IMG/VR virus record: IMGVR_UViG_3300029267_001596
Coordinates: 1-64,000 of that record
Direction: 5' to 3' (one strand)
From: a virus
DNA length: 64,000 nucleotides
Shown here: positions 1 through 64,000 of the stretch, piece after piece
Layout of the letters: the number at the start of each line of letters is the position of its first letter
Position numbering within the stretch: position 1 is the first letter of the stretch
Position numbers and translations under genes: made by a program
The notes under the pieces: model-generated
Seen by the model: only the letters and a program-made list of their open reading frames with translations
Database searches by the model: none
Told to the model about the DNA's origin: nothing

Positions 1-590
1 AGCCCCATCTTCCTGGCCCACTGAGAAACCGTCAGTGTTTCACCTCGGAAGGTGATGTGCCTGTTTGTACGCTTGTTGGCCCCCTGTTGCAGGCGGGTAG
101 CCCATCGGCAATTGAATGGACAGTACGGGCCGTTGTTGTCAATGCGGTCGATGGACATCTTGGGCGGACACTCTCCCATGTCGGCGAGGAACACCGCGAA
201 GGAGTCGCGCCACGCTGGGCATATTGTGATCCCACGACCGCCATAGTGTGCATAGTTGCTGTCGTTCGGGTTCTCGCAGCGCTGCTTCATCCCAGCCCAG
301 CTTTCATACGTCGCGCTCCTGCTCTTACGTCGGGAGTGTCCATGCGTATGCGCTCGGCGAATAGACTCTCGCCTCAGACAACCACAGCTTCGAGTGTGCC
401 CACTCTTGAGATCCCGTTGACTCACGACTGTGTCCGCGCCGCACTCGCACCGACACGCCCAACGCCTAGCAGTGGCGTTACTAGGATACCGTCGCTTGGG
501 TGACTCAGATACAACCGTCAGTCGACCGAAAACCTGTCCTGTTAGGTCTTCGCGATATGTACGTCTTGCTGTCGCCTGGGCATCTGTCAT
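1..590 (-). CDS. AP2/HNH-type phage endonuclease-like protein, 3' end cut by window edge
   Basis: The reading frame runs open to base 1, so the C-terminus is missing; about 196 residues are visible. The start is the ATG at 588-590, followed by EDLTGQVFGRLTVV, the usual opening of this family. Then come a zinc-binding N-terminal part (CRCECG, SCGC near residues 50-75) and the conserved core YGGRGI, SIDRIDNNGPY and NCRWAT. Proteins with this pattern are common in phages and are annotated as HNH or AP2-domain homing-endonuclease-like proteins; some may only bind DNA. It lies 15 bp after the Myb-like gene. The family assignment is firm; nuclease activity is inferred. Confidence 0.8.
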   Translation of the reverse strand, partial: MTDAQATARRTYREDLTGQVFGRLTVVSESPKRRYPSNATARRWACRCECGADTVVSQRDLKSGHTRSCGCLRRESIRRAHTHGHSRRKSRSATYESWAGMKQRCENPNDSNYAHYGGRGITICPAWRDSFAVFLADMGECPPKMSIDRIDNNGPYCPFNCRWATRLQQGANKRTNRHITFRGETLTVSQWARKMG

Positions 591-605
591 CGCGCCGTCC
601 GCCCT

Positions 606-803
606 TCACAGTTTGAGCCCAAGTGAGCGTAGATACTTTTTGGTCTTGCGTAGTTTAAGCCTGCTGGCCTTCTTCTTCGTCGCCTCCAGCGGGCGATTCA
701 GCGCCGCCGCCACCTCGGCCGTCGACTGATTGCGGAACTTCTTCTTGAGTGTCCTGACCTCGTCAGGGGTCCAATCCCCTCTCTTGAGTGCCTTCTTTGC
801 CAT
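606..803 (-). CDS. small basic Myb/SANT-like DNA-binding protein
   Basis: 65 residues, very rich in Lys and Arg. GDWTPDEVRTLKKKF followed by a second helix and ATKKKASRLKL resembles a single Myb/SANT-type helix-turn-helix, as in small phage DNA-binding proteins. A good ribosome site (AGGAGA, 8 nt spacing) precedes the ATG. The C-terminal lysine-rich tail would also favour nucleic-acid binding. Its role (regulator or DNA organiser) cannot be told from sequence. Confidence 0.75.
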   Translation of the reverse strand: MAKKALKRGDWTPDEVRTLKKKFRNQSTAEVAAALNRPLEATKKKASRLKLRKTKKYLRSLGLKL

Positions 804-860
804 AACGGTTCTCCTTTCTGATCTGTTGGACTCACCTTTTTGCGCACGCGCGCAATATGG

Positions 861-1175
861 TCATCGAATGATTCCTAAGCGTTCCGCTTCGTCCGCCACC
901 CGCTCTATGGGCCTTTTCGGCGGCAGAACCGTGACGATCTCCTTGCGGCGGGTGTCGTAGCAGACCGGGAAGACTCCTTGGCTCGTGGTCACACGCCACT
1001 TCGTGACCCGAGCGCTCGTGCGGCCCAGGAACTCCGCTTTCGCCGACTGGATCTGCTCGACCATCTCGCGCCGGAGCTTGCGAGACAGCGGGATACCGTA
1101 TCTCTCGATCATCCGACGCGCGGCGTGGATGCCCATCGACTGCCTGCGATTGCGAACGGTGCGGCGTCTGCCCAT
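861..1175 (-). CDS. hypothetical protein
   Basis: 104 residues, basic N-terminus (MGRRRTVRNRR) followed by a mixed alpha/beta region with VTKWRVTTSQGVFPVCYD and IVTVLPP. No family recognised; the strand pattern is loosely like small RelE/ParE-type folds but there is no partner antitoxin, so I do not assign one. The start overlaps the stop of the upstream gene as TAATG, so it is probably translationally coupled. Confidence 0.7.
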   Translation of the reverse strand: MGRRRTVRNRRQSMGIHAARRMIERYGIPLSRKLRREMVEQIQSAKAEFLGRTSARVTKWRVTTSQGVFPVCYDTRRKEIVTVLPPKRPIERVADEAERLGIIR

Positions 1176-1429
1176 TACGTTTCGCCCCCCGTCTCTGCGC
1201 CGAGCACGTTACGCAGCTGTGCAAGCTTTCCTTCGGAGGTTCGCCACTTGGCGTAGATCTCCGATGTGTTCTGACGATGTTGGGCCAGCCGCTTCTCGTG
1301 GGACGCGCGGGCAGCCTTGAGTTGGCGAACCATGGCCTTGCGATACCGTCGCTCGTCCACCCAGAAGGCACCGAAGACAACTGCCGCCAGGGCGGACGCG
1401 ACTGTTGCACCGATCAGTATGTCAGTCAT
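1175..1429 (-). CDS. small single-pass membrane protein with basic coiled-coil tail
   Basis: 84 residues starting at the ATG at 1427-1429, which overlaps the upstream stop as ATGA. Residues about 4-25 (ILIGATVASALAAVVFGAFW) form one hydrophobic transmembrane segment; the rest is charged and helical (Arg/Lys/Glu-rich). Topology resembles small phage membrane proteins such as spanin-like or regulatory proteins, but it is far from any lysis gene, so the function is unknown. A longer in-frame extension upstream has no coding character. Confidence 0.7.
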   Translation of the reverse strand: MTDILIGATVASALAAVVFGAFWVDERRYRKAMVRQLKAARASHEKRLAQHRQNTSEIYAKWRTSEGKLAQLRNVLGAETGGET

Positions 1430-1731
1430 GAGCGTTCTCCTCTTGGCGGCCGGCTGTTCACAATCCCCCGCACCCATCTGCGGGCGATGCGGGATGCGCC
1501 GAGGTCGGTGAAGGGCTTGCTTCTCGCTATTCGCAACTCGCGACAGCGGCCCATCCAGACGAACTCTACATAGAGCTGATACCGTGGCGTCATGCGTTCC
1601 TCCCGCCAGGTCTCGATGCGTATGAGTCCATGCCGGGTGCGGGCTGTGCCGACGCGAATCGTACGCTTGCCCACCCAGTACCACATCGTCGCCTCGTAGA
1701 CGGCCCAGTTTCCTTCTGTTCTGCGTGTCAT
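1426..1731 (-). CDS. hypothetical basic protein
   Basis: 101 residues from the ATG at 1729-1731, chosen because GAGGAATATC stands directly before it; a GTG at 1749 would add six residues but overlaps the previous stop. The protein is rich in Arg and Trp (YWVGKRTIRVG, FVWMGRCRELRIARSK) and looks beta-rich. No family recognised. It sits in a tightly coupled chain of small genes. Confidence 0.65.
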   Translation of the reverse strand: MTRRTEGNWAVYEATMWYWVGKRTIRVGTARTRHGLIRIETWREERMTPRYQLYVEFVWMGRCRELRIARSKPFTDLGASRIARRWVRGIVNSRPPRGERS

Positions 1732-1742
1732 GATATTCCTCG

Positions 1743-1988
1743 TTAGCACATAATCTGAATGTCGAGATTCGCCTGCGCGGCCAAGGCCTTGAGCACGTCT
1801 TCGGCTGTAACCTCTTCCGAGAGGCGGACGGAGGGGTTGGGTGCCCCCAACACCACCGTTCCGTTCGTCCAGTTGAAGCGTATTGTGGCGCGGCCGAGGT
1901 AGGGAAAGTCGTCACCCTCTTCTCTCCCTTGGTTGTCTGCCGCCCGCAGCAGTTCGTCGGCGTTCTCTAGGATGGCTATCTTGTACAT
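1743..1988 (-). CDS. hypothetical acidic protein
   Basis: 81 residues from the ATG at 1986-1988, preceded by GGGAGAG at good spacing. Sequence begins MYKIAILENADELLRAAD, with the motif ATIRFNWTNGTVVLG in the middle and an EDVLKALAAQ helix near the end. No known family seen. Its start overlaps the end of the zinc-ribbon gene by 13 bp. Confidence 0.65.
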   Translation of the reverse strand: MYKIAILENADELLRAADNQGREEGDDFPYLGRATIRFNWTNGTVVLGAPNPSVRLSEEVTAEDVLKALAAQANLDIQIMC

Positions 1989-2164
1989 GGTCTCTCCCAT
2001 TCGTCGGGTGGATCGATCGTCATGGTCTGTCCGCAGCACTTGGGCCAACCGGACCGCAGGCGGTCAGCGGAGTCCACCTTCTCCGTGCGCCCGCACGTCC
2101 GGCACCAGACCTGGCCGCGCTGCAGCTTCGGCTGGGACCTGGCTAGAGTTTCGTGTATTGCCAT
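1976..2164 (-). CDS. small zinc-ribbon protein
   Basis: 62 residues from the ATG at 2162-2164 with AGGAGA before it. WCRTCG and KCCGQ form a CxxC/CC zinc-ribbon pair. It belongs to the set of many Cys-pair micro-proteins in this window. Function unknown; such ribbons usually bind nucleic acid or proteins. Confidence 0.75.
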   Translation of the reverse strand: MAIHETLARSQPKLQRGQVWCRTCGRTEKVDSADRLRSGWPKCCGQTMTIDPPDEWERPCTR

Positions 2165-2753
2165 GTCTCTCCTGCTTTCTGATGATCTCGGCCACATGCC
2201 CGCTGTAGAACGATGCCCAGACAATCGCCTTGCCCTGTATGCGCCCGGCGTGTTTGCGGGGCCGGCCGTTCGCGTCCCGGCAGCAGTACTTGCGAGCGAA
2301 TCGCCGCTTCCACGTGTCGATGCTGATGTCCCATCCGTAGAGCGTGCGATTGCCTAGCGGAAAGAGGTCCATGAGTCTATCCATCAATCGGGCATCTCTT
2401 TCCAGGTACTTCCCGTACGAGTAGTCCCGGCCGATCAGGTAGACCCACCATCCGTAATAGGCGAACCCAGCGACGCCGGGGCAATGGAACACCCAGACGT
2501 AAATGGGCCGGATCTCAGTGCCGGCGACGCAGCGCCTGCGCTCCAGTTGTCGCCGTTGCCGCGCGCGCTTCTGGCGACCCACCTCCGCCCACGTCACGGT
2601 ACGCCATCGTCCGTGCTCGTCTTTCGTCGCCCGCGCAACGTCGGGTCCGAACTGCGAAGCCAGTATGTCGAACGGCCCGCGCTCGGCCGCCCTCTCGCGC
2701 GTTCGGGGTCGTGTCCATATAACGGTCACTTCTGCGACTCCTTCCTTCCCCAC
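2064..2753 (-). CDS. hypothetical protein
   Basis: 229 residues, Arg- and Trp-rich, with a central aromatic stretch (FHCPGVAGFAYYGWWVYLIG) that could be a membrane segment or a buried core. The last ~34 residues overlap the start of the next gene by 101 bp, a larger overlap than its neighbours, so the C-terminus may be less constrained. No family recognised. Start ATG at 2751-2753 lies in the end of the upstream gene. Confidence 0.6.
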   Translation of the reverse strand: MGKEGVAEVTVIWTRPRTRERAAERGPFDILASQFGPDVARATKDEHGRWRTVTWAEVGRQKRARQRRQLERRRCVAGTEIRPIYVWVFHCPGVAGFAYYGWWVYLIGRDYSYGKYLERDARLMDRLMDLFPLGNRTLYGWDISIDTWKRRFARKYCCRDANGRPRKHAGRIQGKAIVWASFYSGHVAEIIRKQERHGNTRNSSQVPAEAAARPGLVPDVRAHGEGGLR

Positions 2754-3052
2754 TCATCGCACCAGCCGGTGGGGTCGACTTGCCTCTCCACCCATTCACG
2801 ACAGCAAAGATGGAGACGCCACGATGAACTGTGGATGCATGACGCGCAATTCGCACACCGCTGCTCGCACTCTTCCGGCACGTGGTCAGCTACACCCCCA
2901 CATCGGGGACACTTGGGCTTGCGCACCAATCGCCACGCCTTCTTGGCCCCGCCCACGACGCACGCCTTGACAATGCTCCCGAGCAGGCCGGCGAGCGCGA
3001 AGGGGATCTTCCACTTCTTGTCTGGGCCTTGGAATCCTATCGGTCCGGTCAT
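2726..3052 (-). CDS. membrane-associated zinc-ribbon protein
   Basis: 108 residues. A hydrophobic stretch at about 16-36 (IPFALAGLLGSIVKACVVGG) is followed by a basic turn and a Cys cluster: CPRCG, CEQRCANCASC and CC. This looks like a membrane- or protein-bound ribbon with two metal sites. The ATG overlaps the stop of the CsrA-like gene as ATGA. Function unknown. Confidence 0.7.
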   Translation of the reverse strand: MTGPIGFQGPDKKWKIPFALAGLLGSIVKACVVGGAKKAWRLVRKPKCPRCGGVADHVPEECEQRCANCASCIHSSSWRLHLCCREWVERQVDPTGWCDEWGRKESQK

Positions 3053-3219
3053 CGCTTCGCCCCTTCCTGGGTCGGTTTGCGGTCGATCTGCGCCTCCTTC
3101 GGCGCCGTGATGACCACTCGCGTCTTCGCGATCGCCCTGCGCACATGAATGCGTATCCGGTCGTCGATGACGATATCCTCGCGCCGGGAGGGGCAGACTA
3201 CTAATCGAGTGTCTACCAT
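3049..3219 (-). CDS. csrA-like: CsrA/RsmA-like RNA-binding regulator
   Basis: 56 residues. The sequence lines up along its length with CsrA: LVVCPSRREDIVIDDRIRIHV corresponds to the N-terminal strands and VVITAPKEAQIDR to the APKEV-HR strand that carries the key RNA-binding Arg. About one gap is needed. CsrA proteins bind GGA hairpins in mRNA leaders and control translation. The first conserved Arg position (R6 in E. coli CsrA) is Pro here, so target choice may differ. The start is the ATG at 3217-3219; the stop overlaps the next start as ATGA. Family assignment is strong; target is unknown (host mRNAs or the phage's own). Confidence 0.85.
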   Translation of the reverse strand: MVDTRLVVCPSRREDIVIDDRIRIHVRRAIAKTRVVITAPKEAQIDRKPTQEGAKR

Positions 3220-3228
3220 GGTGCCTCC

Positions 3229-3543
3229 TCAGCAGTTGAGTGCCCCGCGTACGACAATCACCAAGGCGTCGTCCAGCTTGCCGTCGTGCGTGTACGCCCG
3301 GACCGCCATTGTCTCAGCCAATTCACGCAACGCTTCGCTTGTTTCACGGGGGCGAATCTTTGGATCGACGATTCCCTGGAGTAGAGCCACGCCAGCGTCG
3401 TCGGCCTTGTTGCCCGTCAACGCCGCGCGTCGCTCCAGGTCTTCCAGTTCGTCAACCAAGGCTTCACCGAGTTTCGGCCCGATCTTCTTGGCCGCCCACA
3501 TAATCGCCTTGCCGCCTATCCATTCGCGTATTCTTCCGAACAT
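3229..3543 (-). CDS. hypothetical helical protein
   Basis: 104 residues with AGGAG before the ATG. N-terminal amphipathic segment (MFGRIREWIGGKAIMWAAKK) then charged helices (DELEDLERRAAL). Similar short amphipathic-N-terminus proteins accompany many phage genomes, but I do not recognise a family. It lies 9 bp upstream of the CsrA-like gene and is likely cotranscribed. Confidence 0.65.
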   Translation of the reverse strand: MFGRIREWIGGKAIMWAAKKIGPKLGEALVDELEDLERRAALTGNKADDAGVALLQGIVDPKIRPRETSEALRELAETMAVRAYTHDGKLDDALVIVVRGALNC

Positions 3544-3653
3544 ACTCCAAGACTCCTTTCCTTATCTGAGTGGAGTGGCCGTTACTGCTCTGGCGGGGCA
3601 ACCGTGTGAAAGCCCGCATCGTCACAGAGGGTCACGGCCACTTGAAGCGAACG

Positions 3654-4181
3654 CTATCTGCTAGCCTTGGGCTTGAAGCGAATGCATGGGCCGGTGACGA
3701 CCACGTACCGGTCATGGTCCTCCCGGAACGTCTGCCACGCCTGCTGGTACTCGGTCGCCCAGTCGAACCAGTGTCGCGGCGCATCGTTGAGTGTGGTCTT
3801 ACTGCCCACCAGCCACCCGGCTTCCAGTTGCCCATCCTGAAACTCCCAGCCCCCGTAGAGCCCGGCATAGACCACCCCCTCCGGGAGCGTCCAGTCTCCA
3901 TTGATCCAGTTGGCGATGACGTCCGCCGTTAGGGCGTTGTACATCCCATAGACTCTCAGGTCAGTAGCGACGTCGCCTTCAGAGGCCAGCGCCTTGTCGT
4001 AGCGTGGTGCAATGTAGGCCTCGAACGCGTCCCAGATCGCCCCCAAGCGAAATTCCGCAACGTTGTCCCCCGCCATGATGCCGATCGTCCATTCGATCTC
4101 AGGCGCATTGGGCTCTTCCTCGGCGAAGCTCGTCACCGTCATCGCGGCGACCATCATCAGTACTGCGATCCATCGTTTCAT
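3654..4181 (-). CDS. secreted hypothetical protein
   Basis: 175 residues with a clear Sec signal peptide (MKRWIAVLMMVAAMTVTSFA, cleavage likely after SFA). The mature part is Trp- and Tyr-rich (YGMYNALTADVIANWINGDW, AGLYGGWEFQDGQ), which resembles outer-membrane or periplasmic beta proteins. It is one of several exported proteins in this phage. No family recognised. About 110 bp without a gene separates it from the next one. Confidence 0.75.
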   Translation of the reverse strand: MKRWIAVLMMVAAMTVTSFAEEEPNAPEIEWTIGIMAGDNVAEFRLGAIWDAFEAYIAPRYDKALASEGDVATDLRVYGMYNALTADVIANWINGDWTLPEGVVYAGLYGGWEFQDGQLEAGWLVGSKTTLNDAPRHWFDWATEYQQAWQTFREDHDRYVVVTGPCIRFKPKASR

Positions 4182-4196
4182 GCTCTTGTCTCCTTA

Positions 4197-4472
4197 CTAC
4201 TCGGTGATTGCTTTTTCGACGACCAACGTCCACATGTCGTCGATATCGTGATCGTTCCAGTCTGAGCACAACCCGCTTGCTCTCATCGCGTTCCGCACCT
4301 GCATCCCCTCGCGGAAGTGGACCGGATGCGGTATGGGCCGATTGGCCTTGCGCCCGAACGTGGGACTCACTGACCCCGCCCACCGCCTGTAACGCCGGAA
4401 CAAGGCGACGCCGCGCGGCCCAAGCCACTCGCGGATGTGCTCTACCAGTTCGTGTGAAGGTTCCCGGCGCAT
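4197..4472 (-). CDS. hypothetical protein
   Basis: 91 residues from the ATG at 4470-4472 (AGGA about 4 nt upstream). Begins MRREPSHELVEHIREWLG and ends DMWTLVVEKAITE. Basic in the middle (GRKANRPIPHPVHFREG). A longer open frame upstream lacks coding character and overlaps the Tad2-like gene. No family recognised. Confidence 0.65.
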   Translation of the reverse strand: MRREPSHELVEHIREWLGPRGVALFRRYRRWAGSVSPTFGRKANRPIPHPVHFREGMQVRNAMRASGLCSDWNDHDIDDMWTLVVEKAITE

Positions 4473-4477
4473 CGGTC

Positions 4478-4957
4478 CTACTCCACGATGAACCAGTCGT
4501 CGCTGAGCATGTCGGCCTGGCTGGCGACCCAGCCCGGCTGCCACTGCTTCTTGGCGTTGTACAGAGCAAAGTAGGCCTGGCAGTCCAACGGGACATCGGG
4601 ACCGATGAGCCTCGCTGTGCGGTCGTTGACCTTCCGACCGGGCTCTTGGGAGTTGAACGGAGGCAGGTGCATCGGCGACATGTAGACCGCGAACATGTCC
4701 GCTCCGTTCCACCCAGCCCGGGCGATCTTGTGTCCCTGCTTTGCCGCCTCGATCGCGAAGCCGAACGGCATACCCGTCGTTGGGCGGTTATGCTTCTCGA
4801 ACGTCTCCTTCGGGCACCAACTCTGATAGCCCTCCTCGTACTTCACGAGGTAGCCGTGATCTTCGACGTTGCCATCGATGGGACGCCCCAAGTACTCTTG
4901 GGCAGCAGCCAACGTCATGGGCTCGCCGTCTACAATCTTGACTCCGATGAATCTCAT
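4478..4957 (-). CDS. tad2-like: Tad2-like (DUF2829) anti-Thoeris candidate with extra N-terminal domain
   Basis: 159 residues. Residues ~63-159 match DUF2829: MPFGFAIEAAKQGHKIARAGWNG followed by WVASQADMLSDDW. Tad2 proteins of this family sequester the cyclic-ADP-ribose-type signal made by Thoeris ThsB, blocking that defence. Residues 1-60 form a second small domain (GYLVKYEEGYQSWCPKETF) that I have seen on its own or upstream of DUF2829 in other phages. The quoted motif is split here only for brevity. Activity against Thoeris is inferred from the family; not every DUF2829 member is proven active. Confidence 0.85.
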   Translation of the reverse strand: MRFIGVKIVDGEPMTLAAAQEYLGRPIDGNVEDHGYLVKYEEGYQSWCPKETFEKHNRPTTGMPFGFAIEAAKQGHKIARAGWNGADMFAVYMSPMHLPPFNSQEPGRKVNDRTARLIGPDVPLDCQAYFALYNAKKQWQPGWVASQADMLSDDWFIVE

Positions 4958-5014
4958 AGCTTCGTGACTCCTTTCAATATCTGCTCTCGTTCACCGCCTG
5001 GACGTCCGGGCGGT

Positions 5015-5440
5015 CTATAGCACTCCGTCAGCACAGTCTTGCGTCTGGTCCGTCTGGGCCGACTCTGTCTCAACATCCTCGGCCAGGCGATCGAAGCACT
5101 TGTCACACAGCGGCACGCCTTCGCTATCTGTCTTGGTGGCCGTGCGCCCGCAGCCCTCGCAGTAGTCCTGGGCCTCAGGCCCCGGCAACTCCCACTGTTG
5201 AACGGGTTGAGGTCGGTTCTGCTGTGCGACCGCCCTGACGATCGACTCGGTCGTGGGCGTCATGCAGTAGACACTGGAGACGTTGTAGAATTGGGTCGCC
5301 GGCGGCTCGCTGGGGATGTCGATGCGCAGCATGCCCTGTCCGGCGATCTCCACCTCACGCACGTAACCGGCCAAACGCCGGTGCCCCATCAGTTCCAGAA
5401 TCACCCACTGGGCAAACGGCTCTCTTCCTTGTCCTTCCAT
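5015..5440 (-). CDS. conserved phage protein with C-terminal zinc ribbon
   Basis: 141 residues. The N-terminal part (VILELMGHRRLAGYVREVE, then ATQFYNVSSVYCMTPTTE) is a widespread conserved phage and mobile-element sequence of unknown function. The C-terminus carries CEGCG and CDKCF, a CxxC...CxxC zinc ribbon, followed by an acidic tail. Position next to the DNA methyltransferase suggests an accessory or DNA-modification context, but that is weak inference. Confidence 0.75.
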   Translation of the reverse strand: MEGQGREPFAQWVILELMGHRRLAGYVREVEIAGQGMLRIDIPSEPPATQFYNVSSVYCMTPTTESIVRAVAQQNRPQPVQQWELPGPEAQDYCEGCGRTATKTDSEGVPLCDKCFDRLAEDVETESAQTDQTQDCADGVL

Positions 5441-5460
5441 GGTTCTCCTTTCGATTTCTG

Positions 5461-7062
5461 CTATCCAACGTCCGCTCGCGCCGCTTCGCGAAGCCGTACG
5501 TTCGCCTTAACCAGCGCCGCCGCGATCGGCGGACACACACTGTTCCCTATCTTCGCCACCTGGCAGGACTTCGTGCCGGTCAAGTGGTATGTGTCCGGGA
5601 AGCCTTGGGCGCGGGCCAGTTCTCTTGGGGTCAGCATCCGCAGGCCGATATCCGCGATCTGGTAGTCATGGCCTGCGACTGTCACCAGGCCCAATCGGTG
5701 CTTGGCGGTGATAGTGTGCGCCGGTTCCCGACACGACTGCCCAACAGCCGTATTGAAGTACTTCAGGAGAAAGGCACGCACCTCGCCGATGTGCTGGCCG
5801 CCTCCGGTGACGGTCGGCATCGGCTGGCGCGGGTCGCTGCCCGTCGTCGTGCCGTAGAATTTCGTTAAGTAGGAGGTCACCAGGGCGTCGTGATTCTGCG
5901 CTGATGCGGTGGGGGATGGCGTGTCGACCGATGATCCGACGGACTGACCGTAGTACCGGGTCATATGGGCCGCAACGAGCCCGAATCGGTTGAAAGTATC
6001 CTGAGTTCGCAGTGGATCGCGCAGGTTTTGGCCCCGTGCCTCTTGCCCCTTGGCTCCGTGGTAGTTGATCAGGTACGGGGCAACCAGAGCCTTCTCGCCC
6101 CGATGCGCCGTCGTGATCGTACGTAGCGGCTCTTCCGCCTTTTCGAGTCTGCCGCCATGAGTGAGGTTGTAGAGATACGGCGTCACCAACCCCATCGCAT
6201 GACCGGCTCCAGCGGGACGCTTGACGTAGCTTCCGGCCGTAATCGTATGCATGGGCTCGTGAATCGTCTGCCCGGTCGCGCCCTGGCGGAACTTGATGAT
6301 GAACGGGTCGCCGCTCTCGATGACAAACTTGCGAATCCCCCGGGCGATCCGCGCCAGCGTCTTCTCAGCCAGAGGCCGTCGAACGCCCCAGGCCTTGGCC
6401 TCTTCTTTCGTCAGGAAGATGGAGGGGCACGGTAGCGACCAATCGATGCATTCAGCGGCCGTGTGGTATGGCAGCTTTCCTTCCCAGTGCGTCGGCTCCG
6501 GCCACACGATCGGCCGGCCGTCGCAGCGAGCAATCACAAACAGCCGCTTGCGGATCGTCGGCGCGCCATAGTCGCAGGCCCGCAGGTCTTTGCTCTCCAG
6601 TTCATAGCCCAGGGCACGGAGTTGTTCGCACCAGAGCTTGAATGTCTCGCCCTTGCGCCGCTTGTCCGGAACAGAGTCCTTCGTGAGAGGCCCCCACATC
6701 CTAAACTCAGGGACGTTCTCCAGGATGATGACCCTGGGCCGCACCGCCTTGGCCCAACGCACGACCACCCAGGCCAGCGAACGGATGTTCTTCTTCACCG
6801 GTTTGCCGCCTTTGGCGCGGGAGAAGTGCGTGCAATCGGGGGACGCCCACAACAGTCCCACCGGTCGCCCGGCTGTCGCTTGAGCCGGGTCCACGTTGTA
6901 GATATCGGCGCACTCGTGGCGGGTGCGTGGATGGTTCATCCAGTGCATGGCCATCGCATCCTGGTCGTGATTGACCGCCAGGTCCACCGGCACTCCCAAT
7001 GCTTGCGTGATCCCCAGCGACGCTCCGCCGCCGCCGGCGAACATGTCTACGATCATCTCCAC
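5461..7062 (-). CDS. dcm-like: DNA (cytosine-5) methyltransferase
   Basis: 533 residues; the GTG at 7060-7062 overlaps the previous stop (TAGTG) and has AGGGAGA before it. Motif I is DMFAGGGGASLG (6-17), the catalytic Cys is in SPDCTHFS (Cys77) instead of the usual GPPCQ, motif IV is ENVPEF (115-120), and RAQGFPD and GNSVCPPIA close the fold. This SPDCTHFS type is frequent in phages. It methylates cytosine C5 in host or phage DNA, likely protecting against restriction. The target-recognition half contains several repeated segments (see findings). The enzyme looks complete. Confidence 0.93.
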   Translation of the reverse strand: MEMIVDMFAGGGGASLGITQALGVPVDLAVNHDQDAMAMHWMNHPRTRHECADIYNVDPAQATAGRPVGLLWASPDCTHFSRAKGGKPVKKNIRSLAWVVVRWAKAVRPRVIILENVPEFRMWGPLTKDSVPDKRRKGETFKLWCEQLRALGYELESKDLRACDYGAPTIRKRLFVIARCDGRPIVWPEPTHWEGKLPYHTAAECIDWSLPCPSIFLTKEEAKAWGVRRPLAEKTLARIARGIRKFVIESGDPFIIKFRQGATGQTIHEPMHTITAGSYVKRPAGAGHAMGLVTPYLYNLTHGGRLEKAEEPLRTITTAHRGEKALVAPYLINYHGAKGQEARGQNLRDPLRTQDTFNRFGLVAAHMTRYYGQSVGSSVDTPSPTASAQNHDALVTSYLTKFYGTTTGSDPRQPMPTVTGGGQHIGEVRAFLLKYFNTAVGQSCREPAHTITAKHRLGLVTVAGHDYQIADIGLRMLTPRELARAQGFPDTYHLTGTKSCQVAKIGNSVCPPIAAALVKANVRLREAARADVG

Positions 7063-7880
7063 TATGCTGTCTCCCTAGGAAACTCCCGAACCCGCAGGTC
7101 TCGGGGAAACTTCGTAATGTCCTTGACGACCTTGCCGTTGAGGTCGACTTGCTTGACGAAGACGGGGATGTTGGCCGCTTGGCCCTGCTGGACGATCGAG
7201 CGGAGCCAGTTGAGTTGGCATCGGCGACGCCCGGGCCCGGACTCACAGCCGACGATAATCCACCCTAACAGGCCCCGAAGATCTTCGTGGTTCGGCGCCA
7301 ATCCTAGATGGAACTTAAGATCGACGGGCCCGAGCAGCGGCTCGAACGAGGCGAAGCGCAACACCGGATCAATCTCATACAAGTCGCGAAGTCGCCTGTC
7401 GGCCCACTCCTGGTTCTCGCAGGTCGCGCCCATCCAGATGTTCGGGGCGTTGACGATCGGGCACGGCAGGCCGTCGTGCTCGTCCGCGTCGGCGATACAA
7501 CTGCGGTAGTATTCCAGGGCCCGATCGGGGCGCTTGGTCAGGACCTGGAAGGTTGTGTTCGGATGGCTGATCATCTCGGAGTAGACCTCGTCGAGGAATT
7601 GAAAGGGCACCTTCTCGTGGAACAAGTCCCCCATCGAGCAAACGAAACACATCCCCGATTTCGGGATGTTGTCCCAATGGCGCTGCGTGCAGACGGCCAC
7701 TTCGCCATTCCATCGGCCGTCGTAATAGTTGATGACGTCCAGGTAATTGGGCTGCCCCATTCCCGCGAGTCGCTGCGCCATCCGCTCGGCGTAGCAGTTC
7801 TGGCAGCCGGGCGAGACCTTCGAACACCCAACAATCGGGTTCCACGTTTGGTTACTCCACTCTATCCTTGTCTTTGACAC
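7062..7880 (-). CDS. phage Gp37/Gp68-type protein (DUF5131)
   Basis: 272 residues starting at the GTG at 7878-7880 with AAGGAGA 8 nt upstream. The N-terminus IEWSNQTWNPIVGCSKVSPG then CQNCYAER is the hallmark of the Gp37Gp68 family, whose Cys cluster and fold resemble radical-SAM proteins. VLTKRPDR and GWIIVGCESGPGRR are further family signatures. Biochemical role is not established; such genes often accompany phage DNA-modification genes, and here it lies directly upstream of the C5 methyltransferase with a TAGTG overlap. Confidence 0.88.
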   Translation of the reverse strand: MSKTRIEWSNQTWNPIVGCSKVSPGCQNCYAERMAQRLAGMGQPNYLDVINYYDGRWNGEVAVCTQRHWDNIPKSGMCFVCSMGDLFHEKVPFQFLDEVYSEMISHPNTTFQVLTKRPDRALEYYRSCIADADEHDGLPCPIVNAPNIWMGATCENQEWADRRLRDLYEIDPVLRFASFEPLLGPVDLKFHLGLAPNHEDLRGLLGWIIVGCESGPGRRRCQLNWLRSIVQQGQAANIPVFVKQVDLNGKVVKDITKFPRDLRVREFPRETA

Positions 7881-7897
7881 GTTGGGTCTCCTTGGTT

Positions 7898-8800
7898 TCA
7901 CCTCTCCGTTCGCTCGAACTCATAGACGGCGATCCAGGGATTGCCGACGACGTACCACGGTTTGCCTCGATGCTCCCGGGTCTCACGAACCGACTCCCAC
8001 GGGTAGGAGACAAAACACGCCTCTTTGGCCCAGGTGTACGGGTTGTGCGTGCTCGGCTTCGGTTTGGAATTCAGCGAGTCCCAGAGGTAGGCGAATATCT
8101 CGCGATTACCTGCGGTCCGCGTGTCGGCTACGGGCGTGCCGTATCGCTCGTATATCTCTTCCCTTCGCTGGTTCCACGCATCATCATGCACCTTGCGAAT
8201 AATGGCGTCCGTCTCGATGCCTTCGGCCTCAGCGTCCGCTTCGCTGATATCCTGCACGTGCTCGACGCGCACACCCTTGACCCGGCGACGGATGCGGGCC
8301 GCCCACTTGGGCATGTGGATCGCGGGTATGCACCGCTCAGTCAGGTTGTCGTCTGAATCAACATATTCCTGGATGCCATCTGTTGCGGGGTAGCCGACCG
8401 CGTACCCTTCGCCCGTGTTCCAATCCGCGTCCCAGTATCCTACGCCCTCTGCATACAAGGGCTGAATCTTCTCCCGCACCCACAATTCGTCCTCGTTTCG
8501 GTACGGCAGGCAGTACCCCAACTGCCCATCGGCCGAACACGGACCCCAGCCGATGACTACCGGCTCGCCCCGCCGCATCACGAACTCGCCGTTCACCATC
8601 TTGTGGATGTCGCCGAAGTGGTCCGGGCTCCACCATCCCGGCGGCTGGGGCTTGAGGTGGCACCTTCTCGTCTGCGTCTTGCGAAACTCCGTAGACCCAC
8701 ACCGCTCGCACGGGAACGGAACGGACATCTCGCCGCACTTGGCGCACGTGATGGTCGCTCGGACCATGGGCGTGCTGAATAGGATCGGCTTCTCACTCAT
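7898..8800 (-). CDS. ASCH-like phage protein with N-terminal zinc ribbon
   Basis: 300 residues from the ATG at 8798-8800 (GAGGA before it). It opens with KPILFSTPMVRA, carries an inserted ribbon CAKCG...CERCG, then KTQTRR, and LWVRE...MPKWAARIRRRVKGVRVEHVQDI is the pattern of a large ASCH-superfamily phage group (also called morphogenetic proteins in some phages). ASCH domains are RNA-binding PUA-like folds. Its role is unknown. The quoted segments are separate motifs along the chain. It overlaps its upstream neighbour by 8 bp. Confidence 0.8.
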   Translation of the reverse strand: MSEKPILFSTPMVRATITCAKCGEMSVPFPCERCGSTEFRKTQTRRCHLKPQPPGWWSPDHFGDIHKMVNGEFVMRRGEPVVIGWGPCSADGQLGYCLPYRNEDELWVREKIQPLYAEGVGYWDADWNTGEGYAVGYPATDGIQEYVDSDDNLTERCIPAIHMPKWAARIRRRVKGVRVEHVQDISEADAEAEGIETDAIIRKVHDDAWNQRREEIYERYGTPVADTRTAGNREIFAYLWDSLNSKPKPSTHNPYTWAKEACFVSYPWESVRETREHRGKPWYVVGNPWIAVYEFERTER

Positions 8801-9059
8801 CGTGTTCCTCAATCATCTCAACCGCTGTCGCCAGGATCATGGCAGTCATCATTCCGTTGCCGTGGGGTTCTCTCTCGGCTATCTCTTTCAGGCAGCGATG
8901 GGTAGCCTCCATCACTGTGAGATCGTGGCACTCCATCACCCCCTCGATGACCTTGCGGGTCCTTGCCACTCGGGCCTTATACACTTCGCCCAGAAGCTGC
9001 TTCATCAGCTTCCGGCCCTCGTACATCTTGGCCGCGATCTCGATTGCCTGTTCACTCAT
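8793..9059 (-). CDS. hypothetical helical protein
   Basis: 88 residues; the second ATG (9057-9059) is preferred because AGGA lies 8 nt before it, while the ATG at 9065 is only 3 nt away. Predominantly helical with basic patches (RKLMKQLLGEVYKARVARTR). No family recognised. An intrinsic-terminator hairpin lies just upstream. Confidence 0.65.
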   Translation of the reverse strand: MSEQAIEIAAKMYEGRKLMKQLLGEVYKARVARTRKVIEGVMECHDLTVMEATHRCLKEIAEREPHGNGMMTAMILATAVEMIEEHDE

Positions 9060-9071
9060 ACTCATGTCCTG

Positions 9072-9098
9072 AAAACGGGGCCGGGCTGGCCGGCCCCG
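9072..9098 (-). terminator. intrinsic terminator hairpin
   Basis: CGGGGCCGG and its exact complement CCGGCCCCG are separated by 5 nt and, read on the minus strand, followed by GTTTTC. This is a compact GC-rich stem with a short T run, suited to stopping leftward transcription after the Rrf2-ACP cluster and before the gene ending at 8793. Read-through is possible. Confidence 0.6.
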
Positions 9099-9125
9099 CG
9101 ACCTGTGCTGTATTGCACCAAAACC

Positions 9126-9338
9126 TCAGTTGTCTTGTTGGGTGTGCTCTGCCCCGGGCGGCGCTCGGCATCTGGGTCGGGTGCCCGGTCCTGTCGTTTG
9201 CGAACAGTCGTTTGGGGGCCGTCTTGGCGCTCGCCAGTACTGCCCATGCCAGCCATCGGCATCACGGCACAGTAACAGCCCCAGGGCGATGAACGCCCGG
9301 TGCCAATTTGAAGCTGTCCCGGCGCGGCATCTACTCAT
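9126..9338 (-). CDS. possible small protein
   Basis: 70-residue frame whose ATG overlaps the Rrf2-ACP stop as ATGA. The first third has a hydrophobic stretch (AFIALGLLLCRDADGW); the rest is Pro/Arg-rich and low in coding character. It could be a real coupled gene or chance. Nothing recognisable. Confidence 0.35.
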   Translation of the reverse strand: MSRCRAGTASNWHRAFIALGLLLCRDADGWHGQYWRAPRRPPNDCSQTTGPGTRPRCRAPPGAEHTQQDN

Positions 9339-9970
9339 GACTTGATCCTCTCCACCAGATCGATCAGTTCGCCCAGCGTCTTGACCTTCTCGGCGTCTTG
9401 GTCCTGGATGGCGATATCGAACGCCTCTTCGCACTTCATCAGGACCTCCACGGCGTCGAGTGAGTCGGCGCGGAAGGCGTCGTACAGATCGTCATTGCGG
9501 TCAAGCTCCTCCAGGTCCGCGCCGGTGGTGTCGAATTGGTCAGCGAGGATCTCGAGTATCTTATCTTCAGTCGTCACGGCGTCACCTCCTGGGCCGAGAA
9601 GGCTGTCGAGTAGGGTCAGATCAACGATGCACCAGCCCAAGATCTCCCGGGTGGTTTTGACTAGCGCCTCCTTGAGTACAGCGACCTCGTTCGAGTCGCC
9701 CGGGGTCAACGGAAACACGTCCCCGTCTACCGAGCGAAGCACATCGATGACCTGGATCTGATCCGCCGGCCGGGCCAGCAGGTAGCCGCCCTTCGAACCG
9801 CGGATCGCACGAACCAGACCGGCCTTCTTCAAGTCGGACACGATGACATCGGCGTACTTGGCGCTGATGCCCGCCCCTTCGGCCAGCTTGGCCAGGGAAA
9901 GGTGTCCCTGGGCGCCGTGCAGCTTCACCAGTAGATCGATCGCGTGGGTTACTCGGGTGGGTAGTTGCAT
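9335..9970 (-). CDS. Rrf2-type regulator fused to acyl carrier protein
   Basis: 211 residues. Residues 1-85 are an Rrf2 winged helix (ITHAIDLLVKLHG-like start, SAKYADVIVSDLKKAGLV, and the Rrf2 signature GSKGGYLLARP). Only one Cys follows, so the three-Cys iron-sulphur site of IscR/NsrR is absent. Residues ~132-211 are a full acyl carrier protein: ADSLDAVEV places the phosphopantetheine Ser at 170, followed by EEAFDIAI and a final helix. An AGGAGGTGAC site at 9581-9590 stands 7 nt before an in-frame GTG (9575-9577), which would yield a free 80-residue ACP. Strong ribosome site AGGAGA before the main ATG. Regulator of transcription plus acyl carrier in one gene is highly unusual. Confidence 0.85.
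   Translation of the reverse strand: MQLPTRVTHAIDLLVKLHGAQGHLSLAKLAEGAGISAKYADVIVSDLKKAGLVRAIRGSKGGYLLARPADQIQVIDVLRSVDGDVFPLTPGDSNEVAVLKEALVKTTREILGWCIVDLTLLDSLLGPGGDAVTTEDKILEILADQFDTTGADLEELDRNDDLYDAFRADSLDAVEVLMKCEEAFDIAIQDQDAEKVKTLGELIDLVERIKS
9575..9590 (-). promoter_or_regulatory. internal ribosome-binding site and GTG start for free acyl carrier protein
   Basis: AGGAGGTGAC exactly matches the anti-Shine-Dalgarno, with 7 nt to an in-frame GTG coding residue 132 of the fusion. The product from here would be 80 residues, the standard ACP length. Seen directly; use in vivo is inferred. Confidence 0.6.
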
Positions 9971-9996
9971 GATCTATCTCCTTCCTGAGTGAGGAC

Positions 9997-10878
9997 CTAA
10001 GAGAACAGTTCGTCCCGGTGCTCTGACGTGTCGTGATTGGTCAAGAGAACTTCGATCGCTTTCGTCTTGTTCTCGCCCCGCTTGTTCTGATGGGACATCG
10101 CCTTGGCGACCGTCTTGTAGTGCTTGGTCCAGGTCGGGTACAGTTCGTCCAGTCTGTCGTGTTGGTAGTAGCTCAATACAACCCGAGTCTCTTTGAACCG
10201 GCCCAGCAGCTCCGCCAGTCGTTCGTGGTCCTCGTCAGTGAAGTCGTGCAGGTACTTGGCGCTCTTCTCGAAGTAGGGCGGATCGCAGTAGATGGCCGTC
10301 CCGGCCTTGTCCTCGATCTTCTCGCCCACCTCGAAGACATCGCGGCGCAGGACCGTGACGTTCAGCAGGCGTTGATGCCACCATGGGATACTCTCGATAA
10401 CGCCCTTCCACCGCTTGGCCGCGTGGCCGCCGTTGGACGTGTATCGAACACAGAAGCCGGAGTTGTAACAGGCTGTGCCAGCCGCACCGTTGCGGCCCTG
10501 CCAGGAGCACAGGAGGTAGTCGTACGCCCGGTCAAGGTCGGGTCCGTCCAACTCGACCTGGCGGGCCTCCACGAGTCGGTTTCTGGCCTCTTGATGCAAC
10601 TGATCGGACATCAGCGTCCGTGCCGTCCTGGCGTAGAGTTTCAAGGCCAGTTCTTCGACCTGCAGGACCTTCGCGAGGTTGGTCACGTCGGCGTGCAGAT
10701 CTACGACGGTTTCCATCACGCACGGCTTCTTCGCAAACGTCACAGCCATTGAACCGCAAAACAGCTCCCAATACACTCGGTGCAGGCCCAGCAACGTGAT
10801 CGCCACCGGGGCCAGGTTGCGCTTGCTCCCCAACCAGGGCGCCGCCGCTTTGTTCTTCATCCCGGAATCCGTTCCCAT
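9997..10878 (-). CDS. dam-like: D12-class DNA N6-adenine methyltransferase
   Basis: 293 residues from the ATG at 10876-10878 (AGGA 6 nt upstream); an open extension of 15 residues exists. PWLGSKR (14-20) is the motif-X site, FCGSM (40-44) the SAM-binding motif I, DPPY (199-202) the catalytic motif IV. Order X-I-IV is the Dam/DpnM (alpha, D12) arrangement. It methylates adenine N6, target GATC in many relatives but not provable here. It is one of at least three DNA methyltransferases in the window and probably protects phage DNA. Confidence 0.9.
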   Translation of the reverse strand: MGTDSGMKNKAAAPWLGSKRNLAPVAITLLGLHRVYWELFCGSMAVTFAKKPCVMETVVDLHADVTNLAKVLQVEELALKLYARTARTLMSDQLHQEARNRLVEARQVELDGPDLDRAYDYLLCSWQGRNGAAGTACYNSGFCVRYTSNGGHAAKRWKGVIESIPWWHQRLLNVTVLRRDVFEVGEKIEDKAGTAIYCDPPYFEKSAKYLHDFTDEDHERLAELLGRFKETRVVLSYYQHDRLDELYPTWTKHYKTVAKAMSHQNKRGENKTKAIEVLLTNHDTSEHRDELFS

Positions 10879-10951
10879 TGCTCGTCCTGAACTCCTTTCT
10901 CCCAGGGGCGGCCGCCCTGTCACGGCCGCCCCGGAAATAGGGTGATGGGGG

Positions 10952-12136
10952 TTAGGCCGCCGATTGAGCTGGTGTCAGTTCGCCAAGGCAGGAACACTTG
11001 CCGCTCTCAGGCCAGTGGTCGTACGGTTTGCTGCAACGACGGCAGATGTATGCCGTAGGAGATTCCTTAGCCAACGCAGCGTCCAGGGCGGCGTCGTCGT
11101 CCATCGGCCCACCGACCTGGCTGGTCGCATCGGCCAATTGGCCATGCACTTCCTTGGCCTTCTTGAGTGTCACATGCACGGCCTTGTCGGACAATTGGGC
11201 TATTGACTTGCCGGGTATAACCCTCTGGTCGCGGCCAGGGAACGTGCTGAGCTTGATGCAGATCCCGTCCGGCGTATCCCCGCTGTCGGATCGCACCAGT
11301 GCAAAGGTCTTGTAGTCCTCCGATGCCGCTGTCATGCCCGCGTTGGCGATATCGACGCAGAGACGCATCAGCTCTTCCCTTGCGTCGCCCGGCTGTCGGG
11401 GTGCGGTCTGGGCCTGCGTCCCGTTCTGGTCCGACCGGCGCCTGGGCTGTTGGACTGTCGGCTGTGCCCCGTTCCCGTTGGTGGTGCTGCGGGTCTTGTC
11501 GGTAGAGGCCAGATCATCGTCGTCGATGTCCTGGGTAAAGATGTCACTGGCAGCCGTCGCCGTCAGGGTTGCATCGACGTTCGCCCTCTTCTTGGCCATC
11601 TTGAGCACGGTATTGTAGTAGTCGGCCGGGTTGTCATGTTCGATGCGCTCGGAGATCGTCCACGCGTTGTTCTTCTTGCGGGGATGAAACTGCGGACCAC
11701 CCAATATCTTCGGGTCTCGCGTTTCCCAATAGTCCTGGGGCACCGGCCGGCCGGTGTCTTCGCTGCGGAACCGATACTTGGCTTCCATCGTCGAACAACT
11801 GCCCACGCCCGAGCCGACGAACGCACCTGTGTTGATGTTGCACAGATCGCACGTGACGATGTACTCGCGGTGCCCACCTTCGAAGTCCAGTCGTTCGATC
11901 GCAAAGCGCGGGGCCAGTCGAAACGTAAACGCCAACTTCTCAGCCCCCGGCTTGAGTAGACTGGGTTTGTCGCCGCAGCCGGGGATCTGGCCGTAGTGTT
12001 CACCGGCCTTCATGACATGCTTCATGACCTGCTGAACCTTTGCCACCTGGCTCAGTACCGTCTTTACACTCATCTCGTCGGATTGCTGCTGAATAGCGCT
12101 CGATTCTTGCGTTTGCGGTGCTAGTTCCGTGTTCAT
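10952..12136 (-). CDS. conserved phage protein of the recombination module
   Basis: 394 residues. Residues ~35-210 carry a well conserved phage pattern: AGEHYGQIPGCGDKPSLLKP, EKLAFTFRL, YYNTVLKMAKKRANVDA, TATAASDIFTQD. I know this pattern from many phages beside recombinases and RecB-like nucleases, where it behaves like a single-strand-annealing or recombination accessory protein, but no function is proven. A Gln/Pro-rich linker (about 220-260) leads to a C-terminal part ending in a zinc ribbon CRRC...CSC. It overlaps the upstream gene as ATGA. Confidence 0.7.
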   Translation of the reverse strand: MNTELAPQTQESSAIQQQSDEMSVKTVLSQVAKVQQVMKHVMKAGEHYGQIPGCGDKPSLLKPGAEKLAFTFRLAPRFAIERLDFEGGHREYIVTCDLCNINTGAFVGSGVGSCSTMEAKYRFRSEDTGRPVPQDYWETRDPKILGGPQFHPRKKNNAWTISERIEHDNPADYYNTVLKMAKKRANVDATLTATAASDIFTQDIDDDDLASTDKTRSTTNGNGAQPTVQQPRRRSDQNGTQAQTAPRQPGDAREELMRLCVDIANAGMTAASEDYKTFALVRSDSGDTPDGICIKLSTFPGRDQRVIPGKSIAQLSDKAVHVTLKKAKEVHGQLADATSQVGGPMDDDAALDAALAKESPTAYICRRCSKPYDHWPESGKCSCLGELTPAQSAA

Positions 12137-12846
12137 ATCGCTCTCCTTGTGGCCGTATTGACGGCCACGCTCGTCTCAGTGACGGCCTTGCAGCCGGGGA
12201 TATTGAAGGTCTGACGCATGGCCCGCGCCATGCCATTGAGGGCCACCATGTTCGGCTGCACCAGTTCAGTTGAAGCCTGTCCGTTGGCCACGGCCCGACA
12301 TAGGGCCTTGATGTCCACGACCTCCGCCTTCCATCGCTTCTGCGTAGAGACGCCAGTGGCCTTCGCATAGACGGGCTTGGCGACGATCGCTGGTCGCACG
12401 ACAGGAGTTGTGAGGATCTCGTCGACCGTCTCTTCGGTCGCTCCGTTCTCTTCAGCCTCCTGAGCCAGGGCCAGTCGAGCTTCTTCGTCCGCCTTGTGTT
12501 GGGCCTCCTCCAGTTGCCTCTGTTTCTCCTGCTGTAGCCGCTCCTGTTCGCGGTCCCAGTTGCCGATAGCAGTCTTGATGATCTGCTCGGCCTGTGCGAT
12601 CGGGTCGAGCAGCTTCTTCTCGGCCGCCACGGCAGCCTTGTGGGCCTTGTGCGCGGCGTCTTTGATCGGCTTGTGATGGGCCTGGATCTCCTTGCGCAGA
12701 CCCACGATGTCGCCCAGGAACGACGCGGCTGTGTTGTACGTCTCCTGGTCGGTGATTGTGATAGCCTTGGCCCGATCCGGCCACGCCAGGGCGACTTGTT
12801 CCATCTGTTCGACCTCCGTTGTCTCTACGGGTGCGTTAGCTTCCAT
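12133..12846 (-). CDS. coiled-coil phage protein
   Basis: 237 residues. The first half has the motif AITITDQETYNTAASFLGD, then a long Lys/Ala/Glu coiled coil (about 50-140), and a C-terminal basic domain (QKRWKAEVVDIKALCRAV). This architecture is common in phages next to recombination genes; function unknown. It is coupled to the next gene by ATGA and has GGAGGACGCATT before its ATG, a leader shared with two other genes. Confidence 0.75.
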   Translation of the reverse strand: MEANAPVETTEVEQMEQVALAWPDRAKAITITDQETYNTAASFLGDIVGLRKEIQAHHKPIKDAAHKAHKAAVAAEKKLLDPIAQAEQIIKTAIGNWDREQERLQQEKQRQLEEAQHKADEEARLALAQEAEENGATEETVDEILTTPVVRPAIVAKPVYAKATGVSTQKRWKAEVVDIKALCRAVANGQASTELVQPNMVALNGMARAMRQTFNIPGCKAVTETSVAVNTATRRAI

Positions 12847-13387
12847 AATGCGTCCTCCACTCAGTAACGGTTAATGCGGCGTTGAAGACGCCCAGGTCGC
12901 GCGCGAACTCCTCACGGGGAAACTCCCGGACCTGATACGTCGCGTCCTTCTTCAGGTACAACCCGAACCGGCGATACGAGTAGGGATCGGGCAACATGTT
13001 GACGTATGCAGCCGTCTGGATCGCGTGCCACGGGAAATGACAGCCGCTCTTGATGTCCCACAACTGCCTGGGCCGGGCCTGCAGAATGCGGTCGGGCGTG
13101 CCCCGATAGCGGCCCAGCGGGTCCTGCTGCGGGCACTCGATCCACTCCCACTGAACGGCCCCGTGATCAGCCTGAAACTTGCAGTACGCCTCAAGGTAGG
13201 GCGCAATGACCGGATCGACCGACGCCTCATCCAGATCGCCCTCGTCGTGGTAGTGACAGGCGGCATGCACGGCCGTGCCCCGATCGCGTACGGCCTGCGT
13301 GAACCACCGCGTGTCGACAATCCCCGCATCCTTGAGGACCTCGGTGACGCGCGGCAGGTTGGTGTTGACGGTTCCTTCGGGGGTCAT
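12836..13387 (-). CDS. PD-(D/E)XK nuclease, RecB/Cas4-like
   Basis: 183 residues. GTPDRI (96-101) supplies the first acidic motif, LWDIKSG (109-115) the (D/E)xK motif, and QTAAY (124-128) the conserved QxxxY helix seen in RecB/Cas4-type exonucleases. The N-terminus (VRDRGTAVHAACHYHD) matches the usual RGTxVH helix. It probably degrades DNA ends for recombination with the annealing-type protein encoded downstream. No Cys cluster, so not an iron-sulphur Cas4. It is coupled to a 29-codon gene upstream. Confidence 0.85.
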   Translation of the reverse strand: MTPEGTVNTNLPRVTEVLKDAGIVDTRWFTQAVRDRGTAVHAACHYHDEGDLDEASVDPVIAPYLEAYCKFQADHGAVQWEWIECPQQDPLGRYRGTPDRILQARPRQLWDIKSGCHFPWHAIQTAAYVNMLPDPYSYRRFGLYLKKDATYQVREFPREEFARDLGVFNAALTVTEWRTHYGS

Positions 13388-13473
13388 TCGGCCACCTCCT
13401 GGCCGTAGCCGTCGAACATCGTTGGCATCCAGAGGGCCTTGAATCCGGCCCAGATTGCGGTTAGGAGTCGCAT
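13384..13473 (-). CDS. 29-residue micro-protein
   Basis: A short frame (MRLLTAIWAGFKALWMP start) with an excellent ribosome site, GGAGG 6 nt before the ATG at 13471-13473, and an ATGA overlap with the nuclease gene. The sequence is hydrophobic with Trp and Phe, like a membrane peptide. It may act as a leader peptide that couples translation of the nuclease, or be a small membrane protein. Confidence 0.5.
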   Translation of the reverse strand: MRLLTAIWAGFKALWMPTMFDGYGQEVAE

Positions 13474-13652
13474 GGGGTTACCTCCAAGGGCGTATTCGCC
13501 GCGCCCAGGGCGGGCTCACGTGGTCCCTCTTCAAGTTCCTCCTGCCCGCCACACCTGACCAGTTGCGCCCGGAGAATGGCCTCGCCCTCGCACAGCAGGC
13601 AGTGTTGCACCATCGTTCCGCCGTTGATAACGTTGGCGATGTGCTGGTACAT
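13461..13652 (-). CDS. hypothetical small protein with one CxxC
   Basis: 63 residues from the ATG at 13650-13652, coupled to the upstream stop (TGATG). Contains HCLLCEGEAILRAQLVRCGG, a Cys pair plus a third Cys, so a partial zinc knuckle. No family recognised. Confidence 0.6.
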   Translation of the reverse strand: MYQHIANVINGGTMVQHCLLCEGEAILRAQLVRCGGQEELEEGPREPALGAANTPLEVTPCDS

Positions 13653-13966
13653 CAGGAGGCCTCCTCTAAGGCCGCGTCGGATAACTTGGCCTCTACGGCC
13701 TCGCAGTATCCCGCCTGCCGGGTCCGCCCCGTCAACTCCACGACCCCCGCCTCCACCAGGGCCTCGGGAATGCCCTCGTTCTCTGACCAGCCCTTGAGCC
13801 AGACGCACCCTTCGTCGGCTGGAATCTCGAGATTGACCGTCGCCACGTACAGCCGTTCGCTTGTCGTGGGGTCGTCGCCGATGATCGCGGCCCCGCCGTC
13901 CTGATAGCAGGGAAAGCTCAGCGCAACCCGGCCCTTGGTGTACTTCGTAGTCACGTCGATCAGCAT
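13652..13966 (-). CDS. conserved phage hypothetical protein
   Basis: 104 residues beginning MLIDVTTKYTKGRVALSFPC. The motif SERLYVATVNLEIPADEGCV and VWLKGWSENEGIPEAL are strongly patterned and recall a conserved phage protein of the recombination region; I know no function. The gene overlaps both neighbours at stop/start. Confidence 0.7.
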   Translation of the reverse strand: MLIDVTTKYTKGRVALSFPCYQDGGAAIIGDDPTTSERLYVATVNLEIPADEGCVWLKGWSENEGIPEALVEAGVVELTGRTRQAGYCEAVEAKLSDAALEEAS

Positions 13967-14373
13967 CAGCCCACCTTTCTCTGCTCTGTTACGTCGGGGA
14001 GTAGGCGGTCCACTGTGACGTCAAGGACGCAGTCCCTCGCTCCGTCGTCCTGCTGTGGCTCGACCGGGAAGGCGTCCAGGATCGCCCGGTACTTGCGCCG
14101 CCATCGTTCGCGGGCGACCTCGGGGTCTCGTTTCCGGTACGCCGCCTCGCCCATCATCGCGTCACGGACTATCATCGCCCGGACTTCATAACAGAGGTAG
14201 CAGAACTCCTGCTTGTTCGCAGGCACGAGACTCGGGTAGATCCTCTCCACATGCTCGTCGATAGGGTCCCGGCGCGTGGCAATGCAGGATTTGTGAACTC
14301 TTTTTTGACAGAACTCGCAGGCCGCTGTCTCCTGGCCTTCAATAATGTCCTCGTTGCATGTTGGGCATGTCAT
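13966..14373 (-). CDS. RING/PHD-like Cys-rich protein
   Basis: 135 residues. CPTC, CEFC, HKSC and CYLC give four metal-ligand pairs in ~70 residues, spaced like a cross-brace zinc finger (first 60 residues: CPTCNEDI...CEFCQKRVHKSC). The rest is a charged helix (RDPEVARERWRRKYRAILDAF). Cross-brace fingers mediate protein binding; in phages of this type the role is unknown. First gene of the leftward unit that begins left of the tRNA. Confidence 0.7.
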   Translation of the reverse strand: MTCPTCNEDIIEGQETAACEFCQKRVHKSCIATRRDPIDEHVERIYPSLVPANKQEFCYLCYEVRAMIVRDAMMGEAAYRKRDPEVARERWRRKYRAILDAFPVEPQQDDGARDCVLDVTVDRLLPDVTEQRKVG

Positions 14374-14433
14374 ATTTCACCTCGCTCAATCAGACCGGTC
14401 GCCCGGTCGGTTACATCAGAGGGAACACGAGGT

Positions 14434-14477
14434 CGCTCAAATGGGGTGACTGGCGTACGACCAGCCACCCCTGAGCG
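14434..14477. repeat. long perfect hairpin between tRNA and early genes
   Basis: CGCTCA and TGAGCG enclose GGGGTGACTGG and CCAGCCACCCC around a 7-nt loop (one G.U pair and a 3-nt bulge): 17 paired positions. No T run follows on either strand, so this looks like an RNA processing or protein-binding structure rather than a terminator. It lies about 45 nt downstream of the tRNA-Ser, so it may help mature its 3' end. The ~150 bp from 14374 to 14523 has no gene. Confidence 0.55.
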
Positions 14478-14523
14478 AAGGTGTAAAGGTGCGATTCGGA
14501 TCTCCGTAGCACAGATACGCGGG

Positions 14524-14637
14524 GAGCCCCAACGGGATTTGAACCCGGCAACGGATCTGGCCCACCAGACCAGGACGGTTGCCTACGTGACCTCCAGCTT
14601 TCCAGACTGGCGCTCTACCTTGCTGAGCTATGGGGCA
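14524..14637 (-). tRNA. tRNA-Ser (anticodon GGA) with oversized variable arm
   Basis: Acceptor GCCCCA/TGGGGC, T8-A9, D arm GCTC-AGCAAGGTA-GAGC with the G18G19 pair, anticodon arm CCAGT-CTGGAAA-GCTGG (anticodon GGA with A37A38, as in tRNA-Ser) and T arm CGGG-TTCAAAT-CCCG are all standard. Position 1-72 is T-T and CCA is not encoded. The variable region is about 45 nt against 14-20 nt normally, and folds into GGCAAC...GTTGCC with an inner TCTGG/CCAGA hairpin. All invariant bases are kept, so I think it is functional. It reads UCC/UCU codons. Confidence 0.8.
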
Positions 14638-14961
14638 ATCCCTACAACCTTTCGGAGGCCGTGTTCGGTACACCGTAATCGCGGTTGGTGACAAAGGTCG
14701 GTTCCCATCCATGGAGGGAGATGTTCCCCGACCTTCGGAGGAGTTGATCAAGATAAAGGGGAGTCGGCTGTTAAAAAGGGCCTATCGACCGTAAACGTCC
14801 ATTGGACGATTTACAGTGGTTGGTTTCCGAACTCCCCTGAACGACCAGGAATAACCGTACAGGCGACTGCCTACCAACGGGATATCACCGCCTTCCGGCA
14901 GTCGCCTTGTACAGCCCCTCTCCGGCCCGACGTCTAGGCCTACGGAGAGGCAATCGCACAT
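14638..14961. repeat. gene-free segment with nested inverted repeats, attP candidate
   Basis: No gene seen. Inverted repeats: AAGGTCGG 14694-14701 with CCGACCTT 14728-14735; GTAAACGTCC/GGACGATTTAC 14791-14814; GTACAGGCGACTGCC 14857-14871 with GGCAGTCGCCTTGTAC 14897-14912; CTCTCCG 14918-14924 with CGGAGAG 14943-14949. Lying between the integrase 3' end and a tRNA gene, this is where an attachment site with arm-binding repeats would be expected. The crossover core cannot be fixed without the host junction. Confidence 0.45.
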
Positions 14962-16476
14962 TTAGAGTGTGCCGTTACGGGAATGACGTCGCCCCGCACA
15001 TATCTCCAGAATGGCCGCCCGATCCTCGTCAGAGAGGTCCGGCCATGCTTCGATCAGGGAGCCCAGTTCGGGGTGATTTGCAGTGATTTGCAGCACCTTG
15101 CGTGCATCGACTGCGCCGCATTTTGCGCCGCCACCCTCAGCAATCAGCGTTTTGGATAGCGCCAGTGGGGGGTGTTCGTGAGCCTCCGCCTCCATTAGAG
15201 TATCCTGCAAATCGCTGCAATCCGCTGTATCTGGCTGCAAATCGCCCTTTTCGACCCCGCCAGACGATGTCACGTGCGCCACATTGCGCCGCTTTGCGTG
15301 ACTTTGCTGCGCCGGATTCTGCGCCGCGTGCGTGACATGCGCCGCATTTTGCGCCGCCTGTTCCAGTCGGTGGTTGTCTCGAATAGCCTTCGCGAAGGCC
15401 TCGTCGGGGACCTGGAGATAATGGCGTTCTGCGATCCGCGCCGTGTTACCGATCCAGGTGGTCGCGACATGTAATGGGTACTCCGCGGCCAGCTCGGTCT
15501 CCCGGCTGGCTCGGAGGTTTTGAAACAGCCGCGGCCAGGGCTGGAGGCCCGCCCTCTTGAGGATTCGCAGCAGCTGCGTCCTGAGGTTTGCGTTGGCGTC
15601 ACGATACCGGGTAATCACATACGGTATCCCCGGCTCCGCCAGCTCAAACACTTCTTCGAGATACGGCCGTACCTCTGGGAAGATCGGAATCACTCTCGAT
15701 TCCCGCCCTTCGTGGTGCTCGGTCTTCGGGCTCCTGACCGTCATCCGGGCTGAGTCCCAGGCAATATCATCCCAGGTTAACTCCAGTGGCTCGCTGGGCG
15801 TCCTGAGCCCGCCGTAACGGGCCAGGGCGAACAGGAGCCGCCACTGGGCGTCCGGGCAGTGCTCCAGGACCTTCTCGGCCTCTTCGCGGGCGACGAAGTA
15901 CTGGCGTGCCTTGTTGGCGACCGATTTGGAGTCCAGATCAGCAAAGGGGTTCTCCGGTATGAGCTTCCGCTTGACCGCGACATTAAAGAACGCCTTGGCG
16001 TTGGCCGTCCGCTTGCCGACCGTCGCAGGGCTGAGCTTGGATTCGACCAGATAGGCCCGCCAGGCCTGGGCGTCTCGTTCGCTGATACTCCGTAAGGGCT
16101 TGTCGGCCCCGAAGAACTCTCGGAGCGTCCTGCGGGTGTGAGAATAGACGAGCTGGCTGTTCGGCTTCAGATCCGTGCGGCTCTTGAGGTACTCCTCAAT
16201 GAAGGCGTCCAGTGTCGCATTGGTCCGTTTCTCCACCAGTCCCACGGCCGCCAACTTATCGTAGAGCCCACCGTCAAGACCTTTGAGCCATTGAAGCGTG
16301 TCCGCCTCAATCACGCCCATCGCGCCATTGGCCGCCAGGACAAGCTGCTCGACCCTGAACTTGATCGATTCGGCCTGTCGTCGGCTGCACTTGCCCAGGC
16401 GGAGGGTCTTACGCTTACCCTCCGCTCGGAACTGAATCCTCTTCCTGCCGTTGGTGTCGTTCACGAGACTCGCCAT
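14962..16476 (-). CDS. int: tyrosine recombinase / integrase
   Basis: 504 residues from the ATG at 16474-16476 (an ATG at 16500 adds 8 residues but overlaps the excisionase gene more). N-terminal arm-binding and core-binding regions precede the catalytic domain: GGLRTPSE carries Arg I, VRSPKTEHH the Lys, FQNLRAS the box-II Arg (Gln where many families have His), WIGNT the next motif, and HYLQV the nucleophilic Tyr. This layout is typical of planctomycete integrases. A long C-terminal tail with Ala/Gln/His repeats (about 400-504) has no catalytic role. It performs site-specific integration and excision with the Xis-like protein. Confidence 0.93.
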   Translation of the reverse strand: MASLVNDTNGRKRIQFRAEGKRKTLRLGKCSRRQAESIKFRVEQLVLAANGAMGVIEADTLQWLKGLDGGLYDKLAAVGLVEKRTNATLDAFIEEYLKSRTDLKPNSQLVYSHTRRTLREFFGADKPLRSISERDAQAWRAYLVESKLSPATVGKRTANAKAFFNVAVKRKLIPENPFADLDSKSVANKARQYFVAREEAEKVLEHCPDAQWRLLFALARYGGLRTPSEPLELTWDDIAWDSARMTVRSPKTEHHEGRESRVIPIFPEVRPYLEEVFELAEPGIPYVITRYRDANANLRTQLLRILKRAGLQPWPRLFQNLRASRETELAAEYPLHVATTWIGNTARIAERHYLQVPDEAFAKAIRDNHRLEQAAQNAAHVTHAAQNPAQQSHAKRRNVAHVTSSGGVEKGDLQPDTADCSDLQDTLMEAEAHEHPPLALSKTLIAEGGGAKCGAVDARKVLQITANHPELGSLIEAWPDLSDEDRAAILEICAGRRHSRNGTL

Positions 16477-16696
16477 CCATCGCCCCTTTCCATGCTGCAT
16501 CCATGAGCCACTTGCGCAAAGAGTCTACCGGATACATCAGGATACCGCCAACCTTCAAATGTGGCACGATCCCCTGAGTGGTCCAATCAGACAGCTTGCG
16601 CTCGCTGATACTCAAGGCCTTCGCCGCTTCCGGGGCCCGCAATGACAAACATGGCACAGAGGGCCCGGAAGGCTTCTTTGGCTCTATACCAATCAT
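16415..16696 (-). CDS. xis-like: excisionase-like helix-turn-helix protein
   Basis: 93 residues. LRAPEAAKALSISERKLSDW and GIVPHLKVGGILMYPVDSLR form the winged-helix (HTH_17/MerR-like) pattern of phage excisionases and recombination directionality factors. GGAGG 6 nt before the ATG is a strong site. The gene overlaps the integrase start by 62 bp, the usual xis-int arrangement. It may also act as a regulator. Confidence 0.82.
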   Translation of the reverse strand: MIGIEPKKPSGPSVPCLSLRAPEAAKALSISERKLSDWTTQGIVPHLKVGGILMYPVDSLRKWLMDAAWKGAMDGESRERHQRQEEDSVPSGG

Positions 16697-16713
16697 AGAT
16701 AACCTCCGTTCAA

Positions 16714-16736
16714 GCCCGGCGCGGTGTGCGCCGGGC
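16714..16736 (-). promoter_or_regulatory. GC-rich hairpin in the leader of the excisionase gene
   Basis: GCCCGGCGC and GCGCCGGGC (9 bp, 5-nt loop) end 8 bp before the GGAGG of the excisionase gene on the minus strand. Only CTTGAA follows, so it is a weak terminator at best; it could attenuate transcription or control translation of xis-int. Confidence 0.45.
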
Positions 16737-16793
16737 AGTCTTTCACCATTTCCTCGTGTTCACTCTGCAGTTGTCAAAGATCACTGTTTCAAA

Positions 16794-16939
16794 GGGGATG
16801 GTGGGATTTGCACCCACACGTGCCACACAGTCGCGGGAGATAATTCCCACGGCGCTCGTGCCTCAATTGCGTGCCCGCCACCCTGTGTGATGCACAGCCG
16901 AGCTTGACCGCGTCTAACTAGTATTTCCGCCACATCCCC
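16794..16939 (-). ncRNA. degenerate tRNA-like structure
   Basis: A perfect 7-bp acceptor (GGGGATG with CATCCCC) and a perfect 5-bp T stem (GTGGG/CCCAC) enclose a loop TGCAAAT, where base 55 is G instead of the invariant T. After the acceptor, TGGCGG...AGACGC resembles a tRNA-Leu D arm. The ~95 nt in between contain CTGTG/CACAG and CGTGGGA/TCCCGCG hairpins but no canonical anticodon arm. Either a decayed tRNA or a tRNA-like RNA. Confidence 0.4.
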
Positions 16940-16980
16940 ATGTTGTCTGGCCCGCTGGGGGCCTAAAGAGCTATACCCGC

Positions 16981-17739
16981 CTATGCGGGGTTTCCTACGT
17001 AGCACTGAACCTTCTTGCTGCTGCGGTCGATTAGGACAGCTCGCTTCGATTTGAGGATTGCATCCGACAGACTGTTGTATGTCGTCACGGTCCCGTTGCC
17101 CCAGACCTTGTTCACGGTCCCGTTGTCCCGGACCTCGTTCACGGTCCCGTTGCCCCAGACCTCGTTCACGGTCCCGTTGCCCCAGACCTTGTTCACGGTC
17201 CCGTTGCCCCAGACATCGTTCACGGTCCCGTTGTCCCGGACCCTGTTCACGGTCCCGTTGTCCCAGACCTCGTTCACGGTCCCGTTGTCCCGGACCTCGT
17301 TCACGGTCCCGTTGCCCCAGACCTTGTTCACGGTCCCGTTGCCCCAGACCTTGTTCACGGTCCCGTTGTCCCGGACCTCGTTCACGGTCCCGCACACGTA
17401 GGTTTTTGTGCTCTCTCCATTGATGGAGGCGACAACTTCGCCTTGCTTAACTACTTTGGCTTTGTACCAATCCTTCAAGGCATGTTTCGCACGCCTCTCG
17501 CAATCCTCGGCGTCGTACCACGCCGGCAGAATATCCTGGTCGAGATGGTATTCCCATTTCCTGAGTGGGGCATTCCAATCACCGCCAGGAGGAACTACTT
17601 CGACCCTGACCAGCGACGGGTTATTCCGTGCGGTCATCTCCCTGAGCTTATTGTCCGCGATGATCTGTTCATGGGATTCGGTTCGCAGTCCCCAGAACAC
17701 CTTTTGCTTGGTCAACACGAAACTGGCTGGTCTACACAT
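16981..17739 (-). CDS. beta-solenoid repeat protein
   Basis: 252 residues from the ATG at 17737-17739. Residues 1-115 form a conserved domain (MCRPASFVLTKQKVFWG, then VRVEVVPPGGDWNAPL, then WEYHLDQDILPAWYD) known from phage and gut metagenome proteins. Then come eleven 9-residue units of type NGTVNEVWG, where NGTV recurs each turn; such units build a right-handed beta solenoid. A short cap follows. N-terminal function unknown; the solenoid suggests binding of protein or surface. DNA of the repeats is unstable by nature, so copy number may vary between isolates. Confidence 0.75.
   Translation of the reverse strand: MCRPASFVLTKQKVFWGLRTESHEQIIADNKLREMTARNNPSLVRVEVVPPGGDWNAPLRKWEYHLDQDILPAWYDAEDCERRAKHALKDWYKAKVVKQGEVVASINGESTKTYVCGTVNEVRDNGTVNKVWGNGTVNKVWGNGTVNEVRDNGTVNEVWDNGTVNRVRDNGTVNDVWGNGTVNKVWGNGTVNEVWGNGTVNEVRDNGTVNKVWGNGTVTTYNSLSDAILKSKRAVLIDRSSKKVQCYVGNPA
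17086..17392. repeat. 27-bp tandem repeat, 11 units plus a partial one
   Basis: Units start with CACGGTCCCG every 27 bp from 17086 to 17383. Unit ends alternate between GCCCCAGACC and GTCCCGGACC variants, encoding WG/RD alternation in the protein. Period of 27 keeps frame, so copy-number change alters length without frameshift. Confidence 0.95.
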
Positions 17740-17743
17740 CCCT

Positions 17744-18103
17744 CTACTCTCCCATCTCTTTCTGGAATGCTTCCTCGGCGTCGAGGAGGGCCTTGAACTG
17801 CCTAAGATGTTCCCCGGAAGTGCAGTCCTCCTCATGCCCGTCCCCGGACCTGTGTTCGCACTCAAAGCACGCATTGTGCCCGTCTTCATCTTCCTCATAG
17901 ATGAGGTCCACCAAGTTGGCGTACGCATCATCTAGTGCTTTCGCTAACGCCTCGTGCTGGTTGATGGCGTGGGCGGCGTAGCGGGCTTGCTGCTTATCCA
18001 AGTCAAGAAATCGATTAGGATAGACCACTTGGGCCAGCCGCCAATGGCCGAAGGCTGTGTTCAAAGGAACAGCTACAACTATGCCTTCAAACGGATTACT
18101 CAT
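17744..18103 (-). CDS. hypothetical protein with Cys/His cluster
   Basis: 119 residues. N-terminal beta region (FEGIVVAVPLNTAFGHWRL) then a helix with AYAAHAINQHEALAKAL; near residue 80 is CFECEHRSGDGHEEDC, a likely metal site. No family recognised. Overlaps the next gene upstream by 8 bp. Confidence 0.65.
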   Translation of the reverse strand: MSNPFEGIVVAVPLNTAFGHWRLAQVVYPNRFLDLDKQQARYAAHAINQHEALAKALDDAYANLVDLIYEEDEDGHNACFECEHRSGDGHEEDCTSGEHLRQFKALLDAEEAFQKEMGE

Positions 18104-18317
18104 TGTCCTCGGCCTCCTTCTCTGGGGGAGCAGGGAGGGGGCACCACTTGGGTATCGTCAGGCAATCTCGCACATCACGCTCGTAGTCGCCCCCTCGGCA
18201 CAGTCCGTCATATCCTGGGATTGGCGATGAGACAAAATGTCCGCAGTCACAGCATCGCCCTATCCTCGCCGAGTAGACAGAGTCACGTTTCTCTGTGTAT
18301 AGCTTAACCTTACTCAT
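18096..18317 (-). CDS. small Cys-rich protein
   Basis: 73 residues from the ATG at 18315-18317. CCDCGHF, CRGGDYERDVRDC and WCP give five Cys that match a pattern seen in small phage proteins binding one zinc. Function unknown. Confidence 0.65.
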   Translation of the reverse strand: MSKVKLYTEKRDSVYSARIGRCCDCGHFVSSPIPGYDGLCRGGDYERDVRDCLTIPKWCPLPAPPEKEAEDNE

Positions 18318-18648
18318 GCTCCACCCCCTCAAGCCATTCGGGTTCGAGAGTGTCGGCGGCTATGTGGCTTTGCTTTGCCGCCACGAGCGAGAACACTGCA
18401 TCGTTGGCGGCCGCTAAAGCCCTGGCTGCGTCTTGTCGCCAGTTCTCAGCATCTCGACGGCACTGCGCTCGATACGCCTCGATAGCGTCTTTCCGGCTGA
18501 AACATGGGTTGTCGTCTTTGCGGATACGAGCCCGCACCCCAGTTGTCGTCAGCGGTCGGACCATGAAGAAACTCGGAGTCTCACGCAATACCTCATACAC
18601 TCGCATAGTGCCGTACCTGACTTCGTATATCCGTCGCTTGTCACTCAT
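18310..18648 (-). CDS. hypothetical protein with coiled coil
   Basis: 112 residues. N-terminal beta part (IYEVRYGTMRVYEVLRET, FFMVRPL) and a C-terminal Ala/Arg helix (residues ~60-95). Resembles small phage proteins that modify translation or DNA metabolism only vaguely; unassigned. Confidence 0.65.
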   Translation of the reverse strand: MSDKRRIYEVRYGTMRVYEVLRETPSFFMVRPLTTTGVRARIRKDDNPCFSRKDAIEAYRAQCRRDAENWRQDAARALAAANDAVFSLVAAKQSHIAADTLEPEWLEGVEHE

Positions 18649-18868
18649 GAGGCACCTCCATGGCGAGGCATTTCGGACAACACTTCTTCATGCGATTGAA
18701 TAGCCTGGGGTCTATGTGCAAGACATCGGCCTCATGGTCAGACAAGCAGAATGCAGCCCCGCATTCTTCGCACATACCAACCCCCACATCCTCCAGAGTG
18801 GTCCTTCTGAAGCGGCCTCCTTGCCCACGTGGCACGAGTCGCTTATTGCTGTGCCTATACCACCTCAT
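18641..18868 (-). CDS. small zinc-ribbon protein, first gene of leftward unit
   Basis: 75 residues from the ATG at 18866-18868 with GGGAGG 6 nt before it. CEECGAAFC and CCPKC form a zinc site. It is the promoter-proximal gene of the leftward cluster that begins in the repeat region 18.9-19.6 kb. Confidence 0.65.
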   Translation of the reverse strand: MRWYRHSNKRLVPRGQGGRFRRTTLEDVGVGMCEECGAAFCLSDHEADVLHIDPRLFNRMKKCCPKCLAMEVPHE

Positions 18869-18891
18869 TTGCCACCTCCCATGCAGCCCCC

Positions 18892-19011
18892 GCCGTCCGT
18901 GGCGTAATACTGGGGTTCCACCCCGGGGGCTGCGAGTCCAAAGAAACCAACGCCTGCCGTCCGTGGCACGTGGGCCGTCCATGGCCCTGCCGTCCATATG
19001 CCATCCGTGAA
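18892..19011. promoter_or_regulatory. cluster of GCCGTCCGTGGC direct repeats
   Basis: Two exact copies (18892-18903, 18956-18967) and three variants (GCCGTCCATGGC 18974, GCCGTCCATATG 18989, GCCATCCGTGAA 19000). They sit at the head of the leftward gene block in a stretch without genes. This is the pattern of operator or iteron sites; no protein partner is identifiable. Confidence 0.5.
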
Positions 19012-19018
19012 ATATTGA

Positions 19019-19250
19019 GAGGCCCGGCCGCTTTGGTGAGGGGAGAGGAAGCGAGACTCTGCGGGACCGGGCCTTGGTTTGTAAAACTGGCGCCGCAGAA
19101 CGACACCAGCTTCGGAGGTATTCCGCGCCCTGTGAGGGCGTTGCGGAGGGTGTCAAAAGAAAAAGGACGATTGGCCGAAGTCTGGCAACTTGGCGGCACC
19201 AATCGCCCCGTGAACGGTTCTTCTGTGTGAGTCGCCAGACTTCGCTTTTG
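19019..19250 (+). ncRNA. candidate structured RNA
   Basis: Three successive stems on a gene-free stretch: AGGCCCGG 19020-27 pairs with CCGGGCCT 19067-74; GACACC 19102-07 pairs with GGTGTC 19149-54 around a nested hairpin TCCGC-GCCCT-gtg-AGGGC-gtt-GCGGA; CGAAGTCTGGC 19176-86 pairs with GCCAGACTTCG 19234-44 and is followed by CTTTTG. The nested middle stem is unlikely by chance. The plus strand is preferred because a T run follows the last stem. Function unknown; leader, antisense or stand-alone RNA are possible. Confidence 0.5.
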
Positions 19251-19391
19251 CCTATCCATCCTGGATCTCCCTGTGATCAGTTCTGGGTTCTACGTCACCT
19301 TCCAAGAAATAAGGAGGGGGCGGCGGCGGGGCTCGCCCCCTGTGAACGGCGCGAGATGTGACCGCTGAGTCTACGCGCGTCGCTCGAAGAT

Positions 19392-19420
19392 TTGGATTCG
19401 ACTTGCGAAACTGATACAAT
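19392..19420 (+). promoter_or_regulatory. sigma70-type promoter candidate
   Basis: TTGGAT, 17 bp, TACAAT. The start of transcription would be near 19427, about 180 bp before the first plus-strand gene. The leader contains a nested hairpin (GGTTATCC 19505-19512 with GGATAAC 19550-19556 around GAAATC-GAAG-GATTTC). Host promoter rules are unknown, so this is a guess. Confidence 0.4.
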
Positions 19421-19606
19421 GGTATTCAGCACGCCAAGGAGCGGCCGCCCGTCGAATGGATTCCCGAATGATGTATATCGTAGACTCAGCATGACCTAAT
19501 TATCGGTTATCCACTGCAGAAAGCAAGAAGGAAATCGAAGGATTTCGGAGGATAACAGCAGGAAAACGAAGGGATGCTACGGTAACACTCGGTATAGGAT
19601 GGGGTT

Positions 19607-19985
19607 ATGGCAACTGAACCCCACATGAAAAAAAATTGAGGCCACACACATCGAGGCTGAACTTCTGGACGCTTATGATGAGTGGGCCGATGGGCGCAAG
19701 ATCAGTGCACGTGATCGTATGCGGGCATTGTTCCGCCTCTTCGTTGCTGCGCCACCGACCCTGAAGCATTTGGCGCTTGCCGGGCGTCCCGAGGAAATTG
19801 AAGCGGCCGCATTGTTCTACGCGGAAAATATCTCGCAGGACATCGTCGCGTTTGCGCAGGCTGTAGAGGCCAAGCACAAGGGCTCCTCTATGCCGGGTGA
19901 TCCAGACGCCTCACGTGCTCAGGGGATTGTGCATGCCGCCGAAGCTCGATCAGCAAACACAGAACAAAACGAGGGCGGCACTTAG
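19607..19985 (+). CDS. small protein gene interrupted by an A8 tract (slippage or frameshift)
   Basis: The coding frame ends at 19985 and looks genuine back to 19635 (IEATHIEAELLDAYDEW, then RMRALFRLFVAAPPTLKHLA). Starts at 19607 or 19625 (ATG AAA AAA) are one base out of frame because the A run at 19628-19635 has eight As; with seven the gene reads MATEPHMKKIEATH. In the plain sequence the only in-frame ATG is 19719 (88 residues). AGGATGGGG lies before 19607. Either RNA-polymerase slippage, phase variation or an assembly error. No family recognised. Its end overlaps the next gene by 53 bp. Confidence 0.6.
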
Positions 19986-20208
19986 ACAGGATATGACAGA
20001 TCTCCCAGATGCAGGCGAGCTTGCCTGGTTCGGGCTGTTTGATAATGGCCCATTCTGGGAATTTGACAATGGCAGGCTCTTTGGAATCGCGCTTGGTGGG
20101 ATGGATCTCGCCAAATCTCATACACCCTCTCTCTCAATAGACGTACGTCAAGTTCGGGAGGGTGTTGTCAGGCCCTCGAAATATGTGGTTGTTCCGGGGG
20201 AGGGGTAA
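19933..20208 (+). CDS. hypothetical protein
   Basis: 91 residues with AGGGGA 7 nt before the ATG. Begins MPPKLDQQTQNKTRAALRQD; the middle WFGLFDNGPFWEFDNGRLFG is aromatic and unlike its neighbours. Second gene of the plus-strand pair, overlapping the first, an arrangement seen in toxin-antitoxin and control cassettes, but nothing in the sequence proves this. Confidence 0.6.
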   Translation: MPPKLDQQTQNKTRAALRQDMTDLPDAGELAWFGLFDNGPFWEFDNGRLFGIALGGMDLAKSHTPSLSIDVRQVREGVVRPSKYVVVPGEG

Positions 20209-20359
20209 CGTTACCTGCCAGGATGCGTCCCCTCTCCCGGCTCCGCTACTTATTATAGCGAGCAATGAGGGTAGGATATGGGCGCTAAAATCAAATTTGG
20301 TTGATAGTTTTTCGTAGAAGCGCTGGAAGCGACGTAGAAGTTACCAGGGAGGGGGTAAC
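20204..20359. promoter_or_regulatory. GTTACC/GGTAAC inverted sites flanking an intergenic gap
   Basis: GGTAACGTTACC (20204-20215) is a perfect 12-bp palindrome overlapping the stop of the upstream gene; GTTACC (20340) and GGTAAC (20354) recur just before the lipoprotein gene. The 170-bp gap otherwise contains AT-rich sequence (ATCAAATTTGG) and two copies of CGTAGAAG. Probable operator sites or a terminator-promoter region. Confidence 0.4.
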
Positions 20360-20380
20360 GAGGCTTTTGGGAGGCGAGAA

Positions 20381-20737
20381 ATGAAGACGAGACTGTGGAT
20401 TATCATTGTGCTGCTGGTGTGTGCGTTCTTGGCCGGCTGCGGCGATGTCGGCAACCTGGTAGTCAACGACGTACTCGGCTTTGGCCCTGAATATCCGACA
20501 CCCGAACTCAGTGAGGATCTTCCGCCGACCTATGTGTCCGGCTTCGAGCAGGGGTATCAGAGTGCCACATACCCGTCCCGCTTTGCGAAGGACCTGGAGG
20601 CGTATTCAGGCCAACCTCACTATCACGAAGGCTGGGACGATGGATACGCCGCCGGCCAAGCCGCCGTGCAGAAGGAGTTGGTGCGACAGCAACGCGCTGC
20701 CGCGGATGCTGAGTTTCTTGGAGCGATGAGACATTGA
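20381..20737 (+). CDS. lipoprotein
   Basis: 118 residues. MKTRLWIIIVLLVCAFLAGC is a lipoprotein signal with the lipobox LAGC, Cys20 being the lipidated residue. The mature part is Tyr/Gly-rich (GFEQGYQSATYPSR, HEGWDDGYAAGQAAV), recalling GYxxGY repeats. GGGAGG precedes the ATG. Located in the lysogeny-side block, it may alter the host surface (superinfection exclusion or conversion); this is inference. Confidence 0.8.
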   Translation: MKTRLWIIIVLLVCAFLAGCGDVGNLVVNDVLGFGPEYPTPELSEDLPPTYVSGFEQGYQSATYPSRFAKDLEAYSGQPHYHEGWDDGYAAGQAAVQKELVRQQRAAADAEFLGAMRH

Positions 20738-20762
20738 CGCTGACTGGAGGAGGAGGCGAACG

Positions 20763-21569
20763 ATGAAGCGACTTTCGATTATACTGGCAATTGCCCTGCA
20801 CTTGATTCTGGTCTGCCAATGCGCATTCGGTGACCTTGTAGGGTTTTCGTACGACGACTGGGCGCTGTATCAACTGGACATCGCGACCATGCAAAGCACC
20901 AAGATCGGAGATTTGGATATCCCGCGAGCCGCCGACCTGGCGTGCATGACCGCCGCCTCTGCGTCGTCCGCCTACATGGTCGGACGGGAACAGGATACGC
21001 TCTATACAGTCAGCCTGGAAGATGCCTCCATGATCGCCTCAGTCTCCCTGGATCGGGATATGCTGGTCAACGGACGCGGCCTGGCCCTTTCCCCCACCGG
21101 AGTCCTTCATGGCGTCTTCGCTGGTCGGGAACTAAGGTCGATTGACCCCATCACGGGCAGCACGGCCCTGATCATGCGGTTCGATACCTGGTCTGTTGAG
21201 TCCCTAGCGTTCTCGTCGGAAGGCGTGTTATACGTTGGACAGGATCACGGCGGTACCGGCCGTTTCTCCGCGGTAGACGTGTCAACCGGAACCCAGACTG
21301 ACTTCGCACAGACGGGCGCCATCGCGGACCCCGATGCGATGGCTTATCTCGATGGCTATCTGTACGCCGCAGACTCCGTGGGAGGGATCTCGGCTGACCT
21401 GTACCGAATCGACGCCGTTAGCGGGGGCGTTGTGAATCTTGGGAACACTGGCATCACCGGACTCAACGGCATGGTGGCCATAGAGCAAATCACCACCCCC
21501 TTGCCTTCCGCCGCCCTTCTGGCCGTTCTCGGCCTGGGTGTAGCGCGATGGAGACTCAGGAGGCAATGA
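20763..21569 (+). CDS. secreted beta-propeller-like protein with PEP-CTERM-type anchor
   Basis: 268 residues. Signal peptide MKRLSIILAIALHLILVCQC then repeated short blades (GFSYDDWALYQLDIAT, LYTVSLEDASMIASV, ELRSIDPITGSTALI, LYRIDAVSGGVVNLG), as in DUF4394/WD-like secreted propellers. The C-terminus TPLPSAALLAVLGLGVARW plus basic tail is a PEP-CTERM-like (PLPSAA) exosortase/archaeosortase sorting signal. Such signals are common in Planctomycetota hosts and rare in phage genes. It likely decorates the lysogen envelope. Confidence 0.78.
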   Translation: MKRLSIILAIALHLILVCQCAFGDLVGFSYDDWALYQLDIATMQSTKIGDLDIPRAADLACMTAASASSAYMVGREQDTLYTVSLEDASMIASVSLDRDMLVNGRGLALSPTGVLHGVFAGRELRSIDPITGSTALIMRFDTWSVESLAFSSEGVLYVGQDHGGTGRFSAVDVSTGTQTDFAQTGAIADPDAMAYLDGYLYAADSVGGISADLYRIDAVSGGVVNLGNTGITGLNGMVAIEQITTPLPSAALLAVLGLGVARWRLRRQ

Positions 21570-21733
21570 AGCGCGATGACATCGCCTGCGCGTTCGCTGT
21601 GCTCTCCTGGGTAGGGATGTGCCTGTTTCTGTATGGGTACGGGGAGTTTCGGGGAGATCTCCAACTCTTGGGGCTCCTGGTGGCGTCTGCTGGGGTTATT
21701 GGTGCCGGGATCGTCTACCGAAAGGACCTGTAG
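21566..21733 (+). CDS. small two-pass membrane protein
   Basis: 55 residues. Two hydrophobic stretches (FAVLSWVGMCLFLYGYG and LLGLLVASAGVIGAGIVY) with a short basic end. The ATG overlaps the upstream stop as ATGA; an earlier ATG at 21548 would add 6 residues. Topology would suit a holin or exclusion protein. Confidence 0.65.
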   Translation: MKRDDIACAFAVLSWVGMCLFLYGYGEFRGDLQLLGLLVASAGVIGAGIVYRKDL

Positions 21734-21734
21734 G

Positions 21735-21902
21735 TCACCGGTCCATCTCGTCGTCCAGGTCCTTGTAGGCGGCCAGCCATTTCTTGCGCCACTGGACCAT
21801 CTGTTGGTCGATGGCATTGGCCTGGCTCTGAAGGTTCATCAGATCGACCATCAGGCCCCGCTGGATCTCGCGCCGACGTTTGGCCTTCTCTTGCTCGTTC
21901 AT
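21735..21902 (-). CDS. small coiled-coil protein
   Basis: 55 residues, almost all helix (MNEQEKAKRRREIQRGL, DQQMVQWRKKWLAAYKDLD). Its start overlaps the previous stop as TGATG, so it is coupled to the membrane protein. The end faces the plus-strand block, 2 bp away: convergent transcription. Function unknown; a small lysis-cassette protein is possible. Confidence 0.6.
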   Translation of the reverse strand: MNEQEKAKRRREIQRGLMVDLMNLQSQANAIDQQMVQWRKKWLAAYKDLDDEMDR

Positions 21903-22255
21903 CAGTCCTTCTGGCCGTTCTTGCTCATCAGCCCGTGCATGATATCGATCTTCTTGAAGACGCCCTCAAAGCCGGTCTTGACATCGGCTTTGAGTTCCGA
22001 GACGTCAGCCTTGACCTCGTCCAGCTTTTCGTCGGAGTGTTGCTTGCGCTCCTCGAGCAGTTGGGCGAACTGGTCATGCACGGGGCAGACGCCCCGCTGT
22101 TCGGCCGGCTGGGATGAGCCGTTCGCCTTGCGCCGCTCGATCAACCGCCCGCCCGTACCGCCACCCAGCACGAGGGCTATCCCGCCGATGACGGTCCCGA
22201 TCCACACTCCGATGTTTGTTCCGTTGGCTGCTTCCTGCGCCAGGATGTCAATCAT
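21902..22255 (-). CDS. membrane protein with coiled-coil tail, holin/spanin-like candidate
   Basis: 117 residues. One transmembrane segment near the N-terminus (GVWIGTVIGGIALVLGGG), then a hydrophilic linker and a long coiled coil (EERKQHSDEKLDEVKADV) ending in lysines. Layout resembles small phage lysis proteins or XhlA-like partners, but the strand order is reversed from XhlA and no endolysin is seen next to it. Function is a guess. Confidence 0.6.
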   Translation of the reverse strand: MIDILAQEAANGTNIGVWIGTVIGGIALVLGGGTGGRLIERRKANGSSQPAEQRGVCPVHDQFAQLLEERKQHSDEKLDEVKADVSELKADVKTGFEGVFKKIDIMHGLMSKNGQKD

Positions 22256-23111
22256 GTCGTCTCGCTCCGATCAAAAACACTATCAGGGATGCTATAACTA
22301 TAGGCGCGCCGGCATACGGCACGACACTGCTCATAATCATAATCACGCGCGGGGTGGTCGCTGGCGGTGCCCCGCCGCTGGCGTAATAGGCTGTTGGTGG
22401 AGCAGGGGATTGGACCATCTGGTACGGATCGGCAAAGAGGCTCGCTATGTCAGAGGCGGACAGGGCGCGAGACCATACGCCCACCTGCCCCATCGCCCCA
22501 TTCAGGGAAATCCCCAACACGATGGACGCAGCTAAGACCGCATCGTGCGAGTCCCCCGTGGCGGAACCAATGTGCACACCGTTGTTGTAAAATCGCCATG
22601 CGGTGCCTTGTTTTGTTACTGCAACGCATTGCCAATTGCCGCTGGCTGTAAAGTTTGTTATATACTCATATGCCCAATTGGTGCCATCGCCCCAGGTGAC
22701 CTGCAAGCGGCCAAGCACCGCACGACGGTAGAATTGAAGCTCGTAATCGTCTAAGGTCGACCGAAAAAACCTATAATCGCCGGTATCGCTGTCGATTCGT
22801 ACCCACACAACAATGGTGACATCAGGCAGTGTCCAGCCAGGATTCGGTATGGTGACTGTGTCTGATCCATCAAATTCCAGGACGGAACCATTCGGGGAAA
22901 CTCCCCATGTGGTGCCTGAGCATGTACCATCAAGCCCATGCCCACTCACATCAAAGACCTTGTCCCCCGCCCCTTCGTTCATGGGCCAGTAGCCGACAAG
23001 GCCTTTGGTGATGGGGTTGGCGCGGACGAGCCGAGAGCCTACTGGAGCTTTAGGCTGGAAGCCCCACACCGGAGCGCAGACCAGGATGAGTATCAATGCG
23101 ATCCACCGCAT
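22248..23111 (-). CDS. secreted LamG-fold protein with C-terminal membrane anchor
   Basis: 287 residues from the ATG at 23109-23111 (TAATG overlap, GGGGGT before it). Signal peptide MRWIALILILVCAPVWGF; LamG/concanavalin-like jelly roll from ~35 to 215 (GLVGYWPMNEGAGD start, VWVRIDSDTGDYRFFRS strand, GVWSRALSASDIASLF end) and a C-terminal hydrophobic helix with basic end. LamG domains bind carbohydrates. Gene is in the fibre neighbourhood and the product is exported, which is odd for a virion protein; it may coat the host cell instead. Confidence 0.78.
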   Translation of the reverse strand: MRWIALILILVCAPVWGFQPKAPVGSRLVRANPITKGLVGYWPMNEGAGDKVFDVSGHGLDGTCSGTTWGVSPNGSVLEFDGSDTVTIPNPGWTLPDVTIVVWVRIDSDTGDYRFFRSTLDDYELQFYRRAVLGRLQVTWGDGTNWAYEYITNFTASGNWQCVAVTKQGTAWRFYNNGVHIGSATGDSHDAVLAASIVLGISLNGAMGQVGVWSRALSASDIASLFADPYQMVQSPAPPTAYYASGGAPPATTPRVIMIMSSVVPYAGAPIVIASLIVFLIGARRHD

Positions 23112-23479
23112 TATGCTACCCCCGCGTTCGTCCATTTATCACCATCGTAACAGGTGCCGTATTGGTTCCAGTCATTGCGCTTATCCAGGGCAGCCTGTAG
23201 TGCCTGGTATCGCTTGATGAGTTGGGTTTTGATGTCGGCGACCGTCGTCGCTTTGGCGTCCTGCGTCGCCTCGAAGTGTTGCGATAGAACGACCTCTTTG
23301 ATGGCCCCACTGCGGATCGCCGCTAGCTCCTCGTCCGTGGCGTCCTTGTAGGTACTGGTCGCTTCGGCGTTGGCATAGAACGGCTGCCGCGCGGTCGGCA
23401 CGGTCAGCCAGAAGGCGACACGGTAGTCGAGATCGCTCGGGTAGTTCTCACGTTCGAGTATGATGATTTTCTTAGCCAT
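23111..23479 (-). CDS. hypothetical virion-region protein
   Basis: 122 residues. Begins MAKKIIILERENYPSDLDYR, then VAFWLTVPTARQPFYAN and helices to the end with a conserved DKWTNAGVA. Lacks a signal peptide, unlike its neighbours. Overlap TAATG links it to the LamG gene. Family not recognised. Confidence 0.7.
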   Translation of the reverse strand: MAKKIIILERENYPSDLDYRVAFWLTVPTARQPFYANAEATSTYKDATDEELAAIRSGAIKEVVLSQHFEATQDAKATTVADIKTQLIKRYQALQAALDKRNDWNQYGTCYDGDKWTNAGVA

Positions 23480-24048
23480 TACGATACGTCTCCTTTGATC
23501 GGCTTGTAGTGGACGAAGTTGCCGGAGGCCGCCGTGGCCGCGCCGCTGTAGTTGACGAGTATGATTGAGAATCCATCGACCATGCGGTAGCCCAGGACCG
23601 GCCCCAAGTTGAACGTCGCCTGAACTACCTGATCGGCGGTGGAGTACTTTATTACTTGCGCCAACAAGAGGTTCCCAGCATCGGAATCGATGGTGTACGT
23701 ACCCTCCGATCCGGACGGAAGCGTCGATGTCCCGCTGTCGTTGTACAGCCAGTTGGAGCCATCGTAATAGGCCGGGGCAATGTAGACGTAGATCGCCTCA
23801 TCGTTCGCCGGGGCCGTGTTCGCCATGTCCAGCTTGACGGCTACTTGGTAGTCTAACGCGTGGGTGGTACGGTTGTCGATCACCGCCGACTGCCAGCCTG
23901 CCGTTGCCGATGAGGACAGGCTGTGAAGATTTGTGACCGTCAGGGCAGTGTGCGATTGGTCCGGCTGCGTCACCGTGGCCGCAAAGACTGTGTAGGCCAG
24001 GAGCCCGATGAGCAGGCTGCCTGTGAGTATTGCGAGTCGTCGTCTCAT
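23479..24048 (-). CDS. secreted hypothetical protein
   Basis: 189 residues with signal peptide (LAILTGSLLIGLLAYTVFAA) and an all-beta mature part rich in Thr, Ser and Asn (AVIDNRTTHALDYQVAVKL; EGTYTIDSDAGNLLLAQV). Beta-sandwich-like, similar in style to adhesive or fibre-associated proteins. No family recognised. Confidence 0.7.
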   Translation of the reverse strand: MRRRLAILTGSLLIGLLAYTVFAATVTQPDQSHTALTVTNLHSLSSSATAGWQSAVIDNRTTHALDYQVAVKLDMANTAPANDEAIYVYIAPAYYDGSNWLYNDSGTSTLPSGSEGTYTIDSDAGNLLLAQVIKYSTADQVVQATFNLGPVLGYRMVDGFSIILVNYSGAATAASGNFVHYKPIKGDVS

Positions 24049-24059
24049 ATCGTTTCTCC

Positions 24060-24527
24060 TTAGTGCAGAATGGGTGCGTGGTTCTCTTCTGGGACACCCC
24101 AGATGGGGACGGTGTAATCGGTCAGCTTCGGTTCCCGGTACGGCCCAGGCAGGTCAGTGATCCGCACATAGACGTACTGGGGTCCGGGGACGACATCGCC
24201 GCTCAGAGTCCAGTTGCCGGCGTCGTCGTACGTAACAGTCCAGCCCAGCGTGCGGCTCTCGATGATGACCGAGTCATTATCTTTATCGCACCACGTCCCA
24301 GCGCGATTGAGCTTCCCGGCCGGCACCGCATAGTCAAACGTGTTAGGGTCCGTGACGATCGGCGGAAGGATGATGCCTATTACCGTGTTCGGGTCGGCCC
24401 AGTCTGGTGCGGCATAGAACTGCTGTTCGCAGGGCTCATTCGGTTCGGCCAGTACGACCATCGGCCGTGCCATACAACCCATCGTCAGCAAGAGAGTCAG
24501 GAATAGAAAGCGTCTAATCGAAATCAT
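24060..24527 (-). CDS. putative lipoprotein
   Basis: 155 residues. Signal with possible lipobox (LLLTMGC, Cys18). The mature part has Cys pairs and an Ig-like beta pattern (VTDPNTFDYAVPAGKLN, TWCDKDNDSVIIESR, YVYVRITDLPGPYREP). It overlaps the fibre gene by 14 bp. Function unknown. Confidence 0.7.
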   Translation of the reverse strand: MISIRRFLFLTLLLTMGCMARPMVVLAEPNEPCEQQFYAAPDWADPNTVIGIILPPIVTDPNTFDYAVPAGKLNRAGTWCDKDNDSVIIESRTLGWTVTYDDAGNWTLSGDVVPGPQYVYVRITDLPGPYREPKLTDYTVPIWGVPEENHAPILH

Positions 24528-27500
24528 ATGTCACCTTTACGATAAACTGCGTGATCCCCGAATCCGGCTCGGCCCCGAACCGCAGGAACACGCACTTGCC
24601 GGAAGGAATGGTTGCATCGTCAAATCCCGCCGCAATGGAGGTCGTGCCATTGGTGGTATCTATCACATCGATCACCGTCGTATTGGCCTGTCCGATGAAC
24701 GCATCACAGAAGCACAGGTCGATGTCGAGTTCCGTGGCGGGATCCGCATCGCACGTCACCTCGATCTTCGTCACTGTGCAGGCCGCCGCCACACCGAGGT
24801 CAATGGGGATCTCGTGGTCGATGGCATAGGCCCCGTCAGGGTCCATAACAACGAACATCCAGTGCTTGTCCTCGCCTGCGGATCGGGACGGCATGGTCAT
24901 GGTCTTGCCGGAAAGGTCCAGGGTTGCAGCAAGTTCGCTCTCATCCACCGAACCGTCAGTGATGTCGTCGCCCGCCAGTGCATCGCCAGTCTGGAGGAAG
25001 TTGGATACATCCGACAGAACAGCGTACAACCCATCCTCGTTATTCAACTGCACCTCGAACGTGCTGTCGGCCGTGCCCTTGGCGTAGAAGTCCGTGTCTG
25101 CCTCTAGGTCCAACGACCCGCGCATCTGCGCGAAGGTCTGAGCCATCAATGTGCGCCCGTTGGCGCTGGCGTCCGATATGTCCGCCAAAGTCACTCCAGC
25201 CGGTTCGTAGGTTCCGTCATGGTCGTGCCCAGAGGTCGCATACGTCCCACTCAGGTCGGGAATGTTCCCGGAATGGATGTTCGTCGCGCCCTGATCACCC
25301 GTCCAGTCGATGTGCTCGTTGGCAACGAAGTCGCTGAACCCGTCGTGCGAGGCACTACCCGCCAGGACGATTGCCGTCCCCTCGATCGCCACCGCCCCTG
25401 CGCCAGTGCGCGTGAGGGTGGTATCGGAAGCATGCCCCAGTTCAATGGACGTGAACTGAGGCGAATCGCCCGTATCGAGACCCAACACAGCCCGCATCGC
25501 TGCGTAGTTGGCTGCCGCGTTGAAGGACTGAACATTGGCGCTCGGGGTGATACCCGCCCAAGTGGTCAAGTCGGCGTCCGCGTCCTGGAAGGCGCTGGCG
25601 CTCTCGCCGTCCAACAGATCGGCATTCAGGTTGGTACAGACCGTTGTAGAGGAGACCGTCAAGGGAGCCGTCCCGGTCGCCACATCAGAGATGAACCGCG
25701 GGGCCGTGATGTAGTAGGCCCCCACGTCCCAGTTGGCCGTCAGAGGGATTGTGCCGTCCGCCTTGAGGTCGCCTGCGCCGCCGCTGCCGTTTGATGCCGC
25801 AGTGACCCGCCCATCGGCGTCCACAGTGATGCTGGCAAGTGTGTAGCTGCCCGGCGTCACGGCCGTGGATGCGAGTTCGTCCGAGTCAACTGTCCCGGTC
25901 TTGATCGTCGCCGTCACCACATTGGCCGCGTTCGTGAAGTTGATGTCCCCGCCGTCCTGGAAGTCAGGATCAACAGTCGCCCCGCTATCAACTGAAACAC
26001 TGTCGCCACCGGCTGCACCAGCTTGATTCACAAATGACAGATTCCCTGCACCGTCCGTTTGGATGACTTGCCCACTTGATCCATCGGCAGAGGGCAGTGT
26101 ATAGGTGGTAGTGCCAATGTCTGTAGATGGCACTTGGATGCGGATGAAATCTATGCCGTGATCGCTGTCCTCAAAGATACGTAGGAAGCCGCCGCCCGTG
26201 TCGCCGTAGCGGACATTAAGGCCCTGCGTTGCTTCACCCACGATATCCGCCCAGGTCCCAGGCGTTCCTGCCGCCGTGCATACCCAGCCCCTTGCGTAGC
26301 CCAATTCGCCAACGCCACTGAAATACCAATCTCCCGTCTTGTGCGTGCCAGTCGAAGGGGCAGAGGCAAGAGTGTAGTGAAGCTGAATCCGCGCCCCGCT
26401 GATGTATTCCGGCCAGATATAGTTGTCGCTGCCGTAGGTGTTCCCGAAGATCTTCCGCGTACCGGTGGTCAGATCATGGATCAAGCCGTTCGTGACCGAC
26501 GAACCTGCACCGGAAATGATCGACGCCGTGAGATCCGAGATCCGCGTTAGATAGCAATTCAGGTTCAGCTTGACCAGCGAATCGGCCGTGTTGCCTCCAG
26601 CCAGATATCCATAGATGCCGCGAACACAGTTGCCGTTGTGGTTGGCGTGAATCTCCAGGTATGGCCCCGTACAGCCCCCCTCAAAGTGCAGGTCTTCACA
26701 TCGATTGTAATGCCCGTCAATTGTAAACGCCGCATCGCTGGACGATCCACAACTGGAGAACAGGAGATTACTCAACAGGCTGCCAGAGCCGTCCAGGTAA
26801 ATGCCCTCTTTAGTGCAAGTCCAGACCTCGATGTTATCAAGCACACCAGCGTTCGCATTAATCTTGAGTCCAATACCGGTGACGTTCCGGATGAACACGT
26901 TCTCCATCCTTGCGACCGCCCCGAAGGCCGTCCCGTTATATCCGAGGTAAACCAATGCGGTAGTAATCGTGTTGTCATTGCCGTGGAACCCGATATTCTC
27001 GATGATGATGTTCGCGGAGCTGGTGTCATCAGTAATCAGCGCTCCAGTCTGGCCGGAGACCTGCTTGATATAGGTGTGGCCCTCATCAGACCCAAGCAAT
27101 TTGCATCCCGCAGGCAGAACAAGCTGAGTTGCCATGAAGGTGCCGTCAGGGAAGAAGACTACGCCGTCACCACCTGCTGCGTCAATCGCTGCTTGGATTG
27201 CTGCGGTGTCGTCCGTGGAGCCATCGCCGGTTGCGCCAAAAGCTTTAACATTATAGACAGTCGGCACCATCGCCGTATCGAAGAATGTCCCGCCCAACTG
27301 CTCATGCCGCATGAACTGACAGTTTGTTCCGGCACCAAGACTGTACGTAACCCCAGTTGCGTTGTAGATGAGGTTATCCCAGACAACGCAGTTCGTGCCA
27401 CCCGCATCCAAGGTGATGCCATCTTGGACGGTGCAGATTGTATTATCTGAGATCTTTATGTCACGCATGTCCCCGGTCGCGTGTTTTGTCGCCTCAATCC

Positions 27501-29214
27501 CGTGTTCGATCTCTGCCAGTCCAACGCCAGATATGACGTTACCGATGATCTGGTGCTCTCTGTTTCCCGTTACGGCCGAACCACCGAGAAAGATACCAAC
27601 ATGACTGGCGCTGCTCTCGTCGCTGCCGAGCGAGTGACCCGTCTCACTCGTGTCCCCGCCAGCGACCCCGGCAATCAGGTTGTTGATGATCTGGACGCGA
27701 CGCACCTTGGGGTAGGCGAGGATGCCGTACTTGCCGCCGATGTCATAAAGCTGGTTGCCCTGGACACGCCAGTTGACGATGCTTGTCCCGGCGTTGATGA
27801 GGGCGATCCCGTTACAGCCCACGCCCTTGATGATATTGTTGGCGACGACCGTGTCGCCGGCCCAAATCATAACACCACTGGCCTCCAGTGCCGCGGTGTC
27901 TTGAGTGATTGTATTGCCGGTAATCGTGGAGTTTTCGCAGTCCGCCTTGACATTGATGACCCCCTGAGCGCACTCGCAATCGAGAAACGCGTTATTGGAA
28001 ACCACCGCCCGGCCGACGTCTCGGATATAGACCGCTTCACAGTTCGTAGGATCGGTCTGGGCGATGTTCTCGAAATGGTTCCCAGTGATAATCGCATCAG
28101 TCGCCTCGTGGACCATAACCCCCTTGGTCTCGGTAGTGGCGCCGCCCACGATATCGTGGAAATGGCAGTTGGTCACAGTGAGACGCTCCCTGCCCGTTGA
28201 CGGAGTTGTGTCCAGTCCGTACCAGATGCCCAATACGCCCATGCCTGCGACCTTGTGCGAGAGATTGGAAAACGTGCAATTCGTGACGGTGGTATTGGTC
28301 ATCACCTGAGACGTCAACCACAAGCCTTGATTGCCGTCATCGAACACGCAGCCGTCCACAAGCAAATCAGCAAACCCACCCGTCGTCGTATCGAAGTACA
28401 TGCCGTACTGCATGTCCTCGAACCGGCAGTCTTTCAGCGTAATCTTGTCGATAGTGGTCGCCAGGGTGGTGCAGGTGAAGAGCGTATCGAACGACTTGAT
28501 CGTCACGCCCTGGACGTGTAGTTCGTCCCTAACCTCCAGGAAGTCCACATCACCACTGTCACCCGGCCCGACAATGACCGTCTGGGCCGCGCCGTCGCCA
28601 ACGATTCGCAGGTTGCCGCCCGTGACCGTAAAGGCACTCCATGTCGCCAGAGAGTACGTGCCAGCCGGCAAATACAGTGTCGCGCCGCTGGATACCGCCG
28701 CTGCATGAGCGGCGTTGATTTCAGTCGTGCAGTCCGTTGCTCCAGTGTTGTCGGCGTTGTATGGGGCTTCGGTCACGTCGATCATGTGCTGCTTCTGGAG
28801 GTCGAGGAGGTCGCGCATCTCTGCCGCCGTGCGTTTGAGCACCAGGGACCGGCCCAGATTGCTGTGCGGGATCGCCACCGGACGCGCCGGCTGGGCATGG
28901 AGGGCCGGCGCCAGCAGGCAGGCGAATACTGCGACCGCCAGGATGCTCCGGGCAAGATCGCCCTGGCATGGCCGAGCCCTCTCTGCTATACTACACGTAT
29001 GGTCTCCCGGAGGATTCGTCGCACCGTTCGTATCGCTCGCCTTGTGGCGGTCGAGTTGCACTATCTGCTGCTGTATATGGGCAGCTTCCCGATCCTGATA
29101 CCCTACAACCTCTTCCGCGCATTCCTGGTTGACCCTGTCCTTGAGCGGTTGAGCCCACGCTTTCGCACGCGCGAAGAGGCCGAAGAACTGAAGCGTTTGA
29201 TCGAATAGGTTCAT
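24514..29214 (-). CDS. large fibre/tail-spike protein with two pectate-lyase-type helices and internal signal sequence
   Basis: About 1,566 residues from the ATG at 29212-29214, which overlaps the upstream stop (ATGA) and has AGGGGGC 7 nt before it. Two parallel beta-helix regions: one opening at NTGATDCTTEINAAH and one at FGATGDGSTDDTAAIQAA, both in the pectate-lyase_3 style, followed by a long fibre with repeated Gly/Ser/Asp strands. Residues ~95-118 (SILAVAVFACLLAPALHAQPA) look exactly like a Sec signal peptide, but no start codon exists in frame nearby. Fibres are normally cytosolic, so the signal is odd. Receptor binding or polysaccharide degradation is the expected role. Confidence 0.82.
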   Translation of the reverse strand: MNLFDQTLQFFGLFARAKAWAQPLKDRVNQECAEEVVGYQDREAAHIQQQIVQLDRHKASDTNGATNPPGDHTCSIAERARPCQGDLARSILAVAVFACLLAPALHAQPARPVAIPHSNLGRSLVLKRTAAEMRDLLDLQKQHMIDVTEAPYNADNTGATDCTTEINAAHAAAVSSGATLYLPAGTYSLATWSAFTVTGGNLRIVGDGAAQTVIVGPGDSGDVDFLEVRDELHVQGVTIKSFDTLFTCTTLATTIDKITLKDCRFEDMQYGMYFDTTTGGFADLLVDGCVFDDGNQGLWLTSQVMTNTTVTNCTFSNLSHKVAGMGVLGIWYGLDTTPSTGRERLTVTNCHFHDIVGGATTETKGVMVHEATDAIITGNHFENIAQTDPTNCEAVYIRDVGRAVVSNNAFLDCECAQGVINVKADCENSTITGNTITQDTAALEASGVMIWAGDTVVANNIIKGVGCNGIALINAGTSIVNWRVQGNQLYDIGGKYGILAYPKVRRVQIINNLIAGVAGGDTSETGHSLGSDESSASHVGIFLGGSAVTGNREHQIIGNVISGVGLAEIEHGIEATKHATGDMRDIKISDNTICTVQDGITLDAGGTNCVVWDNLIYNATGVTYSLGAGTNCQFMRHEQLGGTFFDTAMVPTVYNVKAFGATGDGSTDDTAAIQAAIDAAGGDGVVFFPDGTFMATQLVLPAGCKLLGSDEGHTYIKQVSGQTGALITDDTSSANIIIENIGFHGNDNTITTALVYLGYNGTAFGAVARMENVFIRNVTGIGLKINANAGVLDNIEVWTCTKEGIYLDGSGSLLSNLLFSSCGSSSDAAFTIDGHYNRCEDLHFEGGCTGPYLEIHANHNGNCVRGIYGYLAGGNTADSLVKLNLNCYLTRISDLTASIISGAGSSVTNGLIHDLTTGTRKIFGNTYGSDNYIWPEYISGARIQLHYTLASAPSTGTHKTGDWYFSGVGELGYARGWVCTAAGTPGTWADIVGEATQGLNVRYGDTGGGFLRIFEDSDHGIDFIRIQVPSTDIGTTTYTLPSADGSSGQVIQTDGAGNLSFVNQAGAAGGDSVSVDSGATVDPDFQDGGDINFTNAANVVTATIKTGTVDSDELASTAVTPGSYTLASITVDADGRVTAASNGSGGAGDLKADGTIPLTANWDVGAYYITAPRFISDVATGTAPLTVSSTTVCTNLNADLLDGESASAFQDADADLTTWAGITPSANVQSFNAAANYAAMRAVLGLDTGDSPQFTSIELGHASDTTLTRTGAGAVAIEGTAIVLAGSASHDGFSDFVANEHIDWTGDQGATNIHSGNIPDLSGTYATSGHDHDGTYEPAGVTLADISDASANGRTLMAQTFAQMRGSLDLEADTDFYAKGTADSTFEVQLNNEDGLYAVLSDVSNFLQTGDALAGDDITDGSVDESELAATLDLSGKTMTMPSRSAGEDKHWMFVVMDPDGAYAIDHEIPIDLGVAAACTVTKIEVTCDADPATELDIDLCFCDAFIGQANTTVIDVIDTTNGTTSIAAGFDDATIPSGKCVFLRFGAEPDSGITQFIVKVTYDFD
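28963..28992 (+). promoter_or_regulatory. promoter candidate for an antisense leaderless ORF
   Basis: CTGGCA, 18 bp, TATACT, whose expected start of transcription is base 28999, the A of an ATG. It reads opposite to the fibre gene. Only a sequence match. Confidence 0.3.
28999..29208 (+). CDS. possible antisense small membrane protein
   Basis: 69-residue frame on the plus strand inside the fibre gene: basic start (MVSRRIRRTVRIARLV), a hydrophobic stretch (YLLLYMGSFPILIPYNLF) and a charged end (RTREEAEELKRLIE). A promoter-like TATACT box would give a leaderless mRNA starting at its ATG. The natural look of the sequence argues for it; the strong evidence for the opposite gene argues against it. 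Confidence 0.3.
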   Translation: MVSRRIRRTVRIARLVAVELHYLLLYMGSFPILIPYNLFRAFLVDPVLERLSPRFRTREEAEELKRLIE

Positions 29215-32200
29215 CGCGACGCCCCCTGTGATTGTTGAATCAATGCTTTTACCCGCCGTCGCCGCTCCTGGCTGCGAGCGCGATTTGCCTGCCGCTCCAG
29301 AACGCTTAGACGGCTCCATTCGGTGAAATCGGCGGGCGTGAGGTCCTTCAGAGCCCGCTTGATCCGCTCGGCCTTCTCCTCCTTGCCCTCGTGCGCGACC
29401 CATTTGTCCGGCTCGCGCAGTGCGGTCTTGCGGGAGTCGGCATAGGTCACATCAGCCAGCGCCAGCAGCTTCTCCGGGTTGGTCATCATTCGATAGGGGT
29501 TCTCGTGCTCGCGCAGGGCCCTCTGGACCGGCCAGTACAGTTCCTGAGTCGGGCCCGGCAACGGGACTCCGGCCAGTTGGGCGACCACAATAGCCGCTTC
29601 CGCCGCCGCGTCCTCAGCGTGCCCGCGCCACTTGAGTTCGCCCTTTCGCGGCCCGCTCTGGAACCGCTCCTGACTGGCGATCTCCTGGGCGATCTGGGGG
29701 CCCTTGTCAAAGGCCAAACTGTAGGAGTCCGCGAACATCTGACCGATCGGATCGTCGTATGGCTCAGCCTTCCACACGTGCTCGCCGCGCGTGCGCTTGA
29801 GCGCCAACTTCAAACCGCTCTGGAGATGCTGGCCCCCCGGCATAAGACTCAGGAGATTCCCCGCCGTGTCCTCGGCCAGCTTGCCTGCCAGTCGCCGTCG
29901 CTCGCCTTTACTGGGTCCCTCCTTGTCGTCCGGGTCAATCACTCCCAGGGCTACCAGCGCGGCGACAGAGCCTGTATACAGCCCGTATCGCAGGCCCCAC
30001 TTCCAGGCGGCGATCAGGGCGTTGGCGGCGATAACGCCTCCGACCTCCTGGGAATACTGCCAGCCCCCCTTACCGCCACCCTTGGCAAGGCTGTTGTTCG
30101 CCCGCAACAAAACGTTCCACTGCTTCTCTCGCGCTGACCGGAACATCAGGCCGAGCCGCAGCCACAGACTGGGCGACCCGGACAGTACGCTCCGGTTGAG
30201 CATATCCCACATCGGTTGGGTGCGGCGCGTGACGTACTCGGTGCGACGAATGACCGCCTCGTCGAAGGCCTCGCCCTTCAGTTCGGGATGCAGAGCACGG
30301 GTCTCCGCTTCAGCGGCCGCGTGGATATGGGCGATGGCGGCCTGGTCGCCCCAGACCAGGCCTTTCATCGGCTTCTCCAGGATCGGGCTCTTGTCCCAGA
30401 CCAGCGTTTCCATGGTGTGCTGGGCCATGAGCGAGCCGACCTCAACGTTGATCTTCTTACCCGTCCACCGCTCCCAGAGAACAGGTGACAGTTCCTTCAT
30501 CTTCTTGACGCGAGCGAGCACCTGCGCCTTGGTCAGGGCCTTGAGGAAGTAGCGCGGCTTGATCTCGCTCTGAGCGACCGGGGCGCTGAGGATCTGATTG
30601 CCGACCGTACTGATCCGCAGGCCCAACACGCTGCGCGCGAATTTGCTCAGCAGCTTCTGGCCGGCCATCTCGGCCACCGACTGATCGGTGCGGTAGCCCT
30701 GCACGCGACGCAGAATGGTGAGCGCTGCGCTGACCAGGTCCTGATGACCTGCCTTGCGCATGGCGTCCTGCCATTCGGAGGTGTTGACGATCGAGCGCAG
30801 GTTGCGCATCGGTACGGCCATGCCGTAGTAGGTCGCGGCCGTCTGGATGTTGTTGACTACTTCTTGAGTGAAAGGACGAATCTCGATGCGCTGGGTCCCA
30901 CCTGTTCGTGGCTGGAACGGCCCGGAGTCCTCAATCGCCACATCACTGATCCGCCCGGACATCTTGCTCGGCAGCGCCCGGTGGATCCGCCAGTGGTTCG
31001 GGTTGGTCGCCAGTTCGTAGCCTTCCAGACGCAGAGCGACTTCATTGATGCCCGGGGCCAGGATCTCGTTGTTCAGATCGGTGTACAGGTCGCAGAACGC
31101 GCGCTGCTTGTCGCTCAGTTGGTCCACGGCCTGGTTGAGCTGCGCCAGGTCTTTGAAGGCGGGCAGCAACTCCCCTTTGAGCCGATGGCCGGTGGTCGTC
31201 ATGAACCGTTCGACGTTGTCGGGGTTCTGCAGGTGCATGTACAGGTCCATGACGTACTCGACAGGCACCTTGCGTTTGACGGCGCCGCTCTCAATCTCGA
31301 CGGTGTCCTTCTGGAGTGCCTTGAAGTCCTGATGAGTGAAGCCGATCTCGTCGACCCCTTCTTCGATCATTACAATCGCCCTGCGAATCAGATCGGCGCG
31401 CTTGCGCCACCCGTCATTGAGCGCATCACTGAACAACCTCCGCGTCTGGGTGTCGCCGGATCGGGTCATCAGTTCGGCCAGGGTATCCAGATGGGCCGAA
31501 TCGGTTTTGAGGACGCGACGAGCGACCTTCCGGGCCGGCTTGCGAATCTCCTGGGGCAAGCCCTCTAGATCTCTCGCCGTCCGGCGGACCGCCTCTTTGG
31601 TCGGCACAACTTCGTCCAGCATGGCCTTGAGCACCGCGTCCCGCTCCCGGGCCTCGTTCTCTTCGAATATCTGCCGCGATGTCTCGTATTGGTGGACGAT
31701 GTACTTGAGCGTGCTGGTAATGGCACGGATATCGTCGGCGGTCATGCTGCGAATCGACGTCTGGCCCAGTCGGGCCATCTCCTTGATCCGTGCCTCAGGA
31801 ACGTCGAGCAGCATTGCGCCCGTCGCCGGGTCGATCTGCTGCATGGTGGTGCCCAGCTCGCGAGCGAGCTTGCTGATCCGCCGTCCGAGGGTCTCCAGTT
31901 GGACACGCTTGACCGCGGAGATATCCTTAAGCTGGATGCCGCCCATCAGCTTCTCGATTCGATCCCGCGCCGCTTTGTCAAGCTTACCCAGCTTCGCCTG
32001 ACCGCGTCGATAGTCCTTCTGGATCTTCTTCCAAGTCGCCTTCAGTTCAGCGATCGCTGCTCGCTTGTCGTTGCCCCGCAAGACCTCTTCTGTCTTGGCG
32101 ATGACCTTGCCCAGGTCCTTGAGATTGGTCTTGGTCCGGGCCTTAGGGTTGACCCTCTGCAGGATCGAAAGGAACCGATGCTGATCGGCCTTGGGGACGT

Positions 32201-35200
32201 TCTTTCTCACGTAGTCGAACAACTCGGCCCCGATAGCGATCAGGTCGGCGTTCTCGGCCTTGAGCCGGTTCTTGAACTGTTGGAGTTTCGACAGATGGCG
32301 TTGACTGACCTTCGGATGCTCGCCGTAATCAAACGCCTCCTCGATCGTCGGGCTGGCCTGCTTGACGTACCGGACCTGGTCCCGGATCGGCTGCGACATG
32401 TCCACGAGTGTGTAATGGCCCTTGGCCGGCGGTTTCGGACGGGTCTGGAACTTGCCCGTGGAGCCCTGGACCACGTACATCGGACGACCCAACTTGCCGG
32501 ACGCCTTGATGGCCCGATCCACGGCGTTGCGCCGGCTCTTCCAGTTGATCGACGCGGCGCCGACGGAGACCTGGTAGCCCGGCCCCTCACTGCCGATCGA
32601 ATGCGTCTGGCGCAGATAAGTGACGGTCTCGGAGTCGAGGCCGTAGTCCTCCTGCATGACCTGGAGTGCCTTGCTGATCGCCGCGTTGATATCACCCACA
32701 TCCTCCCGGTCGGCCAGCATGTTGCGCTTCAGAAGAAGGAGTTCGAGTTCCGGATCGCCCCCCTGGGCGGCCTGTTCGGCCAGGGCCTGATCGAACTTGG
32801 TCTTTCCAGTCTTGCCCTGGGCCGCCACGGCCCCCTTGAGTCGCTCGAGGAAGCCGTTGATATCGCCCGGCCAGCCCATCTCCTGGGCCGCCTCGTCCCA
32901 ATGCTGGCCCCGGTTCTTGTCGTGGGTGACGTACTGCCCGAGTTCGCTCTTGTAATCGCCCGCCGCGGTCCGCTTCTCGCCCGCGTAGGCCTCGACCTCA
33001 CCTTTGTACCGTTCGGGGATATAGTAGCGCGTCAGGCCGACGCTCGTAAACGACTCTTCCGAAGCCTGCTCCTGGGCCAGTGTGTAGAGAGGATGATTCT
33101 TAATCGCCTTGGTGGTCTTGCCCATCGCAGCGCGGCGTTTGCTTTCGGTGAACGCGCTGCCCTGTGTCTCTGCGTCCCGCGGTTCTCCTGGTGCTTCTGA
33201 GCCGCTCCCTTCGCCAGGCGATGGCTGGTGAGCGGTGTGCGTTGCAGGTTTTTCAATCACCACCATACGAACACTGACGCCCGTCTGGCGGAAAGACTCC
33301 TTGCCGGTGAACGACTTGGCGGGCAGTCTCTCACTCGTACCGTCTACCTCTTCGAGCCACTCTCGGAACTGCGTAGCTTTCTTGTCTGACCGGGTGAACG
33401 AGCCCTCGCTCATCAATGCGACCACACGGCCGCCCGGTTCGAGCAGGTCGTACGCATGACGTACGTGCTCGATGTCCTGGCCCTTCTCGTAGGGAGGGTT
33501 CATCACGATTCGGTCGTACTTGCCCTCGAACTCCATGAAGTCTCGTGCAACGGGCTGGTATCCCTTCAACGCCAGAATGTCGCCCAACGACGAACTCGTT
33601 TCGACGGTATCGGGAGCGATCCCCGTCTCCTGCTTGATGACGTCGGCTAGATCGCCCTTACCGGCGGACGGCTCCAGGACCTTCATGCCCTCTTCGATCT
33701 CGGCGGACTCGACCATGCGCTTGCCTACGGTGGCCGGCGTCGGGAAGAAGCCGGGTATCTTGACCCCGATCAAAGCAGCCGTCTTCTCTCGGATCTTCTG
33801 GTCGGTCCTGGAGTCCTTAGGGGCGGGTTTCAATAGCGACCGGGCGTCATTGCGGGCTTTATCAAGATCAGCCTGACTGCGGATCCCCAACGCCCAGAAT
33901 CGCTTGCCTTGGGCCAGGTCTTCTCGTCCGAGTCGGGCGCCGTGCTTCCTGGCCACGCGTGTGAGCTGCTCCATCGCCTTGAGTTGTTCGGCCGTCCTGG
34001 GCTCGTAGCCGTAGGCGCCGTGGCGGGGTACACCCTTCAGTGCGTCCCGGATTGCCGGTGCGCCCGGTTTGCCCTTGATGGCTTTCAGGGCGTCGTCCAC
34101 AACGGATTTGTGCATCCAGGGCGGTGAGTAGGTCTGGGCCAGCACCGTCTCTGCGTCGGCCTTGGTCTTGACCTTGGCGAGGCTCTCGGGCAGGTCGCCC
34201 GCCTCGATTCGATCGGCAATAGCACGCAGAAGCTGCTGCACCTCCTGCATGCGCCGGCCCTGCTCCATCATGTTCCCAGCGATACTCGCCCGCCGCGCGG
34301 TGACGTTCTGCTGGCCGATCGCAGGGTTCAGCTTCGCCTCTATCTGGGAGTCCATCCGGTCCGCCAGGTCGCGCAACTTCCCGACCCGCTTCTCGTCAAC
34401 GGCCTGCTTGAGGGTCTTCTTGACAGGCGGAGCGTCCGTTACACCGGCCGCCGCCTGGGCCTCGGCGACCTTCGCAACCATCTCATTCCGCACCGCCTCA
34501 AGCTGATCGCCCAGCCGATCGACCTCCGCCTTTGTGCCGGGTTCGTCCTTGTTCGGTCCGAGTTCCAGGTCAGCGATGTCGTTTTCGACGCGCTGAAATT
34601 CCGGGTCGCTGTCGGCCAGGTACTCAAGAACGGCGTCCTGTATGTTGTCCGGTTTGTCGCTGGCTTCTGCCCAGTAGGCGTTGAAGGCTTGGATGGTTCT
34701 GGGGTCATGCGCCGTTTCGCTAGGCTGGGACGTCGCGGCCCTTTTTACCTGCCCAGCCACTGGCTGGTGAGGGGCCTGCTTGGAGGGAGATTGTATGCCG
34801 GGCGCTTCCTGCCCGGCGGTGCGGTCAAAAGAGGCGAGGGCTTCATTGACCTCCTCTTCAAACCTCATCACGATATCGGCTATGTTGGTATCGGTGACTT
34901 CCAGATCAATGTCGGGCTCGCGAAAGGCGCTCGCAGACAACTGGCCGCTGATGTGGTCTGACAGCCGGATTTTCAACAGCTCCGTTCGGGTGTGATTGGG
35001 TTCAATCTGCTTTATGGTTATGTACTGCGAATTGCCTGCGGCCGAAGTGTACTCCGCTATCTCAAGGCCGTTTGCTTCTGCCCATCTATCGAGTTCGCCA
35101 AGGTAGGCGTTATTCAGATGGCCTTTCGCATCCAAATACGGATGGCTTCTTATGCGGTCGCGGTGCGCCTCCCTCTTCTGCTGCCGGCGTCTCTCTTGCT

Positions 35201-38200
35201 CGTATGGGGTGCCGTACAGTCTCTCATCAGCAGACGCTTTCAGTGCGCGTATTTCTTCGGTTAGCCTATCGTATTCGGTTCGCTCTTTCGGGGTGAGGAA
35301 ATCGTCGGCGTCGTGGAGCGCCTTCCGTGTCAAGCGTTTCGCGTTGGGTTGCCCCCTGAACCGAGCCCTTATCGCCTGTTCGCCCTCCCGAATCGTTTGC
35401 GCGAACGGCTCGGCTTGCTCTCTTAATTCGCGGAGCTTCTTTTGGTCGTTTTCAATTTCTTGCTTCCGTCGCGCCGCCTGATCAGATAGAATTGGATCGG
35501 CTTCAGTTCTCTTGGATGCAGCTGCAATGACCTTGCGCCTGCCCTGTTCAGATTGCGATCTGATGTCAAGTTTGCTGAAGCCTTCTTCTTTTGTCCCTCC
35601 AGGCCGCTCGGGGTTCGGAGGCTGTTGCTCGCGGCCCACCCCTTTGTCTTCCGTCACGGGTTCTACTGTAGCAGATCCCTCCCCGGTATTCAAATTTTCG
35701 CCCGTTTTCTTTAATACGGGCTCGGCTGTTCTATTTTTCTTTAATGCCTGATCGGCCCACTCCGCGCCCTGGTACTCTTCTAGGACGTTGCGCGGGACAG
35801 GTTTTCCCTCCGATACGGCTTGCATGACGGCGTCGTAATGCGCCCTGCGTAGACTCGGAGCATCCTTGACCGAAACAAACGCCCCGGAATTATCGACAAA
35901 GCCAGAGACAAAGCCTTGCTGTTGGCCTACATCCTGAAGACCGCTTGGCACTTGATTCCAGTCATGGATTCTTCCGGTCGGTATAACCTCGTCACCGATT
36001 TTGAATGCCGCCTGAACATCCTGTTCAGCTCGATGAATTTGCTGATACTCTTCTCTCGTCATCTCCCAGGGCTGTGGGCTTTTTGTGGCTACATCCTTGG
36101 ACACTTTTTGCTCCGCCTCGGTTGTAACCTCTGGCGGGGTCGCGACTTCGTCAGGCACTGTTTTGGGCGTAACCTCTGACATGTCGTGCGATGACAAGAC
36201 GATGCGGGCCGCCCTGGCGATAGCTGCGACATCCGCCGGTGCAGTACGGACCTCTTTGGGGCCCCCTTGTACCTGTCCTTTCTCGGCAGCCTTGGCATAC
36301 TTAGCGGCTATCTCAGACGCCAACGACGCGTCATCCAGAAGTCGCGTCGCGTCGCGTTGGATGCGGGGGGCCACAGAGTAATCAGAGAATTCATCAAGCG
36401 AGTTCTCAAGTGCAAGCAGGATGCGTCGGGCTGGTTCTGGCACATCACTGGTCTCCCCTGTTTTCGTGGATAGTTGCCGGGAAAGCACCGCCCGCGCCTC
36501 AGCGGGCGACATCTTCAACACCTCGGCCATGCCCTTGCCCGTCTTGTCCATGACGGACCGGACTTCGGTTTTGCTGAGGGGTTCTACTTGGCCTTCTGCG
36601 GCCTTTACTTGGACATCGGGGGCCTTTGGTTGGAGGTCTTCCTTTGGTTCCTGCGTCTCCTCCACCCCAGGGGCAGGAGCTTCAGGCTGCTCTGTGATAG
36701 ATGCCTTGGGCGGCGCAGCCGGTGGTGTGGCCGCCGGTGCCTGGGGCAGTGCTTCAGTAGTTGCCGTCCAGCCGTTCGGCAGAGCCTGGAACGTCGTCCC
36801 TGATGGGTACACCGCCTTCTGTGCACCCTCTGCGCTACGGACCACCACCACCTGCTCTTTTCCATGCCAACCTCCAGGCAGGGGCTTCTTACTCGGACCC
36901 AGGACCTCGTTCAGTTCCGAGCGCGCCTCACGAACGCCCGATTGGATGCGCTGACGGAGAGTCTTGGCATCCGGCTGTTTCGGGGCCTTGATCTGCGACA
37001 GTTGTTTGTGCGTCTTACCCGGTTCTCCAAACCGATAACCACGGTCCATCAGCTTTTGTGCTGCTTGCTGAGCCGTCATGCCCTGTCGCTGGGGTGCAAA
37101 TGCGTCGGCCGGCTGACGGTGGGCGTCGCGCTTGACGTGGTGCATGACGTCCTTGATCTTTCCCGCCTCCTGTCGGAGCAGGCGGGCGCTCATCTTGGCG
37201 GGCATCCCCTGTTTGACACGCACATGATGGCGATCGTAGGCCGCGCGGCGCATGGTGCTGTCCATGTCGCGCAGGTACTTCTGTTGCTGCTTGATGCTCC
37301 AGGCGTTGAAGGCGACCGGCAATAGTGCGGCAATGGCAATATCCTCACCACTTCCACCCTGCGCGGCGGTCTTGCCGGCGAACAGGGCGGACTCGGCGGC
37401 TGTCTTGCCGACCTTGCCTGCCAGGCTGGCCGTGGGGATCTGACCAATAGCACCCAAGGCCCCGCGTGTCGTCGCCCCTTCGCCAGGAAGTCCACCGTCC
37501 ATCTGAGTGACGATCTCCCAGGCAACGGCGTCGGGCAGGACCGTACCGGACGGCAGCAGCTTCTTGGCGACCATGACGCGACTGATGAACGCACCGAGAC
37601 CGGCTGTGATATCCACCGCCTTCTCGGCCTTTGTCTCGGCCGGCTCCACATCGAACGCCACTGAGCCCCGTTCTTTCTCCAGGGCCTGTTGGGTTTGGAC
37701 GGCCTTGGCGCGATGTTCCGGCTTCAGGGCCGCCAGCCAGCCGGAGGCGACCAGTTTCGGAACAGCCTTGAGCCCTTCCCAGAACGTGACCTTCTCCCCT
37801 TCGGGAGATAGACCCAGTCGTTCCGCTTCCTCTTGCCAGGCCAGCATATTCGTGACAGCGTTAACCGCCCCGGACGAGGGGCGGGCCTTCTCGATATCCT
37901 CCAGAATGGCCTTGTTGCCGAACTGCTTGCCCGCGCGGCCGGCAAGACCTCCGACCTTCTGTTGGACGGCCCCAGCGATCGGAGACGGCTCGAAGTAGTC
38001 AGAGATACCCCGGATCGGCCGAGCCTCGTCCAGGGCCCTGTTGAACAGATCGACCGGAACGCGACCCTGGTCGCTGCGCATGTAGTCCTGTTGTTCCGCT
38101 TCGCCCAGGCTACCCGGCTCGGGCGTCAGGAAGTCGGCTACGACGTTGCGCATCGTCTGGGCCCTGTCCGGGCCAACGATCTTCTCCGTCGCCTCGTCCA

Positions 38201-38312
38201 GCGACCGACCGGCCCGGACGGCCCGCATCGTCTCGGCGCGCCGTGATGGCTGAGCCGGCGGCTGGGCGGCTGGTGTGCCCGTCATGGACCTTAGCTTCTC
38301 AAGCCTGGACAT
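29211..38312 (-). CDS. giant polyvalent internal virion protein with embedded DNA adenine methyltransferase domain
   Basis: 3,033 residues, the largest gene here, placed between internal virion genes and the fibre. Residues ~1520-1680 are a SAM-dependent methyltransferase: FFPTPATVGKRM, VLEPSAGKGDLAD and NPPYEKG are the motif X/I/IV series of N6-adenine enzymes. The C-terminal ~700 residues recall large polyvalent-protein domains (LPD38 style) with AEIRPF-like stretches and a hydrophobic segment near 2750-2790. The rest is charged, helical and linker-like. Such proteins are ejected with the DNA (DarB, polyvalent proteins) and protect it or prepare the cell. No frameshift is visible across 9.1 kb. 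Confidence 0.8.
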   Translation of the reverse strand: MSRLEKLRSMTGTPAAQPPAQPSRRAETMRAVRAGRSLDEATEKIVGPDRAQTMRNVVADFLTPEPGSLGEAEQQDYMRSDQGRVPVDLFNRALDEARPIRGISDYFEPSPIAGAVQQKVGGLAGRAGKQFGNKAILEDIEKARPSSGAVNAVTNMLAWQEEAERLGLSPEGEKVTFWEGLKAVPKLVASGWLAALKPEHRAKAVQTQQALEKERGSVAFDVEPAETKAEKAVDITAGLGAFISRVMVAKKLLPSGTVLPDAVAWEIVTQMDGGLPGEGATTRGALGAIGQIPTASLAGKVGKTAAESALFAGKTAAQGGSGEDIAIAALLPVAFNAWSIKQQQKYLRDMDSTMRRAAYDRHHVRVKQGMPAKMSARLLRQEAGKIKDVMHHVKRDAHRQPADAFAPQRQGMTAQQAAQKLMDRGYRFGEPGKTHKQLSQIKAPKQPDAKTLRQRIQSGVREARSELNEVLGPSKKPLPGGWHGKEQVVVVRSAEGAQKAVYPSGTTFQALPNGWTATTEALPQAPAATPPAAPPKASITEQPEAPAPGVEETQEPKEDLQPKAPDVQVKAAEGQVEPLSKTEVRSVMDKTGKGMAEVLKMSPAEARAVLSRQLSTKTGETSDVPEPARRILLALENSLDEFSDYSVAPRIQRDATRLLDDASLASEIAAKYAKAAEKGQVQGGPKEVRTAPADVAAIARAARIVLSSHDMSEVTPKTVPDEVATPPEVTTEAEQKVSKDVATKSPQPWEMTREEYQQIHRAEQDVQAAFKIGDEVIPTGRIHDWNQVPSGLQDVGQQQGFVSGFVDNSGAFVSVKDAPSLRRAHYDAVMQAVSEGKPVPRNVLEEYQGAEWADQALKKNRTAEPVLKKTGENLNTGEGSATVEPVTEDKGVGREQQPPNPERPGGTKEEGFSKLDIRSQSEQGRRKVIAAASKRTEADPILSDQAARRKQEIENDQKKLRELREQAEPFAQTIREGEQAIRARFRGQPNAKRLTRKALHDADDFLTPKERTEYDRLTEEIRALKASADERLYGTPYEQERRRQQKREAHRDRIRSHPYLDAKGHLNNAYLGELDRWAEANGLEIAEYTSAAGNSQYITIKQIEPNHTRTELLKIRLSDHISGQLSASAFREPDIDLEVTDTNIADIVMRFEEEVNEALASFDRTAGQEAPGIQSPSKQAPHQPVAGQVKRAATSQPSETAHDPRTIQAFNAYWAEASDKPDNIQDAVLEYLADSDPEFQRVENDIADLELGPNKDEPGTKAEVDRLGDQLEAVRNEMVAKVAEAQAAAGVTDAPPVKKTLKQAVDEKRVGKLRDLADRMDSQIEAKLNPAIGQQNVTARRASIAGNMMEQGRRMQEVQQLLRAIADRIEAGDLPESLAKVKTKADAETVLAQTYSPPWMHKSVVDDALKAIKGKPGAPAIRDALKGVPRHGAYGYEPRTAEQLKAMEQLTRVARKHGARLGREDLAQGKRFWALGIRSQADLDKARNDARSLLKPAPKDSRTDQKIREKTAALIGVKIPGFFPTPATVGKRMVESAEIEEGMKVLEPSAGKGDLADVIKQETGIAPDTVETSSSLGDILALKGYQPVARDFMEFEGKYDRIVMNPPYEKGQDIEHVRHAYDLLEPGGRVVALMSEGSFTRSDKKATQFREWLEEVDGTSERLPAKSFTGKESFRQTGVSVRMVVIEKPATHTAHQPSPGEGSGSEAPGEPRDAETQGSAFTESKRRAAMGKTTKAIKNHPLYTLAQEQASEESFTSVGLTRYYIPERYKGEVEAYAGEKRTAAGDYKSELGQYVTHDKNRGQHWDEAAQEMGWPGDINGFLERLKGAVAAQGKTGKTKFDQALAEQAAQGGDPELELLLLKRNMLADREDVGDINAAISKALQVMQEDYGLDSETVTYLRQTHSIGSEGPGYQVSVGAASINWKSRRNAVDRAIKASGKLGRPMYVVQGSTGKFQTRPKPPAKGHYTLVDMSQPIRDQVRYVKQASPTIEEAFDYGEHPKVSQRHLSKLQQFKNRLKAENADLIAIGAELFDYVRKNVPKADQHRFLSILQRVNPKARTKTNLKDLGKVIAKTEEVLRGNDKRAAIAELKATWKKIQKDYRRGQAKLGKLDKAARDRIEKLMGGIQLKDISAVKRVQLETLGRRISKLARELGTTMQQIDPATGAMLLDVPEARIKEMARLGQTSIRSMTADDIRAITSTLKYIVHQYETSRQIFEENEARERDAVLKAMLDEVVPTKEAVRRTARDLEGLPQEIRKPARKVARRVLKTDSAHLDTLAELMTRSGDTQTRRLFSDALNDGWRKRADLIRRAIVMIEEGVDEIGFTHQDFKALQKDTVEIESGAVKRKVPVEYVMDLYMHLQNPDNVERFMTTTGHRLKGELLPAFKDLAQLNQAVDQLSDKQRAFCDLYTDLNNEILAPGINEVALRLEGYELATNPNHWRIHRALPSKMSGRISDVAIEDSGPFQPRTGGTQRIEIRPFTQEVVNNIQTAATYYGMAVPMRNLRSIVNTSEWQDAMRKAGHQDLVSAALTILRRVQGYRTDQSVAEMAGQKLLSKFARSVLGLRISTVGNQILSAPVAQSEIKPRYFLKALTKAQVLARVKKMKELSPVLWERWTGKKINVEVGSLMAQHTMETLVWDKSPILEKPMKGLVWGDQAAIAHIHAAAEAETRALHPELKGEAFDEAVIRRTEYVTRRTQPMWDMLNRSVLSGSPSLWLRLGLMFRSAREKQWNVLLRANNSLAKGGGKGGWQYSQEVGGVIAANALIAAWKWGLRYGLYTGSVAALVALGVIDPDDKEGPSKGERRRLAGKLAEDTAGNLLSLMPGGQHLQSGLKLALKRTRGEHVWKAEPYDDPIGQMFADSYSLAFDKGPQIAQEIASQERFQSGPRKGELKWRGHAEDAAAEAAIVVAQLAGVPLPGPTQELYWPVQRALREHENPYRMMTNPEKLLALADVTYADSRKTALREPDKWVAHEGKEEKAERIKRALKDLTPADFTEWSRLSVLERQANRARSQERRRRVKALIQQSQGASR

Positions 38313-38313
38313 G

Positions 38314-39324
38314 TCAGCCCCTGATCAGTGCGATGATTTCCTTGGCGCTGAGCTTGCGCTTCTGGCCCGGGTTCTTCTCGTCCTTGACCCCGTTCTGGAT
38401 CGCGGCGAGCAGCTCGCGGTAGAACTCGGGGTCCCGCCGGTAGTCGGCGCGCAGATCGAAGCCGGGTAGCGATTTGCCGAGTATGGCCTCCAGCTCCTGG
38501 AACTGCTGGGCCATCTGGCGGTTATCCACCCCGAGGTCGGTCAGAGTCGTCGGCTCACCGCCGGCGGCGACACCTTGTGGCTTCTGCGTACCCGCCAGAC
38601 CGCCTCCGAACATGCCGCCTAGAGAGGCAAGGCCGCCCTTAGGAACCACCGCGCTGCGATCGGGGCCCGTGGCGCCGGGCGGGCCTTGAGTGGCCCAATC
38701 GAACGGCGAGGCCTGGACATCCTTACTAGGTGGGGTCTGCGTAGCCAGAGCGGGCGAATCGGGCGGTCCCTGAGCATTCCAGTCGAACGCCGAGGCCTGG
38801 ACATCCTTCTCGTTGTTCTCCATTGCCGCTGCGGCGGGATCGAATTGCGGGCGCGTCGAGAAGTAATCGCGCACCCCAGCAGCTCGGCCCGCCGTCTGCC
38901 GGCCGGGATCGAAGTGGTCTTGAGGTTGGGACAACTTCTTGCGTCGCTCCTCAATGTCCGGCGCGATTACATCGCCGCCGCCGTACGAGGAAGCACCCCA
39001 GTTCTGTTTAGCGACGCTCGCCTCGCGACCAAGCTGAGTCAGCGCCGCGAGTTTCGGGTCGGCTGAGAGCTTCACGGTCGTATCGATCATGGCCTGAGGT
39101 ACGCCCGCCTGTTGCGCTACGGATACGTAGGCCTGGCGCCACTGATCGGAGCCGGGATCGCCGTACTGGGCGGCCGTCTCCATCGCGGCCTTGTGACCCG
39201 TGAGGATCGCGGCCTGCTCGTCTCGCCGCATCCGCGCAGTATGGGCCTCTCGCTCTCGTCGTGCACCTCCTATGGGGGGCAGCACCGCTTCTGCTACATC
39301 GCCGAAAAACTGCGCAACGCTCAT
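38314..39324 (-). CDS. internal virion protein candidate
   Basis: 336 residues. N-terminal helices (MSVAQFFGDVAEAVLPP), a long Gly/Ala/Pro-rich disordered middle that includes a duplicated 28-residue unit (KDVQASAFDWNAQGPP and KDVQASPFDWATQGPP), and a helical end (LRADYRRDPEFYRELL). The start lies 15 bp from the 281-residue gene and the stop next to the giant gene, typical of the internal-core cluster of podoviruses. Function not provable. Confidence 0.7.
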   Translation of the reverse strand: MSVAQFFGDVAEAVLPPIGGARREREAHTARMRRDEQAAILTGHKAAMETAAQYGDPGSDQWRQAYVSVAQQAGVPQAMIDTTVKLSADPKLAALTQLGREASVAKQNWGASSYGGGDVIAPDIEERRKKLSQPQDHFDPGRQTAGRAAGVRDYFSTRPQFDPAAAAMENNEKDVQASAFDWNAQGPPDSPALATQTPPSKDVQASPFDWATQGPPGATGPDRSAVVPKGGLASLGGMFGGGLAGTQKPQGVAAGGEPTTLTDLGVDNRQMAQQFQELEAILGKSLPGFDLRADYRRDPEFYRELLAAIQNGVKDEKNPGQKRKLSAKEIIALIRG

Positions 39325-39338
39325 GTCCTATCTCTCCA

Positions 39339-40184
39339 CTACTGTCCGAAGCCAACATTGAACGAACTGCCTGAGCCCTTGCTGTAGCTCATCGTCTGAC
39401 CGATCAGGCTCAGCAGGATCGCCAGGTTGGTCGGGTCGGTGATCTGGTTCTCTTCGGCGTACTGGGTAATGGCCGCCTGAATCTCGGCCTGTTCCTGCGT
39501 CTGGCCCTGCTGGCCGATCCCGAACAGGTCGTTGAGTCCGCCGATCTGGGCGGCCGCGATGCTCAGGTTGTTCATCGTCTCCTGGGCCGGCTGCTGGCCG
39601 TACTGCATAGCCGAACCGAGGGTGTTGAGCGTGCGGTCCGCCTTGCTCTCGGCCAGGGCCTGGTTCGATTGCAGGACGTCCCAGTCCAGATCGCCCTTGG
39701 CTTCGCTGAGGTAGCGGGCGGTGTCCGATGCGGCCGATTCGCGGGCCTTGGCCCGGCCGGAGCCGAAGAAGTTGCCGCCGGCGAAACCCTCGTCGATGCT
39801 CGGCAGCACATCGTTCTTCAGGGCGTACATCGTCGGGTCGTAGAGACTCGTCTTGAAGTAATGTTCGGTCTGCTCCGGTGTGATCTGTTTGCCGCCGACA
39901 TCACCGGCCAGCAAGTCCTTGACCGCAGTCCCCGTTTCCTGGGACAGGGGCGTTCCGGCCTTCTGAGGTGTGCCGAACATGTCCAGAAAGTTCGGCGCCG
40001 AGTCCAGAACCCCCTGCTGGACGCCCGTCAGGTCGGCGACGCGATCGCCTTGATAGACGTTCTGGTTCTGGCCCAGCGTGGGCAGATAAACGTCCAAGGC
40101 GTCCAGCAAGGCTTCCTTTTGTTGGGGCAGGTAGCTGGTGCTCTTCGATGACGATTTAGAGCTTCCGAATCCAAGCAGTGCCAT
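39339..40184 (-). CDS. internal virion or ejection protein candidate
   Basis: 281 residues. Ser-rich N-terminus (GFGSSKSSSKSTSYLPQQK), then helical Gly/Gln-rich sequence (GGNFFGSGRAKARESAASD, TARYLSEAKGDLDWDVLQSN). This GGNFFGSGR-type sequence is common in phage internal proteins around the tail genes of podoviruses. No catalytic motif. Confidence 0.7.
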   Translation of the reverse strand: MALLGFGSSKSSSKSTSYLPQQKEALLDALDVYLPTLGQNQNVYQGDRVADLTGVQQGVLDSAPNFLDMFGTPQKAGTPLSQETGTAVKDLLAGDVGGKQITPEQTEHYFKTSLYDPTMYALKNDVLPSIDEGFAGGNFFGSGRAKARESAASDTARYLSEAKGDLDWDVLQSNQALAESKADRTLNTLGSAMQYGQQPAQETMNNLSIAAAQIGGLNDLFGIGQQGQTQEQAEIQAAITQYAEENQITDPTNLAILLSLIGQTMSYSKGSGSSFNVGFGQ

Positions 40185-40196
40185 GATGGGTCTCCT

Positions 40197-40352
40197 TTAC
40201 GCGTCCGCCTTCTCGTCGTGCAGGCGCTCAATCTCGCGGTGGATGTCACGCAAGTGCTCTTGCAGATACAGCGCCATCTGCCGGGCATACTCGGCGGGGT
40301 CGCCGTTGAATTCCGGGCCGGGTCGCGGTTCCGGTATCTCCTTCGTGCTCAT
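40197..40352 (-). CDS. short coiled-coil protein
   Basis: 51 residues from the ATG at 40350-40352, coupled to the upstream stop (ATGA). Pro/Glu-rich start (STKEIPEPRPGPEFNGDP) then one long helix (YARQMALYLQEHLRDIHRE). It is between virion genes; a small structural or regulatory partner is likely but unproven. Confidence 0.6.
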   Translation of the reverse strand: MSTKEIPEPRPGPEFNGDPAEYARQMALYLQEHLRDIHREIERLHDEKADA

Positions 40353-42058
40353 AATGGCGCCCCCACAGGTGGGTTGATGACCATCTTCTTGACGACCAGA
40401 CTGCTGCCGGCGTAGTTGGCGATCCGGAACTGGATCTGATCGCTGGTGACGTTCAACTCGAACCCGTAGCTCTGGTAGGCATCCGTCAGGGTTGTGGGCG
40501 AGAACGCCACCCACCCTTCATCGTTGGTCTCGAACGAATCGATTCGATAGCTGACCCGCATGGCCGAACCTTTGGCCACGAGGTAGAGCATCGACCACCA
40601 CTTCTCGACTCCGGGCGCACCGAAATCGAAGACCTTGCTGTTCGAGACGGCGACGATATTGGTCCCGTCATCGGCGGTCAGCGTCTCGTCCACCTGGTAG
40701 ACGTAGCCGCTGTCGTCCGCGACCATCAACCCGTCGTCGGTCAGGACGGTGTCAATCAACTGATCCCACGTGGTGCCGGCGGCGATCGCCTGGGTGTACG
40801 TCTTGGCCTCATTGATATCCTGCTGCCAGGTTTTGCCGGTGACATAACTCTGTCCGCCCATCAGTGCGGCGGCCACGATGCCGTGCGATGCGTCGTACAG
40901 ATGCTCGAAATCGCGAATCGTCCAGGAACCGTCGATGGCGTCAACCCCGTACGCCCGCGTCGGATACGCATAGCCAGGCCGCACGACAAAAATCCAGATC
41001 ATGCGACCGTTGGCGTCCACGCTCATACGGCAGCGGTTCAGCTTGGCTGGGTCGATGTCCTCCTGGAGCGACTCGAAGACCTGCTTGCCGATCGGGTCCA
41101 TCGTCGTGCCCCCGGTATACCGGTACAGCTGATAGTCGCTGCCGACCAGATAGTGTGCGTTCTTCCAGGGGACGATCAACGGGGCGGCCAACAGACCCAA
41201 ATTCGGGATCTGCAGTCTTGCCATGAGCGCCGGATCGGAGTTGACGTGGTAGAGGTACCAGATTGAATTGTCCTGATAGACGATCAGTTGCGAGGCCCCC
41301 AGCGCAGCGCACCAGAGGTTTTGGCCGCCGGTGTCCATCAGTGCGACGTATCCCGCCCCGGTATCGGTGATCGTAAAGGCCGTACCGCTGGCGGCCGTCT
41401 CCACCTTCCCCGGCTTGCCCCACAGAACGGTCTGAGGGTTTTGAATGAACTCGTCGCTCGCCGCGTTCCAGGTCTTCGGGTTCAGGAGGATAACATGATT
41501 GAAGAACGTGTTGACCTGGGCGGCGTAATGGGCGGTCGGGGTCGCGGGGTCGGCATCCGTCTCATGGTAGCCGTCCGCGCCCGCCAGTTCGTGGAAGGTG
41601 TCCTCGAACTTGCCCGCCCATCGGTAGATCGGACTCTCCCCGCCGTCGCAGGCCAGCAGATGGTAATAGCACGCCGTCCCGTCCTCGGTGATCGCGTCGG
41701 TGTGGGGAATGCCCACGAACGAGGGGATGCTGTCGGGCCCGGCGTTCAGCCCAGACGAAGGGCTGATATCGGCCCAATCGTCGGCTAGAGAGTCCCACCG
41801 CCACAACTTGCGGCGCGTCATGGCGACGACGTGGTCTGTCGGATTGCGCGACTGCTCCTGGTAATGGCACAGGCCGAGCAAGGCGGTATCCAGAGGCAGG
41901 CCGGAGGCGGCGAATTTGGCGAAGCCGGGGGCCGTCTTCATGGCGCCCCGCGTGAACAGCATGTTCCGCGCGAACGCCATCTGCCCATCGGCGATCTCGC
42001 TGGCCGGGTCGTAGGTGTTGAGGCCTCGACCTAAATTGTTGATCGTCAGCCCACTCAT
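40349..42058 (-). CDS. minor virion/tail protein
   Basis: 569 residues, beta-rich. Opens MSGLTINNLGRGLNTYDPAS, contains repeated blade-like strands (HLLACDGGESPIYRWAGK, AALGASQLIVYQDNSIWYLY) and a C-terminal beta part. Length and place match podovirus tail-tube or stabilisation (gp10-type) proteins, which often fold as propellers. I assign only as tail-region virion protein. Confidence 0.72.
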   Translation of the reverse strand: MSGLTINNLGRGLNTYDPASEIADGQMAFARNMLFTRGAMKTAPGFAKFAASGLPLDTALLGLCHYQEQSRNPTDHVVAMTRRKLWRWDSLADDWADISPSSGLNAGPDSIPSFVGIPHTDAITEDGTACYYHLLACDGGESPIYRWAGKFEDTFHELAGADGYHETDADPATPTAHYAAQVNTFFNHVILLNPKTWNAASDEFIQNPQTVLWGKPGKVETAASGTAFTITDTGAGYVALMDTGGQNLWCAALGASQLIVYQDNSIWYLYHVNSDPALMARLQIPNLGLLAAPLIVPWKNAHYLVGSDYQLYRYTGGTTMDPIGKQVFESLQEDIDPAKLNRCRMSVDANGRMIWIFVVRPGYAYPTRAYGVDAIDGSWTIRDFEHLYDASHGIVAAALMGGQSYVTGKTWQQDINEAKTYTQAIAAGTTWDQLIDTVLTDDGLMVADDSGYVYQVDETLTADDGTNIVAVSNSKVFDFGAPGVEKWWSMLYLVAKGSAMRVSYRIDSFETNDEGWVAFSPTTLTDAYQSYGFELNVTSDQIQFRIANYAGSSLVVKKMVINPPVGAPL

Positions 42059-42059
42059 G

Positions 42060-43085
42060 CTATTTCAGGAACCCAACGAGTTTGAGAGTAATCGTAGCGT
42101 TGTTGTTGGCCCCGATCCGGATGATACCGCTGGAGTCGGTCATACACACCACGTAGCCGACCTTGGCGGAGGTGCCGAGATACGCGAACGAGGCACCTAG
42201 CGAGCTTCCGCCGTAGTGGTTGTCGAACGTGCCGCTGCCGTACCCCTTCGGTTTAGCTGCAAAGTACACGCCTTTCGATGCCTGGACCTCCAAATAGACC
42301 AGTGCCACGGCACTGCCGATTTGGCCCGAGAGGTCCAGATCGGTCCATGTATCAGGCGTCAGCGCCGCATTGTGGACCACCGTGCCGTTCGCCTGGCACC
42401 GCGCCGCATCACCGGCGTCGACGTAGGCTTTGACTGACTGCTGAGTCGGAACGTGGTCGGCGCTGTCCGACGCCATATCGTCTTCGTCGACAATGACTGC
42501 GGCGACGGCGGCGTCGGCGTAGGTGTTCGCGTCAGTCACGGCGGCGTCGACGTAGGCCTTGACAGACTGCTGGCTGGGTACCTGCGTGTCGGAATCGGAC
42601 GTCATATCGTCCTCGTCGAGCATTCCGGCCATCGGCTTTTCCGTCCCGTCGGCGCCCTTGAAGTACAGTTCGTTGCCCTTCATGTAGAGCCCGCGATCGG
42701 GCTCGTTGCCGGCCGTGTAGAGGGCCAGGGCCAGTTCGCCGGCGGGCGTCCACGTATTGGGACTGCCAATGGCTGTCAGGCTCTTGATGACATTGTTTGT
42801 GGTATCGATCCAGATGCGCCCGAGGTCGGCGGACGTCAGCGCCGTCGAGCCGTCCGGGCGAGTTGTTGGCGCCGTGTCTTGGATCCAGGCTACTGCCGAG
42901 CCCTGCTTGTGCTCACCGCCAGCGGTCGAACCGGCGGGCGTGGTGTGCTCCTTCTGCAGGCGCAGCCGCAGGCCCATCCGCAGGTCGCGGATCTCCAAGG
43001 CGCCGTTGCCGTGTGCGTCACTCAGCGCCGGAGCGTCTTCGTCCCAGGCGGTTCCGGTCGGTGGTGGTCCGATGTCGTTGGCCAT
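42060..43085 (-). CDS. fibre protein with repeated QQSVKAYVDA units
   Basis: 341 residues. Two copies of the fibre motif DEDDM(A/T)SDS followed by P(T/S)QQSVKAYVDA, a well-known phage fibre connector unit, then beta strands with a trimer-type C-terminal head. It probably forms a short fibre or a neck appendage. Lies directly between tail protein and connector genes. Confidence 0.78.
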   Translation of the reverse strand: MANDIGPPPTGTAWDEDAPALSDAHGNGALEIRDLRMGLRLRLQKEHTTPAGSTAGGEHKQGSAVAWIQDTAPTTRPDGSTALTSADLGRIWIDTTNNVIKSLTAIGSPNTWTPAGELALALYTAGNEPDRGLYMKGNELYFKGADGTEKPMAGMLDEDDMTSDSDTQVPSQQSVKAYVDAAVTDANTYADAAVAAVIVDEDDMASDSADHVPTQQSVKAYVDAGDAARCQANGTVVHNAALTPDTWTDLDLSGQIGSAVALVYLEVQASKGVYFAAKPKGYGSGTFDNHYGGSSLGASFAYLGTSAKVGYVVCMTDSSGIIRIGANNNATITLKLVGFLK

Positions 43086-43094
43086 GTCTCACTC

Positions 43095-44435
43095 CTATTC
43101 CACGTCCTCGTAGAGGATGTAACTGGACCGGTCCTCGGCGTTCTGTTCGGTCTCCAGGTCGCAGTGGGACTCATACTCGACGAGCCAGCCGTCCCATTCG
43201 CTCTCTTTGGCCTCCGCAGCGACCAGGAGGGTCTGTTGGCCTTTGGCGATCGCCCGCAACGCCTTGGCCTGGGCCCAGAGGATCAGGCCGTCGTCGGCGT
43301 CATCGAGGTCACAGGTCTGCGTACTGGACGTCGAGGTGAACCGCGCCGGCTTCTTGGTGTAATCGAAACGGATATCGAGCCCGTTGTAGTTCGAGGAGAA
43401 CGGGCAGGAGAACCGGATCGTGCCCCCGTCGCGCGTCCAGTAGGTCGGCAGTCCCTCCGAGACCGATTCCGGGGCCGGGTACCGGTCGTTGAACCATGGT
43501 TTCGGCCGGAACGTGATCTGGTGCGTTTCGGTCCCATTGAGCACCCAGATCGCGTGCGAATGCCAGAGATTGCTAATGCTCGTCAGGTCCAGTTCGTAGT
43601 CGCCGGTCGCCACATCGTAGGTCGTCGTGTCCCGGACCTGAAGCTCCAGGGCCTGGGGCACGCGCTCGGCGATCTTTCGCATGGCCTCGTTCAGGGCGTC
43701 CAGAATGATCTCCGAGATCGGCATGGTGCTGGAGGTGTCGTGTCGACCGACCAGATGGAGGATCCGGGTGATCAACTCGGCGCACGTCTTCTTCTCGCCA
43801 CTCGAGGTGGGGGTCAGCGCCGTAGCGATATCCAGCGTGAACGCGACCGTACCCGATACCGGCTGGATCGTTGCGTCGGCGAAGCTGTAGTTGTTGTGCC
43901 CACAGAAGACGTAGTAGGTCTCGTCCAGAGACAGATAGAATTCGACCTGGCCGCTGGCGTCGGTCGTGCGCGGATAGCCGAGCTGGGTCGTCGAATCGTT
44001 CTGGTCGCTCACCCAGACCGAGATACCAGGGGCCGGTGTGCCCCCGGTAGTCCGGACCGTCACAGACACGAGGGTCTGGCCCGGACCCTGCATCAGATCG
44101 AAGGTGCTCAGCCACTGGGTGCCCGTCCATCGGCCATGCACTTCGGAGATAGGCGCATCGTCGTCCGAGGGCGAGGCCCCCGACTGGATGTAGAAGATGA
44201 TCGTATAATCGCCAACCGGAACCCCGGTCGGCATATCGGCGGTCCACAGGGAGCCGCCCTGCGACGTTACCGCGAAGTCGTAATCGTCGGCATCCCGACC
44301 CAACGTCCCCCAGGTCTCGAAGGTTGGTGTGACGGCGTCGATGTACCAGACCTTGCCCGTCGACGGCTGGCGCAGGGCCGCCCAGAGCGTCGGGGAATCG
44401 TAGTTCGAGTAGGTCAGATGGATTTCACGACTCAT
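43095..44435 (-). CDS. connector/adaptor protein fused to Ig-like domains
   Basis: 446 residues. The N-terminal ~220 residues form beta domains (EIHLTYSNYDSPTLWAALRQ and an Ig/carboxypeptidase-regulatory-type segment PGISVWVSDQND...GQVEFYL). Residues ~230-446 look like a head-tail adaptor: EIILDALNEAMRKIAER, DTTTYDVATGDYELDLTS, SISNLW, LILWAQAKALRAIAKGQQ. The fusion of an Ig-like decoration domain to an adaptor is unusual. Role: joining portal and tail; inference. Confidence 0.7.
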   Translation of the reverse strand: MSREIHLTYSNYDSPTLWAALRQPSTGKVWYIDAVTPTFETWGTLGRDADDYDFAVTSQGGSLWTADMPTGVPVGDYTIIFYIQSGASPSDDDAPISEVHGRWTGTQWLSTFDLMQGPGQTLVSVTVRTTGGTPAPGISVWVSDQNDSTTQLGYPRTTDASGQVEFYLSLDETYYVFCGHNNYSFADATIQPVSGTVAFTLDIATALTPTSSGEKKTCAELITRILHLVGRHDTSSTMPISEIILDALNEAMRKIAERVPQALELQVRDTTTYDVATGDYELDLTSISNLWHSHAIWVLNGTETHQITFRPKPWFNDRYPAPESVSEGLPTYWTRDGGTIRFSCPFSSNYNGLDIRFDYTKKPARFTSTSSTQTCDLDDADDGLILWAQAKALRAIAKGQQTLLVAAEAKESEWDGWLVEYESHCDLETEQNAEDRSSYILYEDVE

Positions 44436-44444
44436 GAGCTACGG

Positions 44445-45713
44445 CTAGGCCACCGCCGCCTCCTGTGCGATGATCTTGCGGACCGTCAGGGCGCAGAACG
44501 GACAGACGCCCCACTGGGATTCATGGTGCAGGCCGAACATGTTCTTGCACGACGGACAGATCATCCGCACGTGGTCGGGGCCGGGCTCGGCGGTCGTGTC
44601 CTGACGCTGGTAACGCGGCTCGCGCGGCCATTGGTCGGGTATCTGGGGCTTCTTGCGACCCTTGCGCAGGACCCGAGAGATCGCCTCAGCCGCTCGGTGG
44701 CACGCGCTGCCGTCCAGGGGTCCGTAAAGATGGTCTTCCAGCCAAGTGAGTTTGTCGGTGTCGATATTGCTGCGGCCCCAAACCAGTCGGCCGAGCGCCT
44801 CAGACAGCTCACCGTAGTCGTTGACCTGGGGACACGCATTGGCGAGGATGGGATCGGGATTGCAGTTCGCGAAGTTCAGGGACGGCACGCCCAGCAAATG
44901 GGCCTCGATCGCCATGGTCGAGCCGGCATGGACCACGACATCGCTCGCGGCAATGGCCTGGCCGCTGGGATAGTCGTACGGCAGGATCTGGACGGTCTTG
45001 CCGAACGCCTCCTGGTACGCCCGGGTCGACTCGCCGGGCCGGACCTTCAGGGCGAAGTCGTACTTGTGGCTCTTGGTGGCGACGAGGTTCTTGATCGTCG
45101 CGATCCAGAGCGCCCTCAGTTCCGCATGCCGCGCGTACAACCGGCGCTGCAGTGGATTGCCTTCGGGCAGTCCGCATTCAGTGTAGTCCGGATGATCGTC
45201 GGCGGCACTGAAGGCGGTAGCGAACAGAACGCGCCGTTTGCCCGGCCGGGCCTGTCGCTCGTACTGCGTGCAGACGTCGAGGGTGAACGGGCCACAGGCA
45301 ACCAGTTTCCTGGCCTCCATGCGCCCGCGTTCGGCCAGGATGTCGGCAAACTCCTGGCCCCAGACCAACTCCAGATCGATATGCTCGGCGTAGTCGTAAT
45401 CACCTACGACGACACGCTGACGGTCCTCGTCCATCTGTTCGAGCGCCACCCGGCCGGCGCCCGCTTCCCCACGGCGAACGATCGTCACCACGCCCCACTC
45501 CTTGATCTGGCGTGCGAAGTTCAGTTTGTGATCGGACCCGATCATCGGCAGGACCACCGCGTCGGGCTTCTCGACCGTCACCGCATCGGACCCGGCCAAG
45601 ACGAAGTTGCGGACCATGACCTCATGGCCCATATCGCGCAGACATTGGGCCAGTCGCTCGTCGACAGGCTTGTCCCGCTGCTCGGTCAGTGTCAGGATCA
45701 GGATCTTACTCAT
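44445..45713 (-). CDS. GT-B-like surface-carbohydrate glycosyltransferase with zinc ribbon
   Basis: 422 residues. Rossmann-type start MSKILILTLTEQRDKPVDER, then a middle domain with VKVGPDFVxxY-like strand and the donor-binding part VVVHAGSTMAIEAHLLGVPS, the GST(M/T) signature of GT-B/surface carbohydrate biosynthesis proteins. The C-terminus ends in a zinc ribbon (CPSC...CPFC). It may glycosylate a virion protein or a host surface sugar. It is coupled to the methyltransferase upstream and embedded in the virion operon, a moron position. The middle quote is descriptive only. Confidence 0.72.
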   Translation of the reverse strand: MSKILILTLTEQRDKPVDERLAQCLRDMGHEVMVRNFVLAGSDAVTVEKPDAVVLPMIGSDHKLNFARQIKEWGVVTIVRRGEAGAGRVALEQMDEDRQRVVVGDYDYAEHIDLELVWGQEFADILAERGRMEARKLVACGPFTLDVCTQYERQARPGKRRVLFATAFSAADDHPDYTECGLPEGNPLQRRLYARHAELRALWIATIKNLVATKSHKYDFALKVRPGESTRAYQEAFGKTVQILPYDYPSGQAIAASDVVVHAGSTMAIEAHLLGVPSLNFANCNPDPILANACPQVNDYGELSEALGRLVWGRSNIDTDKLTWLEDHLYGPLDGSACHRAAEAISRVLRKGRKKPQIPDQWPREPRYQRQDTTAEPGPDHVRMICPSCKNMFGLHHESQWGVCPFCALTVRKIIAQEAAVA

Positions 45714-46317
45714 TGGGGGTGTTCCCTAAAAAGAGGTAGACGGGAGAAGGACGGTCTTCGTAGCGTTCGAAGACCTCGCACAGCCAACTGCGGCCGGGCA
45801 TGTGGTTCAGTAGCTTGTTGAGCCACCAGCCGGGACTCTTGACCGTTGGATGGATGGGCGGATTGCCGTAGCCGGCAATGCTCAAGACGAACGCCTGGGC
45901 GGACTGCCCGATGTTCGCCAGGGCGCTATCGACCTTGTCCTCGGGGATATGTTCGAGTACGTCGAAACACAGCGTCACGTCGAAACCATCGGGGAGAGGC
46001 TGTTCGGTGATCTGGCAGGCCTGGAAGGTGTACCCGGCTCGGTCGTAGGGCCCTGGCACCAGGTCAACCCCGACAACCGATTTGCCCAGCCGGGCGAGAT
46101 TCCCACACAGCAGCCCGTTCCCGCACCCGACCTCCAGGACCGTATGACACTCTGCGATCATGCCAATCCACCTGTCGGAACAGGCGAGCCCCTGATTGTG
46201 GGTCTGGTAGCCCATATCCGCATTGTGGAGTGTGCGGTACATCGACACGTCCGGCGGATCAGGGAGAACGGGAGCGCCCGGTGCAGGCGCTCCCGTGATT
46301 CGAGTCTGAGCGGACAT
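45706..46317 (-). CDS. SAM-dependent methyltransferase (class I, small molecule/sugar type)
   Basis: 203 residues. VLEVGCGNGLLCGNLARLG is motif I, FDVTLCFDVLEHIPEDKVD motif IV with the FDxxEH pattern of small-molecule or sugar methylases; no NPPY, so not a DNA adenine enzyme. N-terminal extension carries MGYQTHNQGL. Pairs with the downstream glycosyltransferase by an 8-bp overlap. Probable role: modification of a glycan on the virion or host. Confidence 0.82.
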   Translation of the reverse strand: MSAQTRITGAPAPGAPVLPDPPDVSMYRTLHNADMGYQTHNQGLACSDRWIGMIAECHTVLEVGCGNGLLCGNLARLGKSVVGVDLVPGPYDRAGYTFQACQITEQPLPDGFDVTLCFDVLEHIPEDKVDSALANIGQSAQAFVLSIAGYGNPPIHPTVKSPGWWLNKLLNHMPGRSWLCEVFERYEDRPSPVYLFLGNTPNE

Positions 46318-46333
46318 AATGTCCTTTCGGGTT

Positions 46334-46618
46334 TTACGTCCCCCACAGGACGTAGGTCACTGTGGGAGTCGTATCGTTGATGGTCCCCTTGGTCGTGAAC
46401 GTGACCTGCCCGCCGCTGCAGACCCCAAGGGTCGGTACGGCTAGCAGGCCGTCGCTGCGGACGGCGAAGCCGCCCTTGATGCGGTGCAGCTTGCTGGCGA
46501 TCGTAAAGGTCGCGCCGTCCACGTCGGCCGAAGCCAGCGTCACAACGCCCTCTTCCTTGATCGTCCCGGCCGTCCCGGGCGTGGGACCGAACTGGGTTTC
46601 GCAATTGAAACGCGCCAC
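46334..46618 (-). CDS. head decoration-type protein
   Basis: 94 residues, all-beta: ARFNCETQFGPTPGTAGTIK, DVDGATFTIASKLHRIKGG, GGQVTFTTKGTINDTT. Small jelly-roll or Ig-like decoration proteins of this size sit next to capsid genes in many phages. No exact family recognised. Confidence 0.6.
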   Translation of the reverse strand: MARFNCETQFGPTPGTAGTIKEEGVVTLASADVDGATFTIASKLHRIKGGFAVRSDGLLAVPTLGVCSGGQVTFTTKGTINDTTPTVTYVLWGT

Positions 46619-46633
46619 GGGTCACCTCCTTCT

Positions 46634-47224
46634 TTAGCTGGTGGTGTCCACGGCGAAGGCGGTTCCGCAGGGCAGGATCATCGCCCCCGCATCGTTCTGA
46701 GCGACCACCCCAAACTTGCAGACGCTGGCGCTGTCGACCATCGTCAGCACCGCGCCGGCGGTGACACTGCCGTCGCTCGGGTGAATGCCGTCCAGTCCCG
46801 CGATCGTATCGACCGGGCAGACGCCGCCGCACCAGAACCAGGCGTAGAGGCCGTCCGTCAGGGTCGCCACGGCCACCGCGGCCAGGCCGCCGCCCTTGAG
46901 CGCCTCCCCGCCGTCGTTGGTCACTACGTAATGCTTGCCGGCGGCCGCCGCCTCGGTGGTGTCCGGGGCGCACAGGCTCTTGATCGCAGCGGCAGCAGCG
47001 GTGCCCTTCTCGTACTTGAGCAGGATGAACGTGGCGTACCCGCCGTTGGTCTCCTGGTAGAGGCGCACCTTGGTCCCGACCGGGCACGGCGCGTCCGTAG
47101 TCGCCCCCGCCCCGTGCGCCGTCGCGTACGTCTCGGTCAGGTCCACGGGCGGCGAGATCATGGGGTGCGCGTCAGGCCAACGGTCCCAAAGAATGAATTT
47201 TCCGTCGTCCATTCCGACAGTCAT
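46634..47224 (-). CDS. capsid-associated decoration protein candidate
   Basis: 196 residues. Gly/Ala/Thr-rich beta sequence; the segment LSMV-type absent, but GGGLAAVAVATLTDGLYAWFW and VTAGAVLTMVDSASVCKF are typical of DUF2190-like head decoration or stabilisation proteins. Its position downstream of the major capsid gene supports the role. Confidence 0.62.
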   Translation of the reverse strand: MTVGMDDGKFILWDRWPDAHPMISPPVDLTETYATAHGAGATTDAPCPVGTKVRLYQETNGGYATFILLKYEKGTAAAAAIKSLCAPDTTEAAAAGKHYVVTNDGGEALKGGGLAAVAVATLTDGLYAWFWCGGVCPVDTIAGLDGIHPSDGSVTAGAVLTMVDSASVCKFGVVAQNDAGAMILPCGTAFAVDTTS

Positions 47225-47272
47225 TGCACTATCTCCTTACATACGGTTGTTGTTGGTTCACACACTGCCCAC

Positions 47273-48316
47273 TTAGGCCACAACGTTGGGCAGGTAGATG
47301 CTCCGGTTCGGGTGCTTGCAGATCAGGTTGCCGCTGAACTTGATGCGGGCCAGTTTGAAGTCCGCACCGTTGGCGATCTGCGACTGATCGAAGAAGGGGA
47401 GCATCTTGAAGTTGGCCTTCGGGTGGACCAGGAAGTGCCAGTCGGGGATGTTGAGCCCGTAGAGCCGGCGCTCCATCGCTCCGGCCGTCCCGGCCGTCTG
47501 GCCCATGACGGTGTTGTACTTGCTCTTGAGGAACGGCTCCTTCACGATGCGGCAGCCGTCGACCTCGATCTCCTCGATGCCCCACTTCATCAGGCCGCGC
47601 GGATCCACCTTCTTCGGCAGCGACCGCGCCTCGGCCTCAGCCAGGATCGCCAGCCAGAGCGTGCCGCCCATGACCCAGACGAACTCCTTGTCCGTCTCCA
47701 GGTCGGTCAGCGGCTCCTGCCACTGGCGCAGGCGCGTCAGGCTGATCGCGTACTCCTGGGCGTAGCTGGAGGGAGTGAACTGGTTGTCCGCCGGCTGCCA
47801 CCAGTCACGGACGTTCGAGGCATTGGTCCGGGCCAGCGTGCCGTAGGTGCTGTCGGGGACCAGGGCGGAGTTGAGGCCCTGGACCTGCTTGGCCGTATCG
47901 GTGGCCGCACCGAAGATGAGCTTGCGCAGGTGCAGCCGCGTGCCCTCCTGGGCCTTCTTGACCTTGAACTTCGCCAGGTTGTGCAACTGGGTGCGGTCCT
48001 CGGTCTCGTAGGCGTTCTCCAGGTCCTCCTCGAAGTCGAGGGTGATCGGCAGTTGGAAATGCTTGCGCCGGAAGTAGGCCGTGTCGGTCACTTCCTTGGT
48101 GCCGTGCGTCAGTTGCTCGTTGACCCCGTAGTCCTGAGCGAGATCCTCGACCGTGTCGGTGTCCATCTCGAAGAAGTAGCGCTTGCCGCCTTTGAACTTG
48201 CGGTTCTGACGCTCGAGAATCAAATCGAGTACCGGGGTCTTCCGCATGATTTCGACTTCCATCGACGCGTCGTGCATGTCGCGCGTCAGGTTGTCGAGGT
48301 CCTGATGGAATCCCAT
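47273..48316 (-). CDS. major capsid protein
   Basis: 347 residues. Follows the scaffold gene and precedes decoration genes. GGKRYFFEMDTDTVEDLAQD, LPITLDFEEDLENAYETED, a charged spine helix region and a C-terminal beta part (FLVHPKANFKMLPFFDQSQI) fit an HK97-fold capsid protein. No obvious N-terminal delta domain, consistent with a separate scaffold. This is the main shell subunit. Confidence 0.8.
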   Translation of the reverse strand: MGFHQDLDNLTRDMHDASMEVEIMRKTPVLDLILERQNRKFKGGKRYFFEMDTDTVEDLAQDYGVNEQLTHGTKEVTDTAYFRRKHFQLPITLDFEEDLENAYETEDRTQLHNLAKFKVKKAQEGTRLHLRKLIFGAATDTAKQVQGLNSALVPDSTYGTLARTNASNVRDWWQPADNQFTPSSYAQEYAISLTRLRQWQEPLTDLETDKEFVWVMGGTLWLAILAEAEARSLPKKVDPRGLMKWGIEEIEVDGCRIVKEPFLKSKYNTVMGQTAGTAGAMERRLYGLNIPDWHFLVHPKANFKMLPFFDQSQIANGADFKLARIKFSGNLICKHPNRSIYLPNVVA

Positions 48317-48359
48317 GATGTGTCTCCTTTGTCACTTGACGCCGGCACCCTTCGCAGGG

Positions 48360-49139
48360 CTACGGCGCCGTCGCTGTCTCGAACTGAGCAGCGACATCGT
48401 CCAACGATCCTGGTTTGATCTGGACGTCTCCGTAGGACGGGCGAACGCCGCCGCCTCCGGTGTCGGTGGTGACCTTCTTGGTGGACTCAGCGTCCTTCTT
48501 CTTCGCCTTGGCGGCTTCCTCCTTGGCCTCGGCGAAACACTCGTCGAGCCGCAGGGTCGCGTCGGCGGGATCAGAGGGCGGGCCTTCGAGTTTCACCTTC
48601 TCCTGGAACAGCTCGGTGGCCCGATTGCGCAGGCCGTCGCCGTACTTCTTCTCCAGGCGGGTGCAGACGCGGTTGTAGGTCTTCGCCTTCGCGTCCTCGG
48701 CTTGGCGCTGCTGGCGTTCGGACTCCGTTTCCTCGGCCGTCTGTTCCGCGCGGGAACGGACGGACGCCAGTTCGCTTTTGAGGTCGCGGACCATGCCGCC
48801 AATCTGCTTGAGCGCGGTTCCATAGTCTTCCAGGCTCGCGTTCTCAGGGTCGAAGTCGCCCAACAAAGATTCGACCTCATCAGAGGCCCCTTTGGCCGCC
48901 TTGAGTTCGTCGATCTGTTTGGCGAGCTGCTCGGCGCTGGCCTTCTGTTCGGCCAACTTCTGTTGGAGCTGCTCTTGCTCGACCTTGGTCTTGCGCAGAT
49001 TCGCCTCCGCCTGGTCGGCGCGCTGACGTTCCTTATCGAAGTCCTGTTCGGCCTTCTTGGCATCGTTCAGGGCGTCGTCGACGTTGGCCTCGTCGGTCTG
49101 CTGTTCGGTGATCTCGTTCAGGTCATCCATCTTGTCCAT
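48360..49139 (-). CDS. scaffolding protein
   Basis: 259 residues, nearly all charged helix (DKMDDLNEITEQQTDEANVD, KEQDFDKERQRADQAEANLR-like coils, SDEVESLLGDFDPENASLED). A C-terminal region with Lys/Ala and a basic-acidic end is typical of capsid-binding tails. It sits immediately before the capsid gene and after the terminator, so a separate promoter is expected in 49139-49312. No protease gene is seen. The middle quote is approximate. Confidence 0.8.
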   Translation of the reverse strand: MDKMDDLNEITEQQTDEANVDDALNDAKKAEQDFDKERQRADQAEANLRKTKVEQEQLQQKLAEQKASAEQLAKQIDELKAAKGASDEVESLLGDFDPENASLEDYGTALKQIGGMVRDLKSELASVRSRAEQTAEETESERQQRQAEDAKAKTYNRVCTRLEKKYGDGLRNRATELFQEKVKLEGPPSDPADATLRLDECFAEAKEEAAKAKKKDAESTKKVTTDTGGGGVRPSYGDVQIKPGSLDDVAAQFETATAP

Positions 49140-49311
49140 CGTCCAAATCCTTTCCGTTTTGAGCGCGTGTCTCGGTCCGGTGCTGCTTATTCCGAAGCTG
49201 GCCCTTTAGCGCATGTCTGTTTGGCTGCTCCGGGATCAAACGGCCCACGGTGGGCCGGGATATGTCACGGGATCGGAAAGGGATTCAGGCGGGGGTACTC
49301 TGGAGTGAGCG

Positions 49312-49362
49312 CAAAGAAAAAGCCCGGCCCCTTCCGATCGTGCGTCGGAAAAGTACCGGGCT
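49312..49362 (-). terminator. intrinsic terminator between packaging and capsid units
   Basis: AGCCCGG (49321-49327) pairs with CCGGGCT (49356-49362); inside it TTCCGA pairs with TCGGAA. On the minus strand the stem is followed by TTTTTCTTTG. It would stop leftward transcription of the packaging operon. About 170 bp to the scaffold gene then hold a palindrome GGCCCACGGTGGGCC (49242-49256) but no gene. Confidence 0.7.
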
Positions 49363-49406
49363 GTCTTTCAAGTGTTCCGGTGGGTCTATTGCATTGTCAA
49401 TACTGC

Positions 49407-49604
49407 TCAGTCGGTATTCTTGCTGAACTTCAGGCTCTTGTCAAGTCGATCAATGCCAGTCGGCTTGCCTTTATTGACGTGTACCTCAAACGAGCCTTGG
49501 CGGATACTCAGTTTCCGCGCCAACTGCCCGGCCAGATCGTTAACTTCCTGTTTTCGTTCGGGGCTCAGAATCATTACCGTTGGTCTTTCTTCCACCGTTT
49601 CCAT
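49407..49604 (-). CDS. hypothetical protein
   Basis: 65 residues from the ATG at 49602-49604 (an ATG ten codons later is also possible). ILSPERKQEVNDLAGQLARK suggests a helical protein; end has KGKPTGIDRLDKSLKFSKN. Last gene of the packaging unit before the terminator. Function unknown. Confidence 0.6.
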   Translation of the reverse strand: METVEERPTVMILSPERKQEVNDLAGQLARKLSIRQGSFEVHVNKGKPTGIDRLDKSLKFSKNTD

Positions 49605-49948
49605 GCCGCCTTCAGGTCGTCGTAGCAATCGGCCAGGAAGGCCCCGGCCCTGGCGCATATCTCCGAGTGCTGGGCGTGCGTCTGCACGATCAGTCGGGCC
49701 GTCATGTCCTGCGAGTAGTCCACGAACGGCGAGTACTGACAGCCCAGACGGACCCCGACAAACTCAGTAGCCTCATGCAAGGCTACTTCGAAGATATCCG
49801 ACCAGTCGTCATGGTCGGCGCCGATTTCCATGCGGGTCATCTTCTTCTCGTGCCCGCGCCCCCGACACGAACCGCCCGTCCCAGGCCGAAGCCACAGCTT
49901 GACCGGTTCGCCGCCCAGATCGTATGTACCCACGATGACGGGTTTCAT
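49574..49948 (-). CDS. hypothetical protein with HEATE motif
   Basis: 124 residues. IFEVALHEATEF holds an HExxE pattern as in some small metallopeptidases, but there is no third ligand that I can point to. The N-terminus PVIVGTYDLGGEPVKLWLRP and C-terminal ARAGAFLADCYDDLKAAWK are conserved in form. Overlaps both neighbours. Confidence 0.62.
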   Translation of the reverse strand: MKPVIVGTYDLGGEPVKLWLRPGTGGSCRGRGHEKKMTRMEIGADHDDWSDIFEVALHEATEFVGVRLGCQYSPFVDYSQDMTARLIVQTHAQHSEICARAGAFLADCYDDLKAAWKRWKKDQR

Positions 49949-50127
49949 TCGTTCTCACCCTTGACAGTCGCCACCGCCTTCGAAGCGGCCTCCTTCTTCT
50001 TCTCCAGCACCTTGGTCGCCGCCTTCAATCGCGTCTTGTCCTTCTTAATCTCCATCGCGCGGATCAGAGTCTCAGCGTCGGATTCGGCCTGCCACTCCTT
50101 CTCTTGGGCAGTTATGCCTTTGGCCAT
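49945..50127 (-). CDS. small basic helical protein
   Basis: 60 residues, Lys/Ala/Glu-rich single helix (AQEKEWQAESDAETLIRAM, KVLEKKKEAASKAVATVKG). ATGA overlap. It may bind DNA or coil with the portal area. Unassigned. Confidence 0.6.
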   Translation of the reverse strand: MAKGITAQEKEWQAESDAETLIRAMEIKKDKTRLKAATKVLEKKKEAASKAVATVKGENE

Positions 50128-50201
50128 ATCAGGTCCTTTCGTCTTCTACGAAGCAATTTCTATGTCCATACCAGCGTAGTCGCGTTCGGCAGATATTTCT
50201 C

Positions 50202-50540
50202 CTATTCGGTGGGCGGCCACCAGCTCTGGGCTATTTCGTCGCCGTTACAGGCCCTGCGATACGAGGTCCTGTCCTTCGCCGGCGGGTCGGGAATACCAGA
50301 AGTGTCAGTAAGGGGGCCACGCCAAGACAGTGTCTCCAGGTGCTTACGCAGTTCACGATGGCTGGCGGCGACAAGGTCCTCTACGGCCGCGAACAGGTCT
50401 AGGTCTATGTTCTGCATTTGGGTAGAGGTGCCAGTAACAGGTGCTGGCGTCTCGGTCACAGCAGGCAGAGTCCCCACACCCACGCAGGCCGCTACGCCGC
50501 CAATGCAGCCTCGCAAGAATGTTCGTCTGGTAATGCTCAT
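50202..50540 (-). CDS. Tat-exported hypothetical protein
   Basis: 112 residues. N-terminus SITRRTFLRGCIGGVAAC is a twin-arginine signal (RRTFLRG) with a GCIGG-type hydrophobic core, so the product would cross the membrane folded. Mature part is Thr/Ser-rich then helical (LDLFAAVEDLVAASHREL). Tat signals on phage-operon proteins are rare. ATGA overlap with the upstream gene. Confidence 0.72.
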   Translation of the reverse strand: MSITRRTFLRGCIGGVAACVGVGTLPAVTETPAPVTGTSTQMQNIDLDLFAAVEDLVAASHRELRKHLETLSWRGPLTDTSGIPDPPAKDRTSYRRACNGDEIAQSWWPPTE

Positions 50541-51061
50541 CTATCTGCCTCCCGGTCCGCAGCCTCATTGCCCCACGCGAGGCCGCCATCTGTATCGACC
50601 TGAAGATAAACCTCTGCGTCGTCCCCATCATGGAGCATCAGCAACTCATATGCTTCGTCATCGGATGCGTACTGGACTTCCGACCAGCGAGACATGCAAC
50701 GCGTCTCTTTACGGCCACAGAGCGAGCAGCGGCGTGTCTCCTGTTGGCTGAGGTTCTCCATGGCATAGAGCCAGGGAACCGTCTCCCAGTGGTGTCCGAC
50801 CACCGCGCAGACAGAGCCTTCGTTGATCAGGGCACGTATGGCGTTCGGGTCGGCTCGCACGATATCCATTGCAGCCTGGACAGTAAGACAAGGCTCGGAC
50901 GCCAAGGCCTCTACCTCGCACCTGCTCCAGGTGATCTGGGCAGCCGCACCGGAGAACATATCGCTCCGGTTGTAGATCAACTCGCCCCGAGCCGCCAGAG
51001 ATGCCATACCGGCGACGAGCAACGCGGTCACCACAACGATCCACTCACACGTGTGTCTCAT
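50537..51061 (-). CDS. exported Cys-containing protein
   Basis: 174 residues. N-terminal signal/anchor (WIVVVTALLVAGMASLAARG), then SCSLCGRKET-like CxxC (CSLCG) and an acidic end. Contains a conserved block MDIVRADPNAIRALINEG. Lies next to the Tat protein; together they may act at the envelope. Family unknown. Confidence 0.65.
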   Translation of the reverse strand: MRHTCEWIVVVTALLVAGMASLAARGELIYNRSDMFSGAAAQITWSRCEVEALASEPCLTVQAAMDIVRADPNAIRALINEGSVCAVVGHHWETVPWLYAMENLSQQETRRCSLCGRKETRCMSRWSEVQYASDDEAYELLMLHDGDDAEVYLQVDTDGGLAWGNEAADREADR

Positions 51062-51074
51062 TCGTTCTCTCCTT

Positions 51075-51329
51075 TCATGCGGCCCCCTTCTGTAGTCCGT
51101 GCCAAAGGAGGTTCATCCATGCCCTCCGTTGCTTGAGAATGTGAGTTGCCATGCGGGCGAATCTGGTCGTGGTCATCCGTGCCAACGCACTGCCTCTACA
51201 CACGTGGAGAATCTGGATTGACCTGCAATGGTCGCACTTGAGTCCTATGTAGGGCGGGAGAAACAGTCCCCCGTCAGAGAAGGTCACCCTTCGGGATGCG
51301 TGTCTGCACTTGTGGCTATTACAGTTCAT
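51075..51329 (-). CDS. small zinc-finger protein
   Basis: 84 residues with CNSHKC, CDHC and several His; hydrophobic middle GGLFLPPYIGL. Its stop overlaps the portal... the upstream portal gene ends at 51326, giving an ATGA overlap. Possibly binds portal or DNA. No family assigned. Confidence 0.6.
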   Translation of the reverse strand: MNCNSHKCRHASRRVTFSDGGLFLPPYIGLKCDHCRSIQILHVCRGSALARMTTTRFARMATHILKQRRAWMNLLWHGLQKGAA

Positions 51330-53404
51330 GCGGCCCCCTGTCTACCCATCTGCCCCACCTGGGCCAGGAGCGCCAGTGCCTCTTGTGATATCTGCTGTTG
51401 GGCCTGCGCCGTTGCCGCCGCGATGGCTTCTGCGTTCGGGGGCTGGCCTTCGGCTCCGTGGCCTGCCTGCTGGATCTGCGCCGCCAGTTGTTGGGCCTTC
51501 TGGGCCAGGGCCATGAACTGCTTGAACAGCTTCAACTGCTCGTGCCGCGCGAGAATCCGGTCGCGGTTGGCGATGTTCAGCTTGCGCAACACCTCTTCGA
51601 GCATCGGGTTCAGGTTGGGATCCGCGCAGAGCTTGTAGGCGGCCAGGTAGTCGTTCTTGACCCGTTCCTCATCGAACGGAAGCGTCGTACCCGACTCGAT
51701 CTCCAGGTCAACCTCGACCCGCTTCATCTCCTGGGTCATCTTCCCGGGCTCGGTATCCCCGTTCCAGCCGATGATACGGATGCGCCGGTCCTCGTCGTAG
51801 TGTTCCTGGGCGATCTCCAGTTGGCTGCGGGCCGTGCCTTCGACCCATCGCTCGTAGAAGACGCTGCGCAGATAGACGAGGTCGTTGGCGTTGGTGTCGA
51901 GGCGGGCGGCCTCGGTGGCGCTCATGCCGCTGCTGGACGCCTTGCCCTGGGCCACCGCGTGCATGAACTGCTGGGTCTCGACGTCCCGGGTCAGGAACTG
52001 GACGAGCGACCAGACGTTCGGGTCCAGTTGGTCGCCGGCCAGGTTCTTGATCTTGTCGAGCTTGCCCTTGTTGACCACGATCATCTCGCCGGCCTTGTCG
52101 TGCAGGATTCGGGCCCGACCGCACTTGTCCTTGGCAATAGTGCCCAGTTCGATGACCTTTTGGGGGTTCGAAGTCATCTTGACGTGCTGGAGGATGTAGG
52201 CCATGGTCACGTTGAGCATGTCCTGGCTCGACCGGCTCATCTCCACCGCGTTGGTCCCCTGCCACATGTGGGGCAGGATGTGGTAAGGGAGCACATTGAA
52301 GGGCCAGCGGCTGCGCGTGTAGACCTGCTCTTCGATCTCCGGATTGACGACCACACCGCCGACCCGGATGACCATGCGGCCGCGTGGGAAGTGAGGTTTG
52401 TCGTACTCTGACTTGAGCACCTGCGGCCATTCGTCTTTGCCGACCGGCTCCTTCGTCTCCATCCAGCGATAGAGAGCGTCCGGGTCTTGCGGGTCGATGT
52501 AGACGACACCCTCGTCAACCAAGCGTTTAGCCGGCGCCGCGTCCTGGAGCTGGATGTGCTCGACGGACGGGTCGCGGAAGTACGTCTCCCGGACCCATAC
52601 CGTACGCTGCCTGACCGCCGCCTCGTCGCCGGCGGCGCTGACCGTGTTGCCCTCATTGGCCGCATGCTGACCGAGGATCAACGACACGAACCGATTGAGG
52701 AACCCGCGTCGGCGCCTGGCGGCCCGCTGGTTCTTGTAGACCGGCCCACTGGGGCCCGGGCGCGCATCGCTGTACTCATACTCGGCCAGGTCGTCTGGCT
52801 CGGCCGCCTTCTCCTCGATCTGCTTGGCATACTTCGGCCATTGGGCCTGGGCCCACTCTAAGGACACCTTGCGCACCGTCCCCATGCACTCGGCGTCCCT
52901 GATCCGATCGGCCCTGGGATCGGCCCAGAAGCCACAGGGATGGATCAGCCGGTGTCCGACCTCGCCCTGCCAACCCTGGGCCTGATCGCTCCATTCGAAC
53001 TTCGGAATCCAATAGCTCTTGCCCACCCCGTAGCCGTAGATGGCGCTATCGAGCTGGGCCATAATGCCATCGGTCCGCATGTCCAGGACCTTCTGCCAGA
53101 TGTACTGCGCCAGACCCTGCCACTGGTCGGCCCATTCGGCTTCCGATTGGTCCCACGCCCGACAGATGATCTTGGGATGGTTCTTGGCCTGTTTGGCGAT
53201 GCTCTGCATGATCAGCGGATAGATCATGTTGACAACGATGTAGTCCCAATCGGGATTGCGTCGCACGCCCTTGAGCTGCTCGCCCCAAACGTAAGCGGTC
53301 GCATCGCGCCAGAGGTCGGCCCACTGCTTGGTGACCGCCATCCCGGCGCCCTCGATCTCGTCGAGGTACTCAATCAGTCCGTCGCCTTCGAGCATCTTCG
53401 CCAT
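51326..53404 (-). CDS. portal protein
   Basis: 692 residues from the ATG at 53402-53404 (AAGG at 8 nt). Large podovirus-type portal (P22-like size). WDYIVVNMIYPLIMQSIAKQ is the wing start, LIHPCGFWADPRA, NVLPYHILPHMWQGTNAVEM is the characteristic stem segment, and a Gln/Ala-rich C-terminal barrel tail (QKAQQLAAQIQQAGHGAEG) follows. It forms the dodecameric DNA gate and the site of terminase docking. Confidence 0.85.
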   Translation of the reverse strand: MAKMLEGDGLIEYLDEIEGAGMAVTKQWADLWRDATAYVWGEQLKGVRRNPDWDYIVVNMIYPLIMQSIAKQAKNHPKIICRAWDQSEAEWADQWQGLAQYIWQKVLDMRTDGIMAQLDSAIYGYGVGKSYWIPKFEWSDQAQGWQGEVGHRLIHPCGFWADPRADRIRDAECMGTVRKVSLEWAQAQWPKYAKQIEEKAAEPDDLAEYEYSDARPGPSGPVYKNQRAARRRRGFLNRFVSLILGQHAANEGNTVSAAGDEAAVRQRTVWVRETYFRDPSVEHIQLQDAAPAKRLVDEGVVYIDPQDPDALYRWMETKEPVGKDEWPQVLKSEYDKPHFPRGRMVIRVGGVVVNPEIEEQVYTRSRWPFNVLPYHILPHMWQGTNAVEMSRSSQDMLNVTMAYILQHVKMTSNPQKVIELGTIAKDKCGRARILHDKAGEMIVVNKGKLDKIKNLAGDQLDPNVWSLVQFLTRDVETQQFMHAVAQGKASSSGMSATEAARLDTNANDLVYLRSVFYERWVEGTARSQLEIAQEHYDEDRRIRIIGWNGDTEPGKMTQEMKRVEVDLEIESGTTLPFDEERVKNDYLAAYKLCADPNLNPMLEEVLRKLNIANRDRILARHEQLKLFKQFMALAQKAQQLAAQIQQAGHGAEGQPPNAEAIAAATAQAQQQISQEALALLAQVGQMGRQGAA

Positions 53405-53414
53405 GTTCGATACC

Positions 53415-53963
53415 TTACGCCGCACCCATACCGTCAAGTCCCATCACGCCGCTGACGATCGCCGAGAGCTTGGTCATCTGTGTTCCGGCCCCACCGTCCA
53501 GGTCGATCTCGCAGTACAAATCCAGGATCCCCTCGCGCGGGACACGCAACAGGGCAATCCGGTTGTTTGCACTGTCCAGGATCGTCGGACTGAAGGCGGC
53601 CGCCAGTCCTCCGGTTACGGTGATCGTATCGACCCACAGGCCTGAGTCCGCTTCCTTGGTGATCGGATGCTTGGTGACCGCCTGCGTTCCGAGCGTCAGC
53701 GCACCAGCCGCCAGCAGCAGGATCGGCCCGTTCATCTTCCGCCGTATGAACAGCTTATAGGCCGCTGTGAAATCGGCGGTGTTCTCGCCGAAGAACGCGA
53801 CCAGCAGTCGCCCGGCGTCGCCCAGCCTTTCCTGGCCGCCATCGGGGCCCAGACTGATCGGCCCAGCAGCCGGCCAGGAATCGTAGTCGAAGGTCGTCAA
53901 CGCGGTGTCGTCGCTGCTCACGGCGCTGCGCAGGTTGTACCAGGGCATCTCGAATTGCTTCAT
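53415..53963 (-). CDS. virion beta protein
   Basis: 182 residues, beta-rich (LLVAFFGENTADFTAAYKLF, NGPILLLAAGALTLGTQAV, GILDLYCEIDLDGGAGTQM). Ten bp before the portal gene, in the head operon; a head or portal-associated protein. No family recognised. Confidence 0.65.
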   Translation of the reverse strand: MKQFEMPWYNLRSAVSSDDTALTTFDYDSWPAAGPISLGPDGGQERLGDAGRLLVAFFGENTADFTAAYKLFIRRKMNGPILLLAAGALTLGTQAVTKHPITKEADSGLWVDTITVTGGLAAAFSPTILDSANNRIALLRVPREGILDLYCEIDLDGGAGTQMTKLSAIVSGVMGLDGMGAA

Positions 53964-54190
53964 GTCAATCGCTCCAAATCCGGATCGTCGTCCTCTTCGT
54001 CGTCTTCCTGGGCAACCGCCTGCCTGTCCCGGCGGTCCAGCATCTCGAACTCGCCCGGCGCCTGATCGACCCTGTTGGGCAATGGCTCCTGCCGACCAAT
54101 ACGGTAGCCCAGTCGCACGCCCAACAGGGTCGCGACCGTCCCGCCGATCAGGCTGGCGACAGCGACAATAGCCCAGATCGCATCGCTCAT
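53960..54190 (-). CDS. small membrane protein with acidic tail
   Basis: 76 residues. One transmembrane segment (IWAIVAVASLIGGTVATLLG) and a polyacidic C-terminus (EDDEEDDDPDLERLT). ATGA overlaps on both sides. Could be a holin-like or envelope-anchoring protein, but no lysis partner is near. Confidence 0.65.
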   Translation of the reverse strand: MSDAIWAIVAVASLIGGTVATLLGVRLGYRIGRQEPLPNRVDQAPGEFEMLDRRDRQAVAQEDDEEDDDPDLERLT

Positions 54191-54381
54191 AACGCCACCT
54201 CGTCAGGCTGCGGTTCAGGGTTCACCGCCGCCACCGACGCCTTGAACGGCGCCATCGCCCACAGGCACTCATTCGTGACGCAACGCACGATGTTCGCCGG
54301 GTGTCCAGGGACAGGCCGCATGCTCATCGTGCAGATGGGGCAGGCCGGGCCGCATTCATTCTCGGCCAGGACCGTCTCCAT
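54187..54381 (-). CDS. small zinc-ribbon protein
   Basis: 64 residues from the ATG at 54379-54381. CGPACPICTMSMRPVPGHPAN and CVTNECL carry Cys pairs of a zinc ribbon. Two more zinc-ribbon or Lys-rich neighbours follow. Unknown role. Confidence 0.6.
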   Translation of the reverse strand: METVLAENECGPACPICTMSMRPVPGHPANIVRCVTNECLWAMAPFKASVAAVNPEPQPDEVAL

Positions 54382-54655
54382 CGGCTCCCCGCCCGTCAGC
54401 TTCACCGCCGCCCTGCTCGCCGGTCTTAGGATTATCAGTCTGCTGTGTCCCATTCTTGGCCTTCTTTCGGGTCTTCTTGGCCTTCTTCGCGGGTTGTGTC
54501 GCTTGCCCTTCAGGCGGGCTTTGATCTTCGCCCGTCGCTTGCTCAGGCGCAGTGTTCTCGGTCGCCTCTGTCTTGGGCACCCAAGCCCCCGCCTCCTCGT
54601 CCCACACCAGACCGCTCTGTGCCTTCCGGTCGATCACCTTCTGTCTCGGCGTCAT
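54356..54655 (-). CDS. disordered Lys/Gln-rich protein
   Basis: 99 residues, low complexity: TPRQKVIDRKAQSGLVWDEE then long Glu/Thr/Lys and Gly/Asp-rich stretches (KKAKKTRKKAKNGTQQTDN). Overlaps both neighbours, 26 and 113 bp. A DNA- or RNA-binding tail is plausible. Confidence 0.5.
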   Translation of the reverse strand: MTPRQKVIDRKAQSGLVWDEEAGAWVPKTEATENTAPEQATGEDQSPPEGQATQPAKKAKKTRKKAKNGTQQTDNPKTGEQGGGEADGRGADGDGPGRE

Positions 54656-54857
54656 TGCCCTGCCTTTCTGGATTCTCTATGACCGCAAGCGTTACCGCTG
54701 GCGGCCGATATCGCACCTGTCGACCCGGACAGGCGTCGTTGAAGCACTGCAAATACACGCCGTCGTCCTTGCATGCCTGCATCTCCAGCATAAACAGGCA
54801 GTGCGGACACTTGACCTGGCCGATCAGTGTGGTTTTGATGGTCTTGGCGTCACTCAC
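54543..54857 (-). CDS. zinc-ribbon protein
   Basis: 104 residues. CPHCLFML and CFNDACPG form a four-Cys ribbon; the N-terminus MSDAKTIKTTLIGQVK leads directly to it. The C-terminal ~40 residues overlap the downstream gene and are low complexity, so the protein may really end near the ribbon. Adjacent to the terminase large subunit. Confidence 0.6.
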   Translation of the reverse strand: MSDAKTIKTTLIGQVKCPHCLFMLEMQACKDDGVYLQCFNDACPGRQVRYRPPAVTLAVIENPERQGNDAETEGDRPEGTERSGVGRGGGGLGAQDRGDREHCA

Positions 54858-56785
54858 AGTCCAAAATCCTCAATCGCCTCGTCATAATCGTCGTCCTCGA
54901 TATCACGATCGTAGCCTCCGGCCACTTGGGCGGTGTGGAGGTCGTCGTCCGGTCGGTCGGTGGTATCGGTCTGGTCGATATCGCCACTCATCGGACCGCT
55001 GGTGATATGCACCTGCAGCAACCCGGCCAGCATCATCACACCGTCATCGTGGCAGCCGGCCTGGGCCTGCCACTTGCCGTTGTGGTTGATGAACGTCCTC
55101 AGCTCGTTGATCAGGCCCACATCCCGAATCACGGGCACGTTCTCGCCCAGACACTTGCGCAGGAATACGAGTGAGGGCTTGCGGTTCAGACTGGTCATCC
55201 GGAAGCCCAGCCGGCTCGTGTCCCGTTCGGCGTCCTCGTCCTCACCGGCCTGGCGGATGTAGATGTTGGGGTACTCGTCTCGCTTCAACTCGTTCAGGAC
55301 CGCCAGGCCGCAACTGTTGATCTCCGGGCTGGTGATCGCCTCCCGGTAGAACCGGCCGGCCAGCGCCATCTGGACGCCGTATTCGGCGGTATCGCAGCGG
55401 CCGTGGAAGGTGCCGACCAACTCATTCTTGCGGCGACTCATTAGGCCGGCGTAGTGGTAGTCGGGATCCCCGCCGCCCTTGGCCGTCTCGGCGAACAGGC
55501 CTTCGCACACGTCTCCGTACAGGATGTACTCCTCATTCGGTTCCGGCCAGCGCCAGATCTGCCAGCAGTCGAGCCCGCGGGCGGTCTGCTGGGGCTTGAT
55601 CCGCCCGTTCGACCGTACGAACAGAACCCGCGTCATCGGATCGCAGCACAGCTGCTCGTGCCGATCGAGCACCGCCTGGGAGAAAATGTTGTACCCTGTG
55701 GCGACGAACGCCTCGCGGTCGGTCGCCGGGTATTCCTGATGGAAGGTCCGCAGGTCCATGCCGCACTCGTCTCGTATCGTGACCCGACGCCAGTACAGTT
55801 GGCCGTCAGTCAGATGCACGCCCATCGCCGCCAGTTGGTCCCGACAATCGACCTCGCAGTACGGTTCGTCCCGAATCAGGACCAGCCGACCGTCCCGGCC
55901 TTTGAGGTGCTCCGGCACGGGCAACGTGTATTCGTGGTGGGTGTACCAGGGCAGAAACAGCGGCGTGTAGCCGCTCCAGTCGTCTGGGTGCTTGGTGCGC
56001 CGCTCCTTCGCCTCCCAATACCGATCGTGGAATGCACCGCCGACCCCATTGGCCGTACTCTCGAGCACGACCTCTGTCTCGGCCAGTTTCGGCACCTCCT
56101 GGAGCAGGCCGAGCAATTGGCTTTCCGCATCGCGCCAGAATGCCACCTCGGTACAGTGGGCGTACTGGGTGGTCCCGCCCCGGCCCAAGACGTCCTTGCC
56201 CGCCGTCTGGCACAGGATCCCCGACCGATGCGGCCGGTCGTACTCGATCTCCTTGCGGTTGGATCGCTTGGTTGGCCGCCGGACATCGTCCGGGAGTTCC
56301 TCCTGGAACGTCCGGCACATGCGGAAGACCTTGTCGGTCGAGTCCGAATCAGCCGAAACCACCACACCATGGACATTCTGCCGCCGGTTGATGCGTTCGA
56401 AGTATCGCGCCTCGACTGCCGTGGAAATGCCCCTCTGACGCGCCTTGAGCACGCTCAATCGGACGGGAAGGCCCCGCTTGATCTGTTCCTGGCACAGATG
56501 GTGGAGGTTATGTTGCGCCCGGTTGGGCGTGTATCGCACCATCCGCGAATGCTTGTCGACGATCTGCAAGTTGCGGAACTGCCAGCCTAGCCGGTGCCTG
56601 GCCGTAATGTCCGCCATCTTGGAGTCCGCTACCGCCACCATCTCAGCAACCCAGTCGCTTTCGGATCTTGTTCGGGACGCCCACGAATGTGATACCACCC
56701 TGGCGCCGCGTCGCCGCCTGATACGTCGATTCAGGGACCGATGCCGACCGGGCCCCTCTGCGTTCGGCCCTGAAGGCCCTTGCAA
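54854..56785 (-). CDS. terL: terminase large subunit
   Basis: 643 codons are open; the start is uncertain (TTG 56785, or ATG at 56641 or 56617). VLKARQRGIST (113-122 in the long form) is the Walker A variant of large terminases, YAHCTEVAFW the Walker B-type segment, LESTANG (241-247) the coupling motif; GDVCEG (~424-429) and CHDDGVMML contribute nuclease acids. The ATPase-plus-nuclease motor packages DNA. It follows the small terminase with a 12-bp gap, in the canonical order. Confidence 0.88.
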   Translation of the reverse strand: MQGPSGPNAEGPGRHRSLNRRIRRRRGARVVSHSWASRTRSESDWVAEMVAVADSKMADITARHRLGWQFRNLQIVDKHSRMVRYTPNRAQHNLHHLCQEQIKRGLPVRLSVLKARQRGISTAVEARYFERINRRQNVHGVVVSADSDSTDKVFRMCRTFQEELPDDVRRPTKRSNRKEIEYDRPHRSGILCQTAGKDVLGRGGTTQYAHCTEVAFWRDAESQLLGLLQEVPKLAETEVVLESTANGVGGAFHDRYWEAKERRTKHPDDWSGYTPLFLPWYTHHEYTLPVPEHLKGRDGRLVLIRDEPYCEVDCRDQLAAMGVHLTDGQLYWRRVTIRDECGMDLRTFHQEYPATDREAFVATGYNIFSQAVLDRHEQLCCDPMTRVLFVRSNGRIKPQQTARGLDCWQIWRWPEPNEEYILYGDVCEGLFAETAKGGGDPDYHYAGLMSRRKNELVGTFHGRCDTAEYGVQMALAGRFYREAITSPEINSCGLAVLNELKRDEYPNIYIRQAGEDEDAERDTSRLGFRMTSLNRKPSLVFLRKCLGENVPVIRDVGLINELRTFINHNGKWQAQAGCHDDGVMMLAGLLQVHITSGPMSGDIDQTDTTDRPDDDLHTAQVAGGYDRDIEDDDYDEAIEDFGL

Positions 56786-56796
56786 CCGCCTGTAGA

Positions 56797-57348
56797 CTAC
56801 TCAGTAGCACTATCCGCACCCCCTTCTGCTCGCGCCGCCTCGTGCTCGGCCCAGAACGCCGCCATCTCTTCCTCGGTCGGCTCCCGACCGGTCTTGATCT
56901 CGCCGGTGTGCTCGATCTGCTGCTTGTCCCGCATATCTGTCATGTTGACCGCGACAAACTTGAACGTGACCGGCGGAATCAAGCCCTCCAGCCCGTTCTG
57001 GATCAGGAAATCCTTCCGCAGTTCCTGCGCGTACGTAAAGGCCTGTGAAAACTCAGGTTGAAACGATGAGTGCTCCTTGTTGAGCCAGTCGTAGAGCGTC
57101 CGCCAACTCACCCCTATCGTCTTGGCAAAGCCCGTCAAGGTCGGCAGTTTGTTCTGCATCCGCTTCGTGTCAATCCAGGATACCTTCCCGTCCTTGTAGT
57201 GCTTGATCTCGACGTCCTCGTACGGCTCTACATCGAAGAACGCAATCAACGCATCACAGTACTCAGGCTTGTAGTTGGTCGGCCTCCCTCCCAGGTCCTT
57301 ACCCTCTGCGAGTCTCTTTGCTGACTGGGGGTTGGTGGGGTCGGCCAT
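56797..57348 (-). CDS. terS: terminase small subunit
   Basis: 183 residues from the ATG at 57346-57348 (AGGGAGA 8 nt upstream). LPTLTGFAKTIGVSWRTLYDW is the helix-turn-helix, followed by QPEFSQAFTYAQELRKDFLI and the NGLEGLIPPVTFKFVAVN and MTDMRDKQQIEHTG blocks typical of phage DNA-packaging small subunits. It recognises the packaging site. A further upstream extension of the frame has no coding character. Confidence 0.85.
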   Translation of the reverse strand: MADPTNPQSAKRLAEGKDLGGRPTNYKPEYCDALIAFFDVEPYEDVEIKHYKDGKVSWIDTKRMQNKLPTLTGFAKTIGVSWRTLYDWLNKEHSSFQPEFSQAFTYAQELRKDFLIQNGLEGLIPPVTFKFVAVNMTDMRDKQQIEHTGEIKTGREPTEEEMAAFWAEHEAARAEGGADSATE

Positions 57349-57765
57349 TACTTGTCTCCCTGGATGATGAGGTCGATGTCCTCGAAGTTTCTCACCCGCC
57401 TGCACCGGTCTACAAATGTCTCTGGGTGACTCTGCCGCCCCATGTATCACAAGCTCCAGTGTCGCAACCAAATGCGTCCGGATGGCCCTACGCCATCGTA
57501 TCCGCCCTCCATTCTGGGGTGTGATGACGTTCTGAGGCCAGGGGTTTGTTGCGGGATCTCTGATATGAGGCGCACAATGTTGACTAATAGTCAACTATTT
57601 GCGTTGCGGGCGCATGAGAAGGGCCAGTCACTTGGACCGGCCCCCTGATTGCTCTGTGCGTGTTCAGTGTATCGCCTGGTGGTACTTCCTGACGTCTCGC
57701 TGTACGATCTCTGACGCGAAGTCCAGCCATTTACGGCCGTGTTTTGCGATACATCGGCGCCTCGG
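57349..57765. promoter_or_regulatory. gene-free packaging leader with operator-like palindrome
   Basis: No gene seen. A perfect palindrome GTTGACT-AAT-AGTCAAC at 57579-57595 looks like a repressor operator and contains a TTGACT -35-type hexamer on each strand. A weaker hairpin (57621-57644, GGGCCAGTC/GACCGGCCC) may be a terminator of the upstream small-gene cluster. The late promoter for terminase genes could lie here. Confidence 0.45.
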
Positions 57766-57987
57766 TCAACTCACTTGAGCGGATTCGTCGATTTTCTTTC
57801 CGACCACGTGAAATCGCTTCCCGCATGTATTGCACCGGCGGTATTGGATGTGATCGCCATATGCCCCCATGCGTGTCGTGTCTTGCGATCCACACACCTC
57901 GCCGGTCTTCTCGTCCACGTTCGTGCAGCGCGGCGCGTTGGCTCCATCGCGCCGGCTGTAGAAGAAATACTTCTGTCTCTCACTCAT
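57766..57987 (-). CDS. small zinc-ribbon protein (Com-like)
   Basis: 73 residues from the ATG at 57985-57987 (AAGGA 7 nt upstream). RCTNV..CGSQDTT and YRRCNTCGKRF form a two-pair zinc ribbon typical of small phage regulators of the Com kind. Last gene before the gene-free packaging leader. Confidence 0.7.
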   Translation of the reverse strand: MSERQKYFFYSRRDGANAPRCTNVDEKTGEVCGSQDTTRMGAYGDHIQYRRCNTCGKRFHVVGKKIDESAQVS

Positions 57988-58003
57988 GTGCGTCCTTGCC
58001 TGG

Positions 58004-58165
58004 TTATGTCGTCTCGGCTGCCCTGAGTGCGCCACGGCGCTTACGCCGCTCGCGATACACAGTCTGGGCGGCGACGTCGTTGGCGTGTGCCACTTCCTTG
58101 ACCGACCTACCCTTGTCGAGCATCGCCAGGATGCGGTTGCCCTTGGCGTCGTCAACTGTGTCCAT
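58004..58165 (-). CDS. small helix-turn-helix protein
   Basis: 53 residues from the ATG at 58163-58165 with GGAG. ILAMLDKGRSVKEVAHANDV and AAQTVYRERRKRRGAL are a resolvase-type HTH (helix, turn, recognition helix), basic at the end. Likely DNA-binding regulator, perhaps of late genes via the palindrome nearby. Confidence 0.72.
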   Translation of the reverse strand: MDTVDDAKGNRILAMLDKGRSVKEVAHANDVAAQTVYRERRKRRGALRAAETT

Positions 58166-58167
58166 CT

Positions 58168-58755
58168 TCAGTCTCCAATCAGGTTGAGCGCCAGCAGGCA
58201 GACGATGATTTGCCGGAGGGGCGTGGCGTTGTATGCAAACCATTTGATGTCGGCTCCATAGCGGTTTGTTTTAAAACCAGGCATGCCTACCATCTCCCAT
58301 ACCAGCCATGTAGCGTGCAGCGGCCAAGTTTTCAGCCTTTCCAGTAATCGTCTCGCTACCACCTCCACAGGGTCAGTGATTGGGGGTGGGACGGGGCAGG
58401 GCTTTTTGCCGCTGATGTCGTTCGACCATTCGCCTTTACACCTACTGCACCGCGTATCGTCCGGGTTACGCTCTTTACAGAAATGGTCCCAATCGAATGC
58501 GTGCTTCCACGGCCCTTTCTCACCAAGCCCCTTCCACACAACCGCGCGGAACTCGTCCAGCTCGCAGAGTTCGGCCCAGGATAGCTTGAGCAGGTCTTTA
58601 GCTGATAGCGGTCGGGCTCGGTGCTGTGGCGGCTTCGGATTGCCCGACGTTCCGGGGCAATTGCACACCGGGTCTTCGTTGTGCTGCGTCATACATTCCC
58701 CACATCTCTCGCAGACTTCGGCTCCGCACGCTGCGCATGTCTTGGCTGATGGCAT
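58168..58755 (-). CDS. Cys-rich hypothetical protein
   Basis: 195 residues from the ATG at 58753-58755. CAACGAEVCERCGECMTQ, then CNCPG, and CSRCKGEW give several metal sites; middle ELCELDEFRAVVWKGLGEK and a hydrophobic C-terminus (ATPLRQIIVCLLALNLIGD). A membrane-linked zinc protein of unknown role. Confidence 0.6.
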   Translation of the reverse strand: MPSAKTCAACGAEVCERCGECMTQHNEDPVCNCPGTSGNPKPPQHRARPLSAKDLLKLSWAELCELDEFRAVVWKGLGEKGPWKHAFDWDHFCKERNPDDTRCSRCKGEWSNDISGKKPCPVPPPITDPVEVVARRLLERLKTWPLHATWLVWEMVGMPGFKTNRYGADIKWFAYNATPLRQIIVCLLALNLIGD

Positions 58756-58898
58756 CACTTCACCTTTCCCAGTACATTCCGTTTCCACGCGGGCCATGAA
58801 TTCACGATCTCTGTCGCTCGATCAAGATGACGCTGAAATCTGTAGTGCTGCCAGCATCTTCGTGCGATCTGGTGGAGGGTTGGTCGGGCTGTTAGCAT
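58755..58898 (-). CDS. small basic protein
   Basis: 47 residues from the ATG at 58896-58898 (AGGGAGA). MLTARPTLHQIARRCWQHYR, Arg/His/Trp-rich, with KRNVLGKVK at the end. Overlaps next gene's start (TGATG). Function unknown. Confidence 0.5.
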   Translation of the reverse strand: MLTARPTLHQIARRCWQHYRFQRHLDRATEIVNSWPAWKRNVLGKVK

Positions 58899-58899
58899 G

Positions 58900-59142
58900 T
58901 CAGTCTCCCTCGTCTCCTTTCGCCTCAACCTCGTCATACTCCCCACCACTGGCAATGCGACTTTGTGACATACTTCGCAAGTAATCGCTGTCCGCGTGTT
59001 TCGCTTCGTCGCTCATATTCCTATCTCCGCCCACAGCCTCTCCTTTCGTCCAGCGACTCCCTCGGTATCGCGTCGCCTTGCAGCCCAAGCAGGTCGTCAT
59101 GCCGTAGGCAGAATGCGTGCGTTCGTGTTGACATTCGCTCAT
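58900..59142 (-). CDS. small Cys-containing protein
   Basis: 80 residues from the ATG at 59140-59142 with AAGGAG. MSECQHERTHSAYG carries C/H ligands with CLGC; acidic C-terminus. A zinc knuckle is likely. Coupled to the 41-residue gene upstream by ATGA. Confidence 0.58.
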   Translation of the reverse strand: MSECQHERTHSAYGMTTCLGCKATRYRGSRWTKGEAVGGDRNMSDEAKHADSDYLRSMSQSRIASGGEYDEVEAKGDEGD

Positions 59143-59264
59143 GACTTCTCCTTCTCGAAATACCCCTTCACCTCTTGCAGTAACCTGTCGCAAGCCTCCC
59201 ACTGATAGATGGTTGCCCAGCCCATCACGAGGAACCCACAGGCAAATCCTGCTATGAAGTCCAT
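59139..59264 (-). CDS. 41-residue membrane micro-protein
   Basis: Found by reading the frame directly: MDFIAGFACGFLVMGWATIY then a charged end (EACDRLLQEVKGYFEKEKS). One transmembrane segment. GGAGGACGCATA precedes the ATG at 59262-59264 (same leader as two other genes). Overlaps next gene's start (ATGA). Too short for usual gene callers but well supported by signals. Confidence 0.62.
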   Translation of the reverse strand: MDFIAGFACGFLVMGWATIYQWEACDRLLQEVKGYFEKEKS

Positions 59265-59680
59265 TATGCGTCCTCCAAATCAACGCCTTCGAGTCCATAG
59301 CAGAAGCGGCATATGCGATGTGTTTGGCAGACGTCCCGCTCCCATTCGTACTTGTGCCAGCCGATGTGACACCGTAAGGCCCATCGGAGGCGACAATGCG
59401 ACCATGTCCCGTAACCGAGCCCGACCAACCCCTTCGCTCTGAGCCACATCACTAGCGGCACACGCCCCTCGAACCACTCCATGCTGTGGTCGGTCAGGTC
59501 AAACCACGCATCGAAACAGTAGGAGCATTCCCACCACTCCTCACCACATGACGTCTGTGACATGTGGCCACCTGCTCCATTGCACATCGGGCACTTGAAG
59601 AACGCTCGCCTAGCAACAATGAGCCAAAGGCGAGGACGCCACGAACAGAGTTCGTCCCATAGAGAATTCACACAGAACAT
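59264..59680 (-). CDS. zinc-finger protein with Trp/His-rich core
   Basis: 138 residues from the ATG at 59678-59680 with GGAGGACGCATA. CPMCNGAGGHMS, CSYCFDAWFD and a distal HIGWHKYEWERDVC...CRFC cluster form at least two zinc sites. The conserved aromatic core suggests a folded nucleic-acid-binding domain. Start overlaps the TAA of the interrupted gene (TAATG). Confidence 0.65.
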   Translation of the reverse strand: MFCVNSLWDELCSWRPRLWLIVARRAFFKCPMCNGAGGHMSQTSCGEEWWECSYCFDAWFDLTDHSMEWFEGRVPLVMWLRAKGLVGLGYGTWSHCRLRWALRCHIGWHKYEWERDVCQTHRICRFCYGLEGVDLEDA

Positions 59681-59952
59681 TATGCGTCCTCCCCAACGGG
59701 CACGATGTACTTCCCGAACCTGTCGTTGTCCAGCATGGCCACGCACGATCGTGCAAGCCGCGCAATGCCGTCGCTATTGTCTTTCGCCTCAAAGTATCAG
59801 CGTAGGGTCGCTCGGAATTCCATATACTCCAGCGCAGCCTTGTCTCCAGCCTCGCCATCAACTCCCACCACAGTTCCGCGAATCGCTGTTGGACAGAGCA
59901 GAGTCGCCCGGTCCGCCATGCTGTTTCGCATCATTTCCGCTTCGTCGCTCAT
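59680..59952 (-). CDS. small protein interrupted by one in-frame TGA
   Basis: Starts at the ATG 59950-59952 (AAGGAG). Residues 1-51 read MSDEAEMMRNSMADRATLLC ... YMEFRATLR, then TGA at 59797-59799, then 38 more residues beginning YFEAKDNSDGIARLARSC and ending at TAA 59680-59682, which overlaps the next ATG as TAATG. With TGG the product would be a normal 90-residue protein. A single mutation, sequencing error, UGA read-through or suppression could explain it. Other genes here use TGA freely as stop, so global recoding is excluded. Confidence 0.62.
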
Positions 59953-60176
59953 GGCGTCTCCTTCATCACTGGTATTCTGTTTACGCATGTGCTGCCCTTC
60001 CTCGGTGTCTCGGCAAAATGCGGCGTCATCTCGTGACCTGATTTGCGGCACATCCATCGCAGACAAGTCTCTCGATATGGGCATTGCCCATCGTCACACC
60101 GGCAGTAGTCGTAGGGCAGGTGGTGTTTCGTCTGTGACAGGTTCTCGGGACTATCTGGGTATGCTGCATTGTTCAT
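59949..60176 (-). CDS. small Cys-rich protein
   Basis: 75 residues from the ATG at 60174-60176 with AAGGAG. CRCDDGQCPYRETC and CRKSGHE make a compact Cys/His cluster like phage zinc knuckles. Coupled (ATGA) to the UGA-interrupted gene. Confidence 0.6.
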   Translation of the reverse strand: MNNAAYPDSPENLSQTKHHLPYDYCRCDDGQCPYRETCLRWMCRKSGHEMTPHFAETPRKGSTCVNRIPVMKETP

Positions 60177-60358
60177 TACCAACTCCTTTCTTGGCACTCT
60201 CGCCGCATCTGCTCGAAGCATTCGTCGCATTGCTCTGCGCCGCAATAGAGACCGTTGCCCCAGTGAGGCCTGCTTGGTTTCCCGCATAAACATTGACCGT
60301 CTATGTCTATCATCGCCGTGACAACTTTCTCATAAAAGCTGGGCTTTTCACAACTCAT
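60176..60358 (-). CDS. small zinc-binding protein
   Basis: 60 residues: CLCGKPSRPHWGNGLYCG, then CDECFEQMRREC. Zinc ribbon, TAATG overlap with the next gene. Function unknown. Confidence 0.6.
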   Translation of the reverse strand: MSCEKPSFYEKVVTAMIDIDGQCLCGKPSRPHWGNGLYCGAEQCDECFEQMRRECQERSW

Positions 60359-60554
60359 GTCCTCCTCTCACAAAGGCCCGGCCTCCAGGGAGCCGGGCCA
60401 TGAAACATGGGTAAGCCGTTGGAAAACATCCACGCTTGGATTGGTTTATACGGCTCGCAGATTGTGACGCGCCCTGGCGCGCCTGCTCGGCTACCATCTC
60501 TTCATGCGTCACCTCCTTCCGAGTAAGGGTTTCGGATGTTTGTCTTGTTCCCAT
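60348..60554 (-). CDS. possible small protein
   Basis: 68-codon frame with a strong site (GGAGGAG) and TGATG overlap with the methylase stop. MGTRQTSETLTRKEVTHEEM is convincing, but the last third lies over the hairpin 60375-60399 (GGCCCGGC/GCCGGGCC followed by TTTG), which looks like a terminator. The frame may be non-coding downstream of it. Confidence 0.45.
   Translation of the reverse strand: MGTRQTSETLTRKEVTHEEMVAEQARQGASQSASRINQSKRGCFPTAYPCFMARLPGGRAFVRGGHEL
60375..60399 (-). terminator. weak intrinsic terminator hairpin
   Basis: GGCCCGGC and GCCGGGCC, 8 bp with a 9-nt loop, followed on the minus strand by TTTGTGAG. It would separate the replication module from the small Cys-rich genes, with partial read-through. 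Confidence 0.45.
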
Positions 60555-61045
60555 CACCTCTCCTCCACAACAGAGCCCGTGAGACGCGACGCTCTTAAGG
60601 TGTCTGCGTTGCGGCACCCGTAGGCGATCAGCACCGACGGCCCGCCGGCGTTTGTTTTGCCTCGTGACCCATCCGGCCGATGGAAGTACAACCGTCCGTG
60701 CAAGAACATCAACGCGTCGGCGCGGCCCCAAACCCAATCGCGAAACATCTGCGTTTCAGTTCGAGCAAAGACGAGGGCAATCCCGTTGCCGTGCCTCGCC
60801 AACCGTTCCAGCCAAAGACTGGTCGCCCTCCCGTACGGCGGGTTCAGCCACACTCTGCCGAACCAGTTCTTGCCAAGTCCATTGTCCCGCCACGTCCACA
60901 TCGTTCGCGCAGTCGGCCAAGGCTGAGGGGCGCAGGCGCACGGGTCCAGGTCGAACTCGCCGAGGTCGGCAAGGATCTCTAGCGGCGTAATCCAATCAGT
61001 GGATCTGCCTTCATTGGGTTTCGTGTGGCCTCCGATCCCGACCAT
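60554..61045 (-). CDS. phage Dam-type DNA N6-adenine methyltransferase
   Basis: 163 residues from the ATG at 61043-61045 (GGAGGGG). DWITPLEI (17-24), DLDPCA (32-37) and WLNPPYG (66-72) with LVFARTETQMF are the signature of the Phage_Dam family (MTase_Dam), short N6-adenine methylases. Coupled to the neighbour upstream (TGATG). It would modify phage DNA during replication, independent of the D12 enzyme. Confidence 0.88.
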   Translation of the reverse strand: MVGIGGHTKPNEGRSTDWITPLEILADLGEFDLDPCACAPQPWPTARTMWTWRDNGLGKNWFGRVWLNPPYGRATSLWLERLARHGNGIALVFARTETQMFRDWVWGRADALMFLHGRLYFHRPDGSRGKTNAGGPSVLIAYGCRNADTLRASRLTGSVVEER

Positions 61046-61230
61046 CACACATCCCCTCCAATCGCAGGGTCGGATGTCACAACATCGCCATACGCCACCT
61101 CGCCGGCCTCGATGCGTTTGCACGTGATTGTGCGATCGTCGGGAGTTGCCTCTGGAAATTCCTCTGGTTTGAATTCTCTCGGCCCTTCGCCTGTGACGAT
61201 CGGCTCTCGCATTCGCTCGGCAGCGATCAT
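61045..61230 (-). CDS. hypothetical protein
   Basis: 61 residues from the ATG at 61228-61230, overlapping the DnaB stop as ATGA. MIAAERMREPIVTGEGPREF then EATPDDRTITCKRIEAGEVA; small beta-rich protein, no family recognised. Confidence 0.55.
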   Translation of the reverse strand: MIAAERMREPIVTGEGPREFKPEEFPEATPDDRTITCKRIEAGEVAYGDVVTSDPAIGGDV

Positions 61231-62588
61231 GCCCACATCTCCGTCTGCGACAGGTTATCGAAACGCGTGAACTTCTCGGCAAACGCCAGATTCACCGTGC
61301 CGGTCGGCCCGTTGCGTTGCTTGGCCACGATGACCTCCGCCGTATTCGTCGGCTCCCAGTTGACGTCGTCCCGGTGGTAGTAGTCCTCCCGGTGCAGCAG
61401 CATGATGACGTCCGCGTCGTTTTCGAGCGACCCTGACTCGCGCAGGTCGCTCATGCGCGGCCGGTGGTTCTCCCGGTTCTCCACCTGGCGATTGAGTTGA
61501 CTCAACGCGATGATGGGCACACCCAGCTCCCGCGCCAGATTCTTGATGTGGCGCGATATTGCGGCGATCTCCTGCTGGCGGCTCTCCGTCTTGCCGGCAA
61601 CGTGCATCAACTGGAGGTAGTCGACGACCACAAGCTTGAGATCGTGCATGTGCTTCCAACGCCGGCACTTCGACCGCAGGTGCATGGGCGTCACCGCTGC
61701 CGACTCGTCGATCCACAGCGGTACATCGTGGTACTCCCCCGCCGCGACCACCAAGGCCTGGTACTCGCTTGCGTCCAAGTGCTGGGCGTTGCGAATCTTC
61801 GTCGAATCCAGTCGCGCCCGGCCGCATATCGCCCGCTGCATGAGTTGCGTCTTGTCCATCTCCAGCGACATCACCAGCGTCGGGGCCTTCTCGATCAGGG
61901 CGGCGTGCTCGGCGATGTTCATGGCAAGAGCGCTCTTCCCGCTACTCGGCCTACCCGCCACGATGACCATCTGCCCGGCCTCCAGGCCGCCCAGCATCTG
62001 GTCCAGCTCGAAGAACCCGGTTCCGATGCCCCCTTTGCCGCCCTCGCACCGCTTCTTGATCGCTGCGAACGCCCGGGCGACAAGGTCGCCCACCGGCTCG
62101 GCGTCTCCTTCCTGACCGCGGTCGACCATCCGGAAGATGCGCCGTTCCGCTTCCTCGAGCAGCGGCGCCACGTCCTCCAGGTCGCCGTAGGCCTTGTCGC
62201 CCAGTTCGGTGCAGATCTGGATGAGCTGCCGCTGCCGAGAGACCGCCAGCACGCGCCGGGCGTAGTACAACGCGTTCTGCGCCGTTGGCACGGATTCCAC
62301 CACCTTCTGCAGGTACTCGGTGCCGCCAATGGTTCCCAGTTCTCCCGTCCCCTCCAGTCGCTGCCGTACCGTCAGGCCGTCGAGGTTCTCACCGATCTCG
62401 CAGCCGTAGTCGGCCATGATGGCCCGCCAGATGACTTGGTGCTCCGCGAAAGCGAAATCTCGCTCACCCAGTAGGTCTATCACACTGCCAATGCAGCGCG
62501 GGTTGATAATCATGCTGCCCAGTACGGCGGCCTCACTGCTGCCCGCCTGGGGCAGCGACCGTAGCGGCGGTTGCTGGTCGTTGCTCAT
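61227..62588 (-). CDS. dnaB: replicative DNA helicase, DnaB family
   Basis: 453 residues. N-terminal DnaB domain with EAAVLGSMIINPRCI (19-33), Walker A GRPSSGKSA (212-220), Walker B KLVVVDYLQLM (318-328), sensor SQLNR (363-367) and the C-terminal LRESGSLENDADVIMLLHRE block. Hexameric helicase that unwinds the replication fork; phages with own DnaB need a loader, and the initiator encoded just upstream (ATGA overlap) is the natural candidate. Start unambiguous. Confidence 0.95.
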   Translation of the reverse strand: MSNDQQPPLRSLPQAGSSEAAVLGSMIINPRCIGSVIDLLGERDFAFAEHQVIWRAIMADYGCEIGENLDGLTVRQRLEGTGELGTIGGTEYLQKVVESVPTAQNALYYARRVLAVSRQRQLIQICTELGDKAYGDLEDVAPLLEEAERRIFRMVDRGQEGDAEPVGDLVARAFAAIKKRCEGGKGGIGTGFFELDQMLGGLEAGQMVIVAGRPSSGKSALAMNIAEHAALIEKAPTLVMSLEMDKTQLMQRAICGRARLDSTKIRNAQHLDASEYQALVVAAGEYHDVPLWIDESAAVTPMHLRSKCRRWKHMHDLKLVVVDYLQLMHVAGKTESRQQEIAAISRHIKNLARELGVPIIALSQLNRQVENRENHRPRMSDLRESGSLENDADVIMLLHREDYYHRDDVNWEPTNTAEVIVAKQRNGPTGTVNLAFAEKFTRFDNLSQTEMWA

Positions 62589-63529
62589 GGGTTGCTCCTG
62601 TCCAAAGTGGGAAATCGCTTCTTCAGGGCCCCGACAAAGTACGCCTTTGGCCTGGTGCCCTTCGCTTGCGCCTCCGTGACGAGCGCCCGGATCTGACCGG
62701 CGATCTCGTCAATCCGGGCCGGGTCAGATAGCATTTCGGAGGCGGCAATAGTCTTCAGGTTCTGCTCGATTCCAGCGTCGTGGCCGAACGCCGTGCGGAC
62801 TGCCTTCCGGGCCGATTGCCACGTATCGGCGGAGGGTTGATCTGGTGTTTCCGGTTGGCTCTCGTGGGGACCGTCCGGCGAAACGGGGGGACCGCTGGGC
62901 GACGGGGGGACGGGCACCGGCCTTGGCGTTGGATCGTCCGAGTTGGGATCGGGCCGATCGGGGGGACGCTGGGGGGACGCTGGTGCCGTTGGCCGCTGGG
63001 CGGTTTGCTCGTCAGATGTGTCCCGGTGAGAACGCAGGGGACCGGGGGGGGGCACCGAAGCCCCGCGAGCGGGGCGCTCCGAACCGGCCTGTTCAGAAAT
63101 GTCTTTGCCTTCTGGTTGAGTTTGGTTGAGTTCGGTTCGGTTCGGTTCGGTTGGGCGGAAAGTTTCCGAAAGTTCGGAATCAGTCTCTACCCAACCAATC
63201 TTCACCAGTACGTTAATGCCGTTCTCAACTTGACTTACAGGCGCCTGGATGGCGTAGGCTATGTCTGCAATGTCTCCAAGCTGATTTCTTTCGTCCCTCG
63301 ACGCATTTCCAGCAATTTCGAGCAACTTGCAGAACAAGCCGAACACTTGTAGGGCTTCGTCTTGCCCGGCCGCTTCAGCGAGCCGCCGATAGCCTACACC
63401 TAATGAACGACCATTGGCCTTGAGCTTGATGTACCGAAAGGGGCCTTTGAACTTGGGCTTCCCGGGAGCCCAGTCCCGGCCCTTGGTGTCGACCTCATAA
63501 CGTTCATCCCATTCAACGATGCGGTACAT
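62585..63529 (-). CDS. replication initiator/helicase-loader with proline-rich linker
   Basis: 314 residues. Residues 1-115 have winged-helix character (LGDIADIAYAIQAPVSQVEN), as in DnaD/phage-O-like initiators. Residues ~135-235 are an unusual Pro/Ser/Asp linker with long poly-Pro/Gly tracts (DRPDPNSDDPTPRP). The C-terminal ~75 residues are helical (IDEIAGQIRALVTEAQAKG, RPKAYFVGALKKRFPTL), resembling the helicase-contact domain of DnaD-type proteins. Probably binds the origin and brings DnaB. Confidence 0.75.
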   Translation of the reverse strand: MYRIVEWDERYEVDTKGRDWAPGKPKFKGPFRYIKLKANGRSLGVGYRRLAEAAGQDEALQVFGLFCKLLEIAGNASRDERNQLGDIADIAYAIQAPVSQVENGINVLVKIGWVETDSELSETFRPTEPNRTELNQTQPEGKDISEQAGSERPARGASVPPPGPLRSHRDTSDEQTAQRPTAPASPQRPPDRPDPNSDDPTPRPVPVPPSPSGPPVSPDGPHESQPETPDQPSADTWQSARKAVRTAFGHDAGIEQNLKTIAASEMLSDPARIDEIAGQIRALVTEAQAKGTRPKAYFVGALKKRFPTLDRSNP

Positions 63530-63701
63530 GTCTGCTTTCTTACCTCTCTCGATCCTTCAGTTATCTTGCCGGCTGCCCAGGAAGACGCTTGTGCGCCTCC
63601 CCGGAATGTGATAGTGCAATTGCGTTTGTCTAACCGGTGATCAGTAGTTGACGTTTTCGGCGTAATCGCGGTCCATTGATGGTCTCTCTTTACTCGATCT
63701 G

Positions 63702-64000
63702 CTAGTGGGCCTGAAGGGCAAGCACTTCCTCGATATCCTCCGGCGCCGGCTCTCGGATCTGTACGTGGATGCCGGGCGTGTCCCCGTAGATGCAGTCCAC
63801 TATGCCTCGAACGATGAGGCGGTCGTCCTTCCAGAAGATGCTGTTCAGAGCGTCGCCAACGAATTTGCCGACATTGTCCCAATCGGGGGTCGACGAGTGC
63901 CAGATCGGGGCGCTTTCCTTGAGCGTGTCCGCATGACGGCCCGTGCGGTAGTGACTCTTCGGTCTGGGAAACACGCAGATCAGACGCAGACAGACCGGCC
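63702..64000 (-). CDS. rusA: RusA-type Holliday-junction resolvase, 5' end cut by window edge
   Basis: At least 98 residues, open to the right edge, so the true start lies outside; the visible part begins PVCLRLICVFPRPKSHYRTG, then APIWHSSTPDWDNVGKFVGD and DALNSIFWKDDRLIV, followed by a conserved acidic end. DxxN...DD are the RusA metal-binding residues. It resolves recombination and replication intermediates. Upstream of the initiator, 172 bp of gene-free sequence (63530-63701) in which I see nothing. Confidence 0.9.
   Translation of the reverse strand, partial: PVCLRLICVFPRPKSHYRTGRHADTLKESAPIWHSSTPDWDNVGKFVGDALNSIFWKDDRLIVRGIVDCIYGDTPGIHVQIREPAPEDIEEVLALQAH

What the first reader, a model, noticed from the sequence alone, without database searches (positions are those of the whole stretch)
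29211..38312. 3,033-residue polyvalent protein with an embedded adenine methyltransferase
The largest gene is part of the virion block and holds a full SAM methyltransferase of N6-adenine type (FFPTPATVGKRM, VLEPSAGKGD, NPPY) about halfway. A virion enzyme injected with the DNA would protect the genome at entry. The domain lies in an otherwise unassigned frame of nearly 3,000 residues that may hide more enzymes.
Basis: partly seen in the sequence, partly recalled or inferred. Interest (0 to 1): 0.75.

Follow-up and report, generated by a model that had tools for sequence, protein, structure and literature searches.

The report
Giant phage virion protein carrying DNA-methylase
The longest gene of this uncultured phage makes a 3,033-residue protein, probably packed in the virus particle, with an intact DNA-adenine methylase in its middle; such giant methylase-bearing phage proteins are already known, so this is a new, fairly ordinary example.

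Summary
Window 29211-38312 is one uninterrupted 3,033-codon ORF on the minus strand, in a tightly packed late operon (terminase, portal, capsid, SU10-type adaptor, head-closure-like protein, giant, tailspike). Residues ~1517-1690 form a complete gamma-class N6-adenine methyltransferase. All catalytic motifs are conserved across 121 non-redundant homologues; AlphaFold pLDDT is 96-98; the closest solved folds are type I HsdM subunits (EcoKI) and M.TaqI. It follows a helical domain (1292-1516), as in HsdM. The same module sits mostly in giant phage proteins: 124 of 171 host ORFs exceed 1,000 aa. One relative, phage H66 gp60, is annotated as mass-spectrometry-verified in virions; Salisaeta phage SSIP-1 gp43 is annotated as structural.

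I found no second enzyme: no SNF2 helicase, zincin, ART, transglycosylase or RNA polymerase. The C-terminus is a helical module shared with a few other methylase-bearing giants. So it resembles the methylase arm of DarB-type polyvalent proteins but fails DarB's helicase criterion. Protection of entering DNA is the likeliest role, but it is inferred; virion location and activity of this protein are untested. The genome also encodes two free DNA methyltransferases. Verdict: new member of a known kind.

The parts
29211..38312 (-). 3,033-aa giant protein gene, methylase-bearing (polyvalent-type)
   Evidence: stop TGA overlaps the ATG of the next gene (29214), 1-bp gap to the upstream gene
33243..33764 (-). 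gamma-class N6-adenine DNA methyltransferase core, residues ~1517-1690
   Evidence: PHROG 1e-71 to 1e-105; tblastn 237 phage records; pLDDT 96-98; Foldseek HsdM / M.TaqI; motif conservation
33714..33749 (-). motif X / TP motif FFPTPATVGKRM (1522-1533)
   Evidence: T1525 conserved in 119 of 121
33651..33680 (-). motif I (SAM binding) VLEPSAGKGD (1545-1554)
33489..33500 (-). motif IV NPPY (1605-1608), adenine catalytic motif
   Evidence: NPPF in 121 of 122 aligned, NPPY here
33765..34439 (-). helical domain N-terminal to the methyltransferase (residues ~1292-1516), co-conserved with it, HsdM-N-like in position
   Evidence: tblastn HSPs starting at ~1292-1313 in many loci; high-pLDDT helices; Foldseek alignment to HsdM spans ~390 columns
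29511..31802 (-). C-terminal helical module (residues ~2171-2934), shared with other methylase-bearing giants
   Evidence: phrog_28077 E 2.8e-33; L100 and L149, E 2e-32 and 2e-29; weaker profile match in L046 and L085
34443..38312 (-). residues 1-1290, no detectable homologue or known domain
   Evidence: residues 1-560: no phage tblastn match; residues 1-1290: no phmmer match in fetched loci; GC3 drops to 0.57-0.62 at residues ~600-1200
24514..29214 (-). downstream tailspike/tail protein (pectate-lyase-like), start overlapping the giant's stop (ATGA)
   Evidence: Pfam PF12708 7e-22, PHROG tail, start/SD
40349..42058 (-). virion structural protein (phrog_3287), head-closure-like position
43095..44435 (-). 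SU10-type adaptor protein
   Evidence: PF24175 6.9e-15
47273..48316 (-). major head protein
   Evidence: phrog_9953 6.5e-11
51326..53437 (-). portal protein
   Evidence: phrog_156 2.9e-29
54854..56785 (-). terminase large subunit
   Evidence: phrog_2; tblastn to annotated terminase large subunits
5461..7062 (-). free C5-cytosine DNA methyltransferase
   Evidence: PF00145 6.9e-37
9997..10923 (-). free D12-class N6-adenine DNA methyltransferase
   Evidence: PF02086 2.5e-14

Best explanation
A giant internal virion protein. The C-terminal helical module, and probably the N-terminal helical region, serve packaging into the particle and ejection. The central HsdM-like module methylates adenines of the entering phage DNA before or while host restriction enzymes scan it. 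It works like the methylase arm of phage P1 DarB and the DarB-like giants of Bcep22-type phages, but without their SNF2 translocase. Shown here: an intact, conserved methyltransferase fold inside a giant late-operon protein, and virion annotation of relatives. Inferred: that this protein is packaged, ejected, active, and anti-restriction in purpose.
For: Intact catalytic motifs, with non-pattern positions conserved (T1525 119/121, E1571 121/122). Confident fold, nearest solved structures type I HsdM and M.TaqI. Late operon with ATGA coupling to the tail gene. The methyltransferase clade lies mostly in giant ORFs: 124/171 over 1,000 aa, 99 over 2,000 aa; 86/121 over 1,000 aa after redundancy removal. 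H66 gp60 is annotated as virion protein by mass spectrometry, SSIP-1 gp43 as structural. Giants sharing this module also carry known polyvalent/Dar domains: ddrB-ParB, MuF_C, LPD38, DarA_C, ART. JC1's DarB-like giant was found in virions (PMC9144972). P1 DarB is a head protein; [quoted passage not shown]). Iyer et al. describe TaqI/EcoKI-type adenine methylases in polyvalent proteins (PMC5512222).
Against: No proteomics or activity data for this phage. The phage also encodes a free D12 adenine and a free C5 methyltransferase, so packaged DNA may already be methylated. No target-recognition domain is visible after the core: residues ~1712-1806 are low-confidence. For P1, physical shielding by Dar proteins has also been proposed instead of methylation (PMC12707154).
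Confidence: 0.6

Rival explanations
1. Virion or assembly protein whose methylase acts inside the producing cell: it methylates phage DNA during late expression or packaging, so progeny leave already marked; injection is not needed for its enzymatic role.
For: Late-operon expression; two other free methyltransferases show that this phage modifies DNA intracellularly; some members of the same methylase clade occur in ORFs under 800 aa (29 of 121) and as a 710-aa protein in Cellulophaga phage phi17:2_18, so the domain can work outside a giant.
Against: Most of the clade is fused into giant proteins, and relatives are annotated as part of the particle; a purely intracellular enzyme would not need this fusion.
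Confidence: 0.2
2. Primarily structural/ejection protein (like podoviral internal virion proteins), in which the methylase is an accessory or DNA-binding module with little catalytic role.
For: Only ~175 of 3,033 residues are a recognised enzyme; the rest is mostly predicted helical, and the C-terminal module is shared with other giants.
Against: Catalytic residues are conserved far beyond what DNA binding needs, and the module is kept while flanks are replaced.
Confidence: 0.12
3. N4-like virion RNA polymerase (the phiC725A homologue was annotated 'putative internal virion polymerase').
For: Annotation of phiC725A, based on similarity to an internal virion protein matching the N4 gp50 C-terminal domain (PMC5217972).
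Against: No RNA polymerase family matches the window protein; in H66 the vRNAP PHROG matches only an N-terminal stretch, residues 103-612.
Confidence: 0.03

Closest known systems
Hollowayvirus giant proteins (Pseudomonas phages H66 gp60, LKA5 gp59, phiC725A_54; F116p59/p60)
   Same: Same methyltransferase (48% identity to H66 over ~230 aa; 37% to LKA5 in an alignment that spans its insert), similar size (3,787-3,863 aa), late region, H66 copy annotated as MS-verified virion protein.
   Different: No similarity found outside the methyltransferase region; H66 has LPD23, LPD3, two HExxH motifs and PLSRFG, the window protein none; H66 giant is followed by lysis genes, here by a tailspike gene.
DarB (phage P1) and DarB-like giants of Bcep22-type phages (BcepIL02 gp70, JC1 gp69) and Parlo gp81
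   Same: Gamma-class adenine methylase with an NPPF/NPPY-type motif in the giants compared, in a giant protein of the virion gene region.
   Different: No SNF2/SF2 helicase in the window protein, whereas DarB has one; methylase not detectably similar to DarB by BLAST and only weakly to BcepIL02 (E 0.05-0.07).
Polyvalent proteins of Iyer et al. 2017 (PMC5512222)
   Same: Size over 2,000 aa, late-gene context, TaqI/EcoKI-type adenine methylase with TP motif.
   Different: Only one enzymatic domain recognised here, and no helicase partner; in this methylase clade a motif-defined helicase was seen in only 5 of 124 ORFs over 1,000 aa.
Salisaeta icosahedral phage 1 gp43; Vibrio phage 1.211 / vB_ValP_FGH and Thalassomonas phage BA3 giants
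   Same: Same methyltransferase, 44-51% identity; SSIP-1 gp43 annotated structural; Vibrio/BA3 match also covers the preceding helical domain, residues 1292-1715.
   Different: Flanks outside residues ~1292-1715 are unrelated by BLAST; SSIP-1 protein carries a ParB_N domain.
Thermosipho-MAG locus L100 giant (3,348 aa)
   Same: Shares both the methylase module and the C-terminal module.
   Different: Carries a DarA_C domain not found in the window protein; C-terminal identity only ~24%.

Membership tests
Gamma-class N6-adenine DNA methyltransferase (TaqI/EcoKI HsdM type) | TP motif, SAM motif I, acidic residue after strand 2, NPP(Y/F) in the order X-I-II-IV | tested here: met
   Residues 1522, 1545, E1571, 1605; conserved in homologues. 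Positions used as scan patterns are inflated by selection; TP and E1571 are not.
Gamma-class N6-adenine DNA methyltransferase (TaqI/EcoKI HsdM type) | Rossmann-like MTase fold closest to HsdM / M.TaqI | tested here: met
   pLDDT 96-98; Foldseek top hits 2okc, 2y7c, 7eew, 2ar0 (HsdM); 2adm M.TaqI 195 columns, rmsd 3.3, 22% identity
Gamma-class N6-adenine DNA methyltransferase (TaqI/EcoKI HsdM type) | Transfers methyl to adenine N6 in DNA | not testable with these tools
   needs biochemistry or modification-aware sequencing
Polyvalent proteins (Iyer 2017) | Giant protein in a late (virion) gene neighbourhood | tested here: met
   3,033 aa; terminase-portal-capsid-adaptor-giant-tailspike order
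Polyvalent proteins (Iyer 2017) | Two or more domains of different biochemical activity | tested here: inconclusive
   One enzyme plus helical modules; no other domain in Pfam/NCBIfam/PHROG/motif tests; residues 1-1290 unresolved
Polyvalent proteins (Iyer 2017) | Delivered into the host with the DNA | not testable with these tools
   only relatives are annotated as virion proteins
DarB family | SWI2/SNF2 helicase fused C-terminal to the methylase | tested here: not met
   no helicase family, no Walker A/DEAH pair in the window protein; P1 DarB has SNF2
DarB family | LPD36 helical domain N-terminal to the methylase | tested here: inconclusive
   a helical domain is there (residues 1292-1516), but the LPD36 model was not compared directly
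DarB family | Protects DNA in cis against type I restriction | not testable with these tools
   needs phage genetics with restriction-proficient and restriction-deficient laboratory hosts
Hollowayvirus H66 gp60 orthologue | Collinear similarity over the whole length | tested here: not met
   similarity limited to the methyltransferase region, residues 1470-1738
N4-like virion RNA polymerase | Single-subunit RNAP domain | tested here: not met
   no match

The most novel reading that the evidence does not exclude
This methylase clade (HsdM-like helical domain plus bare catalytic core, apparently no DNA-recognition domain, no translocase) forms a distinct helicase-free injected anti-restriction enzyme. 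It would either methylate adenines with little sequence specificity or borrow a specificity subunit (for example a host HsdS) to mark the entering DNA as self.
Probability: 0.12. Interest if true: 0.65.

Novelty: new member of a known kind. Interest (0 to 1): 0.33.

Why it matters
It shows that a specific, helicase-free adenine-methylase module travels between otherwise unrelated giant proteins of very different phages: podoviruses of Pseudomonas and Vibrio, a tailless Salisaeta phage, a Thermosipho-associated element. If injected and active, it would be a simple single-domain way to mark DNA as self at the moment of entry, testable in an existing laboratory phage (H66 or F116-like phages of P. 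aeruginosa PAO1).

Tried and rejected
Second hidden enzyme: Pfam, NCBIfam and PHROG scans, motif scans for helicase, zincin, lysozyme/SLT, GNAT, NUDIX and PLxRFG all negative or chance-level. RNA polymerase reading rejected. DarB membership rejected on the helicase criterion. PDB sequence search of the methylase and of the C-terminus: no match. tblastn of N-terminal, 1720-1990 and C-terminal parts against 50,697 phage records: none; at E up to 10 only a weak chance-like hit. Single-sequence scans of viral and genome contigs with the C-terminus and whole protein: none; profile scan with the C-terminus: none (poor seed patterns). C-terminal AlphaFold model too poor to search (mean pLDDT 42.7), so no fold search was run on it. 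A clustering script timed out and was replaced by BLAST linkage: 93 of 96 other C-termini are linked to each other, while L100 stands apart and shares the window's module. A full methyltransferase tree with DarB was not built.

Full report
What is there. The window is nearly all of a 64,283-base IMG/VR virus record. ORF 29211-38312 runs on the minus strand, 3,033 codons, ATG start, no internal stop. A stop-free run of this length has a chance probability of about 1e-32 at the window's stop-triplet frequency, and the codon-position GC pattern is that of a coding frame over most of the length; GC3 is lower at residues ~600-1200, which may mark a segment of separate origin. The gene abuts its upstream neighbour (1-bp gap), and its TGA overlaps the ATG of the downstream tailspike gene (ATGA at 29211-29214, with a GGGGG Shine-Dalgarno-like stretch).

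Surroundings. Reading in the minus direction: DnaB-like helicase, small terminase subunit, large terminase subunit, portal, major head protein, a small class I methyltransferase, SU10-type adaptor, a phrog_3287 virion structural protein, two unassigned genes, the giant, then a pectate-lyase-like tail protein. This is a virion block. Elsewhere the window holds a tyrosine integrase, a C5-cytosine DNA methyltransferase and a D12-class N6-adenine DNA methyltransferase, so the embedded domain is one of three DNA-methylase genes.

The methylase. Residues ~1517-1690 match PHROG families at E 1e-71 to 1e-105; Pfam gives only sub-threshold generic matches. tblastn finds 237 phage records, best in F116-like Hollowayvirus, then Vibrio, Shewanella, Salisaeta, Pseudoalteromonas, Thalassomonas and Cellulophaga phages. 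In 121 non-redundant homologues fetched here, T1525 of the TP motif is conserved in 119/121, E1547 and E1571 in 121/122, and N1605-P-P in 122/122; the window has NPPY where 121 have NPPF. Motif I and NPPF positions were used as scan patterns, so their invariance is inflated; the TP motif and E1571 were not. The AlphaFold model, built on 74 sequences, reaches pLDDT 96-98 across the core. Foldseek ranks type I restriction HsdM subunits first (2okc, 2y7c, 7eew, 2ar0), with M.TaqI at 195 columns, rmsd 3.3, 22% identity. The preceding helical domain (1292-1516) is co-conserved in many loci, in the position of the helical N-terminal domain of HsdM. No DNA-recognition domain is apparent behind the core: residues ~1712-1806 have pLDDT below 50.

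Where this domain lives. Of 171 loci with the domain, 124 carry it in ORFs over 1,000 aa and 99 over 2,000 aa; after redundancy removal 86 of 121 exceed 1,000 aa and 29 are under 800 aa. Fourteen such giants scanned with Pfam carry typical polyvalent domains: LPD38 (8), ddrB-ParB (4), InPase (3), MuF_C (3), LPD3 (2), ART-PolyVal (2), DarA_C (1); an SNF2-type helicase appears in one. By motif, a helicase pair occurs in 5 of 124 giants. This differs from the statement by Iyer et al. that polyvalent methylases are nearly always fused to an SF2 helicase (PMC5512222).

The rest of the protein. Outside the methylase the window protein shares nothing with H66, LKA5, L005, BcepIL02, Parlo or P1 DarB by BLAST. 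The C-terminal module (2171-2934) matches phrog_28077 (E 2.8e-33), a Thermosipho-MAG giant L100 and a Bacillota contig L149 at 22-24% identity, both of which also carry the same methylase, and more weakly L046 and L085. Its model is helical but of low confidence. No helicase, zincin, PLxRFG, ART, SLT or polymerase was found. Residues 1-1290 have no detected relative.

How it most likely works. Relatives put this module in the particle: H66 gp60 is annotated 'verified by mass spectrometry as part of the virion'; SSIP-1 gp43 is 'structural protein'; JC1's DarB-like giant was detected in virions (PMC9144972). P1 DarB is a head protein and Dar proteins are co-ejected and protect DNA in cis (PMC9024508, PMC12810830, PMC12707154). 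The best reading is an ejected virion protein whose methylase marks incoming DNA. Packaging, ejection, activity and purpose are inferred for this phage. The free methyltransferases, and the shielding hypothesis for P1 Dar, keep intracellular methylation or a structural role open.

Known or new. The arrangement (giant phage protein, virion gene block, embedded adenine methylase) was noted for phiC725A/H66 (PMC5217972) and generalised as polyvalent proteins (PMC5512222). The window protein is a new, divergent member. It fails the DarB helicase criterion and is not a collinear orthologue of H66 gp60.

Noticed in passing
window 5461-7062 (-) and 9997-10923 (-): Two further, free DNA methyltransferases (C5-cytosine PF00145; D12-class N6-adenine PF02086) in the same phage.
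   Followed up: no
window 45706-46317 (-): Small class I methyltransferase inside the virion block; a relative also lies upstream of the methylase-bearing giant in L017 and L096.
   Followed up: partly
L046:4709-17749: 4,347-aa phage giant with transglycosylase, a GGDEF diguanylate cyclase domain (GGEEF at residue 775), the same methylase and an ADP-ribosyltransferase: a possible virion-borne diguanylate cyclase.
   Followed up: partly
L004 (LKA5 gp59), L006: About 60-aa insert between motif III and NPPF of the methylase, absent from the otherwise very similar H66 gp60: a small domain polymorphic within Hollowayvirus.
   Followed up: no
L005:3803-13711: Giant with transglycosylase, a 2'-5' RNA ligase-like domain (weak match also to anti-CBASS Acb1) and the same methylase.
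   Followed up: no
L013 (SSIP-1 gp43): Salisaeta icosahedral phage 1 (tailless, from memory) carries the same methylase plus a ParB_N domain in a giant 'structural protein'.
   Followed up: partly
window 34700-36500 (-): GC3 falls to 0.57-0.62 at residues ~600-1200 of the giant against 0.69-0.84 in most of the rest, possibly an acquired segment.
   Followed up: no
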